Assembly: GCA_905221615.1 (NCBI GenBank) | Contig: CAJNDT010001247.1 | Coordinates: 336,827 to 400,826 of the forward strand | Origin: Symbiodinium sp. CCMP2592 | Lineage: Eukaryota > Sar > Dinophyceae > Suessiales > Symbiodiniaceae | Direction of reading: 5' to 3' | DNA: 64,000 nt | In this document: in pieces, positions 1 to 64,000 of the stretch | Position numbering within the stretch: the first letter of the stretch is position 1 | How the letters are laid out: every line of letters starts with the position of its first letter | Notes under the pieces: generated by a model | Told to the model about the DNA's origin: nothing | Seen by the model: only the letters and a program-made list of their open reading frames with translations | Databases searched by the model: none | Made by a program: the position numbers and the translations under genes

Positions 1-160
1 ATCAGGGTTTGAGGTCTTGCCTTGAGGGTGTATGTTTTAAAGCGTAGCTATGGTTTTGGGTTCGGGATGTAGAGCTCAGGGTGCTGGGTTCTGGGTTTAG
101 GGTCTTTGGGTTTGACAGGCTCTTAATAGTGTCCCTAAAATAAACCCTACACCCCTTTCC
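1..160. repeat. Degenerate telomere-type text
   Basis: This stretch is mostly scrambled TTTAGGG-like words with no convincing gene. The same kind of text recurs throughout the window in both orientations. Confidence 0.6.
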
Positions 161-163
161 CAA

Positions 164-277
164 ACCCCCGGGAGGATCCAAAAAGTACATCCCTTAATGG
201 GGGTTCCTATTCAGTACCCTTAGTAGAATAGGGCCCCAAACTAGGGGATCTACTTTCTAGATCCTCCCGGGTCCGGG
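164..277. mobile_element. F1 MITE
   Basis: Family F1 has a TIR near CAGACCCCCGGGAGGATC and inner arms reading AGTAGATCCCCTAATTTGGG. This copy has both arms around a loop with AGGGGTTCC-like sequence. The family recurs about eight times. Confidence 0.75.
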
Positions 278-717
278 TTCGATTATTTGCCTCCTCAGTC
301 TGTCCCTTCACGATATAGGGTTTAGGGTTTAGGGCCCCCGCCCCCACCCTCGCTTGCCTGCTGCTGCTTTTTTGCTGCTTGGGGTTTGGGCTAGGGTCTA
401 TAGTCTCGAACTTAAGCTGTTGGTCTTTGAGGGTTGCAGTCCCCGTTCTAGGTTTTGCGGCATTGACCGATTGGGGCTTCCGATTGGAGTCTTGGGCTGA
501 CGGATTTAAGGCTTTCGGAGTTTATGGTTCGTTCTGTTGGCTGGCTGCTGCTTGCACGCCTGCATTCACTGAATGTCGCACTTAAGATGGGCTGGAAAAT
601 CAAAGCGTCTCCTCTGTTGGCGCTACACATGTCGCACGAACCGCAATTCAACAGCTCCACGGGCACTCTAGACATTTTTTAACAGGACGCAACATCAAAC
701 AACGATAACTGCTGTGC

Positions 718-939
718 TTGCGACACTTAGCCGCCCCTTCTTTCAGAACCTTCATAACTGGTGTCCTTGTTATCCTCTTAGCTTCTTATATGAAGGAGGA
801 GAGTTTTGGTAAATCTGAGGTCGACATTAACAATCTCAATACTAGCGGATACTTCATGCTTACAATGATACAGTTCCTCCTGGAAACTTATATTATATAC
901 AGCAGCTGGCTTTACCTACCCTCGGCTAGAACAATCTAA
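718..939 (+). CDS. Possible exon or small ORF, hydrophobic segment
   Basis: A 73-codon open frame starting at TTG lies between telomere-like sequence. It encodes a hydrophobic stretch (FITGVLVILLASYM) near residues 12-25 and an aromatic C-terminal third. I recognise no family. It is AT-rich at third positions, unlike the better exons, so it could be fortuitous. Confidence 0.2.
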   Translation: MRHLAAPSFRTFITGVLVILLASYMKEESFGKSEVDINNLNTSGYFMLTMIQFLLETYIIYSSWLYLPSARTI

Positions 940-1021
940 ACCCTAAGTCCACAATCCCGCAAACCTAAACCACAACATACCGAAACTCTGGATCCAAAAA
1001 GCACGAACCCCCAACACCCGC

Positions 1022-1216
1022 TTGTGCCTGGTCTGCTTCGGGAAGGTGGATTTAAATGCATTCACCAACTCTGTCACTTCCTGGGCTCAAGAGCTTTTGC
1101 TTGCTTACAACCACACACCTCCGGTTCATGATGGGCGGTTGCGTGTTGACACGGGCTGTACTGTGACCTTGCAGTTTGAAAGGGTTCTTGAAAGGGCTCA
1201 AAAAAGGGAGCTTTGA
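1022..1216 (+). CDS. Possible exon, unknown protein
   Basis: A 64-codon open frame in a stretch free of repeats. It reads VDLNAFTNSVTSWAQELLLA in its first part and ends in a basic LERAQKREL tail before TGA. No domain is recognised and no splice boundary is decisive. Confidence 0.25.
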   Translation: MCLVCFGKVDLNAFTNSVTSWAQELLLAYNHTPPVHDGRLRVDTGCTVTLQFERVLERAQKREL

Positions 1217-2560
1217 AGGTCGAGAGGACCTGATAATGAGGCATGCAGGTTTAAGATAACTTAATTACTACAAATGACGCCGAGCAATTGGGGGAACCTA
1301 AACCCTAAATATAAATCCAAAACCGCGAAGCCTGAACCACAGGTACTTGGACCCTTTCGACTGGGGGTTCCGAACAATCAGAAAGCGCTAAACACGGATG
1401 CCATACAGGCCGTCATGATGAGAATAGGGTTTTGGGGCAATTGCATTTGGGCCCTTGCATAGGGACCCTTAGAGGGGTTTAGGGTTTAAGCCATAAACCC
1501 AAACCCCAAACCCTAAACCCAGACCCCTTTTATACGCGATCCTAGAGCTCGAGACTGTAAGCCTTATGGGATTCAACCTTTGAAGCGCAGACCCTGAAAC
1601 CACCGAAGCGCAAACCCCCTGCACAATAAATCCCTAAACCGGAGATGGCATTGGGCTTTACGGCGTGCGTAAGGCTTGACAGCTCGTATTCATGTTATGG
1701 ACACCTGTCGAAAGGAGTCATATTGTTGACAATCTCTCGGCACCTTCTACCGAGAACTTGAGAATTCCGGGGGGCTTGAGAATTAGGACTAGGATCCGCT
1801 GTCATACAGTGCTCAGGTAAGCCGCAAGTGCTTTAAGCACCTAGACTAGATCCTGAAAGGGCTTTGGGATTTGGGTGCCCACCTGCCACCCAACCGGCCG
1901 TCGCCCGGATTGTGACTTTGATTGTGGTTTGGGGTTTAGGGTTTAGGGTACCTTTCCATCACATCTGTCAAAAGCTCACGGCTCACACGGACTCAGCCCT
2001 ATCCAGCTCCTTCAGGGTTTATACTTTGTTTGGGGGGGTTGAGGCTCGGGGTCGAAGCGTTCGGGTGCGCCGTCAACGGAACTGCAAGCAAACACTTCCG
2101 GATGCTAAAGCCCAGCCAAATGTCTTTATCCGGCCACAGCGGGTGCGTGTCGGGATACTCCGTGTCCTGCAGAGAAGGGACTTATAGCCCTGGGTTGAAA
2201 GTTCTTAGTTTTTTTGTAACAGGGACTTTGCAGTTTAGGGATTGCAGGCCTTTGAACACTTGTCAACTATACAGGCAAATGCTGAAGAACGCACCGTATT
2301 CAACGATAGCTTCTAGCCAGAGTTTTCGGCAGTGATAAACATTTAGTGCAGCAAATGCCCTTCTTCGCGGTCCTGAGGCCTTAAAACTTAAACCCTACGC
2401 CCACACCAAGAGACATGAGCAAAACACAGCCCACAAGACAAAGAACCCTTAAACCCTAAACTCGAAAGCTTTAAACCCGAAACCCCTAAAACCATAAACT
2501 CCTAAACCCTAAACCCTCAAGCCCTAAACCCCTAAACCCTAAACCTCTGAACCGACGTCA
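1217..2560. other. Gene-poor stretch with telomere-like text
   Basis: Nothing convincing is seen here. CCCTAAA and TTTAGGG words are frequent at 1470-1530, 1930-1955 and 2440-2550. GC-rich islands such as 2040-2190 are open in several frames on both strands, so no strand can be chosen. Confidence 0.5.
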
Positions 2561-2571
2561 GGTCCAGCGCT

Positions 2572-2811
2572 TTGATGATGTCCAGCGACCTGGGCTCAGC
2601 ACAAGTTGCGAGATTGTCAAAGGTCTGTAAAGCTCTACCTTCTATGCGAATGAAACACGTCAGTACGAGGAAACAAAACAAATGTTCGTACTTAGCTGTA
2701 ATACTAATCAGCAGCATAGGTGCCATCTGTAGTTACATGCTCGCGTGTGGAGCAAGCAACGACGAACCGTTGGCATGTATGGCGGACGACAGTAGTAATA
2801 AACATACATAA
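2572..2811 (+). CDS. Possible exon with membrane helix
   Basis: A 79-codon open frame. Basic residues (MRMKHVSTRKQNKCSY) are followed by a hydrophobic segment (LAVILISSIGAICSYMLACG) that could span a membrane, then an acidic tail. No family is recognised; the start codon is TTG, so if real it is more likely an exon. Confidence 0.25.
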   Translation: MMMSSDLGSAQVARLSKVCKALPSMRMKHVSTRKQNKCSYLAVILISSIGAICSYMLACGASNDEPLACMADDSSNKHT

Positions 2812-3002
2812 AATCATAATAGCGACCACAACAATGAGAATAAACATAACAACAATGACCATAATGTTATGTAGAAGTTTAATAATAAACCTAAACCTGC
2901 GTCGTATAAACCTTCACAGCTGTAAATGTCCAAGAGCCTGCTGTGGTAAAGAAAGGGGCTTAAGGCCTGGAGTTTCCGGCCGCAAGAGTACCAGGGCCTT
3001 TA

Positions 3003-3165
3003 GGGTATATTTCGGAGCATTAATTATAGGATCCTTAAGGGAGGGTGGTTCAAGGGGGGAGGGTATAAGGAATCCTTAGGGGACTGTAAGGGAACCTTAG
3101 GGAGTGCTAGGGAGAATTAGGGATCACTATATACCCCCCTTGGACCCCCCCTTAAGGATACTACA
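3003..3165. mobile_element. Single palindromic element
   Basis: The left arm AGGATCCTTAAGGGAGGG returns as an inverted copy near CCCCCCTTAAGGATACT. Between the arms is AGGGAACCTTAGGG-like sequence. No second copy was noticed. Confidence 0.5.
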
Positions 3166-3423
3166 AATTAAGGTCTTTAGTTTTCACCCTGAAGCCTGAG
3201 CCCTCACCCCCAAGCCCTATACCCTATCAGCCCGCAACCCTGAGCCCTACTGTGAGCCCTCCCCTTCCACTAAGTAGATTGGAAGGGATAATGAAGCAAT
3301 CAAATTACAACACAAGAAAGCCAGATCAAAACAGCAACATCACGCCAAAGCACAGCAAGCAAATCCATAAGCAGCCAAGCTGTACAGCTCCAGCAGTCCT
3401 ACCAACTTCTGAAGACCCCTATA

Positions 3424-3600
3424 TGGGAGTTTCCAAAAATTCGGGGAAGCATATTTTGAGGTGCTATTTAGGGTGCTATATCAAGGCCCCCATTTCGGAA
3501 TATCCCATATCTCCCGTATAGTACCCTGAAAGGAACCCTTATAGATCCCTTAAAGGAACCCTTAATGCCCCCCCTAGTTTCGGAAACCACCATATTGCCC
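3424..3600. mobile_element. F7 MITE, expanded copy
   Basis: Family F7 has the TIR GGGAGTTTCCGAAAAT and a loop with GGATCCTACTATTTAGGG. Here the two arms are separated by additional CCTTTAAAGG-type repeat. Confidence 0.6.
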
Positions 3601-3602
3601 TA

Positions 3603-3662
3603 CTTGGAGTGTCGGGGGACTTCTAAGTCTACTTACCTGCTTCCTAAGTCCCCCGACCCTCC
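3603..3662. mobile_element. F2 MITE, deleted copy
   Basis: Family F2 has the TIR CTTGGAGGGTCGGGGGACTT. This copy is reduced to little more than its two TIRs back to back. Confidence 0.6.
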
Positions 3663-3825
3663 TTATAGAACCCTTATAGACCCCTTTAAAGGAGCCCTTT
3701 AGAGAACCCCTACAGTACCTATAGATCCCCTTAAGGGTACTAACTCCCCCGAGCCAGAACACCGCCTGCTGCCAAGCGGCTCGCCTTGTCGACGACCATC
3801 CTTAGCCCCCGATGCTGGGTGAAAC

Positions 3826-4200
3826 TTTTGGGGGTTTGGGGGTTTTAGGGTTTTAGGGCTTTAGGGGTTTAGGGCTTTAGGGGTTTAGGGGTTTTAGGGC
3901 TTTATGGGTTTAGGGTTTTGGAGGTTTAGGTTTTGGGGTTTGGGGCTTTAGGGTTTTAGGGCTTTAGGGGCTTAGGGGTTTAGAGTTTTGCGGGTTTAGG
4001 AGTTTAGGGGCTTAGAGCTTTAGGGCTTTAGGGCTTTAGAGTTTTGGGTGTTTAGGGGTTTAGGGGCTTAGGGGTTTAGGGCCTTAGGTGTTCAGGGGCG
4101 GTTCAGGGCTTTAGGCTTTTCGGGGTTACGTGTGTTAAGGTATTCGGGGTTGCAGGGATGAGGGGTTTGGGATAGGGTCCCAAAGCCAGATCTCTAATCC
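3826..4200. repeat. Long degenerate TTTAGGG tract
   Basis: About 300 bases consist almost wholly of variants of GGGTTTAGGG and GGGCTTTAGGG in one orientation. No gene is seen. It is the longest stretch of corrupted telomere-like repeat in the window. Confidence 0.75.
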
Positions 4201-4340
4201 CGGAATCCCCAGTACGGGAGAACCTCAAGCCCTGAAATCCTCAAACCTAAACTATGGAAAAACAGGGACCAGAATCATGTGAATAGGGTTTCGGGGTACA
4301 GTGGTTTCAGGGTTTTGACGTACAGTATAGTATGGCTTTT

Positions 4341-4394
4341 CTGAACTAGAAAAAGGGCATACTATTGCTCTGAACTGGAAAAAGGGCATACTAG
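4341..4394. repeat. Short tandem duplication
   Basis: The motif TGAACTAGAAAAAGGGCATA occurs twice in tandem with one change. Confidence 0.7.
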
Positions 4395-4421
4395 AATCAA
4401 TTGCTCCGACCACCTCCAGAC

Positions 4422-5021
4422 CCGGTACAAGTGTACTATCATGCCATGTGGCAGCCCATAGAATCTGCGGGGTCTGCCCGCCCAGCCAGCTCGCCCGCCT
4501 GCTTGAGTGGCAAAGACGTTTTCAACCTGCACACCCTCAATCATGAAGCAAATTTCAAAAGTCAGCCGGAATGACGAAATACTACCTCCAAAAAAACCAA
4601 CTAACAAAGCCTCAACCGACCCCACACCAACATCCTGCAAGTGTTGCTAAGGAAAGACTTTTGTTGCTTTTGCGCACAACTTACGCTAATGAGATCCCGG
4701 GGAAACAGTTGTATACTAGTTCTTCGGGACACTGCAGCAGGCATGAGTTGTTTTAATTGCTACGGCATCGTGCCTCGGCAGTAGATCGGATCCAGGTACT
4801 CAAGCAGATCCCCTGAACCCCATAAACCCCTAACTTGTGAGTTCTAGAGGGTAAACCCTCGGCACACTCAGACTTCGGGATCATAAGTAGAACCCCTACT
4901 TTGGTACCATAGACTACTTGAGGGTCCTTTTTTCGAGATCCTCCTCAAAGTAACAAGCCTCCCATAGTTGTCCACCAGCACCGTGGAGTATTCCAAGCCC
5001 TTGGCCTGCCCAAGACGTGGG
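4422..5021 (-). CDS. Two-exon gene fragment, unknown product
   Basis: Minus-strand model with exons 5021-4955 (67 nt) and 4634-4422 (213 nt). The first exon follows TTCTTGAG, ends before GTTACT and has 17 of 22 codons ending in G or C; it reads LGQAKGLEYSTVLVDNYGRL. The second follows ACTTGCAG with G as its first base and ends before GTCTGG; it contains VGSVEALLVGFFGGSISSFR and a Gly/Arg-rich AGGRAGWAGRPRRF. Phases agree (0 to 0). The intron of about 320 nt holds no obvious element. The protein family is not recognised; the gene must extend both ways. Confidence 0.5.
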
Positions 5022-5069
5022 CTCAAGAATGTAGGGCTTTAAGGATCCTACTATTTAGGGTACTATATG

Positions 5070-5172
5070 GGTAGTTGTCAAAATCAGGATCCCTTTTTGG
5101 GTCCTCGCTATAATACGGCACCTATTATTTAGGGTACCCAAAAAGGGACCCTAACTTTGACAACCAGCCATA
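5070..5172. mobile_element. F6 MITE
   Basis: Family F6 has the TIR GGGTGGTTGTCAAAATTA followed by GGTCCCTTTTTGGG. This copy is nearly perfectly palindromic. Translations through F6 give spurious peptides such as CQNYGPFLGTLN. Confidence 0.8.
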
Positions 5173-5182
5173 TTGGGGCCCC

Positions 5183-5402
5183 CTACTTAAAGGATCATGG
5201 GACTTAGTAACTAAGGTTATAATCAAGGTAACTATACTTATAATTACTTATAACCCCAATTAAGGTACTTATAACCCGACTTACTAAGTCCCATAATGCC
5301 CCAAGTAGACCCTAAACCCTAAACCCTTATAGTACCCCTATAGATCCCTTAAAGGGACCCTTAACCCCCTACTTACTAAGTCCCATGATCCTTTAAGTAT
5401 TT
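5183..5402. mobile_element. F3 MITE with internal repeat
   Basis: Family F3 has the TIR CTTGGAGGATCATGGGACTT and inner arms AGTAACTAAGGTTATAA. Here it is interrupted by CCCTAAA and CCTTTAAAGG repeats near the right arm. Confidence 0.6.
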
Positions 5403-5458
5403 TCGGAAACTCCCACATTGCAGAGGCTTCGGAGCCAAGGTTCCATCGCTCTACCCAG

Positions 5459-5656
5459 ATTTTCGGGAGGATCTAGAAAGTAGATCCCCTAGTTTGGGGC
5501 TTACTAGGGCTCCTTGAAGGGATCCTTTAGGGTTTAGGGTTTGGGGATCTATAAGGGAAGGTAGATCCCCTAATTCGGGACCTTATACTACTAAGGGTAC
5601 TTTATAGGAACCCCCATTAAGGGATCTACTTCTTGGATCCTCCCGGGGGTCTGGGT
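5459..5656. mobile_element. F1 MITE, enlarged
   Basis: Both F1 arms are present, with a duplicated inner segment and a short TTTAGGG insertion in the loop. Confidence 0.7.
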
Positions 5657-5692
5657 AAGGAGCGACCATGAGTCTGATGTGCCAAGGAGGCC

Positions 5693-5922
5693 TGTACTAC
5701 TTAAAGGGTCATGGGACTTAGAGACTTAAGGGATTCCTTTAAGGGGTCCCTACAGGGATCCATAAGGCTTCTATCAAGGGGAGTTAGGGTTACTTAAAGG
5801 GTCATGGGACTTAGTAACTAGGGTTATAGCTAGGGTAAGTATACTTATGATGCAGTGCAACCCCAATTAAGGTACTTATAACCTTACTTACTAAGGTCCC
5901 ATGAACCTTCAAGTGGGTTCTC
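5693..5922. mobile_element. F3 MITE
   Basis: Two F3 left arms lie in series before one right arm (ATGAACCTTCAAGT). This suggests insertion or duplication within the element. Only 37 bases (QASLAHQTHGRS on minus) separate it from the F1 copy to its left. Confidence 0.6.
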
Positions 5923-6044
5923 ATCGAGCTAAAGCGCCTTGAGGTAGTTTCGTCCAAGGGCTGTAGGCAAATATGAACTAACTTGAACCCTTGGTCAAAG
6001 GCTTCAGGGTTGGGGTAAGGCTTCAAGGCCCAGGGGTTTACTTG

Positions 6045-6176
6045 GAGGGTCGGGGGACTTGGTAAGTAGGTAGTAAGTAGACTTACAAGTACCCTAAAAG
6101 GGACCCTACATAGGGGTTATGGTGCTAATAAGTCCCTAAAATAACCAGTTACTAAGTCCCCCGACCCTCCAAGTAG
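6045..6176. mobile_element. F2 MITE
   Basis: A complete F2 copy with inner arms AGTAGACTTATAAGTACC and loop GGGACCCTACATAGGGG. It is close in sequence to the copies at 12515, 38146 and 40699. Confidence 0.85.
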
Positions 6177-6589
6177 GGTATAGTATAGGGTTTAAGTAAG
6201 GGCTCTGGGTCGAAGGGCAAAGCTTCGCCCAAAGGGCGCGACATGGCGATATGGTGGGATACTTACCCAAACCATAGTATTGATTCCTGCTGAAGATACC
6301 CTACTTTCTGCGAATGTAGGTACCAGAAGCCCAAACCCTTCAAGTACCTTTAGAGAGAACTTAAAGAACAATGACAAGGATGTCTCATAGTACCCTTGCA
6401 GGTAGGTACTGAGGACCCTGTGCGTCAGGGATCAAATCCCGGAGGGTTCAAGTACCCAACGTGAGTAGGGTTCCAATTCCAATAACCACTCAGGGTATGC
6501 ATTTTGGGACCTAAAACCCTACTATGTGGGCACTTGGATCCTCTGGGAATCACAGTGTGGCTATAGGCTATTGCAGTCTATGTATACTA

Positions 6590-6728
6590 CGGAACCTCAA
6601 GGAATAATACAAGCAATACGTCATACTCACACATCACAGATGGATCCTTTGATTTTGCCCGAACGAGGCAATCGTGAGAGGCCTTCGTCAGCTTAGCGAG
6701 CTTTAGGCTGAGAACGCTACATTTCGCT
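6590..6728 (-). CDS. Possible lysine-rich exon
   Basis: A minus-strand frame of about 45 codons contains SAKCSVLSLKLAKLTKASHD and ends before a possible GTATTG donor. Many core codons end in G or C. No domain is recognised and the 5' boundary lacks a clear acceptor. A plus-strand frame (EAFVSLASFRLRTLHFADFW) is also open. Confidence 0.3.
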
Positions 6729-6802
6729 GACTTCTGGGCGGTTCCGAGAGTTCAACGCTTCGCCTCTGTTGCTATACAAAATAGAGAAGCCCAGACGGTT
6801 AT

Positions 6803-6916
6803 CCCAAGGGTCCGAAGGACACCATAATCACGTACTTGGGTTTAGGATAGTAGTTATGCAGGTTCATACTTGGATGTGTTTGGCAGAGAATATTACTATT
6901 GGGTACTTGGACCCCT
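6803..6916. mobile_element. F16 MITE
   Basis: Family F16 has arms GGGTCCAAAGGACCCAATA and GTACTTGGGTTTAGGATAG. Similar copies lie at 24788 and 34546. Confidence 0.7.
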
Positions 6917-7037
6917 AGGGTTTATAAATGTCCCCAAACCCAGCCCGAAAGTTGCGAAGCACGCTTTACTTAGTTAAACCCGCACATCCGATAGCCCTGC
7001 ACCCTAAAACCCTATAGAAACACTCCCAACAGCCTTA

Positions 7038-7160
7038 CAGAACCCCTATGGTACTGTTGATGGACAAAATCCTGCATGACCCTAAGGGCTCTAAACTATG
7101 GGAACTATGGTACATTCCTTATAACGGGTAATGCAGGATTTTGTCCATCAGCAGTATGAT
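7038..7160. mobile_element. F8 MITE
   Basis: Family F8 has the TIR CTGTTGATGATATAAATCC and is flanked by TA on both sides, as in Tc1/mariner-type insertion. This is a diverged copy with GTTGATGGACAAAATCC. Confidence 0.75.
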
Positions 7161-7484
7161 AAGGGAGACCTGTACTCAAACAGCAGACCCCTAAAGCCCT
7201 GAACTCTTCCCCCTGCCTTGTAGCGCATACCCTGCCCCTTCTTTAGGATACCTAGTTTTATGGTTAGGGCCTGTTATATAGAAAAGTAGATACCCTAAAA
7301 ACGGGGTAGGGTATGAGGCTACAGGTAGACCCTCGAGGAACAAACGAAACTAGGATTCAAACGTCTCGCCTCAAGCGCCAACCAAACCCGCTCGGAGTAT
7401 GGGCACCAACCGTTCCGCTCACGAAAGAGTGTGAGACCTGCAGAAGGAACCGGACCAGGGGATGTAGTATAGTAAATATCACAT

Positions 7485-7680
7485 ATTATATGATTGTAGT
7501 CTGTCATATTGTACTTTAATGGATCATATTGTATTCTATTACATTAAACTACATTACATTCTGTTGTATGTTCTGTTTTATTCTGTCATGCTAGACCATC
7601 GTATCTTCGAATTATATGTATAATACCTTGTACTTATGATATGTTATGCTATATTACTGCTATATTAGCTCAACGGATGT
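7485..7680. other. AT-rich island without gene
   Basis: About 190 bases of ATATTGTATT- and TTATGTTATG-type sequence, far richer in A and T than the surroundings. No gene or inverted repeat is seen. A similar island lies at 27120-27230. Confidence 0.6.
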
Positions 7681-7803
7681 CTTAGAGTGTCCCTTCTGTA
7701 TAAGGGTGTAAAACTTAAAGGGTCACGGTACCCTAACCTGCAATGCGATAGAAACTCCAATATTGCAGCTCACCAGTACTCCGGATGGGGGTTGAATCTT
7801 AGA

Positions 7804-7922
7804 CTAGACCCAAGAGTAACCTAGGAGAAAAAAGGGTGCCCTTTTTGGGTTAAAGCGGGTTATAAGAGAACCTAAACCCTAACAAAAAAGGAATAAGGGC
7901 CTACTCTGGGTCCTAGTAGACG
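7804..7922. mobile_element. F11 MITE
   Basis: Family F11 has the TIR CTAGACCTAAGAGTAACC followed by AAAAAGGGTGCCCTTTTTGG. This copy has both arms. Confidence 0.75.
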
Positions 7923-8117
7923 TAAGGTCTCAAAAGTGGGAAGCCTTACACTCCAAATTGCGTCCTCAGTTCCTTGAACTCCAAATATTCTTCCCTAGAG
8001 AACCTTGCAATACATAATGTCCATGTATCATTTATGGCTACTATTACCCAGACCCCCGGGATCTAGAAAGTAGATCCCCTAATTTGGGGCTGGGTACTAC
8101 TAGCTGTTAAGCAATTG

Positions 8118-8235
8118 TATCATCTACTATTTGCTTAAGAAGCACCCAAAAAATAAAAATAAATGATAATCCCTATATTACCCCCATAAGGAATATATTT
8201 TTTATTTTTTGGGGCTTCTTAAGCAAATAGTCGAT
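8118..8235. mobile_element. F12 MITE
   Basis: Family F12 has the TIR CTACTATTTGCTTAAGAA and an A-rich inner arm (CCCAAAAAATAAAAAT). It lies next to a half copy of F1 at 8050-8098. Confidence 0.75.
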
Positions 8236-8296
8236 TATGTGTCCCAGATATCCCCAAATACCTAATTCCGATTAATGAAGTCGCCTTGTTGCCTTC

Positions 8297-8453
8297 CCAG
8301 AGACCCGGGAGGATCCGAAAAGTAGATCCCTTAATGGGGGTTCCTATAAAATGCCCTTAGTAGCATAGGGCCCCAAATTAGGGTTTAGGGTTTAGGGTTT
8401 AGGGTCCCCCAAATTAGGGGATCTACTTTTTAGATTCTCCCGGGGGTCTGGGT
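8297..8453. mobile_element. F1 MITE with telomere repeats in its loop
   Basis: A full F1 copy whose loop contains three TTTAGGG units flanked by a repeated CCCCAAATTAGGG. The telomere repeats were apparently added inside the element. Confidence 0.75.
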
Positions 8454-8584
8454 TGAAGCCCATATGCAAATGTCACGACCCGCAAATGGGCCCTGCCTTT
8501 CAGATCTGGCTTATCTGGCTGGAGCACGGAGTCTATCAGAAGCGGCTCCTCTGCCAAAGCGCAATACGAGTTACTAGGGGTTGC

Positions 8585-8665
8585 CTTGACTCCGAATAGC
8601 CTACCCTTTTAAGGACTTATATAACGAAATCATAGTAAGGGACCCTAAAAAGGTAGGTTTTTCAG
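8585..8665. mobile_element. F19 MITE
   Basis: Palindromic element with arms CCTACCCTTTTAAGGAC and CCTTAAAAAGGTAGG-type. A second copy lies at 58435-58515. Confidence 0.65.
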
Positions 8666-8869
8666 GGTTAAGGTAGGATTAAGGCTTCAGGGTTTCGGTT
8701 CAGGGTCCGAGTTACAAGAATATGATGCTTATTAAGACAGTGTGCTTCTTTAGAGCGCTGCTGTTCAAGCCCGTCACACTCTGAGAACACTAAGACGAAG
8801 CTTCAGAAAATACGGAACCCCAGTTATATCGAACCCTAAATACCTACTGTGCAGTATCCTTGGGAACTT

Positions 8870-8950
8870 AAGGTTAACCTCTGGGAATATATCGGGATTA
8901 TATAGGGATTAAGGTACCACATAAAAGTTGAAGGTTGCCTACTCAATTAC
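8870..8950. mobile_element. F20 element
   Basis: Contains GGAACTTAAGGTTAACC and ATATAGGGATTA. A related copy lies at 35282-35372. The inverted repeat is weaker than in other families. Confidence 0.5.
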
Positions 8951-9145
8951 TAGGAATAACAGGACCCTGACACTCATCACGAATCCCAAATAACCTAGCC
9001 CTCATGTGAAGGCTCAGCCGGTTTTTCAAATATTATGCTTAGCCGCCCTTGCTGCAACCATTTCATGACCCCAGTAGCAACCTCAAAATAAGGTAGGATA
9101 TTGATACTATAACGACCGTAATAACTTTTTGTTTATGGAGTTTCG

Positions 9146-9412
9146 GTGGATATTCGACAAGAGCGGATCCCTAAGGCTCTGAGGAGTAGTATTGGTAACG
9201 ATTCCTGCCTCAATTTTACTACTATAGCTTTCACAAAACTACCAGTAGTCTCCTCAGCAACTGCAGAAGGCAATCGTTCTTCCAGCTCCGCCCAAGACGT
9301 GGCTTCGGCGCAGCCTGGGTGGTGTGGGGTGGCGTACTTGTATGGTAGCGCCGGGAGTGCTCAAAATTGCTCTTGGTCGGTTCTGTTTAGTCCTGAGCAT
9401 CGGGAAACTTAG
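9146..9412 (+). CDS. Possible exon, strand and frame uncertain
   Basis: The GC-rich island 9255-9415 is open in all three plus frames, one reading IVLPAPPKTWLRRSLGGVGW with many G/C third positions. No domain or unique frame can be defended; the entry marks an island of probable former coding sequence. Confidence 0.25.
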   Translation: MDIRQERIPKALRSSIGNDSCLNFTTIAFTKLPVVSSATAEGNRSSSSAQDVASAQPGWCGVAYLYGSAGSAQNCSWSVLFSPEHRET

Positions 9413-9419
9413 CAAGTAG

Positions 9420-10385
9420 AGTTGTTTTAGAGAATTATAACTTCTAAGTATCATAACCCCAATTAGGGTCTCTTCTAGGGTGCTTATAAGTCTACTTAGT
9501 ACCTACTTACTAAGTCCCCCGACCCTCGAAGTAAGGATCTGGTACATCACATTTTGGCTTCTAGGATCCTACTTAAAGGGTCATGGGACTTAGTAACTAA
9601 GGGTTCTATAAGGGTTCCTTCAAAGGGATCTAAAAGGTTTTTCTGTCAGGGCTCCATTGTTGCTTTCAGGTTCTCAATGCTCTATATACTGTCTATATTC
9701 TAGCTCCTTTTTTGGTTTAATCGTATTCTTGTTGAGGATCCTATAAAGTAACACCGAAAAAGGAACTTTAATCATATTTATGTTGAAGATCCTAAAAGGT
9801 AACCCAAAAAAGGAACGACGATGGATACTATAGGTATATCAGGCTCCATAATTTCCTGGGAGTCCGTAAGAACGGTTCCTACCTGCTAAATTAACGCGAA
9901 ACCCGGCTTGGAGAGGCGTCTTAGTAAGTACTTGGTTATGGACTTATCAGTGCTATAACCCCAATTCGGACCCCTTTCGGGCACTTAGAAGTCTACTTAT
10001 ACCTACTTACTAATTTTCCCGACTCTCCAAGACTATAGAATCCTGTGAAGAAACCCCTTATAGATCCCTTTAAAGGAACCCTTATAGAACCCCTATACAC
10101 CTCCGTAAGGGTTCTACTGCCAAGTAACCCCAAGTCGGGGAGGATCTGAAGTCGTACTTGTAGGGCTTGGGGCTGTTCGAAGACAGGGGCCTTACCGTCA
10201 GGTTTTAGCTTCTAGGGTTTAGGGGCCTTAGCGCCTTAATGACGAGGGTTTAGGGTTTAGGGCCTTCGCGACTAGGGTAGGGTCCAAGTATTCAAATCGT
10301 AGGGTTGCAAAGTCCAAGAACCATTCAGAGTAGGGATTTTGGGACCTACAAACCCTACTACTTCGACCCTGGGGTTCATGATTCG
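9420..10385. other. Gene-poor stretch of element fragments
   Basis: Holds partial F2 and F3 arms (9455-9600, 9900-10030), CCTTTAAAGG repeats, and a direct repeat pair near 9725-9805 built on AAAAAAGGAAC. No exon is convincing. Confidence 0.5.
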
Positions 10386-10487
10386 GTTGATGATATAAAC
10401 CCTGCATTACCTTAAGGACCCTAAACTATGGGAATTACGGCATATTCTCTATTGTGAGTAATGCAGGATGTATATCATCAGCCGTTA
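10386..10487. mobile_element. F8 MITE
   Basis: Complete F8 copy with arms GGTTGATGATATAAACC and ATATCATCAGCC around AACTATGGGAATTACGG. Confidence 0.75.
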
Positions 10488-10995
10488 GAGTAGGGATGAG
10501 AACCACTTGTAGTATATTGAGTAGGGGTAAATACGGGGTTTGGGGTCTCTTGTAGTGTAAACGCAATCATAACAAGGAACCCTTCAGAAAGAACAACTAT
10601 GTTTTTAAAGAGCCTAACTCACTCTAAACAACATCAAGCATTTCAGGGCCCAGGTACCTTTGTATTAAATGTATATACTTTAGCCTTCAAGCCAACGTCT
10701 ATACTATTCAAGAAAAGGGAGCCCTGGGGCACAAATCCATACCCGGAGCCAGAACCTGGACGTCCCAGGCACGTGCCATCCACCCGAGCCTTGCAGAGTC
10801 CACAGACAGACGGCCTGCAGTCTTGAGAGCTTGGTCTCTGCGGGGTTGTGGGGTGTAAGCTTGACTACTTATGGGCTTTTGGGAATTTGGGTTTCCGGGT
10901 TTAGAGCCCTTGGTTCTCGGAGTATATGATTTCGGGTAAACTGCCTTTGGTTATATACCCCGAAACCCTATGCTACTTATTGGGGTCCCTATACT

Positions 10996-11101
10996 TGGGT
11001 GGTTGTCAAAATTAGGGTCCCTGTTTGGGTCCTTATGATAATACGGCACCTATTATTTAGGGCACCCGAAAAAGGGACCATAGTTTTGACAGCCACCCAC
11101 T
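10996..11101. mobile_element. F6 MITE
   Basis: Complete F6 palindrome. It is followed by a purine-rich GGAGGGAAGG-type stretch at 11100-11200. Confidence 0.8.
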
Positions 11102-11320
11102 TGGTTTGAGGGATAGGAGAGGAAGGGAAGGAAGCGGAGGGGAGGAGCGGGAGGAGGGAACGGGAACGGGGGGAAGCCAGGGAGGGGGGGGATTTTAAAG
11201 GAACGCTTAGAGGAGCCCATGAAACCCTAAACCCTAAACCCTGAACCCTAAACCCTAAACCCTGAACCCATAAAGGAACCTGAAGGCCGATCCTGCAAAT
11301 ACCCAAGAAGCCCGGCTCTA

Positions 11321-11443
11321 CTTGGAGGATCATGGGACTTAGTAACTAGAGTTAAAATTCAGGCAACTAAAAATGTAGTTACTTATAACCATAATTAAGG
11401 TACTTATAACCCTAATTACTAAGTCCCATGATCCTCCAAATAC
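11321..11443. mobile_element. F3 MITE
   Basis: Complete F3 copy, both TIRs intact. Confidence 0.8.
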
Positions 11444-11720
11444 CCATCAACCCATAAACCCGACATCCGACATCTGGCCAGGACTGGTCAAGTGCCCTTT
11501 ATGGAGCACCGGTGGTCCTGAATTGAAGATACTTGGGTATTTTTTGGAGGGTAGTTCGGCTGAAGCCCAGCTGAAGTACCGTTATAAGTCTTCAACCCCA
11601 CAGCCCCACACTCCCATTTAAGCCCTGAACCCTACGACCCAATTCCTGAACCCTGAAATTCCTGAACCCTCGAGCGAACGCTAGAACGCAAAGCCTGCCA
11701 CAGAAAGCCCGAACCCTAAA

Positions 11721-11822
11721 GTAGAAGCCAGAAAGTTGGAATATGATTATCCTAAGCCCTCTGTGGTAAATTATGAGGTATCCTACCCTGAAACCATATT
11801 CCAACTTTCTGGAGTTCCCTGT
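11721..11822. mobile_element. F9 MITE
   Basis: Family F9 has the TIR GAAGCCAGAAAGTTGGAATA at one end and GGAACTCCAGAAAGTTGGAA at the other. Translations through it (KLEYDYPKP) are artefacts of the element. Confidence 0.8.
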
Positions 11823-12514
11823 AGAACCCAAAGCCCGCGGCCAACACCCCCAAACCCTGTACGGAACCCTATGTACTTGGAGGGTCGGTGGACTTACGAA
11901 GCATACCCTTCAAACGGATCCGAGTTGGAGTTATGATACTTGTAAATCCATAAAACAAGTAGTCGCGAAGCCCCCATTCCCCCCCCACACCCTCCAAGTC
12001 ACATTCTGAGCGTCTACACTTGAGATGCAGTGAATATAAGAACTTCATTAAGAAACCTCGGGTCTTTATCAGGGTTCTGCATATGGAGCCTTGTAATCTG
12101 TGGTTAGAGGGCCATTTGCGATATACCCTAACAGTTGGTGCTGTGGGAGCCTGTGTTCGAAAGACCAAAACTCCTCGCCTAATCCTCGGAACTCCTACAC
12201 ATTTTAACCCAAAGCCCTAAGTAAGATAAAGCCCTCTAAAACCCATAATCCCCTATAAACCCTAACCCTTGTAGATCCCTTTCAAGGAACCGCTTTAAAC
12301 CCTCTAAAGGAACTAACTACCTAAACCCCAAAGGGAGCCGGCCTGACACAAAAAGCTCGTGACATCGCCAGTCGCAGCGACAGACGACAACCTGGGGCTC
12401 ATCGGAGCATCTGATTTAGGGTTTACTCGGGGGACTTAGTACCCTTAAGGGGATCTCTAGGTACTATAGGGGTTCTCTAAAGGGCTCCTTTAAAGGGGTC
12501 TATAAGGGTTCTAT

Positions 12515-12648
12515 AAGGAGGGTCGGGGGACTTCGTAAGTAGGTAGTAAGTAGACTTATAAGTACCCTAAAAAGGACCCTACATAGGGGTTATGGTGCTT
12601 ATAAGTCCCTAAAATAACCAGTTACTAAGTCCCCCGACCCTCCAAGTA
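12515..12648. mobile_element. F2 MITE
   Basis: Complete F2 copy, nearly identical to those at 6045 and 40699, so probably young. Confidence 0.85.
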
Positions 12649-13180
12649 GGGTATAGGGTTTAGGGTATAGGGTTCTTGTTAAGGAATCATAAGGTTGCCT
12701 TTAGGTTCCGTTAACGGATCTATACGGGTTCCTATAAGGTTAGGTTACCATAATAGGGATCCAAAAGTAGATCCCCTAATTTGGGCCCTACACTACTATG
12801 TACGGGGTTTGTTGAGGGAATTCCTGACAGGGATCTACTTCGTAGGTTGCGACGTCCTAAACCACAAACCCTGAAGACTAAACACCAAATCCTAAAGCCT
12901 CAACCTCCCTCCCATAGATATTTAAACCCTAATGACTTTTAAGCCTATAAGAGGTCAAAAGTTTAGGCCGAAACCCTGCCACCCACGGGTTGGGTCAGGG
13001 TTTCGGCCGCCGTTGGTGGTCCGGGTCAGCCCTTGCCGTGCCTGGCCCTCACGCTGTCCCTCGCCCTGGCCCTGGCCCTTGCCCCTGCCCTGCTCGATAA
13101 TACAGAAAGGGTATGGTGGCTTCCAGCAACCGTGTGCTGAAAAGCCAGAGCTTGCTAGATTGATGCTGAGTTCTTGAGAG

Positions 13181-13455
13181 TCATTGAACAAGCTGACAGC
13201 TAGTTGCCGTCACGCATGTCACGAATCGATGTGGTGCTGCAGATTCTTCAGCTAACACTAGTGGTTGCAACAAGCTTTGTGTATGGTGTAAGCGATAGAG
13301 TATTCTTGGATTAAGTATGCCGCGAAAGCTTTTGGTGGGCGAAACTGAGAATGTGAAAACAAATTGTGTGGTCTCAATGCCATGGGATTGTTCGGACGGT
13401 TGGTTGTTTCCAAATCCAAAGCCGCCATCTTGACTGGCGAATGCTCGATCCACAC
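13181..13455 (-). CDS. Possible exon, two frames open
   Basis: Minus frames of 90 codons (from GTG after CTTCAGCAG) and 65 codons (from an ATG one base earlier) overlap for about 200 bases. The first contains FVFTFSVSPTKSFRGILNPR. Both read as plausible protein and neither has a recognised domain. Confidence 0.3.
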
Positions 13456-13482
13456 CTGCTGAAGGCTAAACTCCTACACTCC

Positions 13483-13573
13483 AACCCTAAACCCTAAACC
13501 CTAAACCCTAAACCCTAAACCCTAAACCCTAAACCCTAAACCCTAAACCCTAAACCCCCCCCCCCCCCCCCCC
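13483..13573. repeat. Interstitial telomere array plus C19 run
   Basis: About ten perfect CCCTAAA units are followed directly by 19 cytosines. This is the longest uncorrupted telomere-type array in the window and lies internally, far from either edge. Confidence 0.9.
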
Positions 13574-13734
13574 GCAACCCTAAATCCTCCGACTTGTCGA
13601 GCCCTTAGTTACGAAGTCCCATGACCCTTTAAGTAACCCTAACCCCCTTCTAGAACCCTTATACATCCCTTTAAAGGAACCCTTATAGAACCCTAAACCT
13701 TAATCAAACCCTACGAGCCATAGACCCTTTAAGT

Positions 13735-13815
13735 AGATGCTCCCCGGGCTTCCGGAAGCTCGCCGCCGGGGTGCTGCAACCAAGAGCGAGCAGCTGCTAA
13801 GGCGCCCTACCCAGG
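13735..13815. other. GC-rich coding-like island between element ends
   Basis: This island has high G/C third positions in a minus frame (LALGCSTPAASFRKPGEH) and is also open on plus (PEARRRGAATKSEQLLRR). It is bounded by an F3 half copy on the left and CCTTTAAAGG repeats on the right. The strand cannot be settled. Confidence 0.35.
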
Positions 13816-13845
13816 CTCTTAAGGGGATCTATAGGGGGTTCTATA

Positions 13846-13935
13846 CTTGGAGGGTCGGGGGACTTAGTAAGTAGGTTATAGGTAGACTTATAAGTGCCTT
13901 AAAAGGCACTCTAATTGGGGTTATGGTACTTATAA
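13846..13935. mobile_element. F2 MITE, left part
   Basis: The left arm and loop of F2 are present; the right arm is replaced by CCTTTAAAGG repeats. Confidence 0.65.
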
Positions 13936-13954
13936 GTCCAAGGCTCTTAAGAGG

Positions 13955-14390
13955 ATCTATAGTAATAGGGGTTCTACATGGGTTCCTTTTAAGGGGATCT
14001 ATAGGGGTTCTTTATGGGTTCCTTTAAAGGGATCTATAGGGGGTTCTATAAGGTGGGGGGTTTAAGGTTTAGGAGTTTAGGGTTTAGGGCTTCTAGGGCT
14101 TATAGGGTTTATGGGGTTTAAGAGTTTAGGGCTGAGGGTTGTAAGGGTTCGGGATCTGGGAGTTTCCGAATAAATAGGGGGACCCTATTATGGTACCCTA
14201 GTAGGATCCTTATTAAAAGGACCCCAAATAAGGTACCCCTAATTTTCGGAAACTCCCATCTATAGGGGTTCTATAAGGGTTCCTTTAAAGGGATCTATAG
14301 GGGTTCTATATGGGTTCCTTTAAAGGGGATCTATAGGGGTTCTATCTGGGTTCCTTTAAAGGGGTCTACAAGGGTTCTATAAGGGGTCTT
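13955..14390. repeat. Cluster of CCTTTAAAGG-core repeats
   Basis: A unit of about 35 bases (core GGGTTCCTTTAAAGGGATC, then TATAGGGGTTCTATA) is repeated in tandem at 13955-14050 and 14262-14390, split by an F7 element at 14157-14271. Single units of the same repeat occur all over the window. Confidence 0.8.
14157..14271. mobile_element. F7 MITE
   Basis: Complete F7 copy inserted in the CCTTTAAAGG cluster. Confidence 0.8.
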
Positions 14391-14522
14391 CGAGGGTCGG
14401 GGGACTTAGTAAATAGTTAGTTTAGAGACGTATAATATGTATGCTGACCCCAATCAGAATCCCTTTTAAGGTATCTATAAGTCTACTTATTACCTACTTA
14501 CTAAGCCCCCGACCCTCCAAGT
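14390..14522. mobile_element. F2 MITE
   Basis: Complete but diverged F2 copy. Confidence 0.8.
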
Positions 14523-14683
14523 ATGGTTCAAAGTTTAGAGGCTTAGGCATCTGGGAGGTTCAGGGGTTTTCGGTTCTGGAGCATTCAGGGGTTTAGAGTT
14601 TTGGGGGCTTTTGGGGTTTAGGGTTTTGGGTTCCAGGCTTGTTTTTGCTTTTGCTGCTGTGGGCGTTGTTCTTGCAGTTGGGA

Positions 14684-14803
14684 ATGAGTGACACAGTAGT
14701 CGTCGCCGGCATCGTCGTCGCTGTAGCAGTCGTCGTCTTCGTCGTCAGGTCAGACCGGCTCCTGTTCGCCAAGTTCTATTTTAAGCTCTGTGACTTTCCG
14801 TGA
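14684..14803 (+). CDS. Small ORF with membrane helix
   Basis: A 39-codon ATG frame: MSDT, then a valine-rich helix (VVVAGIVVAVAVVVFVV), then RSDRLLFAKFYFKLCDFP. The helix is written by a GTC-rich, microsatellite-like run, so it may be chance. The last codons overlap repeat unit 1 of the 14.79-15.65 kb series. Confidence 0.25.
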   Translation: MSDTVVVAGIVVAVAVVVFVVRSDRLLFAKFYFKLCDFP

Positions 14804-14837
14804 CTGGACCTCTTGGAGATTCCGCACTCTCAGCAAT

Positions 14838-14953
14838 TCCCAAAGGGTCCTAAGTACCTATATGGTAGAATGTAGAATTTCTATATTAGGAAGTACTATG
14901 ATGATATGGGGAAGTATACCCCATAACAGCACCTAGGACCTAGGACCCTTTTG
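14838..14953. mobile_element. F4 MITE
   Basis: Family F4 has the TIR CCCAAAGGGTCCTAAGTACC and inner arms ATGGTAGAATGTAGGG. Complete copy. Confidence 0.8.
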
Positions 14954-15054
14954 GATTTCCAAACCTGGCAGCTTTGTGGCTTCGACGACTGGATCTCTTC
15001 GAGACTCCAGACTCTCAGCGGGCATTCATCCAACCAAGTGGGAGCTTCAGAAAA

Positions 15055-15155
15055 CAAGGGACCTTAATAAAGGTGCCTTAAACAGTGGGATCCATCTTTT
15101 CATATAAGGACTCCAAAATAAGTAAGGTACGCCTAATTTTCGGAAATTCCCAAGT
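15055..15155. mobile_element. F7 MITE
   Basis: Diverged F7 copy; the right arm CTAATTTTCGGAAATTCCC is clear, the left arm degraded. Confidence 0.6.
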
Positions 15156-15266
15156 ATGTTTTCCATACTCGCATGATTTAGCCACCTGACTCTGCAGGTC
15201 TGTGACGCTCGGTAGCTGGATCTCTCTGAGATTCCACAGACGCACTCAACCTGGCCTTGCCGCTTG

Positions 15267-15374
15267 CCCAAAGGGCTGTTATGGGGGATACTTCCTCAAA
15301 TCATAATAGTAATTCCTGACGTGGAAACCCCTGCATACTACCACATAGGTACTTAGGGCCCTTTGGGTTGGTGA
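15267..15374. mobile_element. F4 MITE
   Basis: Complete F4 copy. Confidence 0.8.
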
Positions 15375-15489
15375 CTTCGACGCCTGGATCTCTTCGGGAT
15401 TCCAGACTCTCGGCACTCAGCCAACCCGGCCAAGCATGTCTTCCATACTCCCAGGATATATTCATCCAGCTTTGCAGCTCTGCGGCATC

Positions 15490-15610
15490 TTAAAGGATCA
15501 TGGGACTTAGTAACTAAGGTTATAACTAAGGTAACTATACTTATAACTACTTATAACCCCAATTGAGGTACTTATAACCCTACGTACTAAGTCCCACGAT
15601 CCTCCAAGTT
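15490..15610. mobile_element. F3 MITE
   Basis: Complete F3 copy inserted in the middle of a repeat unit. Confidence 0.8.
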
Positions 15611-15704
15611 CCCATGACCGGATCTCTTTCAGATTCCACACGCTCAACGAGTCTTCACCCAACTTGGCAAACTACTGATTTTGAAGTCGTGGACACGCCC
15701 ACGC

Positions 15705-16263
15705 TTAAACATCTGGCTGCGCTCTGCCGGCTGTGTTGTCAGCTGCGGCAGCGTTACTGAGGTTGGTGGCTTCGAGTTTGTCGATGTGAGCGCACAAGAC
15801 CTCTACTGGTCCCGCTGGAAGGTTGTACGGTGATGCCAGCAGCTTCTGGCGTGTCAGGTGGATGAGCGCCGCCCCGGAAACCTCGTTGTCTGCAAGCACC
15901 TGGATTCTTGTGAAACTCTTCTCTTTATTTTCAGTGGGCATGACAAGAACTTGATTTTGTCTAGAAAGTCCGTCAGAATAGCCTAAGCCCAGGATGAAAA
16001 GCCCTTAAAATCCCAAACCATGAAGCACTGTGAAGGTCCTGTTAACACTCGTAGTATGCCAATCCTCAAGAAGAGCCCTAAACCCTATATCCTAAACCGT
16101 CTAGCGCTTTAAGGGTCACTCTAAAACACTTCGCTATACTGAACCTCAACAAGATCCGAGGTACTTTCAGGACTCTGCCCACACCGTGGCTGGTGTCGTT
16201 GGCCTCCCCCGGGATGCCGCCGGCTTTCAGCGCGGCAGCAACCCACTTGCTGGCATCTGCCAT
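15705..16263 (-). CDS. SAM-like domain gene fragment, two exons
   Basis: Minus strand. Exon 16263-16185 (ATG after CTTTCAGC) ends before GTGTGG in phase 1; exon 15889-15705 follows CTTGCAG in matching phase and ends at TAA. The join gives SKWVAAALKAGG..., DNEVSGAALIHLTRQKLL and SPYNLPAGPVEVLCAHIDKL. The order Trp and Leu helix, xNEVSGxxLxxLT turn, Gly-Pro then Leu-x3-Ile helix matches a sterile alpha motif (SAM), a protein or RNA interaction module. SAM domains are usually 60-70 residues, about the length here. Whether it joins exons at 16.44-17.65 kb is unknown: the phases do not fit directly. Confidence 0.6.
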
Positions 16264-16348
16264 GCTGAAAGCCTTTCTTGCTCCGGTTTTAGGTGACGGT
16301 CGGGTTCACATCAGTCTAGGGTGTAACAGTGTCAGGTTTAGGGTAAGG

Positions 16349-16356
16349 CATTAATA

Positions 16357-16397
<41 letters not shown>

Positions 16398-16401
16398 TAT
16401 G
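16349..16401. repeat. TA microsatellite
   Basis: Two runs of TA dinucleotides interrupted by GTA. Confidence 0.9.
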
Positions 16402-16440
16402 TTATGGTACACAAGGCAGTGACGGATGTTTGTTCTACTG

Positions 16441-16934
16441 CTAAGAGGCTGTAGCTTCTTCAAGGTTCTTGTCCAGCCAATTAATTTGCTCGGCTTTGCC
16501 ACTCGGCTGGATGGATACCTTAGTGGCTGGGTATCCTGGCCCAGAAAAGGTTAACCTGTTCAATTATGGTAGGACTATATAAACCACAAAAGGTTAAAGA
16601 TTATCTATTCAGCTACTAAGATACAGCTTCCACTTTCTCCACGTTGTCGAGGCTGCGCACTGCTGACACGGCCTTCCAAGGGTCCAGCACAAGAGATTTA
16701 AGTGTTGGATTGTCTACATCTATCTGTCAGGGTGCCTAACCCAAAGGGTCCTATGTACTGTTATGGGGGATACTTCCCTGGATCATAATAGTAATTCCTA
16801 ATATCGAAACCCTACATTCTACCATACAGGTACTTAGGACCCTTTGGGTAAACAAACCCTCCTGGAGAAGGACTCGGACTCGATATGAATCCTCCGTGCC
16901 CGCATGTTCGCAAAGATTGCGCACGGCTAAGCAC
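16441..16934 (-). CDS. Three-exon gene fragment with a MITE as its second intron
   Basis: Minus-strand exons 16934-16858 (after CTTCAG, first base G), 16719-16625 and 16518-16441 (ends TAG). Phases fit throughout. Pieces read CLAVRNLCEHAGTEDSYR, LVLDPWKAVSAVRSLDNVEK and KAEQINWLDKNLEEA. The first piece resembles an armadillo-type helix only weakly. Intron 1 (16857-16720, GT...AG) carries F4 element 16740-16851. Intron 2 is exactly an ATAC/GTAT target duplication plus F5 element 16519-16620. Confidence 0.55.
16519..16620. mobile_element. F5 MITE, probable introner
   Basis: Family F5 has the TIR CTTAGTGGCTGAGTA / CTCAGCTACTAAG. This 102-bp copy is flanked by ATAC on both sides (16515-16518 and 16621-16624). 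On minus the left duplication gives GT and the TIR end gives AG. Confidence 0.8.
16740..16851. mobile_element. F4 MITE inside an intron
   Basis: Complete F4 copy occupying most of a 138-nt intron of the minus-strand gene. Confidence 0.8.
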
Positions 16935-16969
16935 CTGAAGCCCGACGTCCTTTGGAATGCATACGGTCG

Positions 16970-17067
16970 ATGATATAAATCCTGCATTACTTTCTGGATC
17001 CTAAACTATGGGAATTATGGGGAATTCCTTATTATGGGTAATGCAGGATTTGTATCATCAACCGTAA
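16970..17067. mobile_element. F8 MITE
   Basis: Complete F8 copy flanked by TA on both sides. Confidence 0.8.
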
Positions 17068-17169
17068 GACCTAACTTCTGATACCTGAAGGCCAGTATGC
17101 TTAGACCGTCGACCCCGCGCCCAATTCAACAACGATCTTTACTAACGTTACTAACCCCTGAAACGCTTA

Positions 17170-17281
17170 CCCAAAGGGTCCTGTGCACTGTTATGGGGGG
17201 ATACATCCAAGGATCCTAATAGTAGTTCCTAATATAGAAACCCTACATTCTACCATACAGGTACATAGGACCCTTTGGGTC
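17170..17281. mobile_element. F4 MITE
   Basis: Complete F4 copy, close to that at 16740. Confidence 0.8.
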
Positions 17282-17315
17282 AGGTTAATGCAACAACAAA
17301 ACGGATAAGGAACAC

Positions 17316-17650
17316 CCAGAATCTTATTAGTTTTGATGGGTTCCAGGCCTTGCCCCGTTGCTTGAAAAAGCAGTAGACAGAGACCACGGGAATCAGAATA
17401 ATCAGCACCTTACTGGCCGAGTAGAGCGCTGGAAAATGGCTTTTAATGATCAAAGCAGAGTTTTAATGGGGTGTATAGTACTGTACTACAACATAACTAC
17501 ACTTAGCTGCCGAGCTCAGAAGCATGAACATTTCCAGTTTGCAGGAGGGGGAAGTAAGCTTAAAGGAACTTCCGAAGTCGCCGGCTAAGGCACAACAATC
17601 AGCACGATGATGACGATCCCCAGCGGCGAGGAAAAGAAGCTTCCATGAGC
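17316..17650 (-). CDS. Exon pair encoding a single membrane span
   Basis: Minus-strand exons 17650-17606 (15 codons, after GGTCTCAG, first base G) and 17408-17316 (31 codons, before GTGTTCC), phase 0. The join reads GSFFSSPLGIVII then VLIILIPVVSVYCFFKQRGK: a hydrophobic helix of about 20 residues followed by a basic patch, as in type I membrane proteins. The intron is a 9-bp duplication plus a 188-bp element. Most codons around the helix end in C or G. The protein family is unknown; an acidic exon at 18.6 kb may lie upstream. Confidence 0.55.
17409..17596. mobile_element. 188-bp element with 9-bp target duplication, probable introner
   Basis: Flanked by AATCAGCAC at 17400-17408 and 17597-17605. 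The ends CTTACTGGCCGAGT and AGTCGCCGGCTAAG are rough inverted repeats. On minus the duplication gives the GT donor and the element end GTAAG gives the AG acceptor. No second copy was noticed. Confidence 0.65.
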
Positions 17651-17699
17651 CTGAGACCAACAAAGTCTGAATTAGGGTTTGGGGTTTAGAAGGAGCAGG

Positions 17700-17800
17700 A
17701 CGAGGAGGAAGAGGTGTAGTACTAGTAGTAGTAGTGGTAGTAGTAGTAGTAGTAGTAGTAGCGGAGCAGTAGCAGTAGTAGCAGTAGTAGCAGTAGTAGC

Positions 17801-17867
<67 letters not shown>

Positions 17868-17934
17868 ATAGTAATAGTAGTAGCGGAGCAGTAGCAGTAG
17901 TGGCAGTAGTAGCAGAAGTAGCAGTAGTAGTAGC

Positions 17935-17989
<55 letters not shown>

Positions 17990-18039
17990 ATAGCAGCAGC
18001 AGTAGTAGTAGGAGTAGTAGTAGTAGTAGTAGTAGCAGC

Positions 18040-18136
<97 letters not shown>

Positions 18137-18140
18137 TGTA
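17700..18140. repeat. Long TAG/AGT microsatellite
   Basis: About 440 bases of nearly pure AGT triplets with AGC interruptions. Translations give poly-Val, poly-Tyr or poly-Thr artefacts. Confidence 0.95.
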
Positions 18141-18149
18141 GTTACTGTT

Positions 18150-18222
18150 GTCGTTGTTGCTGTTGTTGTTGCTGCTGCCATTTATCGTGGTTGTTAGTTG
18201 CCACTGTTGTAGGTATCCGTGC

Positions 18223-18256
<34 letters not shown>

Positions 18257-18269
18257 GCTGCTGCTACTT

Positions 18270-18305
<36 letters not shown>

Positions 18306-18560
18306 TTGGTGTTGCTGGTGTTGTCGTCGTAGTCGTCGCTGTACTCGTTGTTGTCGTTACTCTTGACTGTTGTAGGTGAAGCTGGTGTAGGTGATTTTGG
18401 TGTTGTTGCTGGTGTTGTTGCTGTTCTTGTTGTTGTTGTAGCTGTTGGCATTGTGTTGTTGTTGTTGTTGTTGCCGTTATCGTTGCGTTGCGGTTGTGGT
18501 TGTCGTTGTCACTGCGGCTGTGGTTGTGGATGTTGTTGTTGTTGGTGGTGGTGGTGGTGG
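18150..18560. repeat. TTG/TGC-rich microsatellite
   Basis: A second, less regular triplet tract (TTG with TGC and GGT) follows the AGT tract. On minus it reads as Thr/Asn/Gln-rich and is continuous with the exon at 18575-18744, so part may be translated. Confidence 0.85.
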
Positions 18561-18574
18561 TGGGGGTAGTGCCC

Positions 18575-18744
18575 CTGCTGCTGGTGTATTGTTTTTGTTG
18601 TTGGAGGTCTGTCTCAGGCCGAGCATCAGCACCAGGGCACATGGCGTTCATTGAGCTGGCGATGAGTGCCAGCCACTCGTCACTGCCGGTGTTGTCCAGC
18701 GTTTCCATTTCACCTGACAGGCACAAATCCCGAGACCCAGACGC
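18575..18744 (-). CDS. Exon, acidic region before a Thr/Gln-rich tract
   Basis: Minus strand, after TTTGTATGCAG with G as the first base. It reads EMETLDNTGSDEWLALIASS and MNAMCPGADARPETDLQQQK with strong C/G third positions, then runs into the triplet repeat as Thr/Asn/Gln. No family is recognised. It may belong to the same membrane protein as the helix exons at 17.3-17.65 kb, which is inference from order and strand. Confidence 0.55.
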
Positions 18745-18767
18745 CTGCATACAAAGAATCCTTGACT

Positions 18768-18865
18768 ATACTGAACTTAGAGCCCTGGCAAAAATTAAAA
18801 TTTTAGCTGTTTCTTAGGGAGTGTAATAACCAAAAATTAAAAAGTATTTCTAAGCACCCCTAAGT
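18768..18865. mobile_element. F17 element
   Basis: Shares ACTGAACTTAGA, TTTAGCTGTTTCTTAGGG and TATTTCTAAG with 22308-22408. Its ends are loosely inverted. Confidence 0.6.
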
Positions 18866-18884
18866 CGAGTAGAACGGGCTTGCT

Positions 18885-18985
18885 ATCTCATCTGTCTATA
18901 CTTCGGGGGAAGGGGTTTCCTGACGAACGTGAAACAAAACTTTCCATGGATGCGAGGGCTGTGCGACGAAGGATCATGGGGAGTA
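18885..18985 (-). CDS. Possible exon
   Basis: The minus strand is open in two frames (RRTALASMESFVSRSSGNPF and RIHGKFCFTFVRKPLPPKY). No boundary or domain decides between them. Confidence 0.25.
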
Positions 18986-19350
18986 GGATCAGGGACTTAG
19001 TAGGATAGCCCCATATCCATGCTCGCACACGATCACTACCAAAACCCGAAACCAGAAACCCCTAACCCCTAAACCTTAAACCCTACAACGATGCCACCTG
19101 TTAAGTTATCTGACACTCCACGGCCCTAAACCCGAAGCCCCTGAAGGTAATGTAGTGGCCCGAATTATTAGAATGTGGTTTTGGGGCCCACTATACTATA
19201 CTTATATTAAGGAACCCCCTGGAGGGTAGGAAACCCCACGAAAAAACCCTGAACCCCAAACCCTAAGAAACCCCAAGAAACCACTAAACCCCAAACCCTA
19301 AGAAACCCCATGAATACCCTAAACCCCGCAAACCCTAAGACACCCCAAAT

Positions 19351-19456
19351 GGGAGTTTCCGAAAATGGGGGACCCTAATATAGTAACCTAAATGGTAGGA
19401 TCCTTATTATAAGGACCCCATTATAAGGTACCCCTAATTTTCGGAAACTCCCATCT
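19351..19456. mobile_element. F7 MITE
   Basis: Complete F7 copy followed by CCTTTAAAGG repeats with an A10 run. Confidence 0.8.
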
Positions 19457-19556
19457 ATAGGGGTAATATAAGGGTTCCTCTAAAGGGATCTATAGGGGTT
19501 CTATATGGGTTCATTAAAAAAAAAAGGGGATCTATAGGGGAACCCTAAGAAACCCC

Positions 19557-19665
19557 AAATGAAAAGCCGGAGATCCGAATGTAGTCCCCAGCCACGTTGT
19601 CCGGCCAGAGCCCACGTCGTCAGACCACGCCACTGCTGCAAGGGTTTCCCCAGAGCCATACCACC
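19557..19665 (-). CDS. Possible exon, GC-rich island
   Basis: One minus frame after CCCTTGCAG reads VAWSDDVGSGRTTWLGTTFG with good third positions; another minus frame and one plus frame are also open. Probably former coding sequence; the frame is not settled. Confidence 0.3.
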
Positions 19666-19834
19666 TTTTTTAGGGTTTAGGGATTTTTGGTTTAGGGGTT
19701 CAGGGATTTTTGGCTAAGGGTTTAGAGGTTTAGGGCTTAGGGTTTAGGGTTTAGGGATTTTTGGCTTAGGGGTTGAGGGGTTTTGGTTTAGGGTTTAAGG
19801 GTTTAAGGTTCCAGACCCTGAACCCTGAACTCAG

Positions 19835-19940
19835 ACCCTGGGAGGATGAATCTGGAAAGTAAAACCCCTAATTGGGAACCTAGAACACGACAGTGTACCT
19901 TATAGAAACCCCCTTAGGGGATCAGCAGCGGTCTGGGCTA
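19835..19940. mobile_element. F1 MITE, diverged
   Basis: Degraded F1 copy; arms recognisable at AGACCCTGGGAGGAT and GGTCTGGG. Confidence 0.5.
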
Positions 19941-20141
19941 CTGCTAAGGGAACCCAAACCCCCATAGCCCACACATAAAGAATTAGCTACTCGGACATGG
20001 GTGATCGGGAAATCATACATGATCTGGATATCGTTCTAAAGAAGTTTGAGTTTCTTAGATCCCCATGGAGCCGTTGTCAAACAAAGGAAAACCGAGTGAA
20101 GAACCAAGGTTACCTATTCCTTCTCATCAATCCGGCCACAC

Positions 20142-20218
20142 TGGCTCATGCTCCGACGGCCAGTCGTAGTACCAGCCACCATGATCTGGCAGCCGGCCCA
20201 CATAAAAGCATTCAGTGC
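20142..20218 (-). CDS. Exon, unknown protein rich in aromatic residues
   Basis: 77-nt minus exon after CTTTCTGTCAG (first base G) and before GTGTGG. It reads TECFYVGRLPDHGGWYYDWP then SEHEP, with most codons ending in G or C. It starts in phase 1 and ends in phase 0. No domain is recognised. A second frame upstream has a Cys-rich APCPSCPFCQ. Confidence 0.5.
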
Positions 20219-20325
20219 CTGACAGAAAGGACAAGAAGGACAAGGGGCAGGGCCGTAGTACCACTCCGCAGTTTTTCTGGACATCGTGAAAGGCAAACTA
20301 AGCTACATACCTGTGCCTAACCTTT

Positions 20326-20475
20326 ACTTGGAGGTTCGTGCTTCTTACAGCCTGATTATATGATCGGACTTGTAACCCAATCATACCATAGGTAATAGAG
20401 CTATAGGACTTGCAGCTGGATTACACTTACAAAAGATATTGATTGCCTTAATACACCGAACCTCCAAGTAAGGGA
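20326..20475. mobile_element. Palindromic element, single copy
   Basis: TIR CTTACTTGGAGGTTCG at both ends in inverted orientation, flanking an unrelated loop with TGATTATATGATCGG. Confidence 0.65.
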
Positions 20476-20698
20476 CCTCTGAAAAGAGGCAGCCCGGTTC
20501 CTTACCATGCTGGTTGATTGGGACATCTACTCATACTACGGCATGGTGGGGGTCTCTACAACTACATGATGGCCTGAGGGTTTCAGGTTCAGGGTTTCGG
20601 GTTGAAGGGCTCCTATCAGCGGTCCTAAACAGTTCAACTGGGCTTCATGAAGATCCAACCCTAAAGTGTCAGGGTCCGAAAGAAACTATGGGATACTG

Positions 20699-20797
20699 TT
20701 GATGATACAAATCTTGCATTATCTTAAGGACCCAAAACCATGGGAATTATGGTATGTTCGTTATTATGGGTAATGCAGGATTCATATCATCAACCGT
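20699..20797. mobile_element. F8 MITE
   Basis: Complete copy, TA on both sides, directly followed by an F1 half copy. Confidence 0.8.
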
Positions 20798-20947
20798 ATT
20801 ATGGGTTCTACTTTCCAGATCCTCCCGGGGGTCTGGGATGCTGGCCCCCTAAACCCTCAACCCTAAACCTGGCCTGTGGGAGTTGGAAGTCTGTCTGGCC
20901 CTTGAGCGAAGCCAGCAAAAGACCTGGGTTTTCAGGGTTCAGACGGC

Positions 20948-21084
20948 TTACTTGGAGGGTCGGGGGACTTAGTAAGTGGACTATAAATAGACTTATATGT
21001 ACCCTAAGAGGGACCCTATTTGGGGTTATGGTACTTATAAGTCCTCAAAATAAGTACTTACTAAGTCCCCCGACCCTCCAAGTA
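20948..21084. mobile_element. F2 MITE
   Basis: Complete F2 copy. Confidence 0.85.
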
Positions 21085-21139
21085 GGGTTTAGGGGGCTTC
21101 CCTGAGACTCCATGATCCTTTAGGGTTTAGGGTTTAGGG

Positions 21140-21238
21140 TTTAGGCTTTAATTAAGGAATGCCCCTTAAATCATCTTAAGGAAACCTACTATAAGTTACG
21201 GTCTATTCCTTAAGTAAGGGATATTGGAGTCTCTGGGT
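21140..21238. mobile_element. F15 MITE
   Basis: Family F15 has the TIR CCAGAGACTCCAATATCCC and inner arms CTTAATTAAGGAATA. Left end partly replaced by TTTAGGG repeats. Confidence 0.6.
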
Positions 21239-21303
21239 TCAGGGCTTGCGGGGTCGGGTTCTTAGGGCTTCTGGAGTCTAGGAGCCATAGGAGGGGTGTT
21301 TTA

Positions 21304-21415
21304 TATACAGGGAACTCCAGAAAGTTGGAATATGGTTTCATGGTAGGATACCCTATAATTTACCATAGAAGGGTTAGGATAATCATATTCCAACTTTCTG
21401 GCTTTTACCTTAGGT
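21304..21415. mobile_element. F9 MITE
   Basis: Complete F9 copy, minus orientation. Confidence 0.8.
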
Positions 21416-22126
21416 TTTTGTATGATGCTATCCGGATGCTTGTTAGAGTTGTAGAAGTGCCTCAACGAGGCATAGGGAATACCATTGAATTCCAAACACC
21501 ATAGCCATAGTAAGGCATCAGGCAGTGTAAACTGATGCTCAAGCAAAGTAGTTGTGGGAGATCGGCAGAAAAAGTTGTAGAACCACAAATGTTTAGGGGC
21601 CTGAAAACGATGCTGAAGCCTGCCAAACAAATCATATACCCTAAACCGTACTCCCTAAACCCTAAACCCTAACTAAACCTTGAATTCTCATCTCCAAGTA
21701 GGGGTGCAAATGCTCAAGCATGAGGGCGTTAGGAACCAAAAGCACTCAGAGGACAGCTTTTGAGTCCCAAACTCCTTACTAGTTGGACCCTCGAACTCTT
21801 ACTGTACCAAAAGCTGTTTAACACTAGGCTGCTGCGTAGCCCCGTCGTAATAAGGGCTCGCTTTTCCTACCATTCGGTTTTAATAAGGGGAACCTAAAAA
21901 AAGGGTGCAAAACTGAGGAACATAGAAGACTGGGTTGGCCTTTAAACACCCTGAAAACTACTTATATATATATATATATAGGGTCCCGTATAAACCCAAA
22001 TATAAGGAAAATAAAAAATGACCCAAAATCCAACCTAGAGGAGCTAAGAGACGAGCCGTCCTCGACTTGCTTCGAGGCCTCCACTGGCGTCGTGCAGCCC
22101 ATTGGGCTGACCCAGCCATACGTCAC

Positions 22127-22231
22127 CTGGGTAGTTATCAAAATTATGGTCCCTTTTTGGGGTACCCTAAATATTAGGTGCCGTAGAAAATTAAGGACCC
22201 CAAAAGGGACCCTAATTTTGACAACCACCCA
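22127..22231. mobile_element. F6 MITE
   Basis: Complete F6 palindrome. Confidence 0.8.
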
Positions 22232-22307
22232 CCTCGCTCAGTACACCATAGGCCTCGGTGGCTTACAAGTGTTCATGGGGTTTGGGGTTTAGGGTGTGGG
22301 GTTTACT

Positions 22308-22408
22308 ACACTGAACTTAGAACCCTAGCAAACATTATAGTTTTAGCTGTTTCTTAGGGATTACACAAACAAAAAAATAAAAACTATTTCTAAGTACCCC
22401 TAAAATTA
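22308..22408. mobile_element. F17 element
   Basis: Second copy of F17 (see 18768). Confidence 0.6.
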
Positions 22409-22449
22409 GGGGCTGTCTAAGGCTACTACAAGGGGCTCAGTGCACCATC

Positions 22450-22559
22450 CCAAAGGGTCCTATGTACTGTTATGGGGGGCTACTTCCCTGGATCATAATA
22501 GTAATTCCTAATATCGAAACCCTACATTCTACCATACAGGTACTTAGGACCCTTTGGGC
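22450..22559. mobile_element. F4 MITE
   Basis: Nearly identical to the F4 copy at 16740. Confidence 0.8.
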
Positions 22560-22887
22560 ATAAGCCCTGGTGCTCTATTCTACAAGGGGGCTCAGAAGGT
22601 TTTTTGCAAGGAATACCAAACGTTGTTACAGTCAGGGTCTACATAACGAACTGTAAAAGTTCGATAAGGGTTTTATAGCTCTGTTCCTTAAGAATGTGTC
22701 AAAAAGTCTTATGGTTTTTGACGGGATTTAGCAGGCTCGGGATATTCATTTCCGGATTGTATCTGTGACTCTTATCCCAATTACAGGTCTCCTACTGTAC
22801 CTTAGTTACCTAGATGATGATTCGGTTGCAAGTGCAATTATAATTGGGCGCGGCGATGAATACCCCCAACAGGGAGGCCTGGAGTAA

Positions 22888-23524
22888 TTATGGGCCCATG
22901 TCTAGGGCATCCTAGAGAGCAAGGCAGGAAAAAAGCAAGAAACATGAGCAGTTTACCAGCATACAGGTGAAATCGGCTTCGATACGAGAAACTCACAAGC
23001 TGCAGACTACGATGCACGAACTTCATCTACCCCAACAGACTCCCGCCAACACTTGGCGCTTAGGGTTTAGGTGGTTACGTTGCGGTTCGAGTTTCACGGT
23101 TCAGGGACAGCCACTTTGCTGGTTCTGTACAGGTTGTACAGAGTGCATCATCTTGACAGTGACAGCCGCAGAAAACTAAGCTCCTCACATACGGCCCGAA
23201 GACAATCAAGTGCAGGCCATTGTTTTCCAGATCATTCTTCAGCAGGTCAGCTGCATGCGCAAGAGAGCAAGCTCCCGCCCAGTAGCTGCACTCGACACCC
23301 GGATGCCCAATGAGTATGTGAGAGTTCGCTGGAAGTCCGCTCGAAATCGCTGCTTCCATGTCCGCTGTCGTCTCCCACACCGTCATGCTGCTTGCGACGA
23401 CTTTCTCAAGCTTCCTCTGTATCTTGAGACTACCTTGGCCAAGCCCAATGAAATATACTGGGCAGGCGGCCTGCGCAGTGGCCGCAATGGCAGCAGAAAG
23501 CAAAAGCCATAAAGCGGTCGTCAT
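22888..23524 (-). CDS. Secreted protein, unknown family
   Basis: Minus strand, ATG at 23524. Exon 1 opens with a signal peptide (MTTALWLLLSAAIAATAQA), then ACPVYFIGLGQGSLKIQRK, an acidic-helical middle and HPGVECSYWAGACSLAHAAD. It is the longest non-repeat ATG frame here (149 codons to 23075). A good donor (TAT before GTGAGG, 23188) and a strong pyrimidine tract with AG before 22911 allow a terminal exon of eight codons in phase, giving a protein of about 119 residues. Third positions are G/C rich. No domain is recognised. Confidence 0.65.
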
Positions 23525-23559
23525 GAGTTCTACACGGATTGAGCCACTTCCGATGTCTG

Positions 23560-23860
23560 CGCCGAAATAGTATTGGTACTTATTTAGGCCCCTGTATTAG
23601 TCCTGCAGTTTACGGTTTAGGGCTTGGCGAAAACAAAACTCAGGAAGCCAACATCCTAAACTGGGCCCCCAAACCCGCCTGCGCGAAGCGGCATCCGGTC
23701 CCAGGCACGCACCATGCCGGCCCGGAATTGCGGGTTGACTGCTCGGAGCGTTTTTGTCAGTGTTACCCCCGGTGAGGAACTACACAGTTCAAGGGACAAC
23801 ATTACAAATGGCACGTGCATCTCTTCAAGTCTGCGGCAAAGTCGTACCGAAGTCTAACCC
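23560..23860 (+). CDS. Possible exon, two frames open
   Basis: Two plus frames overlap: one ends CSERFCQCYPR before GTGAGG, the other runs from ATG 23714 to TAA 23857 (RNCGLTARSVFVSVTPGEEL). Both look coding; neither has a recognised domain. Confidence 0.3.
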
Positions 23861-24189
23861 TCTAAATCCTATACAACCAGAACCCTCAACTGAGCTATGC
23901 CCTAGGGTTTAAGAGCTTAAGATGCTCTAGGCAAGACAGCTGCCGACGAAGATGCAGGCTAACCCTAAACCCTAAACTCTAAACACCCTAAACCCTAAAC
24001 CCTTTCTGGACCTGACGAGCTGAGCCCTGCATGTTTGGGGCTTAAGGCCAAGATCTTGCAAAAAGCCTGTCTTTGTTCAGGACTGTGCCTTAAAATACAT
24101 TAGGGATCCTACTACAGCTTAATTTAATGTATCTTTGTTGCTGAGTTCATACGCCCCAAAAATGTAAATTTTCAACTTTAAACTGGGTA

Positions 24190-24234
24190 ATAGAATCCCA
24201 AAGAGTGCAAAGTGTATCCACTCAGCTACTAAGA
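24190..24234. mobile_element. F5 MITE, right part
   Basis: Only the CTCAGCTACTAAG end of F5 is present. Confidence 0.6.
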
Positions 24235-24283
24235 TCTAATGTATACTTCTGAATTACGGAATATGGTTAGGGTTTGCGGGCAC

Positions 24284-25062
24284 GGTTCTCGAATCGGGGA
24301 TCACGGCACTGACTGAAGGGGTGGAAAGACAGTCCCTGGCGGATGCCCACGAACCCGACTCTGTGAAGGTTACGTGATAGAAGATGGAACAGCCGCCATC
24401 CGCAAGATCGATTGTTTCGATGTTGAGTTCTTCCTAATCGCAGAGTTGAGGTTTGGGGCTTGCAGCTCTTCACAGTATTGCTTGCGAGCTGCCCTTATAT
24501 GCTGTAGCCTGAACCGACAAGTCCATGTGAGAGCACCTGCAAAGTTCTGGTGGACCTGTATGAAGCGGTGCTTTCACACTTGAGGCTTCTGATTCTGCGT
24601 AGGGCTGTGCCGAAGATACCCCAAATCCGAAGTAACAAATAGCACCACTCCCCCACACACACTCAATTACGTCAGTCGACAATAATTCTGGGGTCAAAAA
24701 GAGGCACCAAAAGCGGAAAGGGCCACCCTCAGAAACCGAAAAACTCCCAATGAGAAGGTTGAAACCTCACAGTAACTACAAGGCGATGAAGTATCCCCGA
24801 GGGTCACAGTACCTAATAATCATATACTCTCCAAAATCCCAACCTACATAACTACTATCCTAAAGCCAAGTACCTAATCATTGGGTCCTTTGGACCCTTG
24901 GGGTATGATTACCTTCATGCCTTCACCTGTACGCTGCAAAGACTCGTAGCATCCCCAGATCGCTAGGAGGATCCAAATGCCGACGGAGGGAAAGGGTTTC
25001 GATGCCAGGAATCGCTTGTAGATATCATCTTCCGATGTTACGGAGTAGTTTGTCGACGGTTC
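24284..25062 (-). CDS. Three-exon gene fragment with membrane helix
   Basis: Minus exons 25062-24913 (50 codons, after CTAG, first base G, before GTAATC), 24727-24482 (82 codons, after TTTCTGAG, first base G, before a GC donor) and 24433-24284 (50 codons, after GATTAG, first base G, before GTGCCC). All phases are 0. Exon 1 has a membrane-like FPSVGIWILLAIWGCY; exon 2 has VWGSGAICYFGFGVSSAQPY and Cys-rich PPELCRCSH; exon 3 has DLADGGCSIFYHVTFTESGS. The first intron holds F16 at 24788-24906. The family is unknown; the GC donor is the weak point. Confidence 0.55.
24788..24906. mobile_element. F16 MITE in an intron
   Basis: Complete F16 copy, starting just after the GTAATC donor of the minus gene. 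Confidence 0.75.
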
Positions 25063-25176
25063 CTAGTTCGTCTTGTGCAGTTATCACAAGGTCTTTGCGG
25101 TTTGCAGAAGGCCCTTAGCCCTAAACCCTTAGCTCTAAGCCCTCAACCCTGACCTACAACCCTAAACCCTAAACTG

Positions 25177-25239
25177 CTAAGGCTCGCGCTGGTTCCAACT
25201 CAAGTCTAAATCGACCAAAGCCTGATCCAGTTGGGCCCA
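25177..25239 (-). CDS. Possible exon beginning at an F3 end
   Basis: The minus frame WAQLDQALVDLDLSWNQREP begins immediately after the F3 end ...CCTCCAAG, whose AG would be the acceptor. It ends at TAG or before a GA donor. Confidence 0.35.
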   Translation of the reverse strand, partial: WAQLDQALVDLDLSWNQREP

Positions 25240-25575
25240 CTTGGAGGATCATGGGACTTAGTTAGGTTCCTATAAGGGCTCCTTAAAGGGATCTATATGG
25301 CTCCTTAAAGGGATCTGTAGGGGTTCCTTAAAGGGATCTTTAGGGTTTAGGGTTTGGGGTCTACTTGGAGGATCATGGGACTTAGTAACTTCAAGGGTTC
25401 CTTAAGGGGTTCCTTAAGGGGCTCTATAAGGGATCTATAGGGGTTTAGGGTCTACTTACGGATCAAGGGACCTAGTAAGTAAGGTTATAAGCACCTTAAT
25501 TGGGATTCTAAGTAAGTATAAGTATAGTTACCTAGTTTATAACCGTAGCTATTAAGTCCCCTGATCCTCCAAGCA
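25238..25575. mobile_element. F3 elements with CCTTTAAAGG repeats
   Basis: Two F3 left arms (25238, 25370) and one right arm (ending near 25575) are separated by repeated CCTTAAAGGGATCTATA. Confidence 0.65.
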
Positions 25576-25849
25576 GGTTTATGGCTCGAAGATTACAGGG
25601 TTCATGGTTGATTTGCTGCACTTTTCTGCACCCCAACACTTGCACTACTAAAGGGCACCTTATAAGAAGCCGCTCAAGGAATCTCTTGAATTTCGGATCC
25701 TACCAGCGATCTGGGTTCAGGCACTTCTGCTACACGATTTTATGCTGGGTCCAGAGTTCGGCATTCAGGGTGCCCACGGTTTAGGGGCTACAACAATATC
25801 GTGGCCTTGATCATGAAACTAGGGCTTGGGGGCTACAATATAGCAAAAT

Positions 25850-25982
25850 TCAAGCAAAGAACCCTGAGGACAACACTAATCCAAAGTTGATCTTGCTCAG
25901 CCTTTGAAGCGGTGTCCAAGGTAGGATGTGGGCCAGAAAGTCCATAGGCATGGAAAGCTCCATCACGTGTTCATCTACATAC
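25850..25982 (-). CDS. Possible exon, F-box-like helix
   Basis: Minus frame of 43 codons after TTTTAGCAG (first base G): YVDEHVMELSMPMDFLAHIL then PWTPLQRLSKINFG, ending TGA. The spacing of Leu and Ile faintly recalls an F-box, but it is too short to be sure. Confidence 0.4.
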
Positions 25983-26013
25983 CTGCTAAAACTTGGGGGC
26001 TGAATTAACGATT

Positions 26014-26126
26014 ACTACTATTTGCTTAAGAACCCCCAAAAAATAAAAAATATATTCCTTATGGGGGTAATATAGGGATTATTATTTTTATTTTTGGGGG
26101 GGTTCTGAAGCAAATAGTAGATTAAG
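26014..26126. mobile_element. F12 MITE
   Basis: Complete F12 copy. Confidence 0.8.
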
Positions 26127-26162
26127 AGAGGCTGAGACGGAGCCTTGTGCTGCAAACATACT

Positions 26163-26303
26163 CTAGATCCAACGGAAAACTGTAAGAGGATGAGAAATGC
26201 GACTATTCAACCATGAAGGACAGCTGGTTATGTTCTGCACCCTGCGCCTCGAAACTGCCCGCACAAAACGGAAAGCAAATTCACGAACAGACTCCCCTAT
26301 TCC
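26163..26303 (-). CDS. Possible exon
   Basis: Minus frame of 46 codons after GGTTTAG (first base G): SVREFAFRFVRAVSRRRVQN and onward to TAG. Its acceptor lies in CCCTAAAC text, which weakens it. Confidence 0.3.
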   Translation of the reverse strand, partial: GIGESVREFAFRFVRAVSRRRVQNITSCPSWLNSRISHPLTVFRWI

Positions 26304-26518
26304 CTAAACCCCAAAGGGTTCAACCCCTGCACCCCCGAAGCCCTAAGAGCCTGTATCCCACTTTAGGAGATACGTGGAAGGTCAGTAAGTAGTTATCAAC
26401 TAAAGACTTATAACTATCATAATGCCGGTTAGGATCCCCTTCAGGGTAATTTTAAGTCTACCTATCACCTACTTACTAAGTTTTCAGGACCCTCCAGGTA
26501 GGGATTGGGGTCTACAGT

Positions 26519-26617
26519 AGAAGCCAGAAAGTTGGAATATGATTATCCTAAACCCTTTATGGTAGATTATAGGGTATCCTACCCTGAAACCATATTCCAA
26601 CTTTCTGGAGTTCCCTT
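26519..26617. mobile_element. F9 MITE
   Basis: Complete F9 copy. Confidence 0.8.
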
Positions 26618-26803
26618 TAGAGGGGTTTACGGACTCGAGGCTTCAAGTCCTCGAACCGGTAAAAAAAACAAAAAAATCCTTCCGCGGAATTAGGGTTTAG
26701 GGCTTTAGGGGGTGCGGGTTAAGGGTTTAGGGTTTAAGGGTTTAGGTTTACGCAAACCTACAAGGCACTAGCAAGGAACTAGATACAACCCTTTTCACCC
26801 TAC

Positions 26804-26980
26804 ATGGCGGATCGCGAACTCGCATCTTTCCCGAAAGTCCCGATAATCTACCCAAACTTTGTGGAGTATCCAGAACATACAACCCTAAACAAATGGCCTA
26901 TCTCACGCTGTACAACAGTAGGAGGTTATCACTTGGATCATCTTAGATCCTTCACGGGGTCCAGGTATCTAGGAGGTTGA
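26804..26980 (+). CDS. ORF or antisense exon, strand uncertain
   Basis: On plus, ATG opens 58 codons (MADRELASFPKVPIIYPNF). On minus, 26884-26804 is an 81-nt frame after TTTGTTTAG (first base G) and before GTAGGG, reading FWILHKVWVDYRDFRERCEF. Either could be real. Confidence 0.35.
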   Translation: MADRELASFPKVPIIYPNFVEYPEHTTLNKWPISRCTTVGGYHLDHLRSFTGSRYLGG

Positions 26981-27540
26981 TGTAAGGCGTTCATAATTAG
27001 AACAAGTGCTTCGTAAGAATTGTTGTTGCTGGGTATGGTTTTACCATGGACAAGGTGAGTCTGAACAGGTATGGGATAGGGGTCTTCATAAATGGAACAG
27101 GGTTCTGGGAGCTATTGTACTGCATTGCTTTCTATCAACTTTATGATACGGTAAATTGTATGTTATGCTTTGTTGTATGATATTTCATTGTTATCTTTTT
27201 CATACTGTTTAATTCTAAAGGTACTGTAAGGGAACACAAGTTGGATCTCTATCACTGCCTCTGTGTATTTATTCAATCCTCTCTCTGTTACTGTCACTCT
27301 CTCTGAGTTTAGGCCCACATGGCCTGAAGCACAGCAAACGATGGTAAATTCAAGTGGCAGCTAAGGCTCAATCACTAAATCCTCAACCCGTTGAGTCTAC
27401 ACCCCCTAAACCCAGGCGTTCACTGACCCACTGTTGGGAGAAGTGCATACTTGCGGGGGTTAGTGCTGTAATATTAGAAAAGGGTATACCACTGAACAAC
27501 CCAATGTAGGATCCTAATCTAGGCTGTTCAGTAACCCAGT

Positions 27541-27617
27541 GGATATATATATATATATTTATTTATTTATTTATTTTATACATACATCTTTTTTTCGGGG
27601 GGGGGGGGGGGGGGGCT
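27541..27617. repeat. TA/TTTA microsatellite and G run
   Basis: ATATATAT, then TTTA repeats, then an uninterrupted run of about 20 guanines. Confidence 0.9.
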
Positions 27618-27732
27618 AAATCTATCGTAACCACAGGAGCCCAGAAATAAAAACAAACCAGTATATCGTTGCACAACCTGGCATAATGTCCTTATCTTTA
27701 TACCATCTCCCAGGGGCTGACAATGTCTTCCT

Positions 27733-27870
27733 TCACCCCCTTAAACTCTTAAACCCGAGTATCCCTAATGATCTTCTGATCCAAGGTGCTGGAAAGCCAA
27801 CGACTGCATTGACCTTCTGGATCAAGTTGTGTGCCACATCCTGGGAGAAAATTCCACTTCGGCCCACAAG
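27733..27870 (-). CDS. Possible exon adjoining an F3 end
   Basis: Minus frame of 45 codons beginning after the F3 end ...CTCTAAGTAG: VGRSGIFSQDVAHNLIQKVN then AVVGFPAPWIRRSLG, to TGA. The middle codons end mostly in G or C. A plus ATG frame of 77 codons (27686) overlaps it. Confidence 0.45.
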   Translation of the reverse strand, partial: LVGRSGIFSQDVAHNLIQKVNAVVGFPAPWIRRSLGILGFKSLRG

Positions 27871-27994
27871 CTACTTAGAGGATCATGGGACTGAGGATGT
27901 AAGGCAACAAGTACCTTAATTGGGGCTTTAAGTAATTATATGTACAGTTACCTAAATCATAACCCTAGCTACTAAGTCCCAAGACCCTTTAAGT
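27870..27994. mobile_element. F3 MITE
   Basis: Complete F3 copy; its left end forms the acceptor side of the neighbouring minus exon. Confidence 0.75.
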
Positions 27995-28275
27995 AATGTA
28001 GTACAGTAGGGGGCCTTGCCAATTGGAACACAGCTCTGGTGTATAATTTAGTTATTATACTTGGACTGGGGCACTCAAGGGAATATGATGTCTTGTTAGT
28101 AGGGCCCAAAGAAGCATATAAACAAAAATACGGTCCCACATAAACCCCCTTTTAACGAAGCCCAATAATGTAGGCAGGCTTCTACCCCTTCGGACCCAGG
28201 CGTTCAACTGCAACTGGTAGGATCCTAAGGACCGAAACCATCCAGAGTAGAATCGTTGGAGCCTAAAATTCTATC

Positions 28276-28334
28276 TTAGTGGCTGAGTATCCTAGCCCAA
28301 AAAGGGTTAAGCTCTTAAACTATTGTCGGACGAT
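28276..28334. mobile_element. F5 MITE, left half
   Basis: The first 57 bases of F5, cut off in the loop; coding sequence of the polymerase fragment starts directly beside it. Confidence 0.65.
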
Positions 28335-28735
28335 GTCCTCCTCCCTAGCGGGTTCAGCCCCTCCACCGCTGCCTCTGCGTCTTGGACGATCTCGATGAGA
28401 TCAGGATCCCAGCACACCATGTTGAGGTCTCCATCGAAATCTCCACCGGCCATGCCGCTGTTGGCAAAGCCTTCCGCCCAAACTATGACGGCATTGTTGG
28501 GCACTAGGCCGTGGTCCGATGGCCACCCGCTGTCCAAACTTCCACATCCCCTGGCATTTGGCATGGCGCCCTCCAAACCACCACGCGTCTGCTTCCAGTG
28601 TATGCATTGCCATCTACAGTCACATTACATTCCTTGTCGCCCAATGGTCGCAAGTAATTACTACAGACTTCCAGTAAATCTAAGGGTCCAAGCATCAAAT
28701 ATTCGTGTTTAACCAGGTGTGCAGGGTTTGGGGCT
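28335..28735 (-). pseudogene. RNA-dependent RNA polymerase (silencing type) catalytic fragment
   Basis: Minus strand. One frame (28735 to about 28520) reads GNAYTGSRRVVVWRAPCQMP then GDVEVW, like the RNPCLHPGD-type strand of cellular RNA-directed RNA polymerases. The next frame continues DHGLVPNNAVIVWAEGF and MAGGDFDGDLNMVCWDPDLI, containing the catalytic DxDGD motif with all three aspartates. Family members make double-stranded RNA for small-RNA silencing and are about 1000 residues or more, so only the core is present. The frames join if one base is added in a GGG run near 28524, implying a frameshift or sequencing error. Left edge abuts a half F5 element. Confidence 0.7.
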
Positions 28736-28904
28736 TCTGATTTACTAGGTAGGTTGTTCGGAGCTTGTTGCTTCGTTTCCCTTCTCTGTTGCGTAGTTCA
28801 AAGTCTGTGGATCAAGGTCTTGATGCTCTAGGTCCCCACGTTTTAGGGTTTAGGGTGGGTTTAGGGTGTAATATATAATAACTATAGTAGTGACGGTTAT
28901 CTTT

Positions 28905-29162
28905 CTATTTACCCTTACAACTCCCACCTAAATCCGAAACCCTGACCTCGAAACCCAACCCTCCAGGGCAATACCATGCTACATCGATGATCAGGGTACC
29001 TTGGGGTTTAGGATTTCTGCTTACACCAAATACGTAAGGCTTCGGGTTTAGGACTTCGAGGTTAGAGTGCAGGTGATAGGGCGTAGGACTTGCAGGCCTC
29101 TCCGGGATGCTTATACAGTAACTCCAGGCCAAGGTATATACTAGATGGATACGTCGACCCAC
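28905..29162 (-). CDS. Possible exon
   Basis: The first part of this minus frame (IHLVYTLAWSYCISIPERPA) could be an exon; the rest reads through CCCTAAA-like text and is not credible. Confidence 0.2.
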   Translation of the reverse strand: MGRRIHLVYTLAWSYCISIPERPASPTPYHLHSNLEVLNPKPYVFGVSRNPKPQGTLIIDVAWYCPGGLGFEVRVSDLGGSCKGK

Positions 29163-29203
29163 TATCGCATTTCAAGGCCCACGTACAGCCCCAACCCTCC
29201 TAA

Positions 29204-29345
29204 TGTAGGAGCCTGAGCAAGAAACCCTGGGTCCTTACTAGGGTTCCTGATATGAATCCTAATACACTCGGGGTTTATCCTAAGATATGGGGGGTTATAG
29301 GGCCCTAAACCCTAAACCCCTAAACCCTAATCCCAATCAGGTTCC
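29204..29345. mobile_element. F13 MITE
   Basis: Family F13 has the TIR GTAGGAACCTGATTAAGAAA. This copy's loop contains CCCTAAA repeats. On minus its right TIR begins with a GT that could serve as a donor for a frame at 29350-29412 (LTSLDQNSAVWIQPKLRF). Confidence 0.7.
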
Positions 29346-29499
29346 TACATAAATCGAAGTTTAGGCTGGATCCACACAGCTGAGTTCTGGTCTAGCGAGG
29401 TCAGCGTCTCGCCTCAGCCACTCACTTGGAGGGTCGGGGAGTTAGTACCCGTAACGGGATCTATAGGGGTTCTATAACGGGCTCCTTTAAAGGGATCTA

Positions 29500-29881
29500 T
29501 AAGGGTTCTATAAGGAGGGTCGGGGGAGTTAGTAGGTAGGTTATAAGTAGGCTTATAAGTGCCTTAGAAGGAACCCTATTTGGGGTTATGGTACTTATAA
29601 GTCTCTAAAATAACTACTTACTACAGTAGAAGCCAGAAAGCTGGAATATCATTATCGTAACCCCTTTAAAGTAAATTATATGGGACCCTACCATTAATCC
29701 ATATTCCAACTTTCTGGAGTTCCCTTTAAGTCCAACTAGACCTAAGAGTAACCTAGCAATGAAAAGGGTGCCCTTTTTGGTTTAAAGGGTGTTATAAGGG
29801 AACCTAACCCCCAAAAAAGGCAATAAGGGCCTACTCTGGGTCCCAGTTAACTACTTACTAAGTCCCCCCATCCTCCAAGTA
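29500..29881. mobile_element. F2 MITE containing F9 and F11
   Basis: The F2 arms at 29500-29621 and 29851-29881 enclose an F9 copy (29623-29728) and an F11 copy (29737-29850). The sequence TAACTACTTACTA occurs at both junctions. Confidence 0.75.
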
Positions 29882-30109
29882 GGGCTCTTATATTAGGACT
29901 GTAGGGTTCCTTTAAAGGGATCTATAAGGGGTGTGGGAAAATAACTACTTACAAAGTCCCCCCCCGATCCTCCACTCAGGCTATCAGACCCAGGTGTTCG
30001 GGCTTTAGCTGGTTCAAGGTTCTCTAGGTTTAGGGTTTAGGGTTTAGGGTTTTGGGTTTAACCCCAAAACAGTCGTTAAAGGGATCCATAAGGGTTCCTT
30101 TAAAGGGGT

Positions 30110-30150
30110 CTATAAGGGATCTATGAAGGTTTTTTTTTTTTTTTTTAAGG
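30110..30150. repeat. T16 run in a CCTTTAAAGG repeat
   Basis: A homopolymer of thymines interrupts a CCTTTAAAGG-type repeat. Confidence 0.8.
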
Positions 30151-30556
30151 GCCCTTTTCCGTCTGCAGTTGCTTCCGAAATCTATAGAGGGTTTAGGGTT
30201 CAGGGTTTAGGCTAATGTAGGAACCTGATCAAGAAATCTTGGGCCTTTTCTAGGGTTCCTTATATGAACCCTACTATTTTAAAGCTTTGGGGTTATAGGC
30301 CCAAGGTTTCAGGGTTCAAGCTACGGGGATACGTAGTTGCTTCATTTTTCACCGAGTTACTTCCCTAAGGTCCGATGCTGTAGCTCCTTTTTGGGATGCC
30401 CTTATAGGCTTCTAAATGTGAGCCACAAAAGGAACTACTATGCCGCCATGGGGTAACTGGTATGAACCTTTCATGTACGGCTAAGGGTTATCCAGATCAA
30501 GAACCTCAGGACTGACAAAGGCACGCCGAGGGGATGCAGGGCCGGGCTGTACACTG

Positions 30557-30684
30557 CTTGGAGGATCAGGGGACTTAGTAACTAGGGCTATAACTACCCT
30601 AAATGGGGCTATAAGTAATTAGAATTAGAAGTCTAGTAACCCTGAGTATAAGCCGAGCAACTAAGTCCCATGATCCTCTAAGTG
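30557..30684. mobile_element. F3 MITE
   Basis: Complete F3 copy. Confidence 0.75.
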
Positions 30685-30802
30685 GTGTTTGCGCGGTGAA
30701 TAGTCCTTACCCCTTCGAGGGTCTAAATATGTCTAAATCCTACACTGCCACTTTGAGTTTTGCATTGTGTCCAAAGCGTCCGTACCCTGCTGCCCTTGAC
30801 CC

Positions 30803-31022
30803 TAAGGCTCCATGTACCCATGTAGTAGATACTTAGGCCTTAAAGTACCTATATAGGGACCCCTCGAAGGCCTAAGTATCTACTATAACTAGACCTAAGC
30901 GTAACCTAGGAATAAAAAGGGGTGCCCTTTTTGGTTTTTCAAGGTGGTTTATAAGGGAACCTAAACTCTAAAAAAAGGGAATAAGGGCCTGCCTACTCCA
31001 GGTCCTAGATAAGGGTACATGG
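30803..31022. mobile_element. F10 MITE containing F11
   Basis: Family F10 has the TIR CCTAAGGCTCCATGTACCC and inner arms AGTAGATACTTAGGCC. Here an F11 copy (30888-31009) sits in its right arm. Confidence 0.8.
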
Positions 31023-31026
31023 AGCC

Positions 31027-31128
31027 TTTGCTTAAGAACCCCCAAAAAATAAAAAATGATAATCCCTATATTATCCCTATAAGGAATACATTTTTTATTT
31101 TTTTGGTGGGTTCTTAAGCAAATAGTAG
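31027..31128. mobile_element. F12 MITE
   Basis: Complete F12 copy that replaces the last bases of the F10 element before it. Confidence 0.8.
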
Positions 31129-31246
31129 ATGAACACACCAGACAAGATCCTGAAACCCACCCCTGACAATCCCAATGCGACAGACTCGTCAAGACTTTCG
31201 GCCCGCAAACAGAACAGAGTCTCCAATGTGGTTCCGTAAGGGAACT

Positions 31247-31500
31247 TAAGCTAAGCTTCCGACAATCACAAAACGAAGAAAGACCAAACATCCAGGCACT
31301 GCAGATCATAGAAACCACAGAAAACAAGAGACTTGTCCAAACCCAAATCGCCATCGGAAAACTACGCCAGGAACGCCGCAGAAACAGAACACAACGCAAC
31401 TGTCGAACCTTTGATAAGCGGTTAATCGGAGGAATAACCCTAACCCTACACCCCACCCTACACCATGCTTCTGATAGTTCCGGCCCCTGCACGGACACCT
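31247..31500 (+). CDS. Possible coiled-coil exon
   Basis: A plus frame reads IETTENKRLVQTQIAIGKLR then QERRRNRTQRNCRTFDKRL, a charged helical segment. A minus frame of 176 codons is also open, because the strand is A/C-rich and stop-poor. Confidence is low. Confidence 0.3.
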
Positions 31501-31698
31501 GAAAGCAAACCTACTGCAAGATTCATGAGTGCCTTCAAAGTACGTATGGTTGTCATGCAAACTTCTGGTGAAATTATTGAGTTCTTCATGCCTCTGCATT
31601 GTTTGAAGCAGCAGCAACTGAGACCCAGGCACGGCGGAATGGCACCAAGACTTTCGATACAGTTGAAGGACAACAGCAAAGTTCTCAAACCTTAGCAT
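31306..31698 (-). CDS. Possible exon, Cys-rich end
   Basis: Minus ATG frame of 130 codons: MLRFENFAVVLQLYRKSWCH, a helical middle with MQRHEELNNFTRSLHDN, then SRFAFRCPCRGRNYQKHG. Another minus frame and one plus frame are open over 31465-31690, so strand and frame are unsettled. Confidence 0.35.
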   Translation of the reverse strand: MLRFENFAVVLQLYRKSWCHSAVPGSQLLLLQTMQRHEELNNFTRSLHDNHTYFEGTHESCSRFAFRCPCRGRNYQKHGVGWGVGLGLFLRLTAYQRFDSCVVFCFCGVPGVVFRWRFGFGQVSCFLWFL

Positions 31699-31734
31699 CT
31701 CTCAACTCTTCTTGCAAGGTTCCTTTAAGGCTTC

Positions 31735-31853
31735 CCTAGACCCAGGAGTAACCTGGTAATAAAAAGGGTGCCCTTTTTGGTTCAAAGGGGGTTTATAAGG
31801 GAACCTGAACCCCAAAAAAAGGGAATAAGGGCGTACTCTGGGTCCTAGTTCCT
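31735..31853. mobile_element. F11 MITE
   Basis: Complete F11 copy. Confidence 0.8.
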
Positions 31854-31856
31854 TAC

Positions 31857-31951
31857 CCAAAGGCTCCATGTACCCTTATAGTAGATACTTAGGCCTTAAA
31901 GGGGTCCCTATATAGGTACTTTAAGGCCTAAGTATCTACTATATGGGTACA
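31857..31951. mobile_element. F10 MITE
   Basis: Complete F10 copy directly beside F11; its right end is replaced by the F11-like GTCCTAGT. Confidence 0.75.
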
Positions 31952-32189
31952 TGGGTCCTAGTTCCTTAGGGGCCGTACAGTCTCGAATAGGGGTCCTTTA
32001 TGGATCCGCTTAAAGGGTTTTGTCTTTCAAAAGGACCTCACCCTCGGGGTTCGATTAGGGCTCTATCCAGGGTTCAAGGTTTGGGGTTCTGTCTATTGGG
32101 GTTCTACAAGGCTTTTGTGTCTATTTTGGAGGGTTTGAGGGTTTGAGCGTTCGTTAACGCAGAGCTACGGTTCAGACTGTTGAGGTTCA

Positions 32190-32265
32190 GAGGTTTTAGG
32201 CTTCCAAAAGGTTGGCGACCTCCATCAAGAATAAGGCAAAGCTAGCATCACGAAACGACCAGTCT
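32190..32265 (+). CDS. Possible short exon
   Basis: Plus frame after GGTTTTAG (first base G): ASKRLATSIKNKAKLASRND, ending at the left TIR of an F15 element. Confidence 0.3.
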
Positions 32266-32500
32266 CCCGAAGACTCCAATACCCCGTAACTAAGGAGTAT
32301 ACCTTCAATCATATTAAGGTTCCTAGTAATAGTAGTAATAGTAGTAATAGTAGTAATAGTAGTAATAGTAGTAATAGTAGTAATAGTAGTAATAGTAGTA
32401 ATAGTAGTAATAATAGTAATAATAGTAATAGTAGTAATAGTACCATAACTTAAGGTATACTCCTTAAATTAAGGGTATTCATATTGGAGCCTCTTGAGAT
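32266..32500. mobile_element. F15 MITE with TAGTAA microsatellite loop
   Basis: F15 arms (AGACTCCAATACCCC; AGGTATACTCCTTAAATT) enclose about 110 bases of TAATAG/TAGTAA repeats. Confidence 0.7.
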
Positions 32501-32621
32501 ATAATGGGCACCCGGGTTCCTGCTGTTCAGGGCTGTTCAGGTTCCAGGGCTTGGGGCTAGTTTGAAAAAGAAGGAGACCCGGTTTAGGGTTTAGGGTTTA
32601 GGGCAAATTGAAGCAAGAACC

Positions 32622-32741
32622 ATGTTAAAAATCCTGCCTAGTGTCCGTTACTCAACCCTGCGCCCTCATCGTCCGTGCATCAGCATCGGGGTGCCAGGAG
32701 ATGGATCCCGCCGAACTGGACCAGGGGATACCGGGACCTAA
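32622..32741 (+). CDS. Small ORF
   Basis: A 39-codon ATG frame (MLKILPSVRYSTLRPHRPCI then SIGVPGDGSRRTGPGDTGT). A minus frame is open as well. No domain. Confidence 0.25.
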   Translation: MLKILPSVRYSTLRPHRPCISIGVPGDGSRRTGPGDTGT

Positions 32742-32756
32742 ACCCTACAAGAAACT

Positions 32757-32848
32757 CCCTGGACCCCCAAAGTGTCGTGTAGAATAATGGCCGTTTTAAT
32801 AGGTATTGGGCCATTATTTTACCTCCTTTGGGTGGGATTAGGTAAACC
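32757..32848. mobile_element. Palindromic element, single copy
   Basis: Arms CCCCCAAAGTGTCGTGTAG and CCTCCTTTGGGTGGG with inner AATAATGGCC repeats inverted. Confidence 0.5.
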
Positions 32849-32897
32849 TTAGACCTATGAACACCAAATCCCTGCAAGTTCTCTGGAACCCGGCTAG

Positions 32898-33096
32898 GAG
32901 CCAACCTACCTTACAAAACCGCCCTTTGAAATGCTTCTTCTCGAAACATTGGAAAAGTTGAGCAAGCAACAACGACAAATGCAAAAAACTGATTGAGAAA
33001 ATGATGTTGGCTACCAAAGACATCCGCACCGCACCCTACAACGCTGAAACCCATAAGAAAAACCCGACATACCCTGAACTGCATGAAATACCTTAA
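32898..33096 (+). CDS. Helical exon with a frame break in an A6 run
   Basis: Plus strand, after CCGGCTAG (first base G). The first frame reads PPFEMLLLETLEKLSKQQRQ; the continuation IEKMMLATKDIRTAPYNAET and KNPTYPELHEIP lies in another frame. Removing one A from the run at 32983-32988 joins them without a stop. It looks like a charged helix. Alternatives are two exons or pseudogene decay. The family is unknown. Confidence 0.45.
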
Positions 33097-33305
33097 CCCT
33101 GAAAGCAAAAATGCCAAAATCCTTACATAGGTGCCGCATACTCAGACCTGGCCTTTGCAGGTGATGGTAGCTTGCGTATATATACGGGAACCCTAATAAA
33201 CATCACACATTGCAAAGGCCCTCAGATTACACCTTGAGCAAAGGCCCTACACCCTAAACCCTAAACCCTAAATCCTAAAGTCTGAACCCTACACCCGAAA
33301 ACCGA

Positions 33306-33413
33306 TGTGGGAGTTTCCGAAAATAGGCGTACCTTATTTAGGGGGCCTTAGAATAAGGATCCTACTATTTAGGGTACAATATTAGGATCCCCTATTTTCG
33401 GAAACCCCCACGT
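33306..33413. mobile_element. F7 MITE
   Basis: Complete F7 copy. Confidence 0.85.
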
Positions 33414-33423
33414 ATGAAACACT

Positions 33424-33575
33424 CGACCCCAAACTCTCATAGGGATCCTTAGGGGTGTAGGGGGAGGGGGGGTAGGGGGCTTTAAGGCCCATAATACGGA
33501 CTAATAAGGCCTATTTCAGGAAATATAGTCCCCTACACCCCTCCCCCCTACACCCCTAAGGATCCCTATGAGAAA
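33424..33575. mobile_element. Large near-perfect palindrome
   Basis: Arms CTCATAGGGATCCTTAGGGG and CCCCTAAGGATCCCTATGAG, each extended by a GGTGTAGGGGGAGGGG-type stretch, enclose about 60 bases. Single copy. Confidence 0.75.
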
Positions 33576-33594
33576 CTCTCGGCCCGACATGCAG

Positions 33595-33678
33595 AGCACC
33601 CGACTTCCCAGGCCGTCAAGAGCATTTGCTTCGATTCGGCGGAGGCAGCGTCCATGCAAGTTGAGCACCTTCCCAAAG
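33595..33678 (+). CDS. Exon ending at an F10 element
   Basis: Plus frame after ACATGCAG in phase 1: EHPTSQAVKSICFDSAEAAS then MQVEHLP, with codons mostly ending in G or C. It runs up to the F10 TIR, where AAAG before GCTCC gives a possible GC donor. Confidence 0.45.
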
Positions 33679-33774
33679 GCTCCATGGGTACCCTTATAGT
33701 AGATACTTAGGCCTTAAAGGGGTCCCTATATAGGTACTTTAAGGCCTAAGTATATGGGTACATGGAGCCTTAGG
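33674..33774. mobile_element. F10 MITE, possible intron
   Basis: F10 copy with a shortened right arm. Its left TIR offers a GC donor (AAGGCTCC) and its right TIR ends in CTTAG followed by G, an acceptor. Confidence 0.7.
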
Positions 33775-33795
33775 GCTTGAGAACCCAAAGCCCTG

Positions 33796-33889
33796 CAAGG
33801 ATCGAGAAAGTAGCTATCCTGGCGACACTCTAATAGTACAGCTTCCCAAATTAGGGGTTTCATTTTCTAGATCCTCCCGGGGTCTGGGA
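33796..33889. mobile_element. F1 MITE
   Basis: Diverged F1 copy; right arm intact. Confidence 0.65.
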
Positions 33890-33890
33890 A

Positions 33891-34115
33891 GTGAACGCCT
33901 CGATAGTCAAAATACCTTTCCTGCAAAAGTTCCTCCGAAGAATTACTATAAGGGCTCTCTGCTACAGGAGCTTTAGTTGTCGGAACAGGTCGGTAAACAC
34001 CCTAGGTATCGTCTCATATGTAGTTCCTTTCTCTGGGTTCACCAACAGCAAAGTCGGACGATGTGGCGACCCCAGACCCCAACTGCTCGGCCCCATTGCT
34101 AAAACCTTCAATTGA
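33891..34115 (+). CDS. Possible exon
   Basis: Plus frame of 74 codons (SIVKIPFLQKFLRRITIRAL ... SYVVPFSGFTNSKVGRCGD). Two minus frames (one reading PRVFTDLFRQLKLL) look equally good, so the strand is uncertain. Confidence 0.3.
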   Translation: MNASIVKIPFLQKFLRRITIRALCYRSFSCRNRSVNTLGIVSYVVPFSGFTNSKVGRCGDPRPQLLGPIAKTFN

Positions 34116-34394
34116 GCCCTCGAGCCAAGCCATACCTAATTGCTTAGGGTCTTCGATCTGCTCACACCTACAAAACCCAATGTGCCCTGATATTAACCTT
34201 CGTAGCCTCTGGTCGATTGCAATGCTTTCTTAGCCCCATACCCAGATCTTCGAACAACTATCCCTTAACGAAAGAACATACCTGAAATCCGATCAGGGAT
34301 ATTGGAAGCTCTGGGAATAGCCCCGACAGGATCAACAAAAGCAGCACGAGCTGCGTGGTGCGGTCCAGGCTTTAGGGTTGAAGGTATACTGCGT

Positions 34395-34505
34395 CGGGTT
34401 TAAAGTAAAAGCCAGAAAGTTGGAATATGATTATCCTAAACCCTGTATGGTAAATTATAGGGTATCCTACCCTGAAACCATATTCCAACTTTCTGGAGTT
34501 CCCTT
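34395..34505. mobile_element. F9 MITE
   Basis: Complete F9 copy. Confidence 0.8.
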
Positions 34506-34545
34506 TAGGGTTCAGGGCTTCGGGTCTGGAGTTTACGGTTTACCC

Positions 34546-34655
34546 GAAGGGTCCAAAGGACCCAATAATTAGGTACTTGGGTTTAGGATAGTAGTTATAA
34601 AGCTCAATATTTAGGAGAGTATATGGTTATTATGTACTTGGACCCTTAGGGTTAG
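34546..34655. mobile_element. F16 MITE
   Basis: Complete F16 copy. Confidence 0.75.
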
Positions 34656-34873
34656 GGTTTTGCTACTACACGCTACTAAGGTGGTGAGGGGTTTACAGCG
34701 GGTACCTAGGCTTTTGTGCAGTTAAGCGGTTTCAAGGCTCCCTCCGAAGGTGTACTTGGACCCTTCGTGGATACTACTAAAGGCTAATGTATAGGAAGGC
34801 AGTAAATTTGCGTCCGAAGGTCCTTCACGCAGGCATCCCTATGACAATCATTTAATATCAGAGGGCTGTCTCT

Positions 34874-34972
34874 TAGCGGCTGAATACCCTAGCCCAGAAA
34901 AGGGTAACATTCTCAATTATGGTAGGGTTATAGAAACCCCAAAACGTTAAAGGATACCTACTCAGCTAGGAA
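34874..34972. mobile_element. F5 MITE
   Basis: Complete F5 copy. Confidence 0.75.
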
Positions 34973-35029
34973 GGTTTATCAAGGGTATGAAGTGGCAAGG
35001 GTGGTCCGGCCCTAAACCCTAAACCCTAA

Positions 35030-35108
35030 ACCGGGGCTCGCTGGGCACTGCACATGCAAGCTTGCGAAGTTGGAGCTGGTGATGTGGAGCGACGGACTGG
35101 GAGGTCGG
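35030..35108 (+). CDS. Possible exon between telomere-like blocks
   Basis: Plus frame LAGHCTCKLAKLELVMWSDG, with 18 of 24 codons ending in G or C. It is bounded on both sides by CCCTAAA/TTTAGGG text and no splice site is certain. Confidence 0.35.
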
Positions 35109-35161
35109 GTTTAGGGTTTAGGGTTTAAGGTTTAGGGTTTAGGGATAGTTGCTGCCTCCGA

Positions 35162-35276
35162 CTAGACCTAAGAGTAACCTAGGAATAAAAAGGGGTGTCC
35201 TTTTTGGTTTTGAAGGTGGTTTATAAGCGAACCTAAACTCTAAGAAAGGGAATAAGGGCCTACTCCAGGTCCTAGA
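35162..35276. mobile_element. F11 MITE
   Basis: Complete F11 copy. Confidence 0.8.
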
Positions 35277-35281
35277 GTATC

Positions 35282-35372
35282 ATGGGGAACTAAAGGTTAA
35301 CCTTTTTAATTCTTGGTTATATAGGGATTATACAGGGACTATACTAGGTTAAAGGTTACCTACTCTACCACT
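35282..35372. mobile_element. F20 element
   Basis: Second copy of F20 (see 8870). Confidence 0.5.
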
Positions 35373-35425
35373 AGGAAGCAGTGTTCAGCAGGGTCGAGGT
35401 CTGGGCTCCAGGGTTGAGATTTTAG

Positions 35426-35875
35426 CGCACTGGAAAGTTCTGGGCGGTGTGGAAGATGGCCAAATCCTGCATCACCTTAAGTTAGTGCCGTGAACAGTGC
35501 GAATTGTGCTAAATTTCTGTCTTCCCCGTGTAGCGAAGAAGATACGCTGCAGGAGTGCAGGTTAACGTCGAACAGATACATCGCTTGGATCGTAGAGGAA
35601 CAGTAAGATCCTTGCTTTACAAAGCATGAATGTAAGAAGTACACTTATCCCATGGACACATGTACACATATGGTAAATACACGGGCCTTAAAGTGTATGC
35701 AGGTACTTTAGGGCCAGGGTATATACTACTTAGGTACATGGACCCTTGGCGTGAGTACATTTAGATCCAGTCCGGAGTCTATCTTATGTTTGAAACTTTC
35801 AATCTGACTTCTGAGTCCATTGTGCCTTTACTGGAGTCTGGGGGAAAGGGTGGGGGAGATCTCCGCATTCAACAT
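35426..35875 (+). CDS. Three-exon gene fragment, unknown product
   Basis: Plus exons 35426-35480 (after GATTTTAG, before GTTAGT), 35534-35591 (after a CTGTCTTCCCC tract and GTGTAG, before GTAGAG) and 35765-35875 (after ACATTTAG, before GTAACG). Phases fit: 2 then 0. They read WKVLGGVEDGQILHHL, EEDTLQECRLTSNRYIAWI and SGVYLMFETFNLTSESIVPL. The first intron is 53 nt; the second contains an F10-like element (35650-35745). A further AG followed by G at 35984 follows a strong pyrimidine tract. No domain is recognised. Confidence 0.55.
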
Positions 35876-35989
35876 GTAACGCAGTACAGGGCTCAAACCC
35901 TAACCCTAAACCTGAAACCCTAAAGCCATCAAAAGCCCTATCATTCTTGTAAGATTCTGATATTGATTTCCCTGTGTTGTCCCTTAGGA

Positions 35990-36101
35990 AGGAGGTCCGA
36001 GCATCCTAAGTACTTACACAGTAGAACGTAGGGTTTCGATAGTAGGAATTACTTTTAAAGGTTTGAGTAAGTATCCCCCCTCTAGGTACTTAACCCTTTG
36101 G
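35990..36101. mobile_element. F4 MITE, diverged
   Basis: F4-type arms (CATCCTAAGTACTT; AGGTACTTAACCCTTTGG) around a short loop. Confidence 0.6.
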
Positions 36102-36130
36102 GCAATTTGGTTCCAGGTCTGGTTGAGGGT

Positions 36131-36241
36131 TAGGGTGCTTATGTTGATGATATAAATCCTGCATTGCCCATAATAAGGAATATACCATAGTTTCCGTAGT
36201 TTAGGGTCCTTAAGGTAATGCTGGATTTATGTCATCAACTG
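36131..36241. mobile_element. F8 MITE
   Basis: Complete F8 copy, TA on both sides. Confidence 0.75.
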
Positions 36242-36403
36242 TAGAAGCTTAAATGGTTGCAGTTGGCATTTAGGGCTTAGGGTGGAGCGTGTCAATAAGA
36301 CCCCTAAGAAGATGTCCTACTACTATAAAAATGACTGAAGAGACCTGCAGCTATCCTTTTTTATGCCCTAGAACCAGACTAGCAACATAATGTAGACACC
36401 TGA

Positions 36404-36601
36404 TTGGCGACTCCTCCACTTTATTTGAAGGATCTAGGATTGGAATCTTCGAAGATCAAGAAGGGAATTATGCGCCCTTCCATTTCTTCTGAGCTTCAGG
36501 GTCCGGGGATACCTGTGTTCCAACTATCTGGCTTCGCCAATCTTATGGGGGGGGGGTCTTATACTCTACCTCATCTCACTAACACTAGGCTCACTAGATA
36601 A
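36404..36601 (+). CDS. Possible exon, two frames open
   Basis: One plus frame reads PLYLKDLGLESSKIKKGIM, another STLFEGSRIGIFEDQEGNYA. Downstream TGTTCCAACTATCTGGCTTC resembles an F9 end, so the 3' part is probably element. Confidence 0.3.
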   Translation: MATPPLYLKDLGLESSKIKKGIMRPSISSELQGPGIPVFQLSGFANLMGGGSYTLPHLTNTRLTR

Positions 36602-36689
36602 CAGTATAATAACACCACAAAAGAATACGTACAGGAAGACCGCCCGACGCCCTAAACTCCAAGCCCCAACACCCTAAGCACCCGTAGCC

Positions 36690-36876
36690 CTAGGAGTCCT
36701 AAAACCAAACTCGTGAACCCAGGAACTTGAACTCTTGAACTCCGAAACCCAACTTCTAAATCCTGCCCCGTGCATCCTGAATCCTAGGAGTCCTAAAACC
36801 AAACTCGTGAACCCAGGAACTTGAACTCCTGAACTCCGAAACCCAACTTCTAAATCTGCCTCGTGCATCCTGAAAG
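36690..36876. repeat. 94-bp tandem duplication
   Basis: A unit beginning CTAGGAGTCCTAAAACC and ending CGTGCATCCTGAA occurs twice in direct tandem with only a few differences. Confidence 0.9.
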
Positions 36877-37050
36877 ACCCACACAGTGCAAGCTCCAAAG
36901 CGTCAAGATTGTATGTCATAAGCCCCACGAAACCTAAACAACACCTCCACGAAAGCATGTGAGACCCTGAATGCAAAACACATATAAACCCTTTGTTCTC
37001 AGCCCGCACACCCCAAGCCCAAAACCCAAACACTGAAGCCCTAAAGCCTA

Positions 37051-37413
37051 CAGTAGAAGCCAGAAAGTTGGAACATCATTCGCCTCATGCCCTTAAAAGC
37101 AAAGTATAGGGAATCCTAGCACTGATCCTCCTAAATCCATTTTTCAACTTTGTGGGGTTCACTATAAACCCTAAACCCTCGACCCAAAACCTGCAGTGAA
37201 CACCAGAAGGTTGGTACATGGATCAAGGATGATTAGTGCTACGGTTGATGATATAAATCCTGCATTACCTTAAGGATCCTAAACTTTGGGAATTATGGTA
37301 TATTCCTTACTATGGGCAATGCAGGATTTATATCATCAATAGCAGGATTCCCGATACTTTGCTTTAAGGGCATGGGGATAACGATGTTCCAACTTTCTGG
37401 CTTCTACTGTAAC
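37051..37413. mobile_element. Inverted pair of F9 elements, one split by F8
   Basis: An F9 copy (37051-37165) is followed by a second in the opposite orientation (37192-37413). The second contains an F8 copy (37247-37343) in its loop. The two F9 loops are reverse complements of each other. Confidence 0.75.
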
Positions 37414-37424
37414 CACTAAAGCCC

Positions 37425-37572
37425 TACACCCCTCCAAGGATAAAAGGAGGGGCCCTTGATAAGGACCCCTAGGTATATACCCTTAATATAGCTATTATAT
37501 ACCCATTATATAGCCCATTATGGGATAGGGGTCCTGATTAAGGGTCCCTCCTTTTCCCCTTTGACTAAAGCC
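37425..37572. mobile_element. F14 MITE
   Basis: Family F14 has the TIR AAAGGGGAAAAGGAGGGACC and a loop with TATATAATAGCTATATTAAG. Complete copy. Confidence 0.75.
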
Positions 37573-37657
37573 CTACACCCCGAACCCTACGACCGCCAAC
37601 CCGAAGCCCAAAACCCCAAAGCAACCCAGAACCCCAAACGGTTTAGGGTTTAGGGAT

Positions 37658-37766
37658 GGGTGGTTGTCAAAATTATGGTCCCTTTCTGGGTGCCCTAAAT
37701 ATTAGGTACCGTATTATAATCAGGACCCAGAAAGGGACCCTAATTTTGACAACCATCCAAATGCTA
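37658..37766. mobile_element. F6 MITE
   Basis: Complete F6 copy in the middle of CCCTAAA text. Confidence 0.8.
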
Positions 37767-37861
37767 AACCCAAAGAGCAAAACCCTAAACGCCAAACCCT
37801 AAACCCTAAACTAAACCCCAAACCCTAGATCTTAAACCCGTTAGAGTAGACCTTTGTGTCC

Positions 37862-38005
37862 ATGAACCTTTTCCCTAAGCGCCTTAAAACTAAGATCGCG
37901 ATCATAATCCTTACTAAGGAAGCGGAGTTTGTCAATCAGTGTCCGACTTCTACTTCCAACCCCCAAAACATTAGACCCGAACCCTGCAAAACCGTGAAAC
38001 CCTAA
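37862..38005 (+). CDS. Small ORF, 47 residues
   Basis: ATG frame MNLFPKRLKTKIAIIILTKE then AEFVNQCPTSTSNPQNIRPE, to TAA inside CCCTAAACCC text. A second plus ATG frame (38026, MRFTVNPIPKVRAIGFSSTE) follows and runs into F2. Unknown. Confidence 0.35.
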   Translation: MNLFPKRLKTKIAIIILTKEAEFVNQCPTSTSNPQNIRPEPCKTVKP

Positions 38006-38145
38006 ACCCTAAAGCCGAAACCCTGATGCGATTCACAGTAAACCCAATTCCAAAAGTCCGAGCCATCGGCTTCAGCAGCACAGAATTCGTTAGCCGGGGC
38101 ACCGGGGGCCTTAGAAGCCCAGGGGTTCCTTTAAAAGGTTCCTTG

Positions 38146-38280
38146 CTTGGAGGGTCGGGGGGCTTAGTAAGTAGGTAGTAAGTAGACGTATAAGTACCCT
38201 AGTAGGGACCCTAAACAGGGGTTACGATACTTATAAGTCTCTAAAATAACTATTTACTAAGTCCCCCGACCCTCCAAGTG
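38146..38280. mobile_element. F2 MITE
   Basis: Complete F2 copy. Confidence 0.85.
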
Positions 38281-38625
38281 AAGGATCTTATAAGGGTTCC
38301 TTTCAGGATTCGTTTCAGTTGGGTTCTTCAGGGATCTTTGACAAGGGTTCCTTCCAGGGCTCCTTTAAGGGAGATCTTGTTAAGGGGTTCTTTTAGGAGC
38401 TTTTCTGAGCTTCCTTTATGGGATCCTTTATTTAAGGGTTCCGTTGAGGGTTCTTTTCAAGGTCCTGTAAGGGTTCCCGTTAGGGGTTCCTGTAAGGGTT
38501 TTGGTTTAGTGTGGGGTTTCGAGTCTCCAAAACAGTATAGGTAATCAATGAGGCCCCTATCTTAATGAGTTCCTTTATAGGCCTAAAGGCTTCCTTAGCA
38601 GGGTACCAGGGGTTTCTGTCCCCAG

Positions 38626-38851
38626 GAACCGTCCCAAGCACGAAAGCCTTGAGGCCTTCAAAACCGTAGGGGAGACTCATTCCATGGGAACTTCAGAAAA
38701 TAACGGATCAACAGAGCCTGATGTTGAAGCCACCCCATATGATCCGGGGGCACTGTATGTGCTACCCGGCTACGTCACCGACATCGTAAGCCTAGCTATG
38801 CTACTAACGTTCGCCGTCATACTAGTTATTGTCGTTCACAGCGTATTGTAG
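38626..38851 (+). CDS. Terminal exon of a tail-anchored membrane protein
   Basis: Plus strand, after TTTCTGTCCCCAG (first base G), 74 codons to TAG. It reads NRPKHESLEAFKTVGETHS, then an internal ATG (38684) and an acidic linker, then ALYVLPGYVTDIVSLAMLLT and FAVILVIVVHSVL at the very C-terminus: one membrane span with only a few residues after it. If translation started at 38684 the product would be a 55-residue membrane peptide. The family is not recognised; the acceptor makes a last exon more likely. Confidence 0.6.
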
Positions 38852-38873
38852 CATGGTAGTTGCTCGACACAAC

Positions 38874-39040
38874 CTATTTCCAACCTAGTGGCTGTGTATT
38901 CAGTGCATTCCCACTGGTCCTGTTTGGAAGGACCTGTACGGAACACCCTGAAAGATCTAGACTCTTGCGAAACTTGGACAAGGCTTGTCTTAACATTTCG
39001 AACAGGGTTTTGGTGTATGCTATACTATAGTTATAATAAG
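38874..39040 (+). CDS. Possible coding island, strand uncertain
   Basis: Two plus frames and one minus frame (FEMLRQALSKFRKSLDLSGC) are open between the membrane exon and F7. No domain. Confidence 0.25.
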
Positions 39041-39044
39041 GAAC

Positions 39045-39155
39045 CCGCAAAATGGTATAGGTAATTAGTAAGGCAATATAGTACCCTAAATATACAGTAG
39101 GATCCTTATTATAGAACCCCAAATAATGTACCCCTGTTTTCGGAAACTCCCATTT
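39045..39155. mobile_element. F7 MITE
   Basis: F7 copy with a clear right arm (GTTTTCGGAAACTCCC). Confidence 0.65.
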
Positions 39156-39211
39156 GATCACCAAGGTCGAGGCAGCTCTGGAAGGGCCTTTGGCCAGTGC
39201 GACCTCGGCCA
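39156..39211. other. GC-rich island between F7 and F1
   Basis: Reads LITKVEAALEGPLASATSAT on plus and MAEVALAKGPSRAASTLVIK on minus. Probably a remnant exon; the strand is not decidable. Confidence 0.35.
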
Positions 39212-39360
39212 CTAAGGGTACTTTATAGGAACCCCCATTAAGGGATCTACTTTTTGGATCGTCCTGATGGTCTGGGTGTTAATGTACGACCGTCAGAAGA
39301 ATAGTATTGGGCCCCAAATTAGGGGATCTACTTTCTAGATCCTCGCCGGGGTCTGGGAAG
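39212..39360. mobile_element. F1 fragments
   Basis: Two F1 right arms in series (39212-39282, 39300-39360). Confidence 0.6.
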
Positions 39361-39769
39361 AGGCTCCGAGTACCCAAATACTAGGGTTTGGGCTTTGGGG
39401 TCATATGGGTTTTTAGGATTTAGGGTAAGTACCCAAATAGTAGTAGGACCTTAGGGGTTTGGGCTTTAGGGTTATAAGAGTTTAGGGCTTAGGGTACGTA
39501 CCCAAATAGTACTGTAAGGCCTTAAGAGTTTAGGCTTTAGGGTTATAAGGGCTCAGGGTTTAGGGCACGTACCCAAATAATAAGGTTCTAGGTCCCAAAA
39601 TACACACACTCTGAATGTTCTCTTGTTGGCCCTGGATTCCTACCATTTAGGTGCTTGGACCATAGGGACAGGGTTTAGGGTTTGGGCTAGGGTTTAAGAC
39701 TTTATACAATCTTACAGGGATCTCGATCCTGGGTTCGGGGTTTTGGGTTTTGGCATAGTGTTTGAGAGT

Positions 39770-39894
39770 ACCCAGACCCGCGGGAGGATCTAGAAAGTAG
39801 ATCCCCTAATTTGGGGCCCTATACTACTAAGGGTACTTTATAGGAACCCCCATTTAGGGATCTACTTTTTGGATCCTCCCGGGGGTCTGGGTAG
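39770..39894. mobile_element. F1 MITE, best-preserved copy
   Basis: Both arms intact over about 123 bases; a good reference copy of the family. Confidence 0.85.
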
Positions 39895-40225
39895 AGGTTG
39901 AGGGTTTAGGGTTTAGGTGTTTCATCATACAATCTTACAGGGGTTCTGGGTGACACCAGCTCACGGAACCTGGGGCAATGTACAATGCTAGGCTGCAGGG
40001 GTTCCACAGCCCTAGCAGGGGATTTCGGTTCTGAATATAGGGTATGGGTTTAGGGCTACGGCAATAAGGGACCCTAAACACTAAACCCATAGACCCTAAG
40101 GCCCTAAACCCCTTGAGAGTTAGGGTTAGGGGTTTATATAATCTGTCGAGGCCCTGGCTCAAAGTCCAGATTCTCTAAATCCTGAATCCCACACCCCGTG
40201 CAAGTTAGAGAAAATACCGAACCCA

Positions 40226-40362
40226 AGTATCCAAGGGTAAAAGGAAGGACCCTTAACAAGGACTCCTATGTATATACCCTTAATATAGCTATTATATACC
40301 CATCATATAGCACATATTAGGGTAGGGGTCCCCATTAAGGGTCCCTCCTTTTACCCTTTGAT
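40226..40362. mobile_element. F14 MITE
   Basis: Complete F14 copy; an extra right arm (AGGGTCCCTCCTTTTCC) lies at 40440. Confidence 0.75.
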
Positions 40363-40497
40363 TCGAACCCTAAACCCTATAGATAGATCCCTTTAAAGGG
40401 ACCCTTATAGATCCCTTTAAAGGAACCCTAAGAGCGTAAGGGTCCCTCCTTTTCCCCTTTGAAAGTAAACGACCCTCCAGTCGGATCCTTTTTGCAG

Positions 40498-40640
40498 GGG
40501 TTCTCGGTTCTTCAAAGGGGAAAAGGAGGGAAGCTTAATGGGGACCCCTACCCTATAATGGGGCTATATACTGGGTATATAATAGCTAAGTTAAGGGTTT
40601 GCACCTAGGGGTCCTTATTAAGGGTCCCTCCTTTTACCAT
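40498..40640. mobile_element. F14 MITE
   Basis: Complete F14 copy in the opposite orientation. Confidence 0.75.
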
Positions 40641-40670
40641 TGGAGTTCTGAGTTTAGGGTCTGGGGGTTT

Positions 40671-41075
40671 ACTTGGAGGATCATGGGACTTAGTGATTAT
40701 AAGGTTTACTTGGAGGGTCGGGGGACTTAGTAAGTAGGTAGTAAGTAGACTTATAAGTACCCTAAAAGGGACCCTACATAGGGGTTATGGTGCTTATAAG
40801 TCCCTAAAATAACCAGTTACTAAGTCCCCCGACCCTCCAAGTAGGGACTTAGAGACTTAGTAATTATCAGGGTTATAAGTACCTTAATTGGATATACAAG
40901 TAATTCTACCTAGTATTTGCTTAAGAAACCCGCAAAAAATAAAAATAATAATCCCTATATTACCCCCATAAGGAATAGATTTTTTATTTTTTGGGGGTTC
41001 TTAAGCAAATCGTAGCTACGTATAGTTACCTGAATTAACAACCCTAGCTACTAGGTCCCATGAACCTTTAAGTAG
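40671..41075. mobile_element. F3 MITE containing F2 and F12
   Basis: F3 arms at 40671-40696 and 41017-41075 enclose a complete F2 copy (40699-40843) and a complete F12 copy (40913-41016). Confidence 0.85.
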
Positions 41076-41095
41076 GGTTAGGGGTTTAATGTTAC

Positions 41096-41225
41096 ATGTC
41101 GGACGCAGCGCCCCAGGCCTCTCCACAGCTGAGGGCTGGACGGCGTAGAGTCGTTGTCCGGCCCCTCCTCCAAGCAAGAGGCAAGCAACAAGCACAAGAA
41201 TGCATAAGCCCAAGTATTCCAATAT
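41096..41225 (-). CDS. Exon with signal-type hydrophobic helix
   Basis: Minus strand, after GATCTAG and before GTAACATT, 43 codons. It reads YLGLCILVLVACLLLGGGAG, a signal peptide or membrane anchor, then QRLYAVQPSAVERPGALRPT. An alternative frame is open. The family is unknown. Confidence 0.45.
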
Positions 41226-41244
41226 CTAGATCAAGCAAGGAATA

Positions 41245-41340
41245 TACCTTGAATAAGTATCCTTGAGGTGTGCAAAGAAAACTCCTCAAATCAGGGGTAT
41301 CCTCGAAGTGTTCACAGAAAACTCCTCAAATAAGGGGTTC
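41245..41340. repeat. Tandem duplication of about 43 bp
   Basis: The segment CAAAGAAAACTCCTCAAAT / CACAGAAAACTCCTCAAAT with flanking GTATCCT is repeated twice. Confidence 0.75.
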
Positions 41341-41378
41341 TGGAAAAGATTATGCATCAATCGCCAAACATCCTTGCT

Positions 41379-41483
41379 TAAGGGCTGAGTACCCTAGCCC
41401 TGAAAATACTCACCTTTTCTGTGATGGTTGGATTATACCATGGGATCACCAAAAGGTGAAAGGTTACCTACTCAGCTACTAAG
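41379..41483. mobile_element. F5 MITE
   Basis: Complete F5 copy. Confidence 0.75.
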
Positions 41484-41867
41484 CTTCTGCCATGTTCCAT
41501 ATTTCTGGCGCTCACAACTCTCCCTTGGTGGGTGCAGGGTTTACTTAGGTTGCCATAGAACCATGATGAACATGTGAGCTTCATATCCCCGTAGAGTTCT
41601 ATTGTACTCAAAGTCAAAATGAGTAAGACTGATCCCTAAGAACCCTGCGAAAGCCATATTAAGACTAAATGTGCAAGACACTGGTTTTGCAGACTCTACA
41701 CTGAGTGACCTTGGTAAGGAAGGTCAGGGAGTAAGACTGAATGATCCCTCAATTAGCAATTACCCTGAAGTTTAGGGTTTGGCTCCTGAGCAATCAGCTG
41801 CTGCGTGACGTCCTGCCCCGCGGCAGGCCTGGACATGTCTGGCTCTTTAAAGGGATCTGTGGAGGAT
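41484..41867. other. No gene seen
   Basis: Unique-looking sequence with frequent stops in all frames and no inverted repeat. Confidence 0.5.
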
Positions 41868-41987
41868 CTACTTAAAGGATCATGGGACTTAGTAAGTATA
41901 TAGGGTTACGAGTACCTTACTTGGGGTTATAAGTATAGTTATCTTAATTAGAAGCCCAGCTACTAAGTCCCATGACCCTTTATGTAG
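41868..41987. mobile_element. F3 MITE
   Basis: Complete F3 copy. Confidence 0.75.
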
Positions 41988-42321
41988 AAGGGGTTTAGGG
42001 GTCTAGAGTTTGGGGTTCGGGGTTTTGGGTTTGGAGTTGAGGCTTTAGAACGATTAGGGCTTAGGGCTTAATAGGGTTTAAGGGTTTAGGATGGTCTAGG
42101 GTCTAGGGTTGAGGCCTTGGAGTTCAGAGTGGGTTTAAATCCAGGCTTGTTATAGGGTTGTGTAGAGATTTACGGAGGGCTTTTGGTGGTTGATGTGGCG
42201 TTTATAAGGTGTACCTTGTCGGGATTCATGTCTGTGCCGGCCCAAGCAAGTTTCGGGGGTTTAGGGTCTCATCAAGCAACAGGGCGGGGGCGAGTATCCC
42301 CTTTCCTCTGGCATGTGGCTG

Positions 42322-42476
42322 CTTACTTGGGACCTAGCAACTCGGGTTAATAATTAAGGTAACTATACTTATCATTACTTATAACCCCAACCAAGGTACC
42401 TATAACCTTACTTACTAAGCCCCATGATCCTAAAAAGGTAGACCCTGAAGTTACTAAGTCCCATGATCCTCCAAGT
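42322..42476. mobile_element. F3 MITE
   Basis: F3 copy with a duplicated right end (AAGTCCCATGATCCT twice). Confidence 0.7.
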
Positions 42477-42525
42477 AGGGCCAGGGTTTCGCGCCAGACT
42501 TGCGAGATGCCACGGGCTTTGTGTT

Positions 42526-42626
42526 TAATGTAGGAACCTGATTAAGAGACCTTGGGCCTTCATTAGGGTTCCTGATATGAATCCTACTATTTTAGGGGTT
42601 AGTTATTAGGGTCAGGGTTTCTTAAT
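42526..42626. mobile_element. F13 MITE, possible intron
   Basis: Complete F13 copy. On minus its end GTCGGAACC supplies GT directly after the open frame SELAKVPSHEAKGN, and ACAAAG lies beyond its other end. Confidence 0.7.
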
Positions 42627-42847
42627 CAGGTTCCGACATTCCCCTTTGCTTCGTGGCTCGGGACCTTCGCGAGTTCTGATGTTCGATGCCTTGTCGTTCC
42701 CCCTGATTTTTGGGTTTGGGGCTGAGGCTTTAGTGTCCTCGTGGTAGCAGTTTTACTGAAGCCGCTGCATGCTTTAAACCGCACGAAAAGAGTGTCAACA
42801 GTGTAGCAGCTCCAAAGGTTCGAGATAGCCTGACAATGCGTATTCAA
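42627..42847 (-). CDS. Possible exon adjoining F13
   Basis: Minus frame with GGTTRHRTSELAKVPSHEAK up to the F13 boundary; a second minus frame (KIRGNDKASNIRTREGPEP) and a plus frame are also open. Confidence 0.3.
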
Positions 42848-43204
42848 GAGGAGTAAGAAAGAATGGCAAAATTGTAGAATGCGCCTTGGTCAACGACACC
42901 AGAATCCCTCCCGAAACAAAGTCCAATCTAACAAAAAAATCGGGGGTTCCGGGTCTTACAGAAATCCTGCACTCCGAGACCCTCACCCAAGTGCTCGGAT
43001 GCTGCTGTGCCCTAAATCCAACCAGAAAACCGTAATCCCTCAACACTAAAACTCCAAAGACCCTCAATTTAATTGTTGGTATTCAGGGTATAGTAGAGGG
43101 AAGTGGGGGGGGGGGGTAGAAAAAAAACACTCAACACCAAGAGTAAGAGGCCAAACCTAAACTATAACCAAGTTGAACAATAAATCCTTAAGCCCTTAAC
43201 TTCC

Positions 43205-43350
43205 CTCGACTCGGAAAACCCTATCACTTGCTGGGCTCTCTGGCTTGTTCTTTCGGCGCTTGGTGGTATCCTTCGGCGACAGGCTTTTGCTCATGGGCTT
43301 CAGGGGCTTGGGACTTGTTCGGGCCCAGGGTTTCGGGTGTCAGGTTAAGG
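43205..43350 (-). CDS. Possible exon, strand uncertain
   Basis: Minus frame with QAPEAHEQKPVAEGYHQAPK then EQAREPSK and TGA. The plus strand is also open with a hydrophobic frame (GLFFRRLVVSFGDRLLLMGF) of high G/C third positions before GTTAAG. Confidence 0.35.
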
Positions 43351-43551
43351 GTTTACGGATTTAAGGATTAAGGATTTAGGGCTTTAGGGTTTAAGGGCTG
43401 AGGGTCATGAGTCAAAGGCTTCAGGGACTGTCGGACTTAGCGATAAGCAGTTGCTCATAGCAGTTAAAAGTCTGGACCACACAAAGCGTTTGAAGTTGGC
43501 GAGGTTTTAATCGATTTTTGCACAACCCGGAGACTCTATTTTCCCTTAAGG

Positions 43552-43712
43552 AAGGAATACCTAGGGTCACTTTAAGGGATCTAACAGGGTTCAGGGTTTA
43601 AGTGATTCTACTACCCCTCAATTAAGGAATACACAGTAAATATCATATTAGCAATCCTGCCATATTTTAGGGCATATTGCTGAATTCAGGGATATTGGAG
43701 TCTCTGGGTTCT
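43552..43712. mobile_element. F15 MITE, diverged
   Basis: Recognisable by TTAAGGAAGGAATAC and GGGATATTGGAGTCTCTGGG. Confidence 0.55.
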
Positions 43713-43823
43713 GGCTTGCGCAAGGGGCCCCAAGAAAACGTCCTACAGATTGACGCTGACAGCAGAAGTTGCTGCCCTGGGCCTAATTTGAGGCCAAAGT
43801 ATGCTACTTTACTTCGAGGCTGG

Positions 43824-43912
43824 AAATGCTACTCCCCAAAAGGTTAACCCTTTCAACTATGGTCAGATTATATGAGCCCCAAACGGTTAAAGGTTACCTA
43901 CTCAGCTGCTAC
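43824..43912. mobile_element. F5 MITE
   Basis: Nearly complete F5 copy; left TIR degraded. Confidence 0.7.
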
Positions 43913-44168
43913 GTTTAAGGCCAAAGTATATACTATTTGGGTACATGGGCCTTTCGGGTGAAGGCAATAAGCGATACTGATGGCAGCCTAAACTGCATGA
44001 AAAACATGTTGTAAGTCGTTTGCTCTGAAGTTGCACCTTAATCCAGTATCGTTTGGTTGAGAGATAAACGTATGGGAGCATGCCATAAAGCATCTCATGT
44101 GCTTAAAAGTTGAACCTTAATCCAATGTCGTCGGGCTCGCGCTTCAAACGTATGGGAGCATGCCTTAA

Positions 44169-44300
44169 AGCACCTCGTTTGCTAGGATACCCAGTAACCC
44201 AAGAATAGAAAGGCCTCTCTTTTTGGTATTGGGTAACTTTATAAGGAACCTAGGACTACAAAAAGGGAATAAGGGTACTACTGGGCATCCTAGTTTGCTT
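44169..44300. mobile_element. F11 MITE, diverged
   Basis: F11-like palindrome with GCCTCTCTTTTTGG. Confidence 0.6.
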
Positions 44301-44329
44301 GGTGTCACGATTCCTTTAACTTTTTCACA

Positions 44330-44676
44330 AGAGAATAATAGGTTCTGCGACTCAACAGAAGAGCTACAAGTGGGGCGGGGGGCCCATAGCTGCAAACTTG
44401 ACGAAACCAGGCTTGACTTGTCAACTATCGCTAAGGGCTTTCATGAAAGGCTTCGAGATCATACAATCTTGCACTTGAAGGGTCCTCCACTCCCATCCGC
44501 GCGAAAAACGCATACTTCGAGAGCAAGCGCGCCTCAGCCACAAATGTGCTGCGGTGCGTGAGCTAGAAAAAGCTAGCCATGCCTGCGCGGTAGTACTACA
44601 TGCCGGAGAAGCAGAAGGGAGCCGAATAAAGGCCCAAACATGCTGGGATCCTCGTTATAACGACCCCAGATCCTAA
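44330..44676 (+). CDS. Helical protein exon with a possible frame break
   Basis: Plus strand. The frame from 44330 reads STEELQVGRGAHSCKLDETR and LDLSTIAKGFHERLRDHTIL; from 44481 another frame runs 64 codons to TAA: HPREKRILREQARLSHKCAA, VRELEKASHACAVVLHAGEA. The second begins after TTGAAG with G, so it may be a separate exon, or the two may be one frame broken by one extra G in the GGG run at 44480-44482. It looks like a charged helical protein. No family is recognised. Confidence 0.5.
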
Positions 44677-44799
44677 ACACCCCTAAGCCCTTAAACCCTA
44701 AACCTACCCACCCCACTAACAAAGAGAACTCTGAGTTGAAGAAATCCCAACAAAACTTTAAAGACTGAAGATCACTTACTCAGGCACTTAACCGGTGTA

Positions 44800-44945
44800 T
44801 GGTTTACCTTGGGCACTGTCACTGTCCCCAGACAGTAACATTCCATAATAAAGGCTACTGTCGAGGGCCTCATTATATCTCTATCTTATGAAACTGAGAC
44901 CCACCTGCTATTGAATGGGGACAGTACCCTGAGAGTCTCTACTGC
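44800..44945. repeat. Palindromic segment
   Basis: ACTGTCCCCAGACAGTA and GAATGGGGACAGTACC lie as loose inverted repeats. Single copy, no gene. Confidence 0.45.
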
Positions 44946-45309
44946 AACTCTTTTGCGGACTTAACGACATTCTTGCTTAAGACCCGAGAAGGTAACCTCA
45001 ACAAGGAAACGCAGATGGAGACTGGAAGTAGGGTCTTCTGAGGGCCATACTATACGGGCCTTAATCATGATTACCTATGCCAATTTTTGGGGGGTTCCGA
45101 TTATATAAAAAGGGGAGCAGAATATCCCCAAACCCTATTCTATGTATTCATTAACATCGCGGTTCTTGTATTCCAAACCTCCATGTACTCTATGGGTTTA
45201 TATCCAAGTCCAAAGCTCTAAGTTCTGGTTTGACGATTTATAGATACAATATAGGGATTCGAGTGTCTCCTGTCTCCACCATAAAACCCAAACCCCAAAC
45301 CCTGAGACC

Positions 45310-45442
45310 CTAAAAACTAAACCCAGAACTAAACCCGAAACCTTACACCGTGACGGGCAGTCGTCCAAGAGCATGTCGCACCATACTGCTCCGACTTCAT
45401 AGGCTAAGGTGTTGAAAAAGACTTTGTAGCCTGACCTACATC
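45310..45442 (-). CDS. Possible further exon downstream
   Basis: After CAACACCTTAG a minus frame reads YEVGAVWCDMLLDDCPS or, one base shifted, KSEQYGATCSWTTARH, before GTGTAAGG. Confidence 0.35.
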
Positions 45443-45542
45443 CAGGGCTTCGCAACCCTTGTCACCAGCCATCCAGCCATAGCTCGCGTCGGCGTTAACC
45501 CAAGGCCCTGCGTCCCAAGCGCCATGCGAGCATTAATTTTAC

Positions 45543-46436
45543 CCAAAGGGCTTGCGCCTGCTGCTCGTCCTGTTCAGCCTTACGAGCAGCTTCCTGACGC
45601 AACAGCAGCTGAATAAACAGCCGCTTCTGCGCATGGAACCATCTGATTGCCTACTACCAAAGTTAGGCCGCACTCGGGTGGTTTGCCACTACCCGAGGCA
45701 GCCAGCAAATCGGAGATGTCGCCGCTGTCGCCGTGAGCGCCCGGTTTCTATCTTTGGCCAAGGTGGCTGAGCCGAAAAGGGCATCGGGGGTCGGAATCTA
45801 GAGAGCCTGTCTGTGCATACTCATGCAATCGGCACCATATGCGGGCTAAACCAGCGCAGATCCCCAATAAGAAGGACGAAGGACAAATCCAGCTCGTGTC
45901 CATGACATGTCGGATCGGTTCCCACATTCCGCAAGTCGGGCCGAGTGAGGATGTCAAGCTCAGATAGGGCTACGGATCTGGGTACCTATAAACAGTAATA
46001 TAGCGGAAAGTCGGGGTTCCATGAAGTAGGAAGACAATAAGAATAACGAGGTCTGGGTAAATATCCCCTACATAGGTATTCAGGAACCTCTGGGTCAGAA
46101 AAGTTGCAAGGGCAAGTTTGCCTAACATAGTAGCCTCAATACTTGGCATAGGGTCTGGGGGTATCTGTAGTATAGCTACACGACTAATGTGGGTGGTTGT
46201 CAAAATTCTGGTCCCTTTTGGGGTCCCTGATATAGTACGGCACCTAGTATTTAGGGTACCCAACAAGGGGCCATAATTTTGACAACCACCCATGTCGGCA
46301 CCTTCTGTATTTCTGTCTGGCTCGCTCCTGTGGCCCGGCAGCTTACGAAAGTAAACGGCGCATCCGAAGCGTCCGCGAACACTGAAGGCGAAAGCCTGGA
46401 AAGTGTGCATGTCGTCGTACAGAAAACCATGCACAG
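45543..46436 (-). CDS. Three-exon gene fragment, unknown product
   Basis: Minus exons 46436-46302 (after ATTCGCAG, before GTGCCG), 45969-45836 (after CCGTAG, before GTGCCG) and 45626-45543 (after CATGCGCAG, before GTAAAA). Phases fit at both joins (1, then 0). They read DDMHTFQAFAFSVRGRFGCA, LTRPDLRNVGTDPTCHGHEL with LSFVLLIGDLRWFSPHM, and KRLFIQLLLRQEAARKAEQD, a helical last part. All have 60-70% G/C third positions. The first intron carries F6. A further open frame, DASYGWMAGDKGCEALD, lies downstream at about 45440-45520. No domain is recognised. Confidence 0.6.
46188..46293. mobile_element. F6 MITE in an intron
   Basis: Complete F6 copy, starting six bases into the first intron of the minus gene. 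Confidence 0.8.
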
Positions 46437-46920
46437 CTGCGAATTCTCAAAACAACAAATCTTCTAAACCAAACACCCCAAGCCTTAATAGCCATGCATA
46501 GCCCTGCACACCAAACCTGACAGCCCTTTAACAAACTCACTAACGCAGGGCACTCAAGCGTGTAACACCTACACCAAGAATCCCACAATCCGCATGACCG
46601 ACATGCAATCCTTAGGGTATTCCAGTATTCACCGTCCTTGACCCATGTTCCAACCTTTCGGAGTTCAGGGAGCATCATCAACCCCTACACTTGCAGCCCT
46701 AAACCTAAATCCACTCACCCCTAAGCCTAAAGCGACCTAAACCCTAAACTCCATATGGTCAGCCTTGAAAGACCCAAAGAGGTCTCCTGCAGAGTCTCCA
46801 AAACGCCCTTTTGTAAAATCTCCTCAAATCCCACGCCCTAAAACCCTAAACCCCAAAACCCCAAACCCAAAACCGAAAATTAAACCCTTCAGTTACAACT
46901 CTAAACCCTAAACCCTTTAG

Positions 46921-47230
46921 TTAAAACTTGGTCCAAGTGCGAAGGGTCCGAACTCCATCCACACCCTCAGGGCATCTTTGCGGATTTCCTGCAGGTTTGG
47001 GCTTCGAATGTTCGGGATTTGGGTGAGACCATAGGCCGTAGAAAGTTTGGGGTTTGCATGGCCGAGAGAGTTTAGGGTGTGTAGAGTTTAGGGTTGTTGC
47101 TCCGGTGTTTTGGGGGCTGTTGAAGGGTGCAGGGTCTGCAGGGTCTACGAGGCAGGCCACTCTGTGAAGCCGGTCTACGGCCCTGTCCCGACGGAACTCC
47201 ACCAGAACGAGTGCTTATCCTAAACAAAAA
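46921..47230 (-). CDS. Possible exon in two frames
   Basis: Minus 47110-47210 reads FRRDRAVDRLHRVACLVDPA or, shifted, RSGGVPSGQGRRPASQSGLP after TTTAG with G. The remainder is degenerate telomere text. Confidence 0.3.
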
Positions 47231-47300
47231 TATTCCAAAGCATGAGATGTCACAGGGTCTAGGGCTCATTGTAGGGTTTAGAGTTAGAAGGGTTATAGAC

Positions 47301-47497
47301 TTGAGGGATAAAATGCCTGATGCGACACCTGATCACTGCATCATTTCGCCGATATATCTGCCGGCACGACAGCGCTTTTCGTGACGGAGCCTTGCAGCAG
47401 TGGCAAATATTGGAGGAAGACCATCCGGGGACATTTCTCATGAATTCACGATGCCACTTCCAGTCTCCACGGAGTTCAAGCAGCACATGCTTGCCTC
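47301..47497 (-). CDS. Exon of a Cys-containing multicopy dinoflagellate-type protein
   Basis: Minus exon of 197 nt after TGAG (first base G) and before GTCTAT. It reads LLELRGDWKWHREFMRNVPG then WSSSNICHCCKAPSRKAL. From memory, the GDWKWH...ICxxCxA pattern is frequent in proteins predicted from Symbiodiniaceae genomes, possibly of mobile origin; I cannot verify this here. Plus frames over the same place are shadows. The rest of the protein was not found. Confidence 0.45.
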
Positions 47498-47761
47498 CTC
47501 AGGCATCAGAGAGCCCTCTTTTTTGTATACGCCCTCCCGCCGTTCAATCCATCCGATCAAGATACTCCAAGTTCTCTTGCACTATCGCCATCGTATCCGC
47601 CCCCCCTGCCCGCACTCCTCGGGTTCCCCAGGAGATGGAGAGTGTTTCTCCGTTCGGACGAGGGGCGTTTGTCTCGCGCGTCGTCCAACGCTGCCCTGCC
47701 CGGCAGCTAGTTTGACTGTCTCTGAATACTTAAAGCCAACTCTAAGTCGGTGATGCTGTTT

Positions 47762-47786
47762 CCACATACACACACACACACACACT
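47762..47786. repeat. AC microsatellite
   Basis: ACACACAC run of about 24 bases. Confidence 0.9.
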
Positions 47787-47977
47787 AAGCCCTAATCTTT
47801 AAGACCTAACCGTCCAACCCTTAAGCCGAAACCAGACGGTCATAAACTCCGCTGGAGCCCCTCCAAACTCGGATTTCAGGAAAGGTTCCTAGAACACTTC
47901 CACAATGCCGTCACTTCGTTCACTACAGGAGCCCGGGGAAATAGACCAGGGTTTGGGGATTTCTCTACTATAAAGAT

Positions 47978-48166
47978 ATGAGGCCTTACATAAAGCCCGC
48001 TATATTGACCCACCGGGTGGATCTTGAAGAAAGCCTTCTCTTACTCCGAATAATGCCTTTGTGGGTGTTCTGCTGTGGAGATCCTTTACGGGGCCGTGTA
48101 CCTAGACCCCCAGAAACGTTCCAGAAAGCAGAACCCATAGTTGGGGAACCCATGCTACTAAACTGA
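47978..48166 (+). CDS. Possible small ORF
   Basis: ATG frame of 62 codons: MRPYIKPAILTHRVDLEESL then LLLRIMPLWVFCCGDPLRGR. The 3' part overlaps an F1-like segment, so only the first half may be genuine. Confidence 0.3.
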   Translation: MRPYIKPAILTHRVDLEESLLLLRIMPLWVFCCGDPLRGRVPRPPETFQKAEPIVGEPMLLN

Positions 48167-48328
48167 GCATGGTACTTCAACTACTATAAGTACCTCTAGG
48201 GACATCTACTTTGTGGATCCTCCCCGAGGATCTGGGTAGAGGCTGGAACGGAAAGCTCCATCAGCGCACCTCGAAGCCGTGGATGTATTCGAACTCCACC
48301 AGAAACTCCGGCCTTGAACTTATAGCCC

Positions 48329-48435
48329 TAAGGCTCCATGTACCCATATAGTAGGTACTTAAGCCTTAAAGGGATCCCTATATGGCTACTTTAAGGCCTA
48401 AGTATCTACTATATGGGTACATGGAGCCTTAGGGT
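48329..48435. mobile_element. F10 MITE, well preserved
   Basis: Both arms intact; good reference copy. A related fragment lies at 48465-48565. Confidence 0.85.
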
Positions 48436-48884
48436 AGGGATTTATAGGGTTTACAGGGTACAAGGGTCCATGTAACCAAAAGGGTTCCCCTGAGGGCTCT
48501 TTAAGGGCACCATAAGGGTTCTATTGAGGGTATATACTATCTGGGTACATGGACCCTCAGGACACGGTTCTTGTTAAGCGATTTACCCCAAGTTACGATA
48601 GTGAAAAACTCGCAAGGTTTACTATAGATCCCTAATATGGTAAACCCGAACCTTAAACCCATAAGGGAACCCTTATAGATCCAAGTTATGGTAACTTGAA
48701 CTTGAACTAGAACTCCTTAACAAGAACCTAGATTATACAGGTGGCCTTCAGGCTTTTGACACGGTTCCTCTGTGGTTCATGTAAGAGTTCTATGTTCTAG
48801 GGTTTAAACCCTAAACCCTAAACCCTAAACCCTAAGATGTAGGGGCATTAAGAATTAAACCAGGCTTTTGGGTACACTAAACTG

Positions 48885-48992
48885 TTATGGGGGTTTCCGA
48901 AAATCAGGGGTACAATATTTGGGCGGTCCTTATAATAAGGATCCTACTATTTAGGGTACCATATTAAGGTCCCCTTTTTTCGGAAACTCCCT
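48885..48992. mobile_element. F7 MITE
   Basis: Complete F7 copy. Confidence 0.85.
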
Positions 48993-49137
48993 TATCAGTA
49001 CAACAGTACGTACATAGTAAGAAACCCTAACGAATAATGTACGCAATTGCGCAGGCTTCTGTCTTACAAAGTGGCGGGGCTCTTTCGAACGAGGGCTTCT
49101 GTAGAGGGTCCAGGGCTTTGGGGCTTCAGCTTAGGCA

Positions 49138-49244
49138 TATGGGTGGTTGTCAAAATTATGGTCCCTTTTTGGGTACCCTAAATATTCGGTGCCGTACTAT
49201 AATAAGAAACCCAAAAAGGACCGTAATTTTGACAACCATTCATA
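49138..49244. mobile_element. F6 MITE
   Basis: Complete F6 copy. Confidence 0.85.
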
Positions 49245-49684
49245 TGGTGTGCAGGAAAATGGGGTTCTGTATCATGGCTCTCGGGCTTCTATTTGGCTTT
49301 GGTAAAGGAAACAGAACACCTAATTTGGAAACCTACACTACTGAAGGGTGAATTCTAGCATCCCCCTCAAGGGATCTACTTATTCACAGGGACCCTTGGC
49401 GGGGTAGGGTTCTCCAGTAGCCCCTTAATGATAAGGGTACCCTTTTTCCTGCTATGTGGTTTTAGTAGTGGGGCCCCAAAAGAAAAAGGGCAGAAGGGTT
49501 CTGCTCAGGAGCCTTAATAATTATCTATACTATTGGGGGGTTCCTTGTTAGAGTTAGAATCATTGTATAATGGACCCCAAAGCCTATTCTACTTATTAAG
49601 GCCCCTGCAGTACTACTCAGGAGCCGGATTGTGGAGTTGCTGGATTCAAGAACCCCCGTTACATGCTGAGCAGGAGCTGCAAGT

Positions 49685-49793
49685 ATGGGTGATTGTCAAA
49701 ACTAGGGTCCTTTTTTGGGGGGTCCTTATTATAATACGGCACAAAAAAATTTAGGGTACTGACAAAGGGACCATAATTTTGACAACCACCCAT
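49685..49793. mobile_element. F6 MITE
   Basis: Complete F6 copy with a short insertion (CAAAAAAATT) in the loop. Confidence 0.8.
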
Positions 49794-49974
49794 ATCAGCT
49801 TTTCTGAGCGGTATGCATATTCGCGGCTCTGCATGACTAGTGACTAGTAGCATGAAAGCAATGCGTCATGCGGTCACTTCGAAGCGTTCATTTGCATTCA
49901 TGAAGTGCCAGTCACTCAGTATATAACCGGAAGCTTGCTTGCCCTAAAAGTCTGAGGATGTAACGATGCGGTAG

Positions 49975-50085
49975 AATTTAGAATGTACATAGGGGCCTTA
50001 ATAATTAGAACAGGGTTTTGGGGCCATTATTATACTATAATCGTTGAGGCCCCTATAGTAACAATGCAGTAGAATTTAGAATGTG
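49975..50085. repeat. Element-like inverted and direct repeats
   Basis: CGATGCGGTAGAATTTAGAA recurs at 50063; GGGGCCTTAATAATTAG and its rough inverse lie between. Related text occurs at 45045 and 49510. Confidence 0.5.
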
Positions 50086-50373
50086 CACTCCGCAACCGCT
50101 GGGGCCGGAACAGGATCAGCTCCACGTGGGGAACGTGCCACACCTCCGTCAATAGCTTTGGGCTTAGAAATTGAAATTCAGGGTTGTAGGGTTCCCTTAA
50201 AGGGATCTCTATGGGAGCTCCTTTAAAGGGAACTTTAAGGGATCTATCAGGGGCTTAGGGGGGTTTAGGGTTTAGGGATTCAAGGCTTAGGATTTCGGGG
50301 TTTGGGCTTTAGGGGTCTAGAGGTTTAGGGTTTGGGGGTTTGCATTTGCTGGATTAGGATTAGATGGAGTTAG

Positions 50374-50553
50374 GGTCAAGGTGCGACAGCACGTGCTATG
50401 CAGAGTACAGGGGATTTTGGATTGAAGGTTCGCGGTTGTTCTCATGCGGCATTCTGCCTGAACACTGATCGACTTGCGAGGTCAATATATGTCACAGTCA
50501 GCTTTCAACTAGGTGGAAAGACAACACGATGTTTAACGGTTAACGGATCCTAG
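50374..50553 (+). CDS. Exon, Cys-containing protein end
   Basis: Plus frame of 59 codons after GATGGAGTTAG (first base G): MQSTGDFGLKVRGCSHAAFC, then NTDRLARSIYVTVSFQLGGK and TTRCLTVNGS, to TAG. The cysteine spacing and beta-type sequence faintly recall small secreted disulfide domains. No firm family. Confidence 0.45.
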   Translation, partial: GQGATARAMQSTGDFGLKVRGCSHAAFCLNTDRLARSIYVTVSFQLGGKTTRCLTVNGS

Positions 50554-50769
50554 CATGCAGCATTATGGCCGAGTTGAACACCTACTTACAGCTCGTGAAG
50601 ACTGCTTAAGCGACATAAGTGAGGTAGGCCGTTCTATAGAGACAAGAGGGCTCAGGGTTTGTCGGGTTTGTCTTGAAAGGTTCCGCGTGAGAGTTGATTG
50701 CTCAGGGTCTGAAGAACCCTATACTACATAGACGTCCCTGTTTTACCTCTGTTTTCGACCTGATTTGCT

Positions 50770-50905
50770 TTTAAGAACAACCAGATCCCCGGGAGGATCG
50801 AGAAAGTTGAACTAGAACCTCTCATTTGCAACCCTACACTCCTGACCTACTAAAGAGTACTTCATAGCAACCTCCTCAAGGGATCTACTTTTTGGATCCT
50901 CCCTA
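50770..50905. mobile_element. F1 MITE
   Basis: Diverged F1 copy ending in CCCTAAA repeats. Confidence 0.65.
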
Positions 50906-51200
50906 AACCCTAAACCCCTAAACCCGTAAACCCTAAACGCTAAACCCTAAACCCTAAACCCAAAACCCTAAACCCTAAACCTCTGGGCAACGGAACTGAG
51001 AGTTCAGGGTCCAGGTGTTGGGCTTCACCCCAAAGCGTATTCTGCACGGAAGGTCGGGGGACTTCCTAGTATTTCTCTAGTAGGGTCAACAGGGATCCTA
51101 ATTGGGGTAACAGCAACTTCAACTCTCCAGAATGACTACTACTTTCTAAGAATGATACAAGGCCCGATATTATGACGCATTAAGTTCCACGGTCCTTCCC

Positions 51201-51385
51201 ATGCAGTCCTTCAGCCCAACAAACTGTCTACGGCTCCATGTACCCGTAGCGAGGGTTCCTGTAAAGCTTCTATGTAGGGCTCCTAGTATAGAGGTTCGAC
51301 ACGGGTTCATTAGCATGACGACTGACTGTCCAGTTCAAGTGTCACTTGCAATCCTGCTCGCTGGAACGCCTCAAGCAACTCAAAC
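51201..51385 (+). CDS. Possible exon up to F4
   Basis: Open from ATG 51201; the part from 51310 (MTTDCPVQVSLAILLAGTPQ) is the most coding-like. The middle contains F10-like text. Confidence 0.25.
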
Positions 51386-51386
51386 A

Positions 51387-51492
51387 ACAAAGGGTCCTAA
51401 GTACGTATATGGGGGGGATACTTACTCAAACCGAAGTAGTAATTACTAGTATCGACATCCTCCTTCCTGGTATGTAAGTACTTAAGATCCCC
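51387..51492. mobile_element. F4 MITE, diverged
   Basis: F4 left arm intact, right arm degraded. Confidence 0.65.
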
Positions 51493-51557
51493 CGGGAACT
51501 AAAACGGCATCAGAGTCCAACCTCCAGGAGTTGCCCAGTGTGGTAGTTACCTAGATT

Positions 51558-51650
51558 TGGGAGTTTCCGAAAATATGTTGGGGTCCTTATAACAAGGATC
51601 CTACTACTTCGGGTGCTATATTAGGGTCCCCTGTTTTCGGAAGCCCCGCA
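51558..51650. mobile_element. F7 MITE
   Basis: F7 copy with both arms. Confidence 0.75.
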
Positions 51651-51771
51651 TATCTCCCATATAGTACCCTTACTATAGATCCCTTAAAGGAAGGGTCCCT
51701 TATTTTCGGACCACCCCCCCTTCAAGCTCCGAAGTTTCCTGACAGGAAGCACCGATCGAGAGTTTCAAAAG

Positions 51772-52222
51772 TCAGAACCTCAGAAGCCGAAATGCTACTG
51801 TCCGTTTCATACCCTAGGGCTCCAAGTATACAAATAGTACCTACCTTGGGGTCTAAAGTCTATAATTAATACCTACATTGGGCTATTTGGAGCCCCAGGG
51901 ATACAAAGCCCGAACAAAGGCATCCCTTCCTCCAAAAAACTACAAACATGTCAAGCCTCCACATCAGTTTGTAATTCTCACCAATGCAACTTCTTAATGA
52001 CGCAGAGACAAAAGGAACGTCGGACAGCTCTTCTGAGAACCGATGAAAGGAACCTCTATGCCAACCCAGATCCCCCCAATATTGGCGCCTTATGATTATG
52101 TTACGCGCGCTAGCCGGGTTGATCCTTAAAAACTTGCGAGGGCACTTGCACCTTGATTCGGTCGTCCGATTGAAGCGATCGGTAGAAGGTCCTCCTAAAA
52201 GCCATCGATCACACACGTAGGG
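51772..52222 (-). CDS. Two-exon gene fragment with a MITE as its intron
   Basis: Minus exon 52222-51905 (106 codons, after ATACCCCCAG, before GTATCC) is the longest clean exon in the window. It reads RWLLGGPSTDRFNRTTESRC, then KFLRINPASARNIIIRRQYW, a helical middle and MWRLDMFVVFWRKGCLC. Exon 51813-51772 follows CCCTAG and adds GMKRTVAFRLLRF to TGA. The intron is a GTAT duplication plus an 88-bp element. The family is unknown. Confidence 0.5.
51813..51900. mobile_element. 88-bp MITE with GTAT duplication, probable introner
   Basis: TIR CCCTGGGGCTCC / GGAGCCCTAGG, inner AAATAG...CTATTTG. Flanked by ATAC on plus (51809-51812 and 51901-51904). On minus the duplication gives GT and the TIR gives CTAG. 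Confidence 0.7.
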
Positions 52223-52352
52223 CTGGGGGTATCCAGTTTGATGTGTGGTAGGGGCTGGGTATGAGCCTTGATGATTAGAACGGTTTGTTGAGGTATATTA
52301 GTCTACAACAAGTACACTAGGGACAATAATAACGAGAATACATTCAATCAAT

Positions 52353-52541
52353 ATGCCGAAAACTGTTTATGCACCAGGCAACATATCTCAAATTGTACTA
52401 AGGGACCCCGTACGTGCTAAGGGATGTTGCCTAATCTGGGTAAAAGGGTTTGAGGTCTCGGCGTCACTCCGCGTGCACAAATGCCTTTCATTTCAACTAA
52501 GTTACCGTAGGACTGTATATACCCAAGATGCATTAACTTAA
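52353..52541 (+). CDS. Possible small ORF, 62 residues
   Basis: ATG frame MPKTVYAPGNISQIVLRDPV then RAKGCCLIWVKGFEVSASLR, to TAA. No repeat overlaps it. Unknown. Confidence 0.4.
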   Translation: MPKTVYAPGNISQIVLRDPVRAKGCCLIWVKGFEVSASLRVHKCLSFQLSYRRTVYTQDALT

Positions 52542-52792
52542 CCTGAACCCGCAGATGTTAAGATGAAGTGTATTTAAAACAGCCAAAACCTTCGTTACAT
52601 CTCTGAGCCCTGAACACCTGCGTACACCCAAAACTCTAAACCCTGAATCAACCTCTCTACACCCTGAAGCATCACAGGTAAGAAGTGTCAATACTTTCCC
52701 GTATACCGAGGCATCTGGTAAGGGATTTGGGGTCCTGGGGTAAGTTAGCCGTCGACCGCGCACTGTGAGAGGCGTAGGGTGTGGAGAATCCA

Positions 52793-52911
52793 CAAGGATC
52801 CTCTGAGGACTACATAGTAGGAAGTAGGGGTTGTATAGCAGGAAATACTAGTATGGTTTCGATAGGTTTCCTGCAAGAAGGTACTAATTACTTAATTAAG
52901 ACCCTTTGGGA
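52793..52911. mobile_element. F4 MITE, strongly diverged
   Basis: Recognised by ACATAGTAGGAAGTAGGGG and the right end AAGACCCTTTGGGA. Confidence 0.5.
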
Positions 52912-53207
52912 GAAAAAGCTTGCAGGCTTGAAGGTTCATGGATACCAAAACAACGTGGCATCACTACTGCAGTTGAGGTATACTACTACAGTTTCCTTGC
53001 ACAACTTAAAAGGCCATGTCCAGTAGGGTCTAAGCAGGCAGGTTACACTGGATCTCAGACTGTCTGTCCAAGGTATGTATCACCAATTACCCGTTCGCTG
53101 AGTGACTGTGGGATCTTCAAGTGCAGCTAGTGAAACTCCCAACTACTTGTACTATTACTAGTAGTTGCGGTCTGGGTAAGTATCCCTCATATAGCAACCT
53201 GATGCAG

Positions 53208-53453
53208 CTACTTAAGATCCGTTGAAACCTTTAACCAACACGACAGCCGAGCCCCCCACAGTGGCAAGGGGTTGTCAACGCAAACGGGCAGCACACCTGT
53301 CACACACCGTACTAGATTGAATAAATCTCCATAGCGCCCTGAGGAATACTCGTAAACAAGTTTTGAAACCCTTTTCAAGGGACCTTGCTTTGGAACAGTT
53401 GTGGAACCCTGCGAAGGAACACACAACCCTAGTATCCCATGGAATCCACACAT
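53208..53453 (-). CDS. Possible ORF, 81 residues
   Basis: Minus ATG frame MCGFHGILGLCVPSQGSTTV, VSKLVYEYSSGRYGDLFNLV, then VCVDNPLPLWGARLSCWLK, to TAG. No repeats inside, no domain. Confidence 0.4.
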   Translation of the reverse strand: MCGFHGILGLCVPSQGSTTVPKQGPLKRVSKLVYEYSSGRYGDLFNLVRCVTGVLPVCVDNPLPLWGARLSCWLKVSTDLK

Positions 53454-53559
53454 TGTAAGAACTCTCGAAAGGTGCCATGTGGAACCCTCACAACCCTTTC
53501 AAGGTCCCATACAAACCTGGTCGGAACCTTGAAGAGGTGTTACAACATCCAACCTGAAC

Positions 53560-54600
53560 CTTAAACTTCAAAACCCAAACCCTAAACCCTGAAAGCCCTA
53601 CACCCTAAGACCCAAAGCCCGCAAACCCCAAAGCCGCACTTGGAGGAATTTTATAGACTTACACGCATCATATCCCCAATCAGGATCCCTTGTAAGGAAT
53701 TTATAAGTCTACGTATTACCTTCTTACTAAGTCCCCCGACCCTCTAAGAGCCCCTATGGAGCCCTTATGGATGCCGTTAATGGAACCCTTATAGAACCCC
53801 AATAGATCCCCTTAAGGGTTCTACGAAGTCTCCCGACCCTCCTTAAACCCTATAATAGCCCTATAGACTCTATTAAACCCTAAACTCCTAAACCCTGAGC
53901 CCGAAACCTTAAACCTAAACTCTAAACCCCATAAACCCTATAAACCCTAAAGCCTAAACTCCTAAACCCTAAACTCCTAAACCCCAAACTCTAAACCCCA
54001 TAAACCCTACAAGCCCTATAACCCCTCAACCCTAAACTCCTAAACCTTGAACCCTGCTTGGAGGATCATAGGACTTAGTAAGTAGGGGTATAAGTACCCT
54101 AATTGGGGTCATGAATAATCATAAATATAGATACCTCAATTGTAAGCATAGTTGCTAAGTCGTCCGTGACTGTTGAAGCCCTAAACCCTAAACCCTACCC
54201 CCCTTCCTGAACCCTTGCAGATCCCTTTAAAGGAACCCTTGGGAGGACACCTAAACCCGACTAAGTCCCATGACCCTTTAAGTAAACCTCCTCAACCCTA
54301 AACTCTTAAACCTTGAGCCCTAAACCCTTTGTAGATCCCTTTACAGAACCCTTCTAGATCCTTAGGGAAACCTAAACCCCATGATCTTTAAAGTAAACCC
54401 CCTCAACCTTAAACTCCTAAACCTTGAACCGTAAACTCTTTATAGATCCCTTTAAAGGAACTCTTATAGAACCCTCATAGATCCCTTTAAAGGAAGCCTG
54501 AGCCCACTGAGTCCCATGACCCTTTACCCTAAGTCTCTCTGTACCCATATAGTATGTGCTTAGGCCTTAAAGTACCTATAAAGGGACCCCTTTAAGGCCT
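53560..54600. repeat. CCCTAAA-like text, F2/F3 arms and CCTTTAAAGG repeats
   Basis: No gene is seen. F2 right arm at 53700-53745, F3 copy at 54057-54150, dense CCCTAAACTCC-type words at 53880-54060 and CCTTTAAAGG units at 54210-54490. Confidence 0.65.
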
Positions 54601-54740
54601 AAGTACTGTTGATGATATAAATCCTGCATGACCTTAAGGGCCCTAAACCATGGGAATTATGGTATATTCCTTATTGTGGGTAATGCAGGATTTGTATCAT
54701 CAACCGTATCTACTATAAAGGTACATGGTGCCTTTGGGTT
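54530..54740. mobile_element. F10 MITE split by F8
   Basis: F10 arms enclose an F8 copy (54606-54705) inserted at TA in the sequence CTAAGTATCTAC; an intact F10 shows the empty site. Confidence 0.85.
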
Positions 54741-54840
54741 AAGCAAACTCCATTGCGGGTGCCTTCCCGGGCCGCTGGAAGTTGCGAGGGCCGGGACTTC
54801 CAGTGCTCGTAGACCTCGGGTGCAGGCTTAACCAAGAAAG

Positions 54841-55052
54841 TGTAGGGTTTAGGGTTTAGGGTTTAGGGGTTTCGGGTTTAGGGTTTTGGGGTTTAGGGTT
54901 TAGGGTTTAGGGTTTTGGGGTTTAGGGTTTAGGGTTTTGGGGTTTAGGGGTTTAGGGTGTAGGGTTAAGGGGTTTAGGGGTTTAGGGTTTAGGGGTTTTG
55001 GGTTTAGGGGTTTAGGGGTTAAGGGGTTTAGGGTTTACGGGTTTAGGGGTTT
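54841..55052. repeat. Long TTTAGGG-type tract
   Basis: About 210 bases of GGGTTTAGGG with GGTTTTGGGG variants in one orientation. Confidence 0.85.
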
Positions 55053-55054
55053 AC

Positions 55055-55140
55055 CCAAAGACTCGAATATCCCTTAAAGTAAGGATGTATTCAAGGTATA
55101 CTCCGAAATAAAGGGATATTGGAATCCCTGGGAACCGTTT
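55055..55140. mobile_element. F15 MITE
   Basis: F15 copy with both arms. Confidence 0.65.
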
Positions 55141-55149
55141 GTAGTACTG

Positions 55150-55297
55150 ATTGCTACTGTAATAAGGGGTTACTACTACTGCTACCACCACTGCTACTCC
55201 TACTCCTGCTCCTGCTCCTACTTCTACTAGTACTAGTACTAGTACCAGTACTCGTACTCGTGCTGGACTGGTACTACTACTGATACTACTGCTACTG

Positions 55298-55338
<41 letters not shown>

Positions 55339-55372
55339 GCTGCTACTGCTACTACTACTGCTACTTGAGAAT
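55150..55372. repeat. ACT microsatellite
   Basis: ACT/GCT triplets with ACTAGT interruptions; read as poly-Ser or poly-Val on minus. Confidence 0.9.
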
Positions 55373-55520
55373 GCATGCTCCGCGGCAGGCATGCTGGTAT
55401 CTCCGAGGAAATGTCGGAATCCTGCCTGACAATGTGTCTTGCGCCATTCCATGGATGCTGGTCGAAAGAAGCTCGTCGCAGGGAGCCAAGGCATCGAGAC
55501 ATGTAGTCTCCCCTTGCAGT
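55373..55520 (+). CDS. Possible exon beside the microsatellite, strand uncertain
   Basis: Plus, after ACTTGAG: HAGISEEMSESCLTMCLAPF then HGCWSKEARRREPRHRDM. Minus frames (LGSLRRASFDQHPWNGARHI) are also open. Confidence 0.35.
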
Positions 55521-55811
55521 CCCTAAACACTCCTACTACAATCGACCACCAAGCCCTATTCCAACAGACATAGCGGCCGGAGGAGCATGAAAAGTTGTCT
55601 GCTTTGACCCGCTATGCCCCTATGAATACCTGTTATGTTTGAGGCCTCCATGGAGCCCTTTTAAACACGCCTGTAAAAAAAACTTTTTGCAGGAACCCTA
55701 AACCCTCAACCTTACAAATTCGGAGACTCCACACTCCCTAAACCCTAAAACCCTAAAACCCTAAACTGTGAACCCCAAAAGCCTACAAGCCCTAAACTCT
55801 CAACCCCACTG

Positions 55812-55890
55812 TTGCTGGGGCCATGGCATCCTGGCCGGATGGATCGAAACCTCTTCATGGGGGCAACGTGGAATGGGATGTCAGTACCGG
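55812..55890. other. Coding-like island, strand uncertain
   Basis: Plus GPWHPGRMDRNLFMGATWNG and minus TDIPFHVAPMKRFRSIRPGC both read well; followed by telomere-like text. Confidence 0.3.
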
Positions 55891-56180
55891 TTCAGGGTTT
55901 GAGGGGTTCAGGGTTTGAGGGTTCGAGGGTTTCGGGGATGGGTTCCGGAAGAGTAAGGAGAGCCCACAGTGGGGCTTGGGGCTTAGAATGTCAGCGCTGT
56001 CTTCTAAGGCCCTTGAAAGGTCAGGGCCCTTGGTACCTAGTATTCGGTACCGTCTCGCAAACCCTGAACCCTAAATCGAAAGGAACGGAGTCTATTAACC
56101 AGCGGTCCCCTTAGATCAGCAGAAGATGTGCTCCGGCATTTAAGCAGTAATCTTCATCGTAGGGTTCAGGGTTTAAGGGC

Positions 56181-56435
56181 TTGAACAAATGCAAAAAACA
56201 CGCACACACGACAAACGACAAAAAGCCAACACCCTTTATGCAAGCTTTTAAGCTTTTTGCAAAGCTATCGTACAGCCTTTATGAACACCCTGTAAGGCGC
56301 TGTATACAGCATCTTGTTCTGACGGAAACTGACTGTATAAGCTTGACAACACTCCATAACCCCCCTAACCCTTCGTTCTCATCAAACATCCCACCAAAGG
56401 GCCCTCGACAACTGCCATGGCGTTCCTTCTTGTGA
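56181..56435 (+). CDS. Possible ORF, 66-84 residues
   Basis: Open frame with an internal ATG at 56238: MQAFKLFAKLSYSLYEHPVR, RCIQHLVLTETDCISLTTLH, then a Pro/Ser-rich end. No repeats inside. Unknown. Confidence 0.4.
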   Translation: MNKCKKHAHTTNDKKPTPFMQAFKLFAKLSYSLYEHPVRRCIQHLVLTETDCISLTTLHNPPNPSFSSNIPPKGPRQLPWRSFL

Positions 56436-56685
56436 ACGAATAATTCTTGTAAATTCTATACCCAAGAACCTGTTGTTGTTCCATGCCCGACAACTCTTAA
56501 CTAATCATTGAGCCCTACATTGAACATGAACACCCCAAACCGAACCCTACACACCTTCAAGATGCTCCGGAGACTTTAGATACTACATAGACTTACAAGC
56601 ACCCAATAACTCGATAACACAACTACTTATTAAGTGCCCCGACCCTCCAAGAAAGGGATTATAGAGACAACCTAGACCTAAATCC

Positions 56686-56784
56686 TTAAACCCCAACCCA
56701 ATCGTATTGGAAACAATTTTCCGGGTCGACGTAGCTGGGGTCTGGACTACCCGGGCTGTCGTGGACTTGCTCGCCAAGCCGGAC
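56686..56784 (-). CDS. Exon, acidic/Pro-rich
   Basis: Minus frame after CATTCCTTTGATCCCTCAG (first base G): VRLGEQVHDSPGSPDPSYVD then PENCFQYDW, before GTTGGGG or read through to TAA. Two thirds of codons end in G or C. No family. Confidence 0.45.
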   Translation of the reverse strand, partial: VRLGEQVHDSPGSPDPSYVDPENCFQYDWVGV

Positions 56785-57051
56785 CTGAGGGATCAAAGGA
56801 ATGGATGGGTTCTAGGTGGGTTTAAACGTTAGGGGTTAGTTAGGGGTTTGGGGGTTAAGGGTTTAGGGGCTTAGGGTTTAAGAGTTTAGGGGTTTAGGTC
56901 TAGGGCCCTTTTGAGGGCTTATAGGTTTTTGATGAAAACAAGCGGTTGTTGAGGGGGCTTTTTGTTTTCAGATTTAAGGCTTAAACAACGGGGATTCAAC
57001 AAATGGCTCCCCTAATTCGGGAGCCTACACTACGGAAGGGCTCTTTCTCCG

Positions 57052-57252
57052 CAAAGATCCTAAGTACCTACGGACCAGAAAGTAGGGTTTCCATAACATA
57101 GTTGCCGAGTTCATTAGCCCAAAAAAGTTTAAACTTTCAGTCTTAAGAGGGTTTCATTATCCCAAAAAAGTTTAAAGTTTATAAACTCAGCTACTAAGAT
57201 AATTATAGGAGCTACCATGGCATGGTTTGAGCAAGTCTCCCTGTTATAGGTA
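57052..57252. mobile_element. F4 MITE containing an F5 copy
   Basis: F4 arms (AGATCCTAAGTACC; AGGTACTTAAGACCATTTGG) enclose an F5-like copy at 57110-57200. Confidence 0.65.
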
Positions 57253-57279
57253 CTTAAGACCATTTGGATATGCGAAACC

Positions 57280-57545
57280 CCTGAAGAGATCTACAATGCG
57301 TATCCTCCTAGGGCTTTCGGTGTATTCTGAGACGAACGAACTGTTCGCGAGAGAACTTTTATACAGGAACTAACTCCTACAAAGTAACTACTTCGTGCAC
57401 TCGTTCATACAGACCTGAATACAGATGCCTATTTGCAACACAAGAAGGCCCCAGTACCTAGATGCAATACCTACGAGACAGCAATGCGTGCGCTACCCAC
57501 CCAGGTCAGGTCGAACCCATGCAAGCGCGTCCAGGCCCTCTTCCG
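57280..57545 (+). CDS. Possible coding island, frame uncertain
   Basis: Successive plus frames read LLGLSVYSETNELFARELLY and YLQHKKAPVPRCNTYETAMR. Several frames are open; no domain. Confidence 0.3.
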
Positions 57546-57550
57546 AATAA

Positions 57551-57650
57551 AGGGAACTCCAGAAAGTTGGAATATGGATTAATGGTAGGATCCCCTATAA
57601 TTTACCTTAAAGGGGTTACGATAATGATATTCCAACTTTCTGGCTTATAC
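57551..57650. mobile_element. F9 MITE
   Basis: Complete F9 copy. Confidence 0.8.
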
Positions 57651-57707
57651 CGTAGAAGGCTCTCGAATTGTATATTGGGAGCGGCAGCTAGCATCGGAAT
57701 CAGCTAA

Positions 57708-57816
57708 TCTAGGAGCCTGATTAAGAAACCCTGGGCCTATAATCCCAAGATAGTAGGATTCCTACCTAACAAAGGCCCAAGGTTTCTTAATCAGGTTCCT
57801 ACATTAGGTCCGACCT
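57708..57816. mobile_element. F13 MITE
   Basis: Complete F13 copy. Confidence 0.8.
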
Positions 57817-57883
57817 GAAGCAAAACATTGCTTTGCTCCCAGCCAGCCGGGAGAAGCGCAGGTTTTCAAAGGCGCCAATTGTC

Positions 57884-57985
57884 CCTAAGGCTCCATGTGC
57901 CCATACAGTACATACTTAGGCCTTTAAAGGGGTTCCTATATAGGTACTTTTCGGCCTAAGTATATACTGTATAGGCACATGGAGA
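57884..57985. mobile_element. F10 MITE
   Basis: Complete F10 copy. Confidence 0.8.
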
Positions 57986-58137
57986 CTTCGGGTATTGCAA
58001 ACAGAAGTCAAGTAGACACAGTATAACGGGAATTCCCAAAGGTCTACATGTGTCATGGTTTCCGTTTATATGCCATGGATACGAGCCCCGTGCACCCTCA
58101 ACATTACCATACAGAAAGCATCAGCAGCCACTAAACT

Positions 58138-58272
58138 TCAACGCTTAGACAGGAATTTAGGTTTAAGGGGTCCAAAGTGATGGAGACAAGCCCCACATCC
58201 TAAACCTGAACGATAAGAACCCACCGCCTCACAAAACAGGCCTGAAACCGCTATGAACACTTGTAGGGCCAT
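58138..58272 (-). CDS. Possible small ORF
   Basis: Minus ATG at 58272 opens MALQVFIAVSGLFCEAVGSY then GLGCGACLHHFGPLKPKFLS, a signal-like start and a Cys-rich end, to TGA. Confidence 0.3.
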   Translation of the reverse strand: MALQVFIAVSGLFCEAVGSYRSGLGCGACLHHFGPLKPKFLSKR

Positions 58273-58434
58273 ACGGTAAACTCTAAATCCTAAACCATAA
58301 ACCCCCGAACCCTCAACCCCAACTGATCCACACAACTCACCCCCCCCTCATAAAAAGAGCAAAAGCCGGAGACTTGGCCGGCGACTTGGCAAAGCCTTTG
58401 GCATAGATTCGGGTGTTTGGGCTGGTGTTTAGGG

Positions 58435-58515
58435 TAACCCTGAAGGACCTACCATTTTAAGGACTTATATAAGGAAATCATAATAAGGCACCTTAAAAAG
58501 GTAGGTTATTCAGGG
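58435..58515. mobile_element. F19 MITE
   Basis: Second F19 copy, arms AACCCTGAAGGACCTACC and AGGTAGGTTATTCAGGG. Confidence 0.7.
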
Positions 58516-58587
58516 TTAACGTAGGGTTTATGAAGTTGGTTTGTCTTTCTGCATACAGGAGTTGGGTGTTAGGACTTGAGCCTCGAC

Positions 58588-58802
58588 ACCCAGAGAGCCC
58601 AATACCCCATAATTAAGGAATATAGCTTAAACCATAACAAATGAAGCCCTAAGGTAAAAGCCAGAAAGTTGGAATATGATTATCCTAAACCCTTTATGGT
58701 AAATTATAGGGTATCCTACCCTGAAACCATATTCCAACTTTCTGGAGTTCCCTTTATATAATTCAAGCATAATTAAGGGTTATTGGGCTCTCTGACTAGT
58801 GC
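58588..58802. mobile_element. F15 MITE split by F9
   Basis: F15 arms enclose a complete F9 copy (58650-58755). Confidence 0.8.
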
Positions 58803-59182
58803 AAACCCTTAGAAGAACCTTTTTTGAATGGAACCTTGTTCGAAGGATTCAGGCCCCCTGGATGTTATGGTTTATGGTTTGGGTAAGTATCCCCCATGTA
58901 TTTACTTAGGACCCTTTGGGCTAGATTATTGCATCTCTAGATGAGGGGTCGGAAGCACCTATATGGTGGAAAGTCGGGTTACTATAATAGTTTAGGTAAG
59001 TATCCCCCACCCTAAGGCTCCTGGACCCTCGTAGTGAAATCCCAAACCTTAGCCCCCAAAGCCCAAACCCTCCCCCAGAAAGCCCATGACCCCTTTGGGA
59101 GCCTTAGGGCATAATATTTCGGACTCTTTGGGCTGCATTCTTGAAGCTTAGGAAGCGCCCACGAGTCCTAGACTCCAGCGGG

Positions 59183-59304
59183 CAAGTTCATGGGACTTGG
59201 TAACTGACTGGGGTGATGAATTAGGTAGCTATACTTAAAGATACATAGAACCCCAGCGAAGGTACTTATAACAGTACTTACTACGTCCTACGACCCCTCA
59301 AGTA
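59183..59304. mobile_element. F3 MITE
   Basis: Diverged F3 copy; the last of the dense element field. Confidence 0.65.
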
Positions 59305-59410
59305 TCGTACGTCGTTAGTATTTGAAGTCCACACTCTTCCAAGACGCCCCAGGTACTCTTGTTGGGGGATCCTTTTTTCTAGGTAGGCCTTTGGGACATT
59401 TTATTTTCAG

Positions 59411-59590
59411 AACATCACGCCCTGGTGGCGTGCTTTTTCGTGTGTTCGTGTTTTCACTTGCACTCTCAGATGGCAAGCTCAGCAAGCTCTTCGTTTCCCG
59501 CAACATTGTTTTAGCAGCATACAACATTTTACGACGTGTTCTGAATTGACAACAAATTCCACCAAACCATTTGAAAATGTTCGGGCATAA
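59411..59590 (+). CDS. Possible exon
   Basis: After ACATTTTATTTTCAG a plus frame of 59 codons reads WWRAFSCVRVFTCTLRWQAQ, then QALRFPQHCFSSIQHF, to TAA. A second plus frame of 75 codons overlaps. No domain. Confidence 0.35.
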   Translation, partial: NITPWWRAFSCVRVFTCTLRWQAQQALRFPQHCFSSIQHFTTCSELTTNSTKPFENVRA

Positions 59591-59696
59591 CCGAACACCG
59601 GTCCGAGAGAGATAAAGTTATGGGACAAACTTTCAAGGACATAAGGGCATGGCCTTAAGGTGTGGCTCTAGGCCTCTAGGCCTTGGAGTATGGAGG

Positions 59697-59830
59697 CCTG
59701 GAGCCCTGGAGCCCTGGGGGGGGGGGGCGCCAAAAAAAAAAGAAAAAAAAAATCTTGTGTGCAAAATCTCTGGCCAATTTTTTTTTTTTTTTTTTTTGGC
59801 GCCCGGCCCCCAGGGGCCATCCGGAGGGCG
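59697..59830. mobile_element. Palindrome with A and T runs
   Basis: GGGGGGCGCC plus a 21-base A-rich run on the left faces a T run of about 22 plus GGCGCCCGGCCCCC on the right, enclosing CTTGTGTGCAAAATCTCTGG. Single copy here. Confidence 0.7.
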
Positions 59831-60299
59831 CATGTCTGTAAGCAGAGGATGCCTGGAGCCTTCGGCCTTTGGCACTCCCAATCCAGCGTTGCTCAATCAT
59901 TTCAAGGTTTCCAGTATGCCACCAATCCTGTCCTGTCCAATGAAACATCCCTCTGTCAAGACTTTACGCTTGCTAGTGTTGTCCACCACCTAGGAAAGCG
60001 GCTCCAACACCTGAAAACTGTGACAGAAGTATGATGGGTAATTCATTCTACACAGTAAAAGTATGATGGGAATAAGATCCTTGTACCGGGACCCAAGTTC
60101 AGAAGGAGTTATTGGGCCTCGGACCCAAATGCATATGATGGTCCTAACCGTCTCAAGAGATGCTGGGTGGCGAACCCAAAACCTTAGACTGTAGAAGATA
60201 TTGGACCCTCACCCAGAAACTTAGACAATGCAGTAAAAATTGCAAGCTACAATATCCTTGTTACATTTGAGGCGGAACATACATAGTTACCTGGAAGCC

Positions 60300-61145
60300 A
60301 ACCTTGGTATATAGATGTTTGTACCAACATATATATGTATGTATCTATATACACGTCTGTGTATGCATGTTGGTATATGACATGAAGGCATGCATACACA
60401 CCTGCATATGGATGTGTAAGCTTACATACACACATGCTCATGCTGTTTCCATGTTCATGCTTTTCCCATCCTTATGCACACATACATATATGCTTAATAC
60501 ATATGTACATACACGGGTATATACGTACATACATAAGTATCACGGAAACATGTGCAATATTTCTGAAATAAGCGAGCATATGTGTATGCAACAAGGAGGC
60601 ATTTAGGCAGCCATGCACTGAAAGGAAAATGGAGGGCCGCAGGCTCCTATCCCAAACCCCGAAAGGGCATGGTGGGTTCAGGATGCGGAATTTCAAATCT
60701 GTGTGGAAGCACGTCCTCCACACCTGTACATATATACATCTACATATACATGTAATATATGTGTGTGTACATATATATATATATATATAGACATAGATAT
60801 GCACGTATACAAGTTCATGCACTCTCGAAGCCTATGCAACCATATACAAGTTCGTGAACTTTGGAAGCCCATGCACGCGCACACACATGTATATGCATAA
60901 ATCTATCTGTATATAAATATGCACATATAGATAGGTTTTTTTGCGATATACATGCAAGTACCTGGGTATGTAACCGCAAGGCCACGCTGCAGTTGCACAC
61001 ACGATGTAAATTGGAACCTTGCAAGCATATTATGGGTGGATGACACATGTATACATGCATACACACACACATATAACTTTGTGTGCATCACGGAAATGGG
61101 TAATTACATTGTCTTTGGGATTTACATGGAAGTGGGTGGATGATG
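60300..61145. repeat. ACATATGTAT-type simple sequence
   Basis: Long stretches of CATATACATG/TATGTATGCA words with alternating purine-pyrimidine character. Many open frames here (Cys/Tyr/Ile-rich) are artefacts. Confidence 0.75.
60619..60698 (-). CDS. Possible exon
   Basis: Minus, after TTCCACACAG and before GTGCATGG: LKFRILNPPCPFGVWDRSLR then PSIFLS, good third positions. Unknown. Confidence 0.4.
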
Positions 61146-61307
61146 GCGAACAACAGGTCTTCAATAGAATAACTGATTAACATGCCCTATTACACCGTAA
61201 GCTAATCCTTAAAAGGTGTGGCCCACCCAGCCAGAAATGCAAATCACATTAGGGGATGCTGGGAGACCACCAGAATAAAAACCAGAGTCTGAACACTTTA
61301 GTACATA

Positions 61308-61586
61308 TCACGGGCTACACTTATCCACGAAAGATATATAGTGTGTAGCGAACCTGAGTACCGAAAACGATGACGTGTGTCCAGAGCATCCAAACTCTAC
61401 TGGAAGACATTGGGCTGAAACGCAGTGCCGCGCATGGATGTAATGAGCCAAACCCCCGTAGAAGTTCGATGAGTGGCGGAACCACAACTGGATCCTCAAA
61501 TCGATGACTGTGTTCCCAAATACGGGCAGACTAGAAGATATTGCACTCTCAATCCGAGGCTTCAATAGTAGATGACGGGGTAGCAA
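61308..61586 (-). CDS. Possible ORF, 92 codons
   Basis: Minus frame VIDLRIQLWFRHSSNFYGGL and HARHCVSAQCLPVEFGCSG, to TGA. It starts at a non-ATG codon. No domain; repeat-free. Confidence 0.3.
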   Translation of the reverse strand: MLPRHLLLKPRIESAISSSLPVFGNTVIDLRIQLWFRHSSNFYGGLAHYIHARHCVSAQCLPVEFGCSGHTSSFSVLRFATHYISFVDKCSP

Positions 61587-61855
61587 ACCTTCAAAGGTGG
61601 CAAACCCCTCAGAGCTTTATAAGTGTAGCCACGGCTTCAGATGCGGTTGTATATACACATCGATGACGGTCTGCCTGTCAATATAGTCGCTTTTATGCTG
61701 CAGCCCACGCCACAATTTCAATCCCTAGTTGAAGACATGATATATACATTAAGTTACAGGTCAGCATTCGTATGCACATGTGAATATACACATTTCCATA
61801 AACACGCATCCATTAAAGCCAGATGCATATGTGGATAGACACCCAGGGGTTGTGA

Positions 61856-62005
61856 TGGATTCTTAATGATTTTGACATGATCTGCCAGATCACGCACCTC
61901 AACTTCAATGGAGATGCTGAATGGCAAACCTCCTCCCTCTTCCCCAACAAACTCCTACTTCGTGACATGCCCAAGACTCAAAATCAAGGGTGCATGCCTG
62001 GATGA
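61856..62005 (+). CDS. Exon, unknown protein
   Basis: Plus frame of 49 codons: WILNDFDMICQITHLNFNGD then AEWQTSSLFPNKLLLRDMPK, to TGA. The run ATG ATC TGC CAG ATC ACG shows the C/G-ending usage typical of the better exons; 68% of codons end in G or C. A second plus frame is open. Confidence 0.45.
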   Translation, partial: WILNDFDMICQITHLNFNGDAEWQTSSLFPNKLLLRDMPKTQNQGCMPG

Positions 62006-62009
62006 GGCA

Positions 62010-62830
62010 ACACAACGCTTAATATTCTGGGTGCATAAACTCGTGTGAAAACCTCTAAATTACCGAGAAATACACGCCACCAGGGTGTTGCACTCTCCCC
62101 TTATTGGGCTTAATAGGACCCCATTTACGAATATTTTTCAGAGGCTTTAAGGGGCCAGCCTAGTTTTTTGGGTCCTCAACGGAAGTCTCTATAAGGGTTC
62201 TATGGGGTCTTCGAGTGCAGGCTAATGTAACCCTAAACCAAAGCCTAAAGGGCCCTAAGTACCTACACAGTAGACAGCAGGTAGCTTCTCAGGACCCTTT
62301 GGGAATCCGAACCTCCTGAAAAGCTCTGCTGCCCTGCGAAACACGACACGTAAGTGTGCAAATCTAGATCTACACCCTAACGCTGCAGTCGGGTTCAGGG
62401 ATTTAGGGTCCAGCACTCAGGGTTCAGGCTTTAGGAGTACTGATTCTTGTAGATCTTTCCAGGAATCCGTTCAGAGCCCCACGCTGTTTTAAGATGCCTA
62501 GTTTTTATGGTTAGGATGTTAGGATCTGGTATACAGGCAAGGAGGGTAGGGTTCAGACACCACAACCGACTTTCTGACGCATCTAGAACCCCAAGCTTCA
62601 GGTCTTGCGGGCGTACTACGGAGGTCTTAAGCTAATTGCTACATAGCTTTTTAGCTTTTTGTAATTATACATAGTTTCAACAACTACAAAACTTAATAAG
62701 GATCAATGAGCACACATATTTGTAACAACTCAGACCCTTTTAGTGCTTGCTTGGGTAGTGCTCCCACCCTGTAACCAGTCTATATTAAGGCGTGGTAATA
62801 CGGGCTATATCTAAGTGTTGCACAAACAAG
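62010..62830. other. No gene seen
   Basis: Mixed unique sequence with a small F4 remnant near 62255-62305 and AT-rich text at 62630-62730. Confidence 0.45.
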
Positions 62831-62839
62831 CCCTGAACC

Positions 62840-63028
62840 CTAAACCGCCAACTCTAAACCGTCCATTACATACCAAGCTCCGAGCAAGACCACGCCGCAG
62901 CGGGCAGGTGGTGGATACGGGCGCTCCTGGGAAAAGTTTTCACTGGTTCTTTCTGGTTTAGGGTCTCGGTATGGTTTAAGGGGTAAGATCATCTCTATAG
63001 CTATAGAACCCTTAGCATAGGCTCGCAC
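62840..63028 (-). CDS. Possible ORF
   Basis: Minus frame of 62 codons starting KGSIAIEMILPLKPYRD; no domain, and its end reads through CCCTAAAC text. Confidence 0.2.
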   Translation of the reverse strand: MRAYAKGSIAIEMILPLKPYRDPKPERTSENFSQERPYPPPARCGVVLLGAWYVMDGLELAV

Positions 63029-63504
63029 ACTCCTATAATTCGCATGTTTATATTGCAGGTTCCAACCTGTAAGATACTCAAGTCCATTATTGACACGAGA
63101 TGATTGACGAAGATACCTTAATCCATCTGGGGAGTTCTGCTTACGCAGCCTCTATTGCATGACAGCCCTGGTTCTGGGCATTGTAAGTGCCTGAACAATT
63201 AGAATAGGGTTGTAAGACGGTACAAGTTTTATTGAAAGACCGTCGGGAATGGTATATGGAATCTTTCACCCTATATTGCAAGCCCTAGATTCCCAGATCC
63301 CTGGGAGGATCTAAACACCAAACCCTCTTGAAAAGATGTATCTGACCTTTCTGAGGCATGGATTTCGATATCCTTTGGGGGATGTTGCACTCCAAACACT
63401 CACTAAATTTGGGGAGGGGGTTTATACCCTATACTTCACGGGTCACAACCTACTGTTCTGTAGGGTTCGGGATTACAGATGCGTTATCACAACCCTAAAC
63501 CCGA

Positions 63505-63606
63505 ACGTAGGAACCTGATTCAGAAACCGGGCCTTTATTAGAGACTTTACATCAATCCTACTATTTTGGGGTTATAGGCCCAGTGCTTATCAATCAAGCT
63601 CCTACA
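63505..63606. mobile_element. F13 MITE
   Basis: Complete F13 copy, somewhat diverged. Confidence 0.75.
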
Positions 63607-63627
63607 TTAAACCATGTTACAGTCGGC

Positions 63628-63756
63628 CCCTAAACCCTAAACCCCTGAAGCCTAAAGCCCTAAAACCCTGAACCCTAAAGCCCTAAAACCCTATACCCCT
63701 AAACCCTAAATTACTAAACCCCTAAACCCTAAACCCCTAAACCCTAAACCCCTGAA
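63628..63756. repeat. CCCTAAACC tract
   Basis: About 125 bases of CCCTAAA variants with extra C. Confidence 0.85.
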
Positions 63757-63758
63757 GC

Positions 63759-63872
63759 ATGTTCAAGTCGGCCAAACGCTCCTCCGATGTGAAGCTCGTG
63801 GCCGCCACTGACTTCTGTGCGCGGAGGACGGCCCTTTGCGTGGCCTTGCGAGGGGCTGGGGTCTGGGTTTAG
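63759..63872 (+). CDS. Short exon-like ORF between opposed telomere-type tracts
   Basis: ATG frame of 37 codons: MFKSAKRSSDVKLVAATDFC then ARRTALCVALRGAGVWV. About 80% of codons end in G or C, the strongest bias seen in the window. A GT after GGGCTGG could be a donor, since the last codons and TAG fall in TTTAGGG text. Unknown function. Confidence 0.5.
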   Translation: MFKSAKRSSDVKLVAATDFCARRTALCVALRGAGVWV

Positions 63873-64000
63873 GGTTAAGGGGTTCAGCGGTTAGGGTTTA
63901 GGAGTTTAGGGGGTTAGGGTTTAGGGTTCAGGGGTTCAGGGGTTTAGGGGTTCAGGGTTCAGGGGTTTAGGGTTTAGAGGTTTAGGGTTTAGGGGTTTGG
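63866..64000. repeat. TTTAGGG tract
   Basis: Variants of GGGTTTAGGG to the window edge, opposite in orientation to the tract at 63628-63756. Confidence 0.85.

Follow-up and report, generated by a model that had tools for sequence, protein, structure and literature searches.

A MITE-like F5 element with a 4-bp target site duplication as a probable introner-like intron

In the 64-kb stretch of DNA analyzed here (the window), one copy of a short repeat family, F5, at 16519-16620 is probably an introner-like intron derived from an insertion, judging from its sequence anatomy. According to the proposed explanation, a non-autonomous F5 DNA transposon (MITE) would have landed in a coding exon towards the 3′ end of a gene on the minus strand, duplicating 4 bp of its target (GTAT). 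The inserted element would be spliced out of the transcript as an intron, with the GT supplied by the target site duplication (TSD) and the AG by the terminal repeat of the element. We infer that the gene is transcribed, that splicing takes place at both of these sites and that the element is a derived gain, not an ancestral feature. The splicing claim is drawn from the anatomy of the locus, since no relative of the encoded protein tail was found and the reading frame by itself allows 21 GT-AG pairs.

Structure of the F5 element and its insertion site

The locus comprises the following features:

16519..16620, minus strand: F5 element, MITE-like, 102 bp, minus-strand ends CTTAGTAGCTG ... CAGCCACTAAG
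16621..16624, minus strand: TSD copy GTAT, predicted 5′ splice site (GT), with the predicted intron starting at 16624
16515..16518, minus strand: second TSD copy GTAT, where the downstream exon is predicted to begin (GTA TCC = Val Ser)
16519..16624, minus strand: predicted phase-0 intron, GTAT plus element, 106 nt, GT-AG
16625..16723, minus strand: upstream coding-like stretch IDVDNPTLKSLVLDPWKAVSAVRSLDNVEKVEA, with a possible CAG acceptor before it at 16726-16724
16441..16518, minus strand: downstream coding-like stretch VSIQPSGKAEQINWLDKNLEEATAS plus TAG stop

On the minus strand, the sequence runs from ...GAAGCT, ending at 16625, through GTAT (16624-16621) and the element (16620-16519, ending CCACTAAG) to GTATCC, starting at 16518. 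The element has near-perfect terminal inverted repeats (TIRs) and is bordered on either side by an exact ATAC (GTAT on minus); its coordinates, ATAC flanks and ends all agree with those given in the first-pass annotation. That annotation had also proposed an exact in-frame restoration of the empty site, with the GT lying in the TSD and the AG at the terminal repeat, and this was borne out: removal of 16624-16519 gives ...KVEAVSIQPSGK..., which continues in frame to the TAG at 16443-16441. Hairpin stability of the element was left out as evidence because 26 of 200 shuffled sequences fold equally well (z-score -1.17).

The open join was rejected as sole evidence and is weak when taken alone, since 122 of 509 arbitrary GT-N102-AG sites give an equally long open frame. 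Excision also leaves a second minus-strand frame open over 88 codons, and the composition of this frame is unfavourable. The usual 5′ splice-site consensus is GTRAGT, to which the predicted site, GTATCT, is a weak match. Nor does the frame fix the splice sites uniquely, as 21 GT-AG pairs near the element keep it open; only the pair 16624/16519 removes the element exactly with all flanking codons kept. This multiplicity would suit a scenario in which F5 hit or replaced an older spliceosomal intron, or in which neighbouring splice sites are used and the element forms only part of the intron. Such a history is nevertheless highly improbable: the ends of the predicted intron and of the element agree to the base on both sides and the TSD is intact, whereas, had F5 landed in an older intron, stretches of that intron should remain beyond the TSD.

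Coding-like character of the flanks

The flanks of the element have coding-like character. Once joined, they form 58 codons that are coding-like on both sides and are interrupted by neither a stop nor a frameshift. An amino-acid log-odds test was applied, with general protein frequencies, a background taken from the window and low-complexity windows dropped before the composition ranking was counted; the test was chosen after a cruder score, and the cut-offs are our own. The score of the joined 58-residue tail was equalled or beaten by 16 of 6,435 stop-free 58-residue windows. All 16 form a single cluster at an exon matching RNA-dependent RNA polymerase (RdRP; 28534, minus), the next-ranked cluster scoring below the tail. 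Taken separately, each part lies within the top 0.7%, with the upstream score reached by 122 of 20,048 windows and the downstream score by 158 of 25,254. The cruder score, which was based on position composition and trained with three local stretches, placed the tail, which carried one extra base in that calculation, within the top 4% (299/7,367 windows).

Simulated removals single out the same site. When each of the six full-length F5 copies was excised, only the 16519 copy had protein-like sequence on both sides in a single frame, which the two sides share only when the removal is exact. Among 516 removals of a 106-nt GT...AG stretch, no other site matches its score on both sides. It is also the sole one to reach 0.12 on each side among the 677 GT...AG stretches that are 60-300 nt long and framed by a 4-bp direct repeat. 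When any 106 nt may be removed, 20 of 126,800 positions do equally well on both sides: six correspond to the 16519 site itself or to versions shifted by one to five bases, and 14 begin within a trinucleotide-repeat tract, at 18266-18286.

No homologue of the 58-residue tail was identified in Pfam, NCBIfam, PDB sequences or a protein database, and the case for a gene at 16441-16723 therefore rests on composition. A search of viral contigs with the tail peptide pattern returned 18 stretches that fit the pattern, none of which was confirmed as a relative. These negative protein searches and the ease with which arbitrary sites produce an open join (122/509) would be expected if the flanks were noncoding and the in-frame join were fortuitous, amid MITEs in intergenic or intronic sequence. 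We regard such a coincidence as very unlikely, given the protein-like composition on both sides and the presence, next on the same strand, of another coding-like region that can be drawn as a short two-exon model. This region, at 15708-16263, consists of two stretches (MADASKWVAAALKAGGIPGEANDTSHG / VLADNEVSGAALIHL...) separated by a drawable GT-AG intron, and had no Pfam match.

A different reading accepts the gene but takes the element to disrupt it, leaving an unspliced MITE within an exon of what would be a pseudogene or null allele. The element does bring stops in all three frames, the other five full-length F5 copies do not sit between coding-like stretches, and the 16519 copy, with 86% identity to the consensus of those five (~14% divergence), need not be a young insertion. 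Against disruption, the 58 joined codons have kept their coding-like character free of stops and frameshifts, and neither the TSD copies nor the terminal AG have decayed despite the distance of this copy from the consensus. We consider disruption unlikely, and an insertion-derived intron remains our preferred interpretation.

The F5 family in the window

A profile built from the six full-length copies of F5 in the window, which measure 101-107 bp, also picked up a half copy of 61 bp and two weaker relatives. Besides the copy at 16519, the family members are:

24133..24233, minus strand: F5 copy, flanks GTAT/ATCT, without a clear TSD, not between coding-like stretches
34872..34973, minus strand: F5 copy, flanks GTCT/GTTT (one mismatch), not between coding-like stretches
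41377..41483, minus strand: F5 copy, flanks CTTG/CTTC (one mismatch), not between coding-like stretches
43812..43913, minus strand: F5 copy, TSD TTTA/TTTA
57097..57198, minus strand: F5 copy, TSD ATAA/ATAA, not between coding-like stretches
28275..28335, minus strand: half F5 copy, at the end of an open frame with an RdRP match
35292-35373 and 8870-8952: weaker, longer F5 relatives

The consensus termini form an inverted repeat at 14 of 15 terminal bases. Three of the six full-length copies have perfect TSDs (ATAC, TTTA, ATAA), two have one mismatch and one (24133) is unclear. Across the six, 20 of 24 positions of the 4-bp flanks match, a level that 200,000 random draws of six sites never reached. 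The signal is confined to the four flanking columns, which match in 5, 6, 4 and 5 of the six copies; in each of the other 22 columns examined, 0-4 of 6 copies match. With TIRs, a 4-bp TSD, multiple copies and a length of 101-107 bp, too short for a transposase, F5 has the characteristics of a MITE. The first-pass annotation had described F5 as ending in CTAAG on both strands; the family ends are indeed near-symmetric (CTAAG/CTTAG), but some copies deviate from them at one end, as 57097 begins with CATAG and 43812 ends with CTACG.

The two weak relatives both end in CTAGGA on the plus strand (set by eye) and share an internal motif like GTAACCTTTAACC, which suggests an F5 sister subfamily. The seven clear F5 copies and the two weak relatives all point the same way, sense to the minus-strand coding-like stretches. 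Of ten other repeat queries, nine have matches on both strands (one of these 6 to 1) and the tenth is a single match; the comparison is limited by the ambiguous strand of near-palindromic repeat families.

After excision, none of the other five full-length copies sits between coding-like stretches (0/5). At the 43812 copy, a 108-codon open frame spans the excised site, and its composition is not protein-like. The introner interpretation of the first-pass annotation is partly supported. At the 16519 locus, a transposon-like element, a 4-bp TSD, the placement of GT and AG, the empty-site join and coding-like flanks coincide; the support does not extend to intron-making by F5 elsewhere in the window. 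With five of six full-length copies lying outside coding-like surroundings, F5 looks like a general MITE of which one copy turned into an intron, rather than a dedicated introner, as judged on one 64-kb window, which is too small to settle the question. A fuller version of this idea would make F5 a general-purpose MITE found largely outside coding DNA, whose near-symmetric CTTAG...CTAAG ends could serve as a 3′ splice site whichever way round the element lands, and an insertion at an exonic GTNN might create an intron instantly. Intron gain would then be an incidental by-product of an ordinary MITE and not the work of a gene-targeting introner. This broader proposal we hold to be unlikely.

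Genomic context of the window

The window looks eukaryotic on account of its RdRP match, its inverted-repeat families and 63 matches to TTTAGGGTTTAGGG. The minus-strand RdRP match corresponds to Pfam PF05183, with QDE-1 as the best PDB sequence match. The open frame concerned, at 28275-28624 on the minus strand, contains the GGDFDGD motif and runs into the half F5 copy near its end. The 63 TTTAGGGTTTAGGG matches are exact, occur on both strands as interstitial telomere-like repeats and are accompanied by many degenerate copies; shuffled sequences contained none.

Nine of the ten other repeat queries have at least seven matches, and several repeat families have inverted-repeat ends. Since four of the nine queries (D15, D16, D18, D19) overlap and should be treated as a single family, the window holds about seven repeat families including F5. 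One other inverted-repeat family (ACCCAAAGGGTCC...GGACCCTTTGGGT), with 11 matches in the window, occurs at 16738-16849 and 17169-17280, just upstream of the coding-like stretch. Long trinucleotide-repeat tracts at 17720-18600 and 55166-55350 generate long artificial open frames.

A Pfam search of ten other open reading frames (ORFs) and three minus-strand frames (14401-23900, 24001-33600) returned, beyond RdRP, only matches below the curated cut-off; the one with the lowest E-value falls in a simple-repeat tract. No homologue was found for two other ORFs of the window. The F5 pattern had no match in viral contigs, the pattern of another repeat family had none in viral or genome contigs, and 15800-17700 matched no plasmid. 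Rfam and tRNA scans of the window were likewise negative, and the dinoflagellate spliced-leader relic motif had 0 matches in the window.

Comparison with known MITEs and introners

Generic MITEs are short, multicopy elements with TIRs and a TSD. F5 shares all four features with them, and five of its six full-length copies do not lie between coding-like stretches; the 16519 copy differs from generic MITEs in being a predicted intron. If splicing were confirmed, the locus would be a clean single-locus case of one MITE copy becoming an intron, with five full-length sisters not between coding-like stretches. It would have a bearing on the question of whether introners form a specialised class of element or arise as by-products of MITEs that end in AG.

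Introners have been reported in several dinoflagellates (PMC7789003, PMC11453091, PMC10666404, as excerpted). Both these dinoflagellate introners, as related via PMC11453091, and the predicted F5 intron involve transposable elements that make introns. TTTAGGG telomere repeats have been reported for dinoflagellates, a motif that is also frequent in the window. For one chlorarachniophyte, the excerpted text of PMC12730881 describes lineage-specific introns that its authors do not ascribe to introners.

In the excerpted account of Amoebophrya (Farhat et al. 2021, PMC7789003), introner elements have inverted repeats at the intron ends, as in the F5 copy, and direct repeats of 3-5 nt over the exon/intron boundaries, like its 4-bp repeat. 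The Amoebophrya elements were defined among non-canonical introns, whereas the predicted F5 intron is of the GT-AG type; canonical introns of similar organisation make up 1% and 15% in two Amoebophrya strains (PMC7789003).

The closest counterpart is found in Symbiodinium microadriaticum, whose introners are described in excerpts of Gozashti et al. 2022 (PMC9860276) as having a 4-bp TSD, TIRs, an element-borne 3′ splice site and a 5′ splice site derived from the TSD. The predicted layout of the 16519 copy is the same, as compared by description rather than by sequence. The example given for that species spans positions 86725-86839, about 115 bp, compared with 106 nt for the predicted F5 intron. 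The mechanism is therefore not new: such recruitment of splice sites is already in print for S. microadriaticum (PMC9860276). The survey in that paper, as excerpted, starts from annotated introns that resemble one another, whereas in F5 one of six full-length copies is a predicted intron. The 16519 copy may thus plausibly be added as a further case of the known introner layout.
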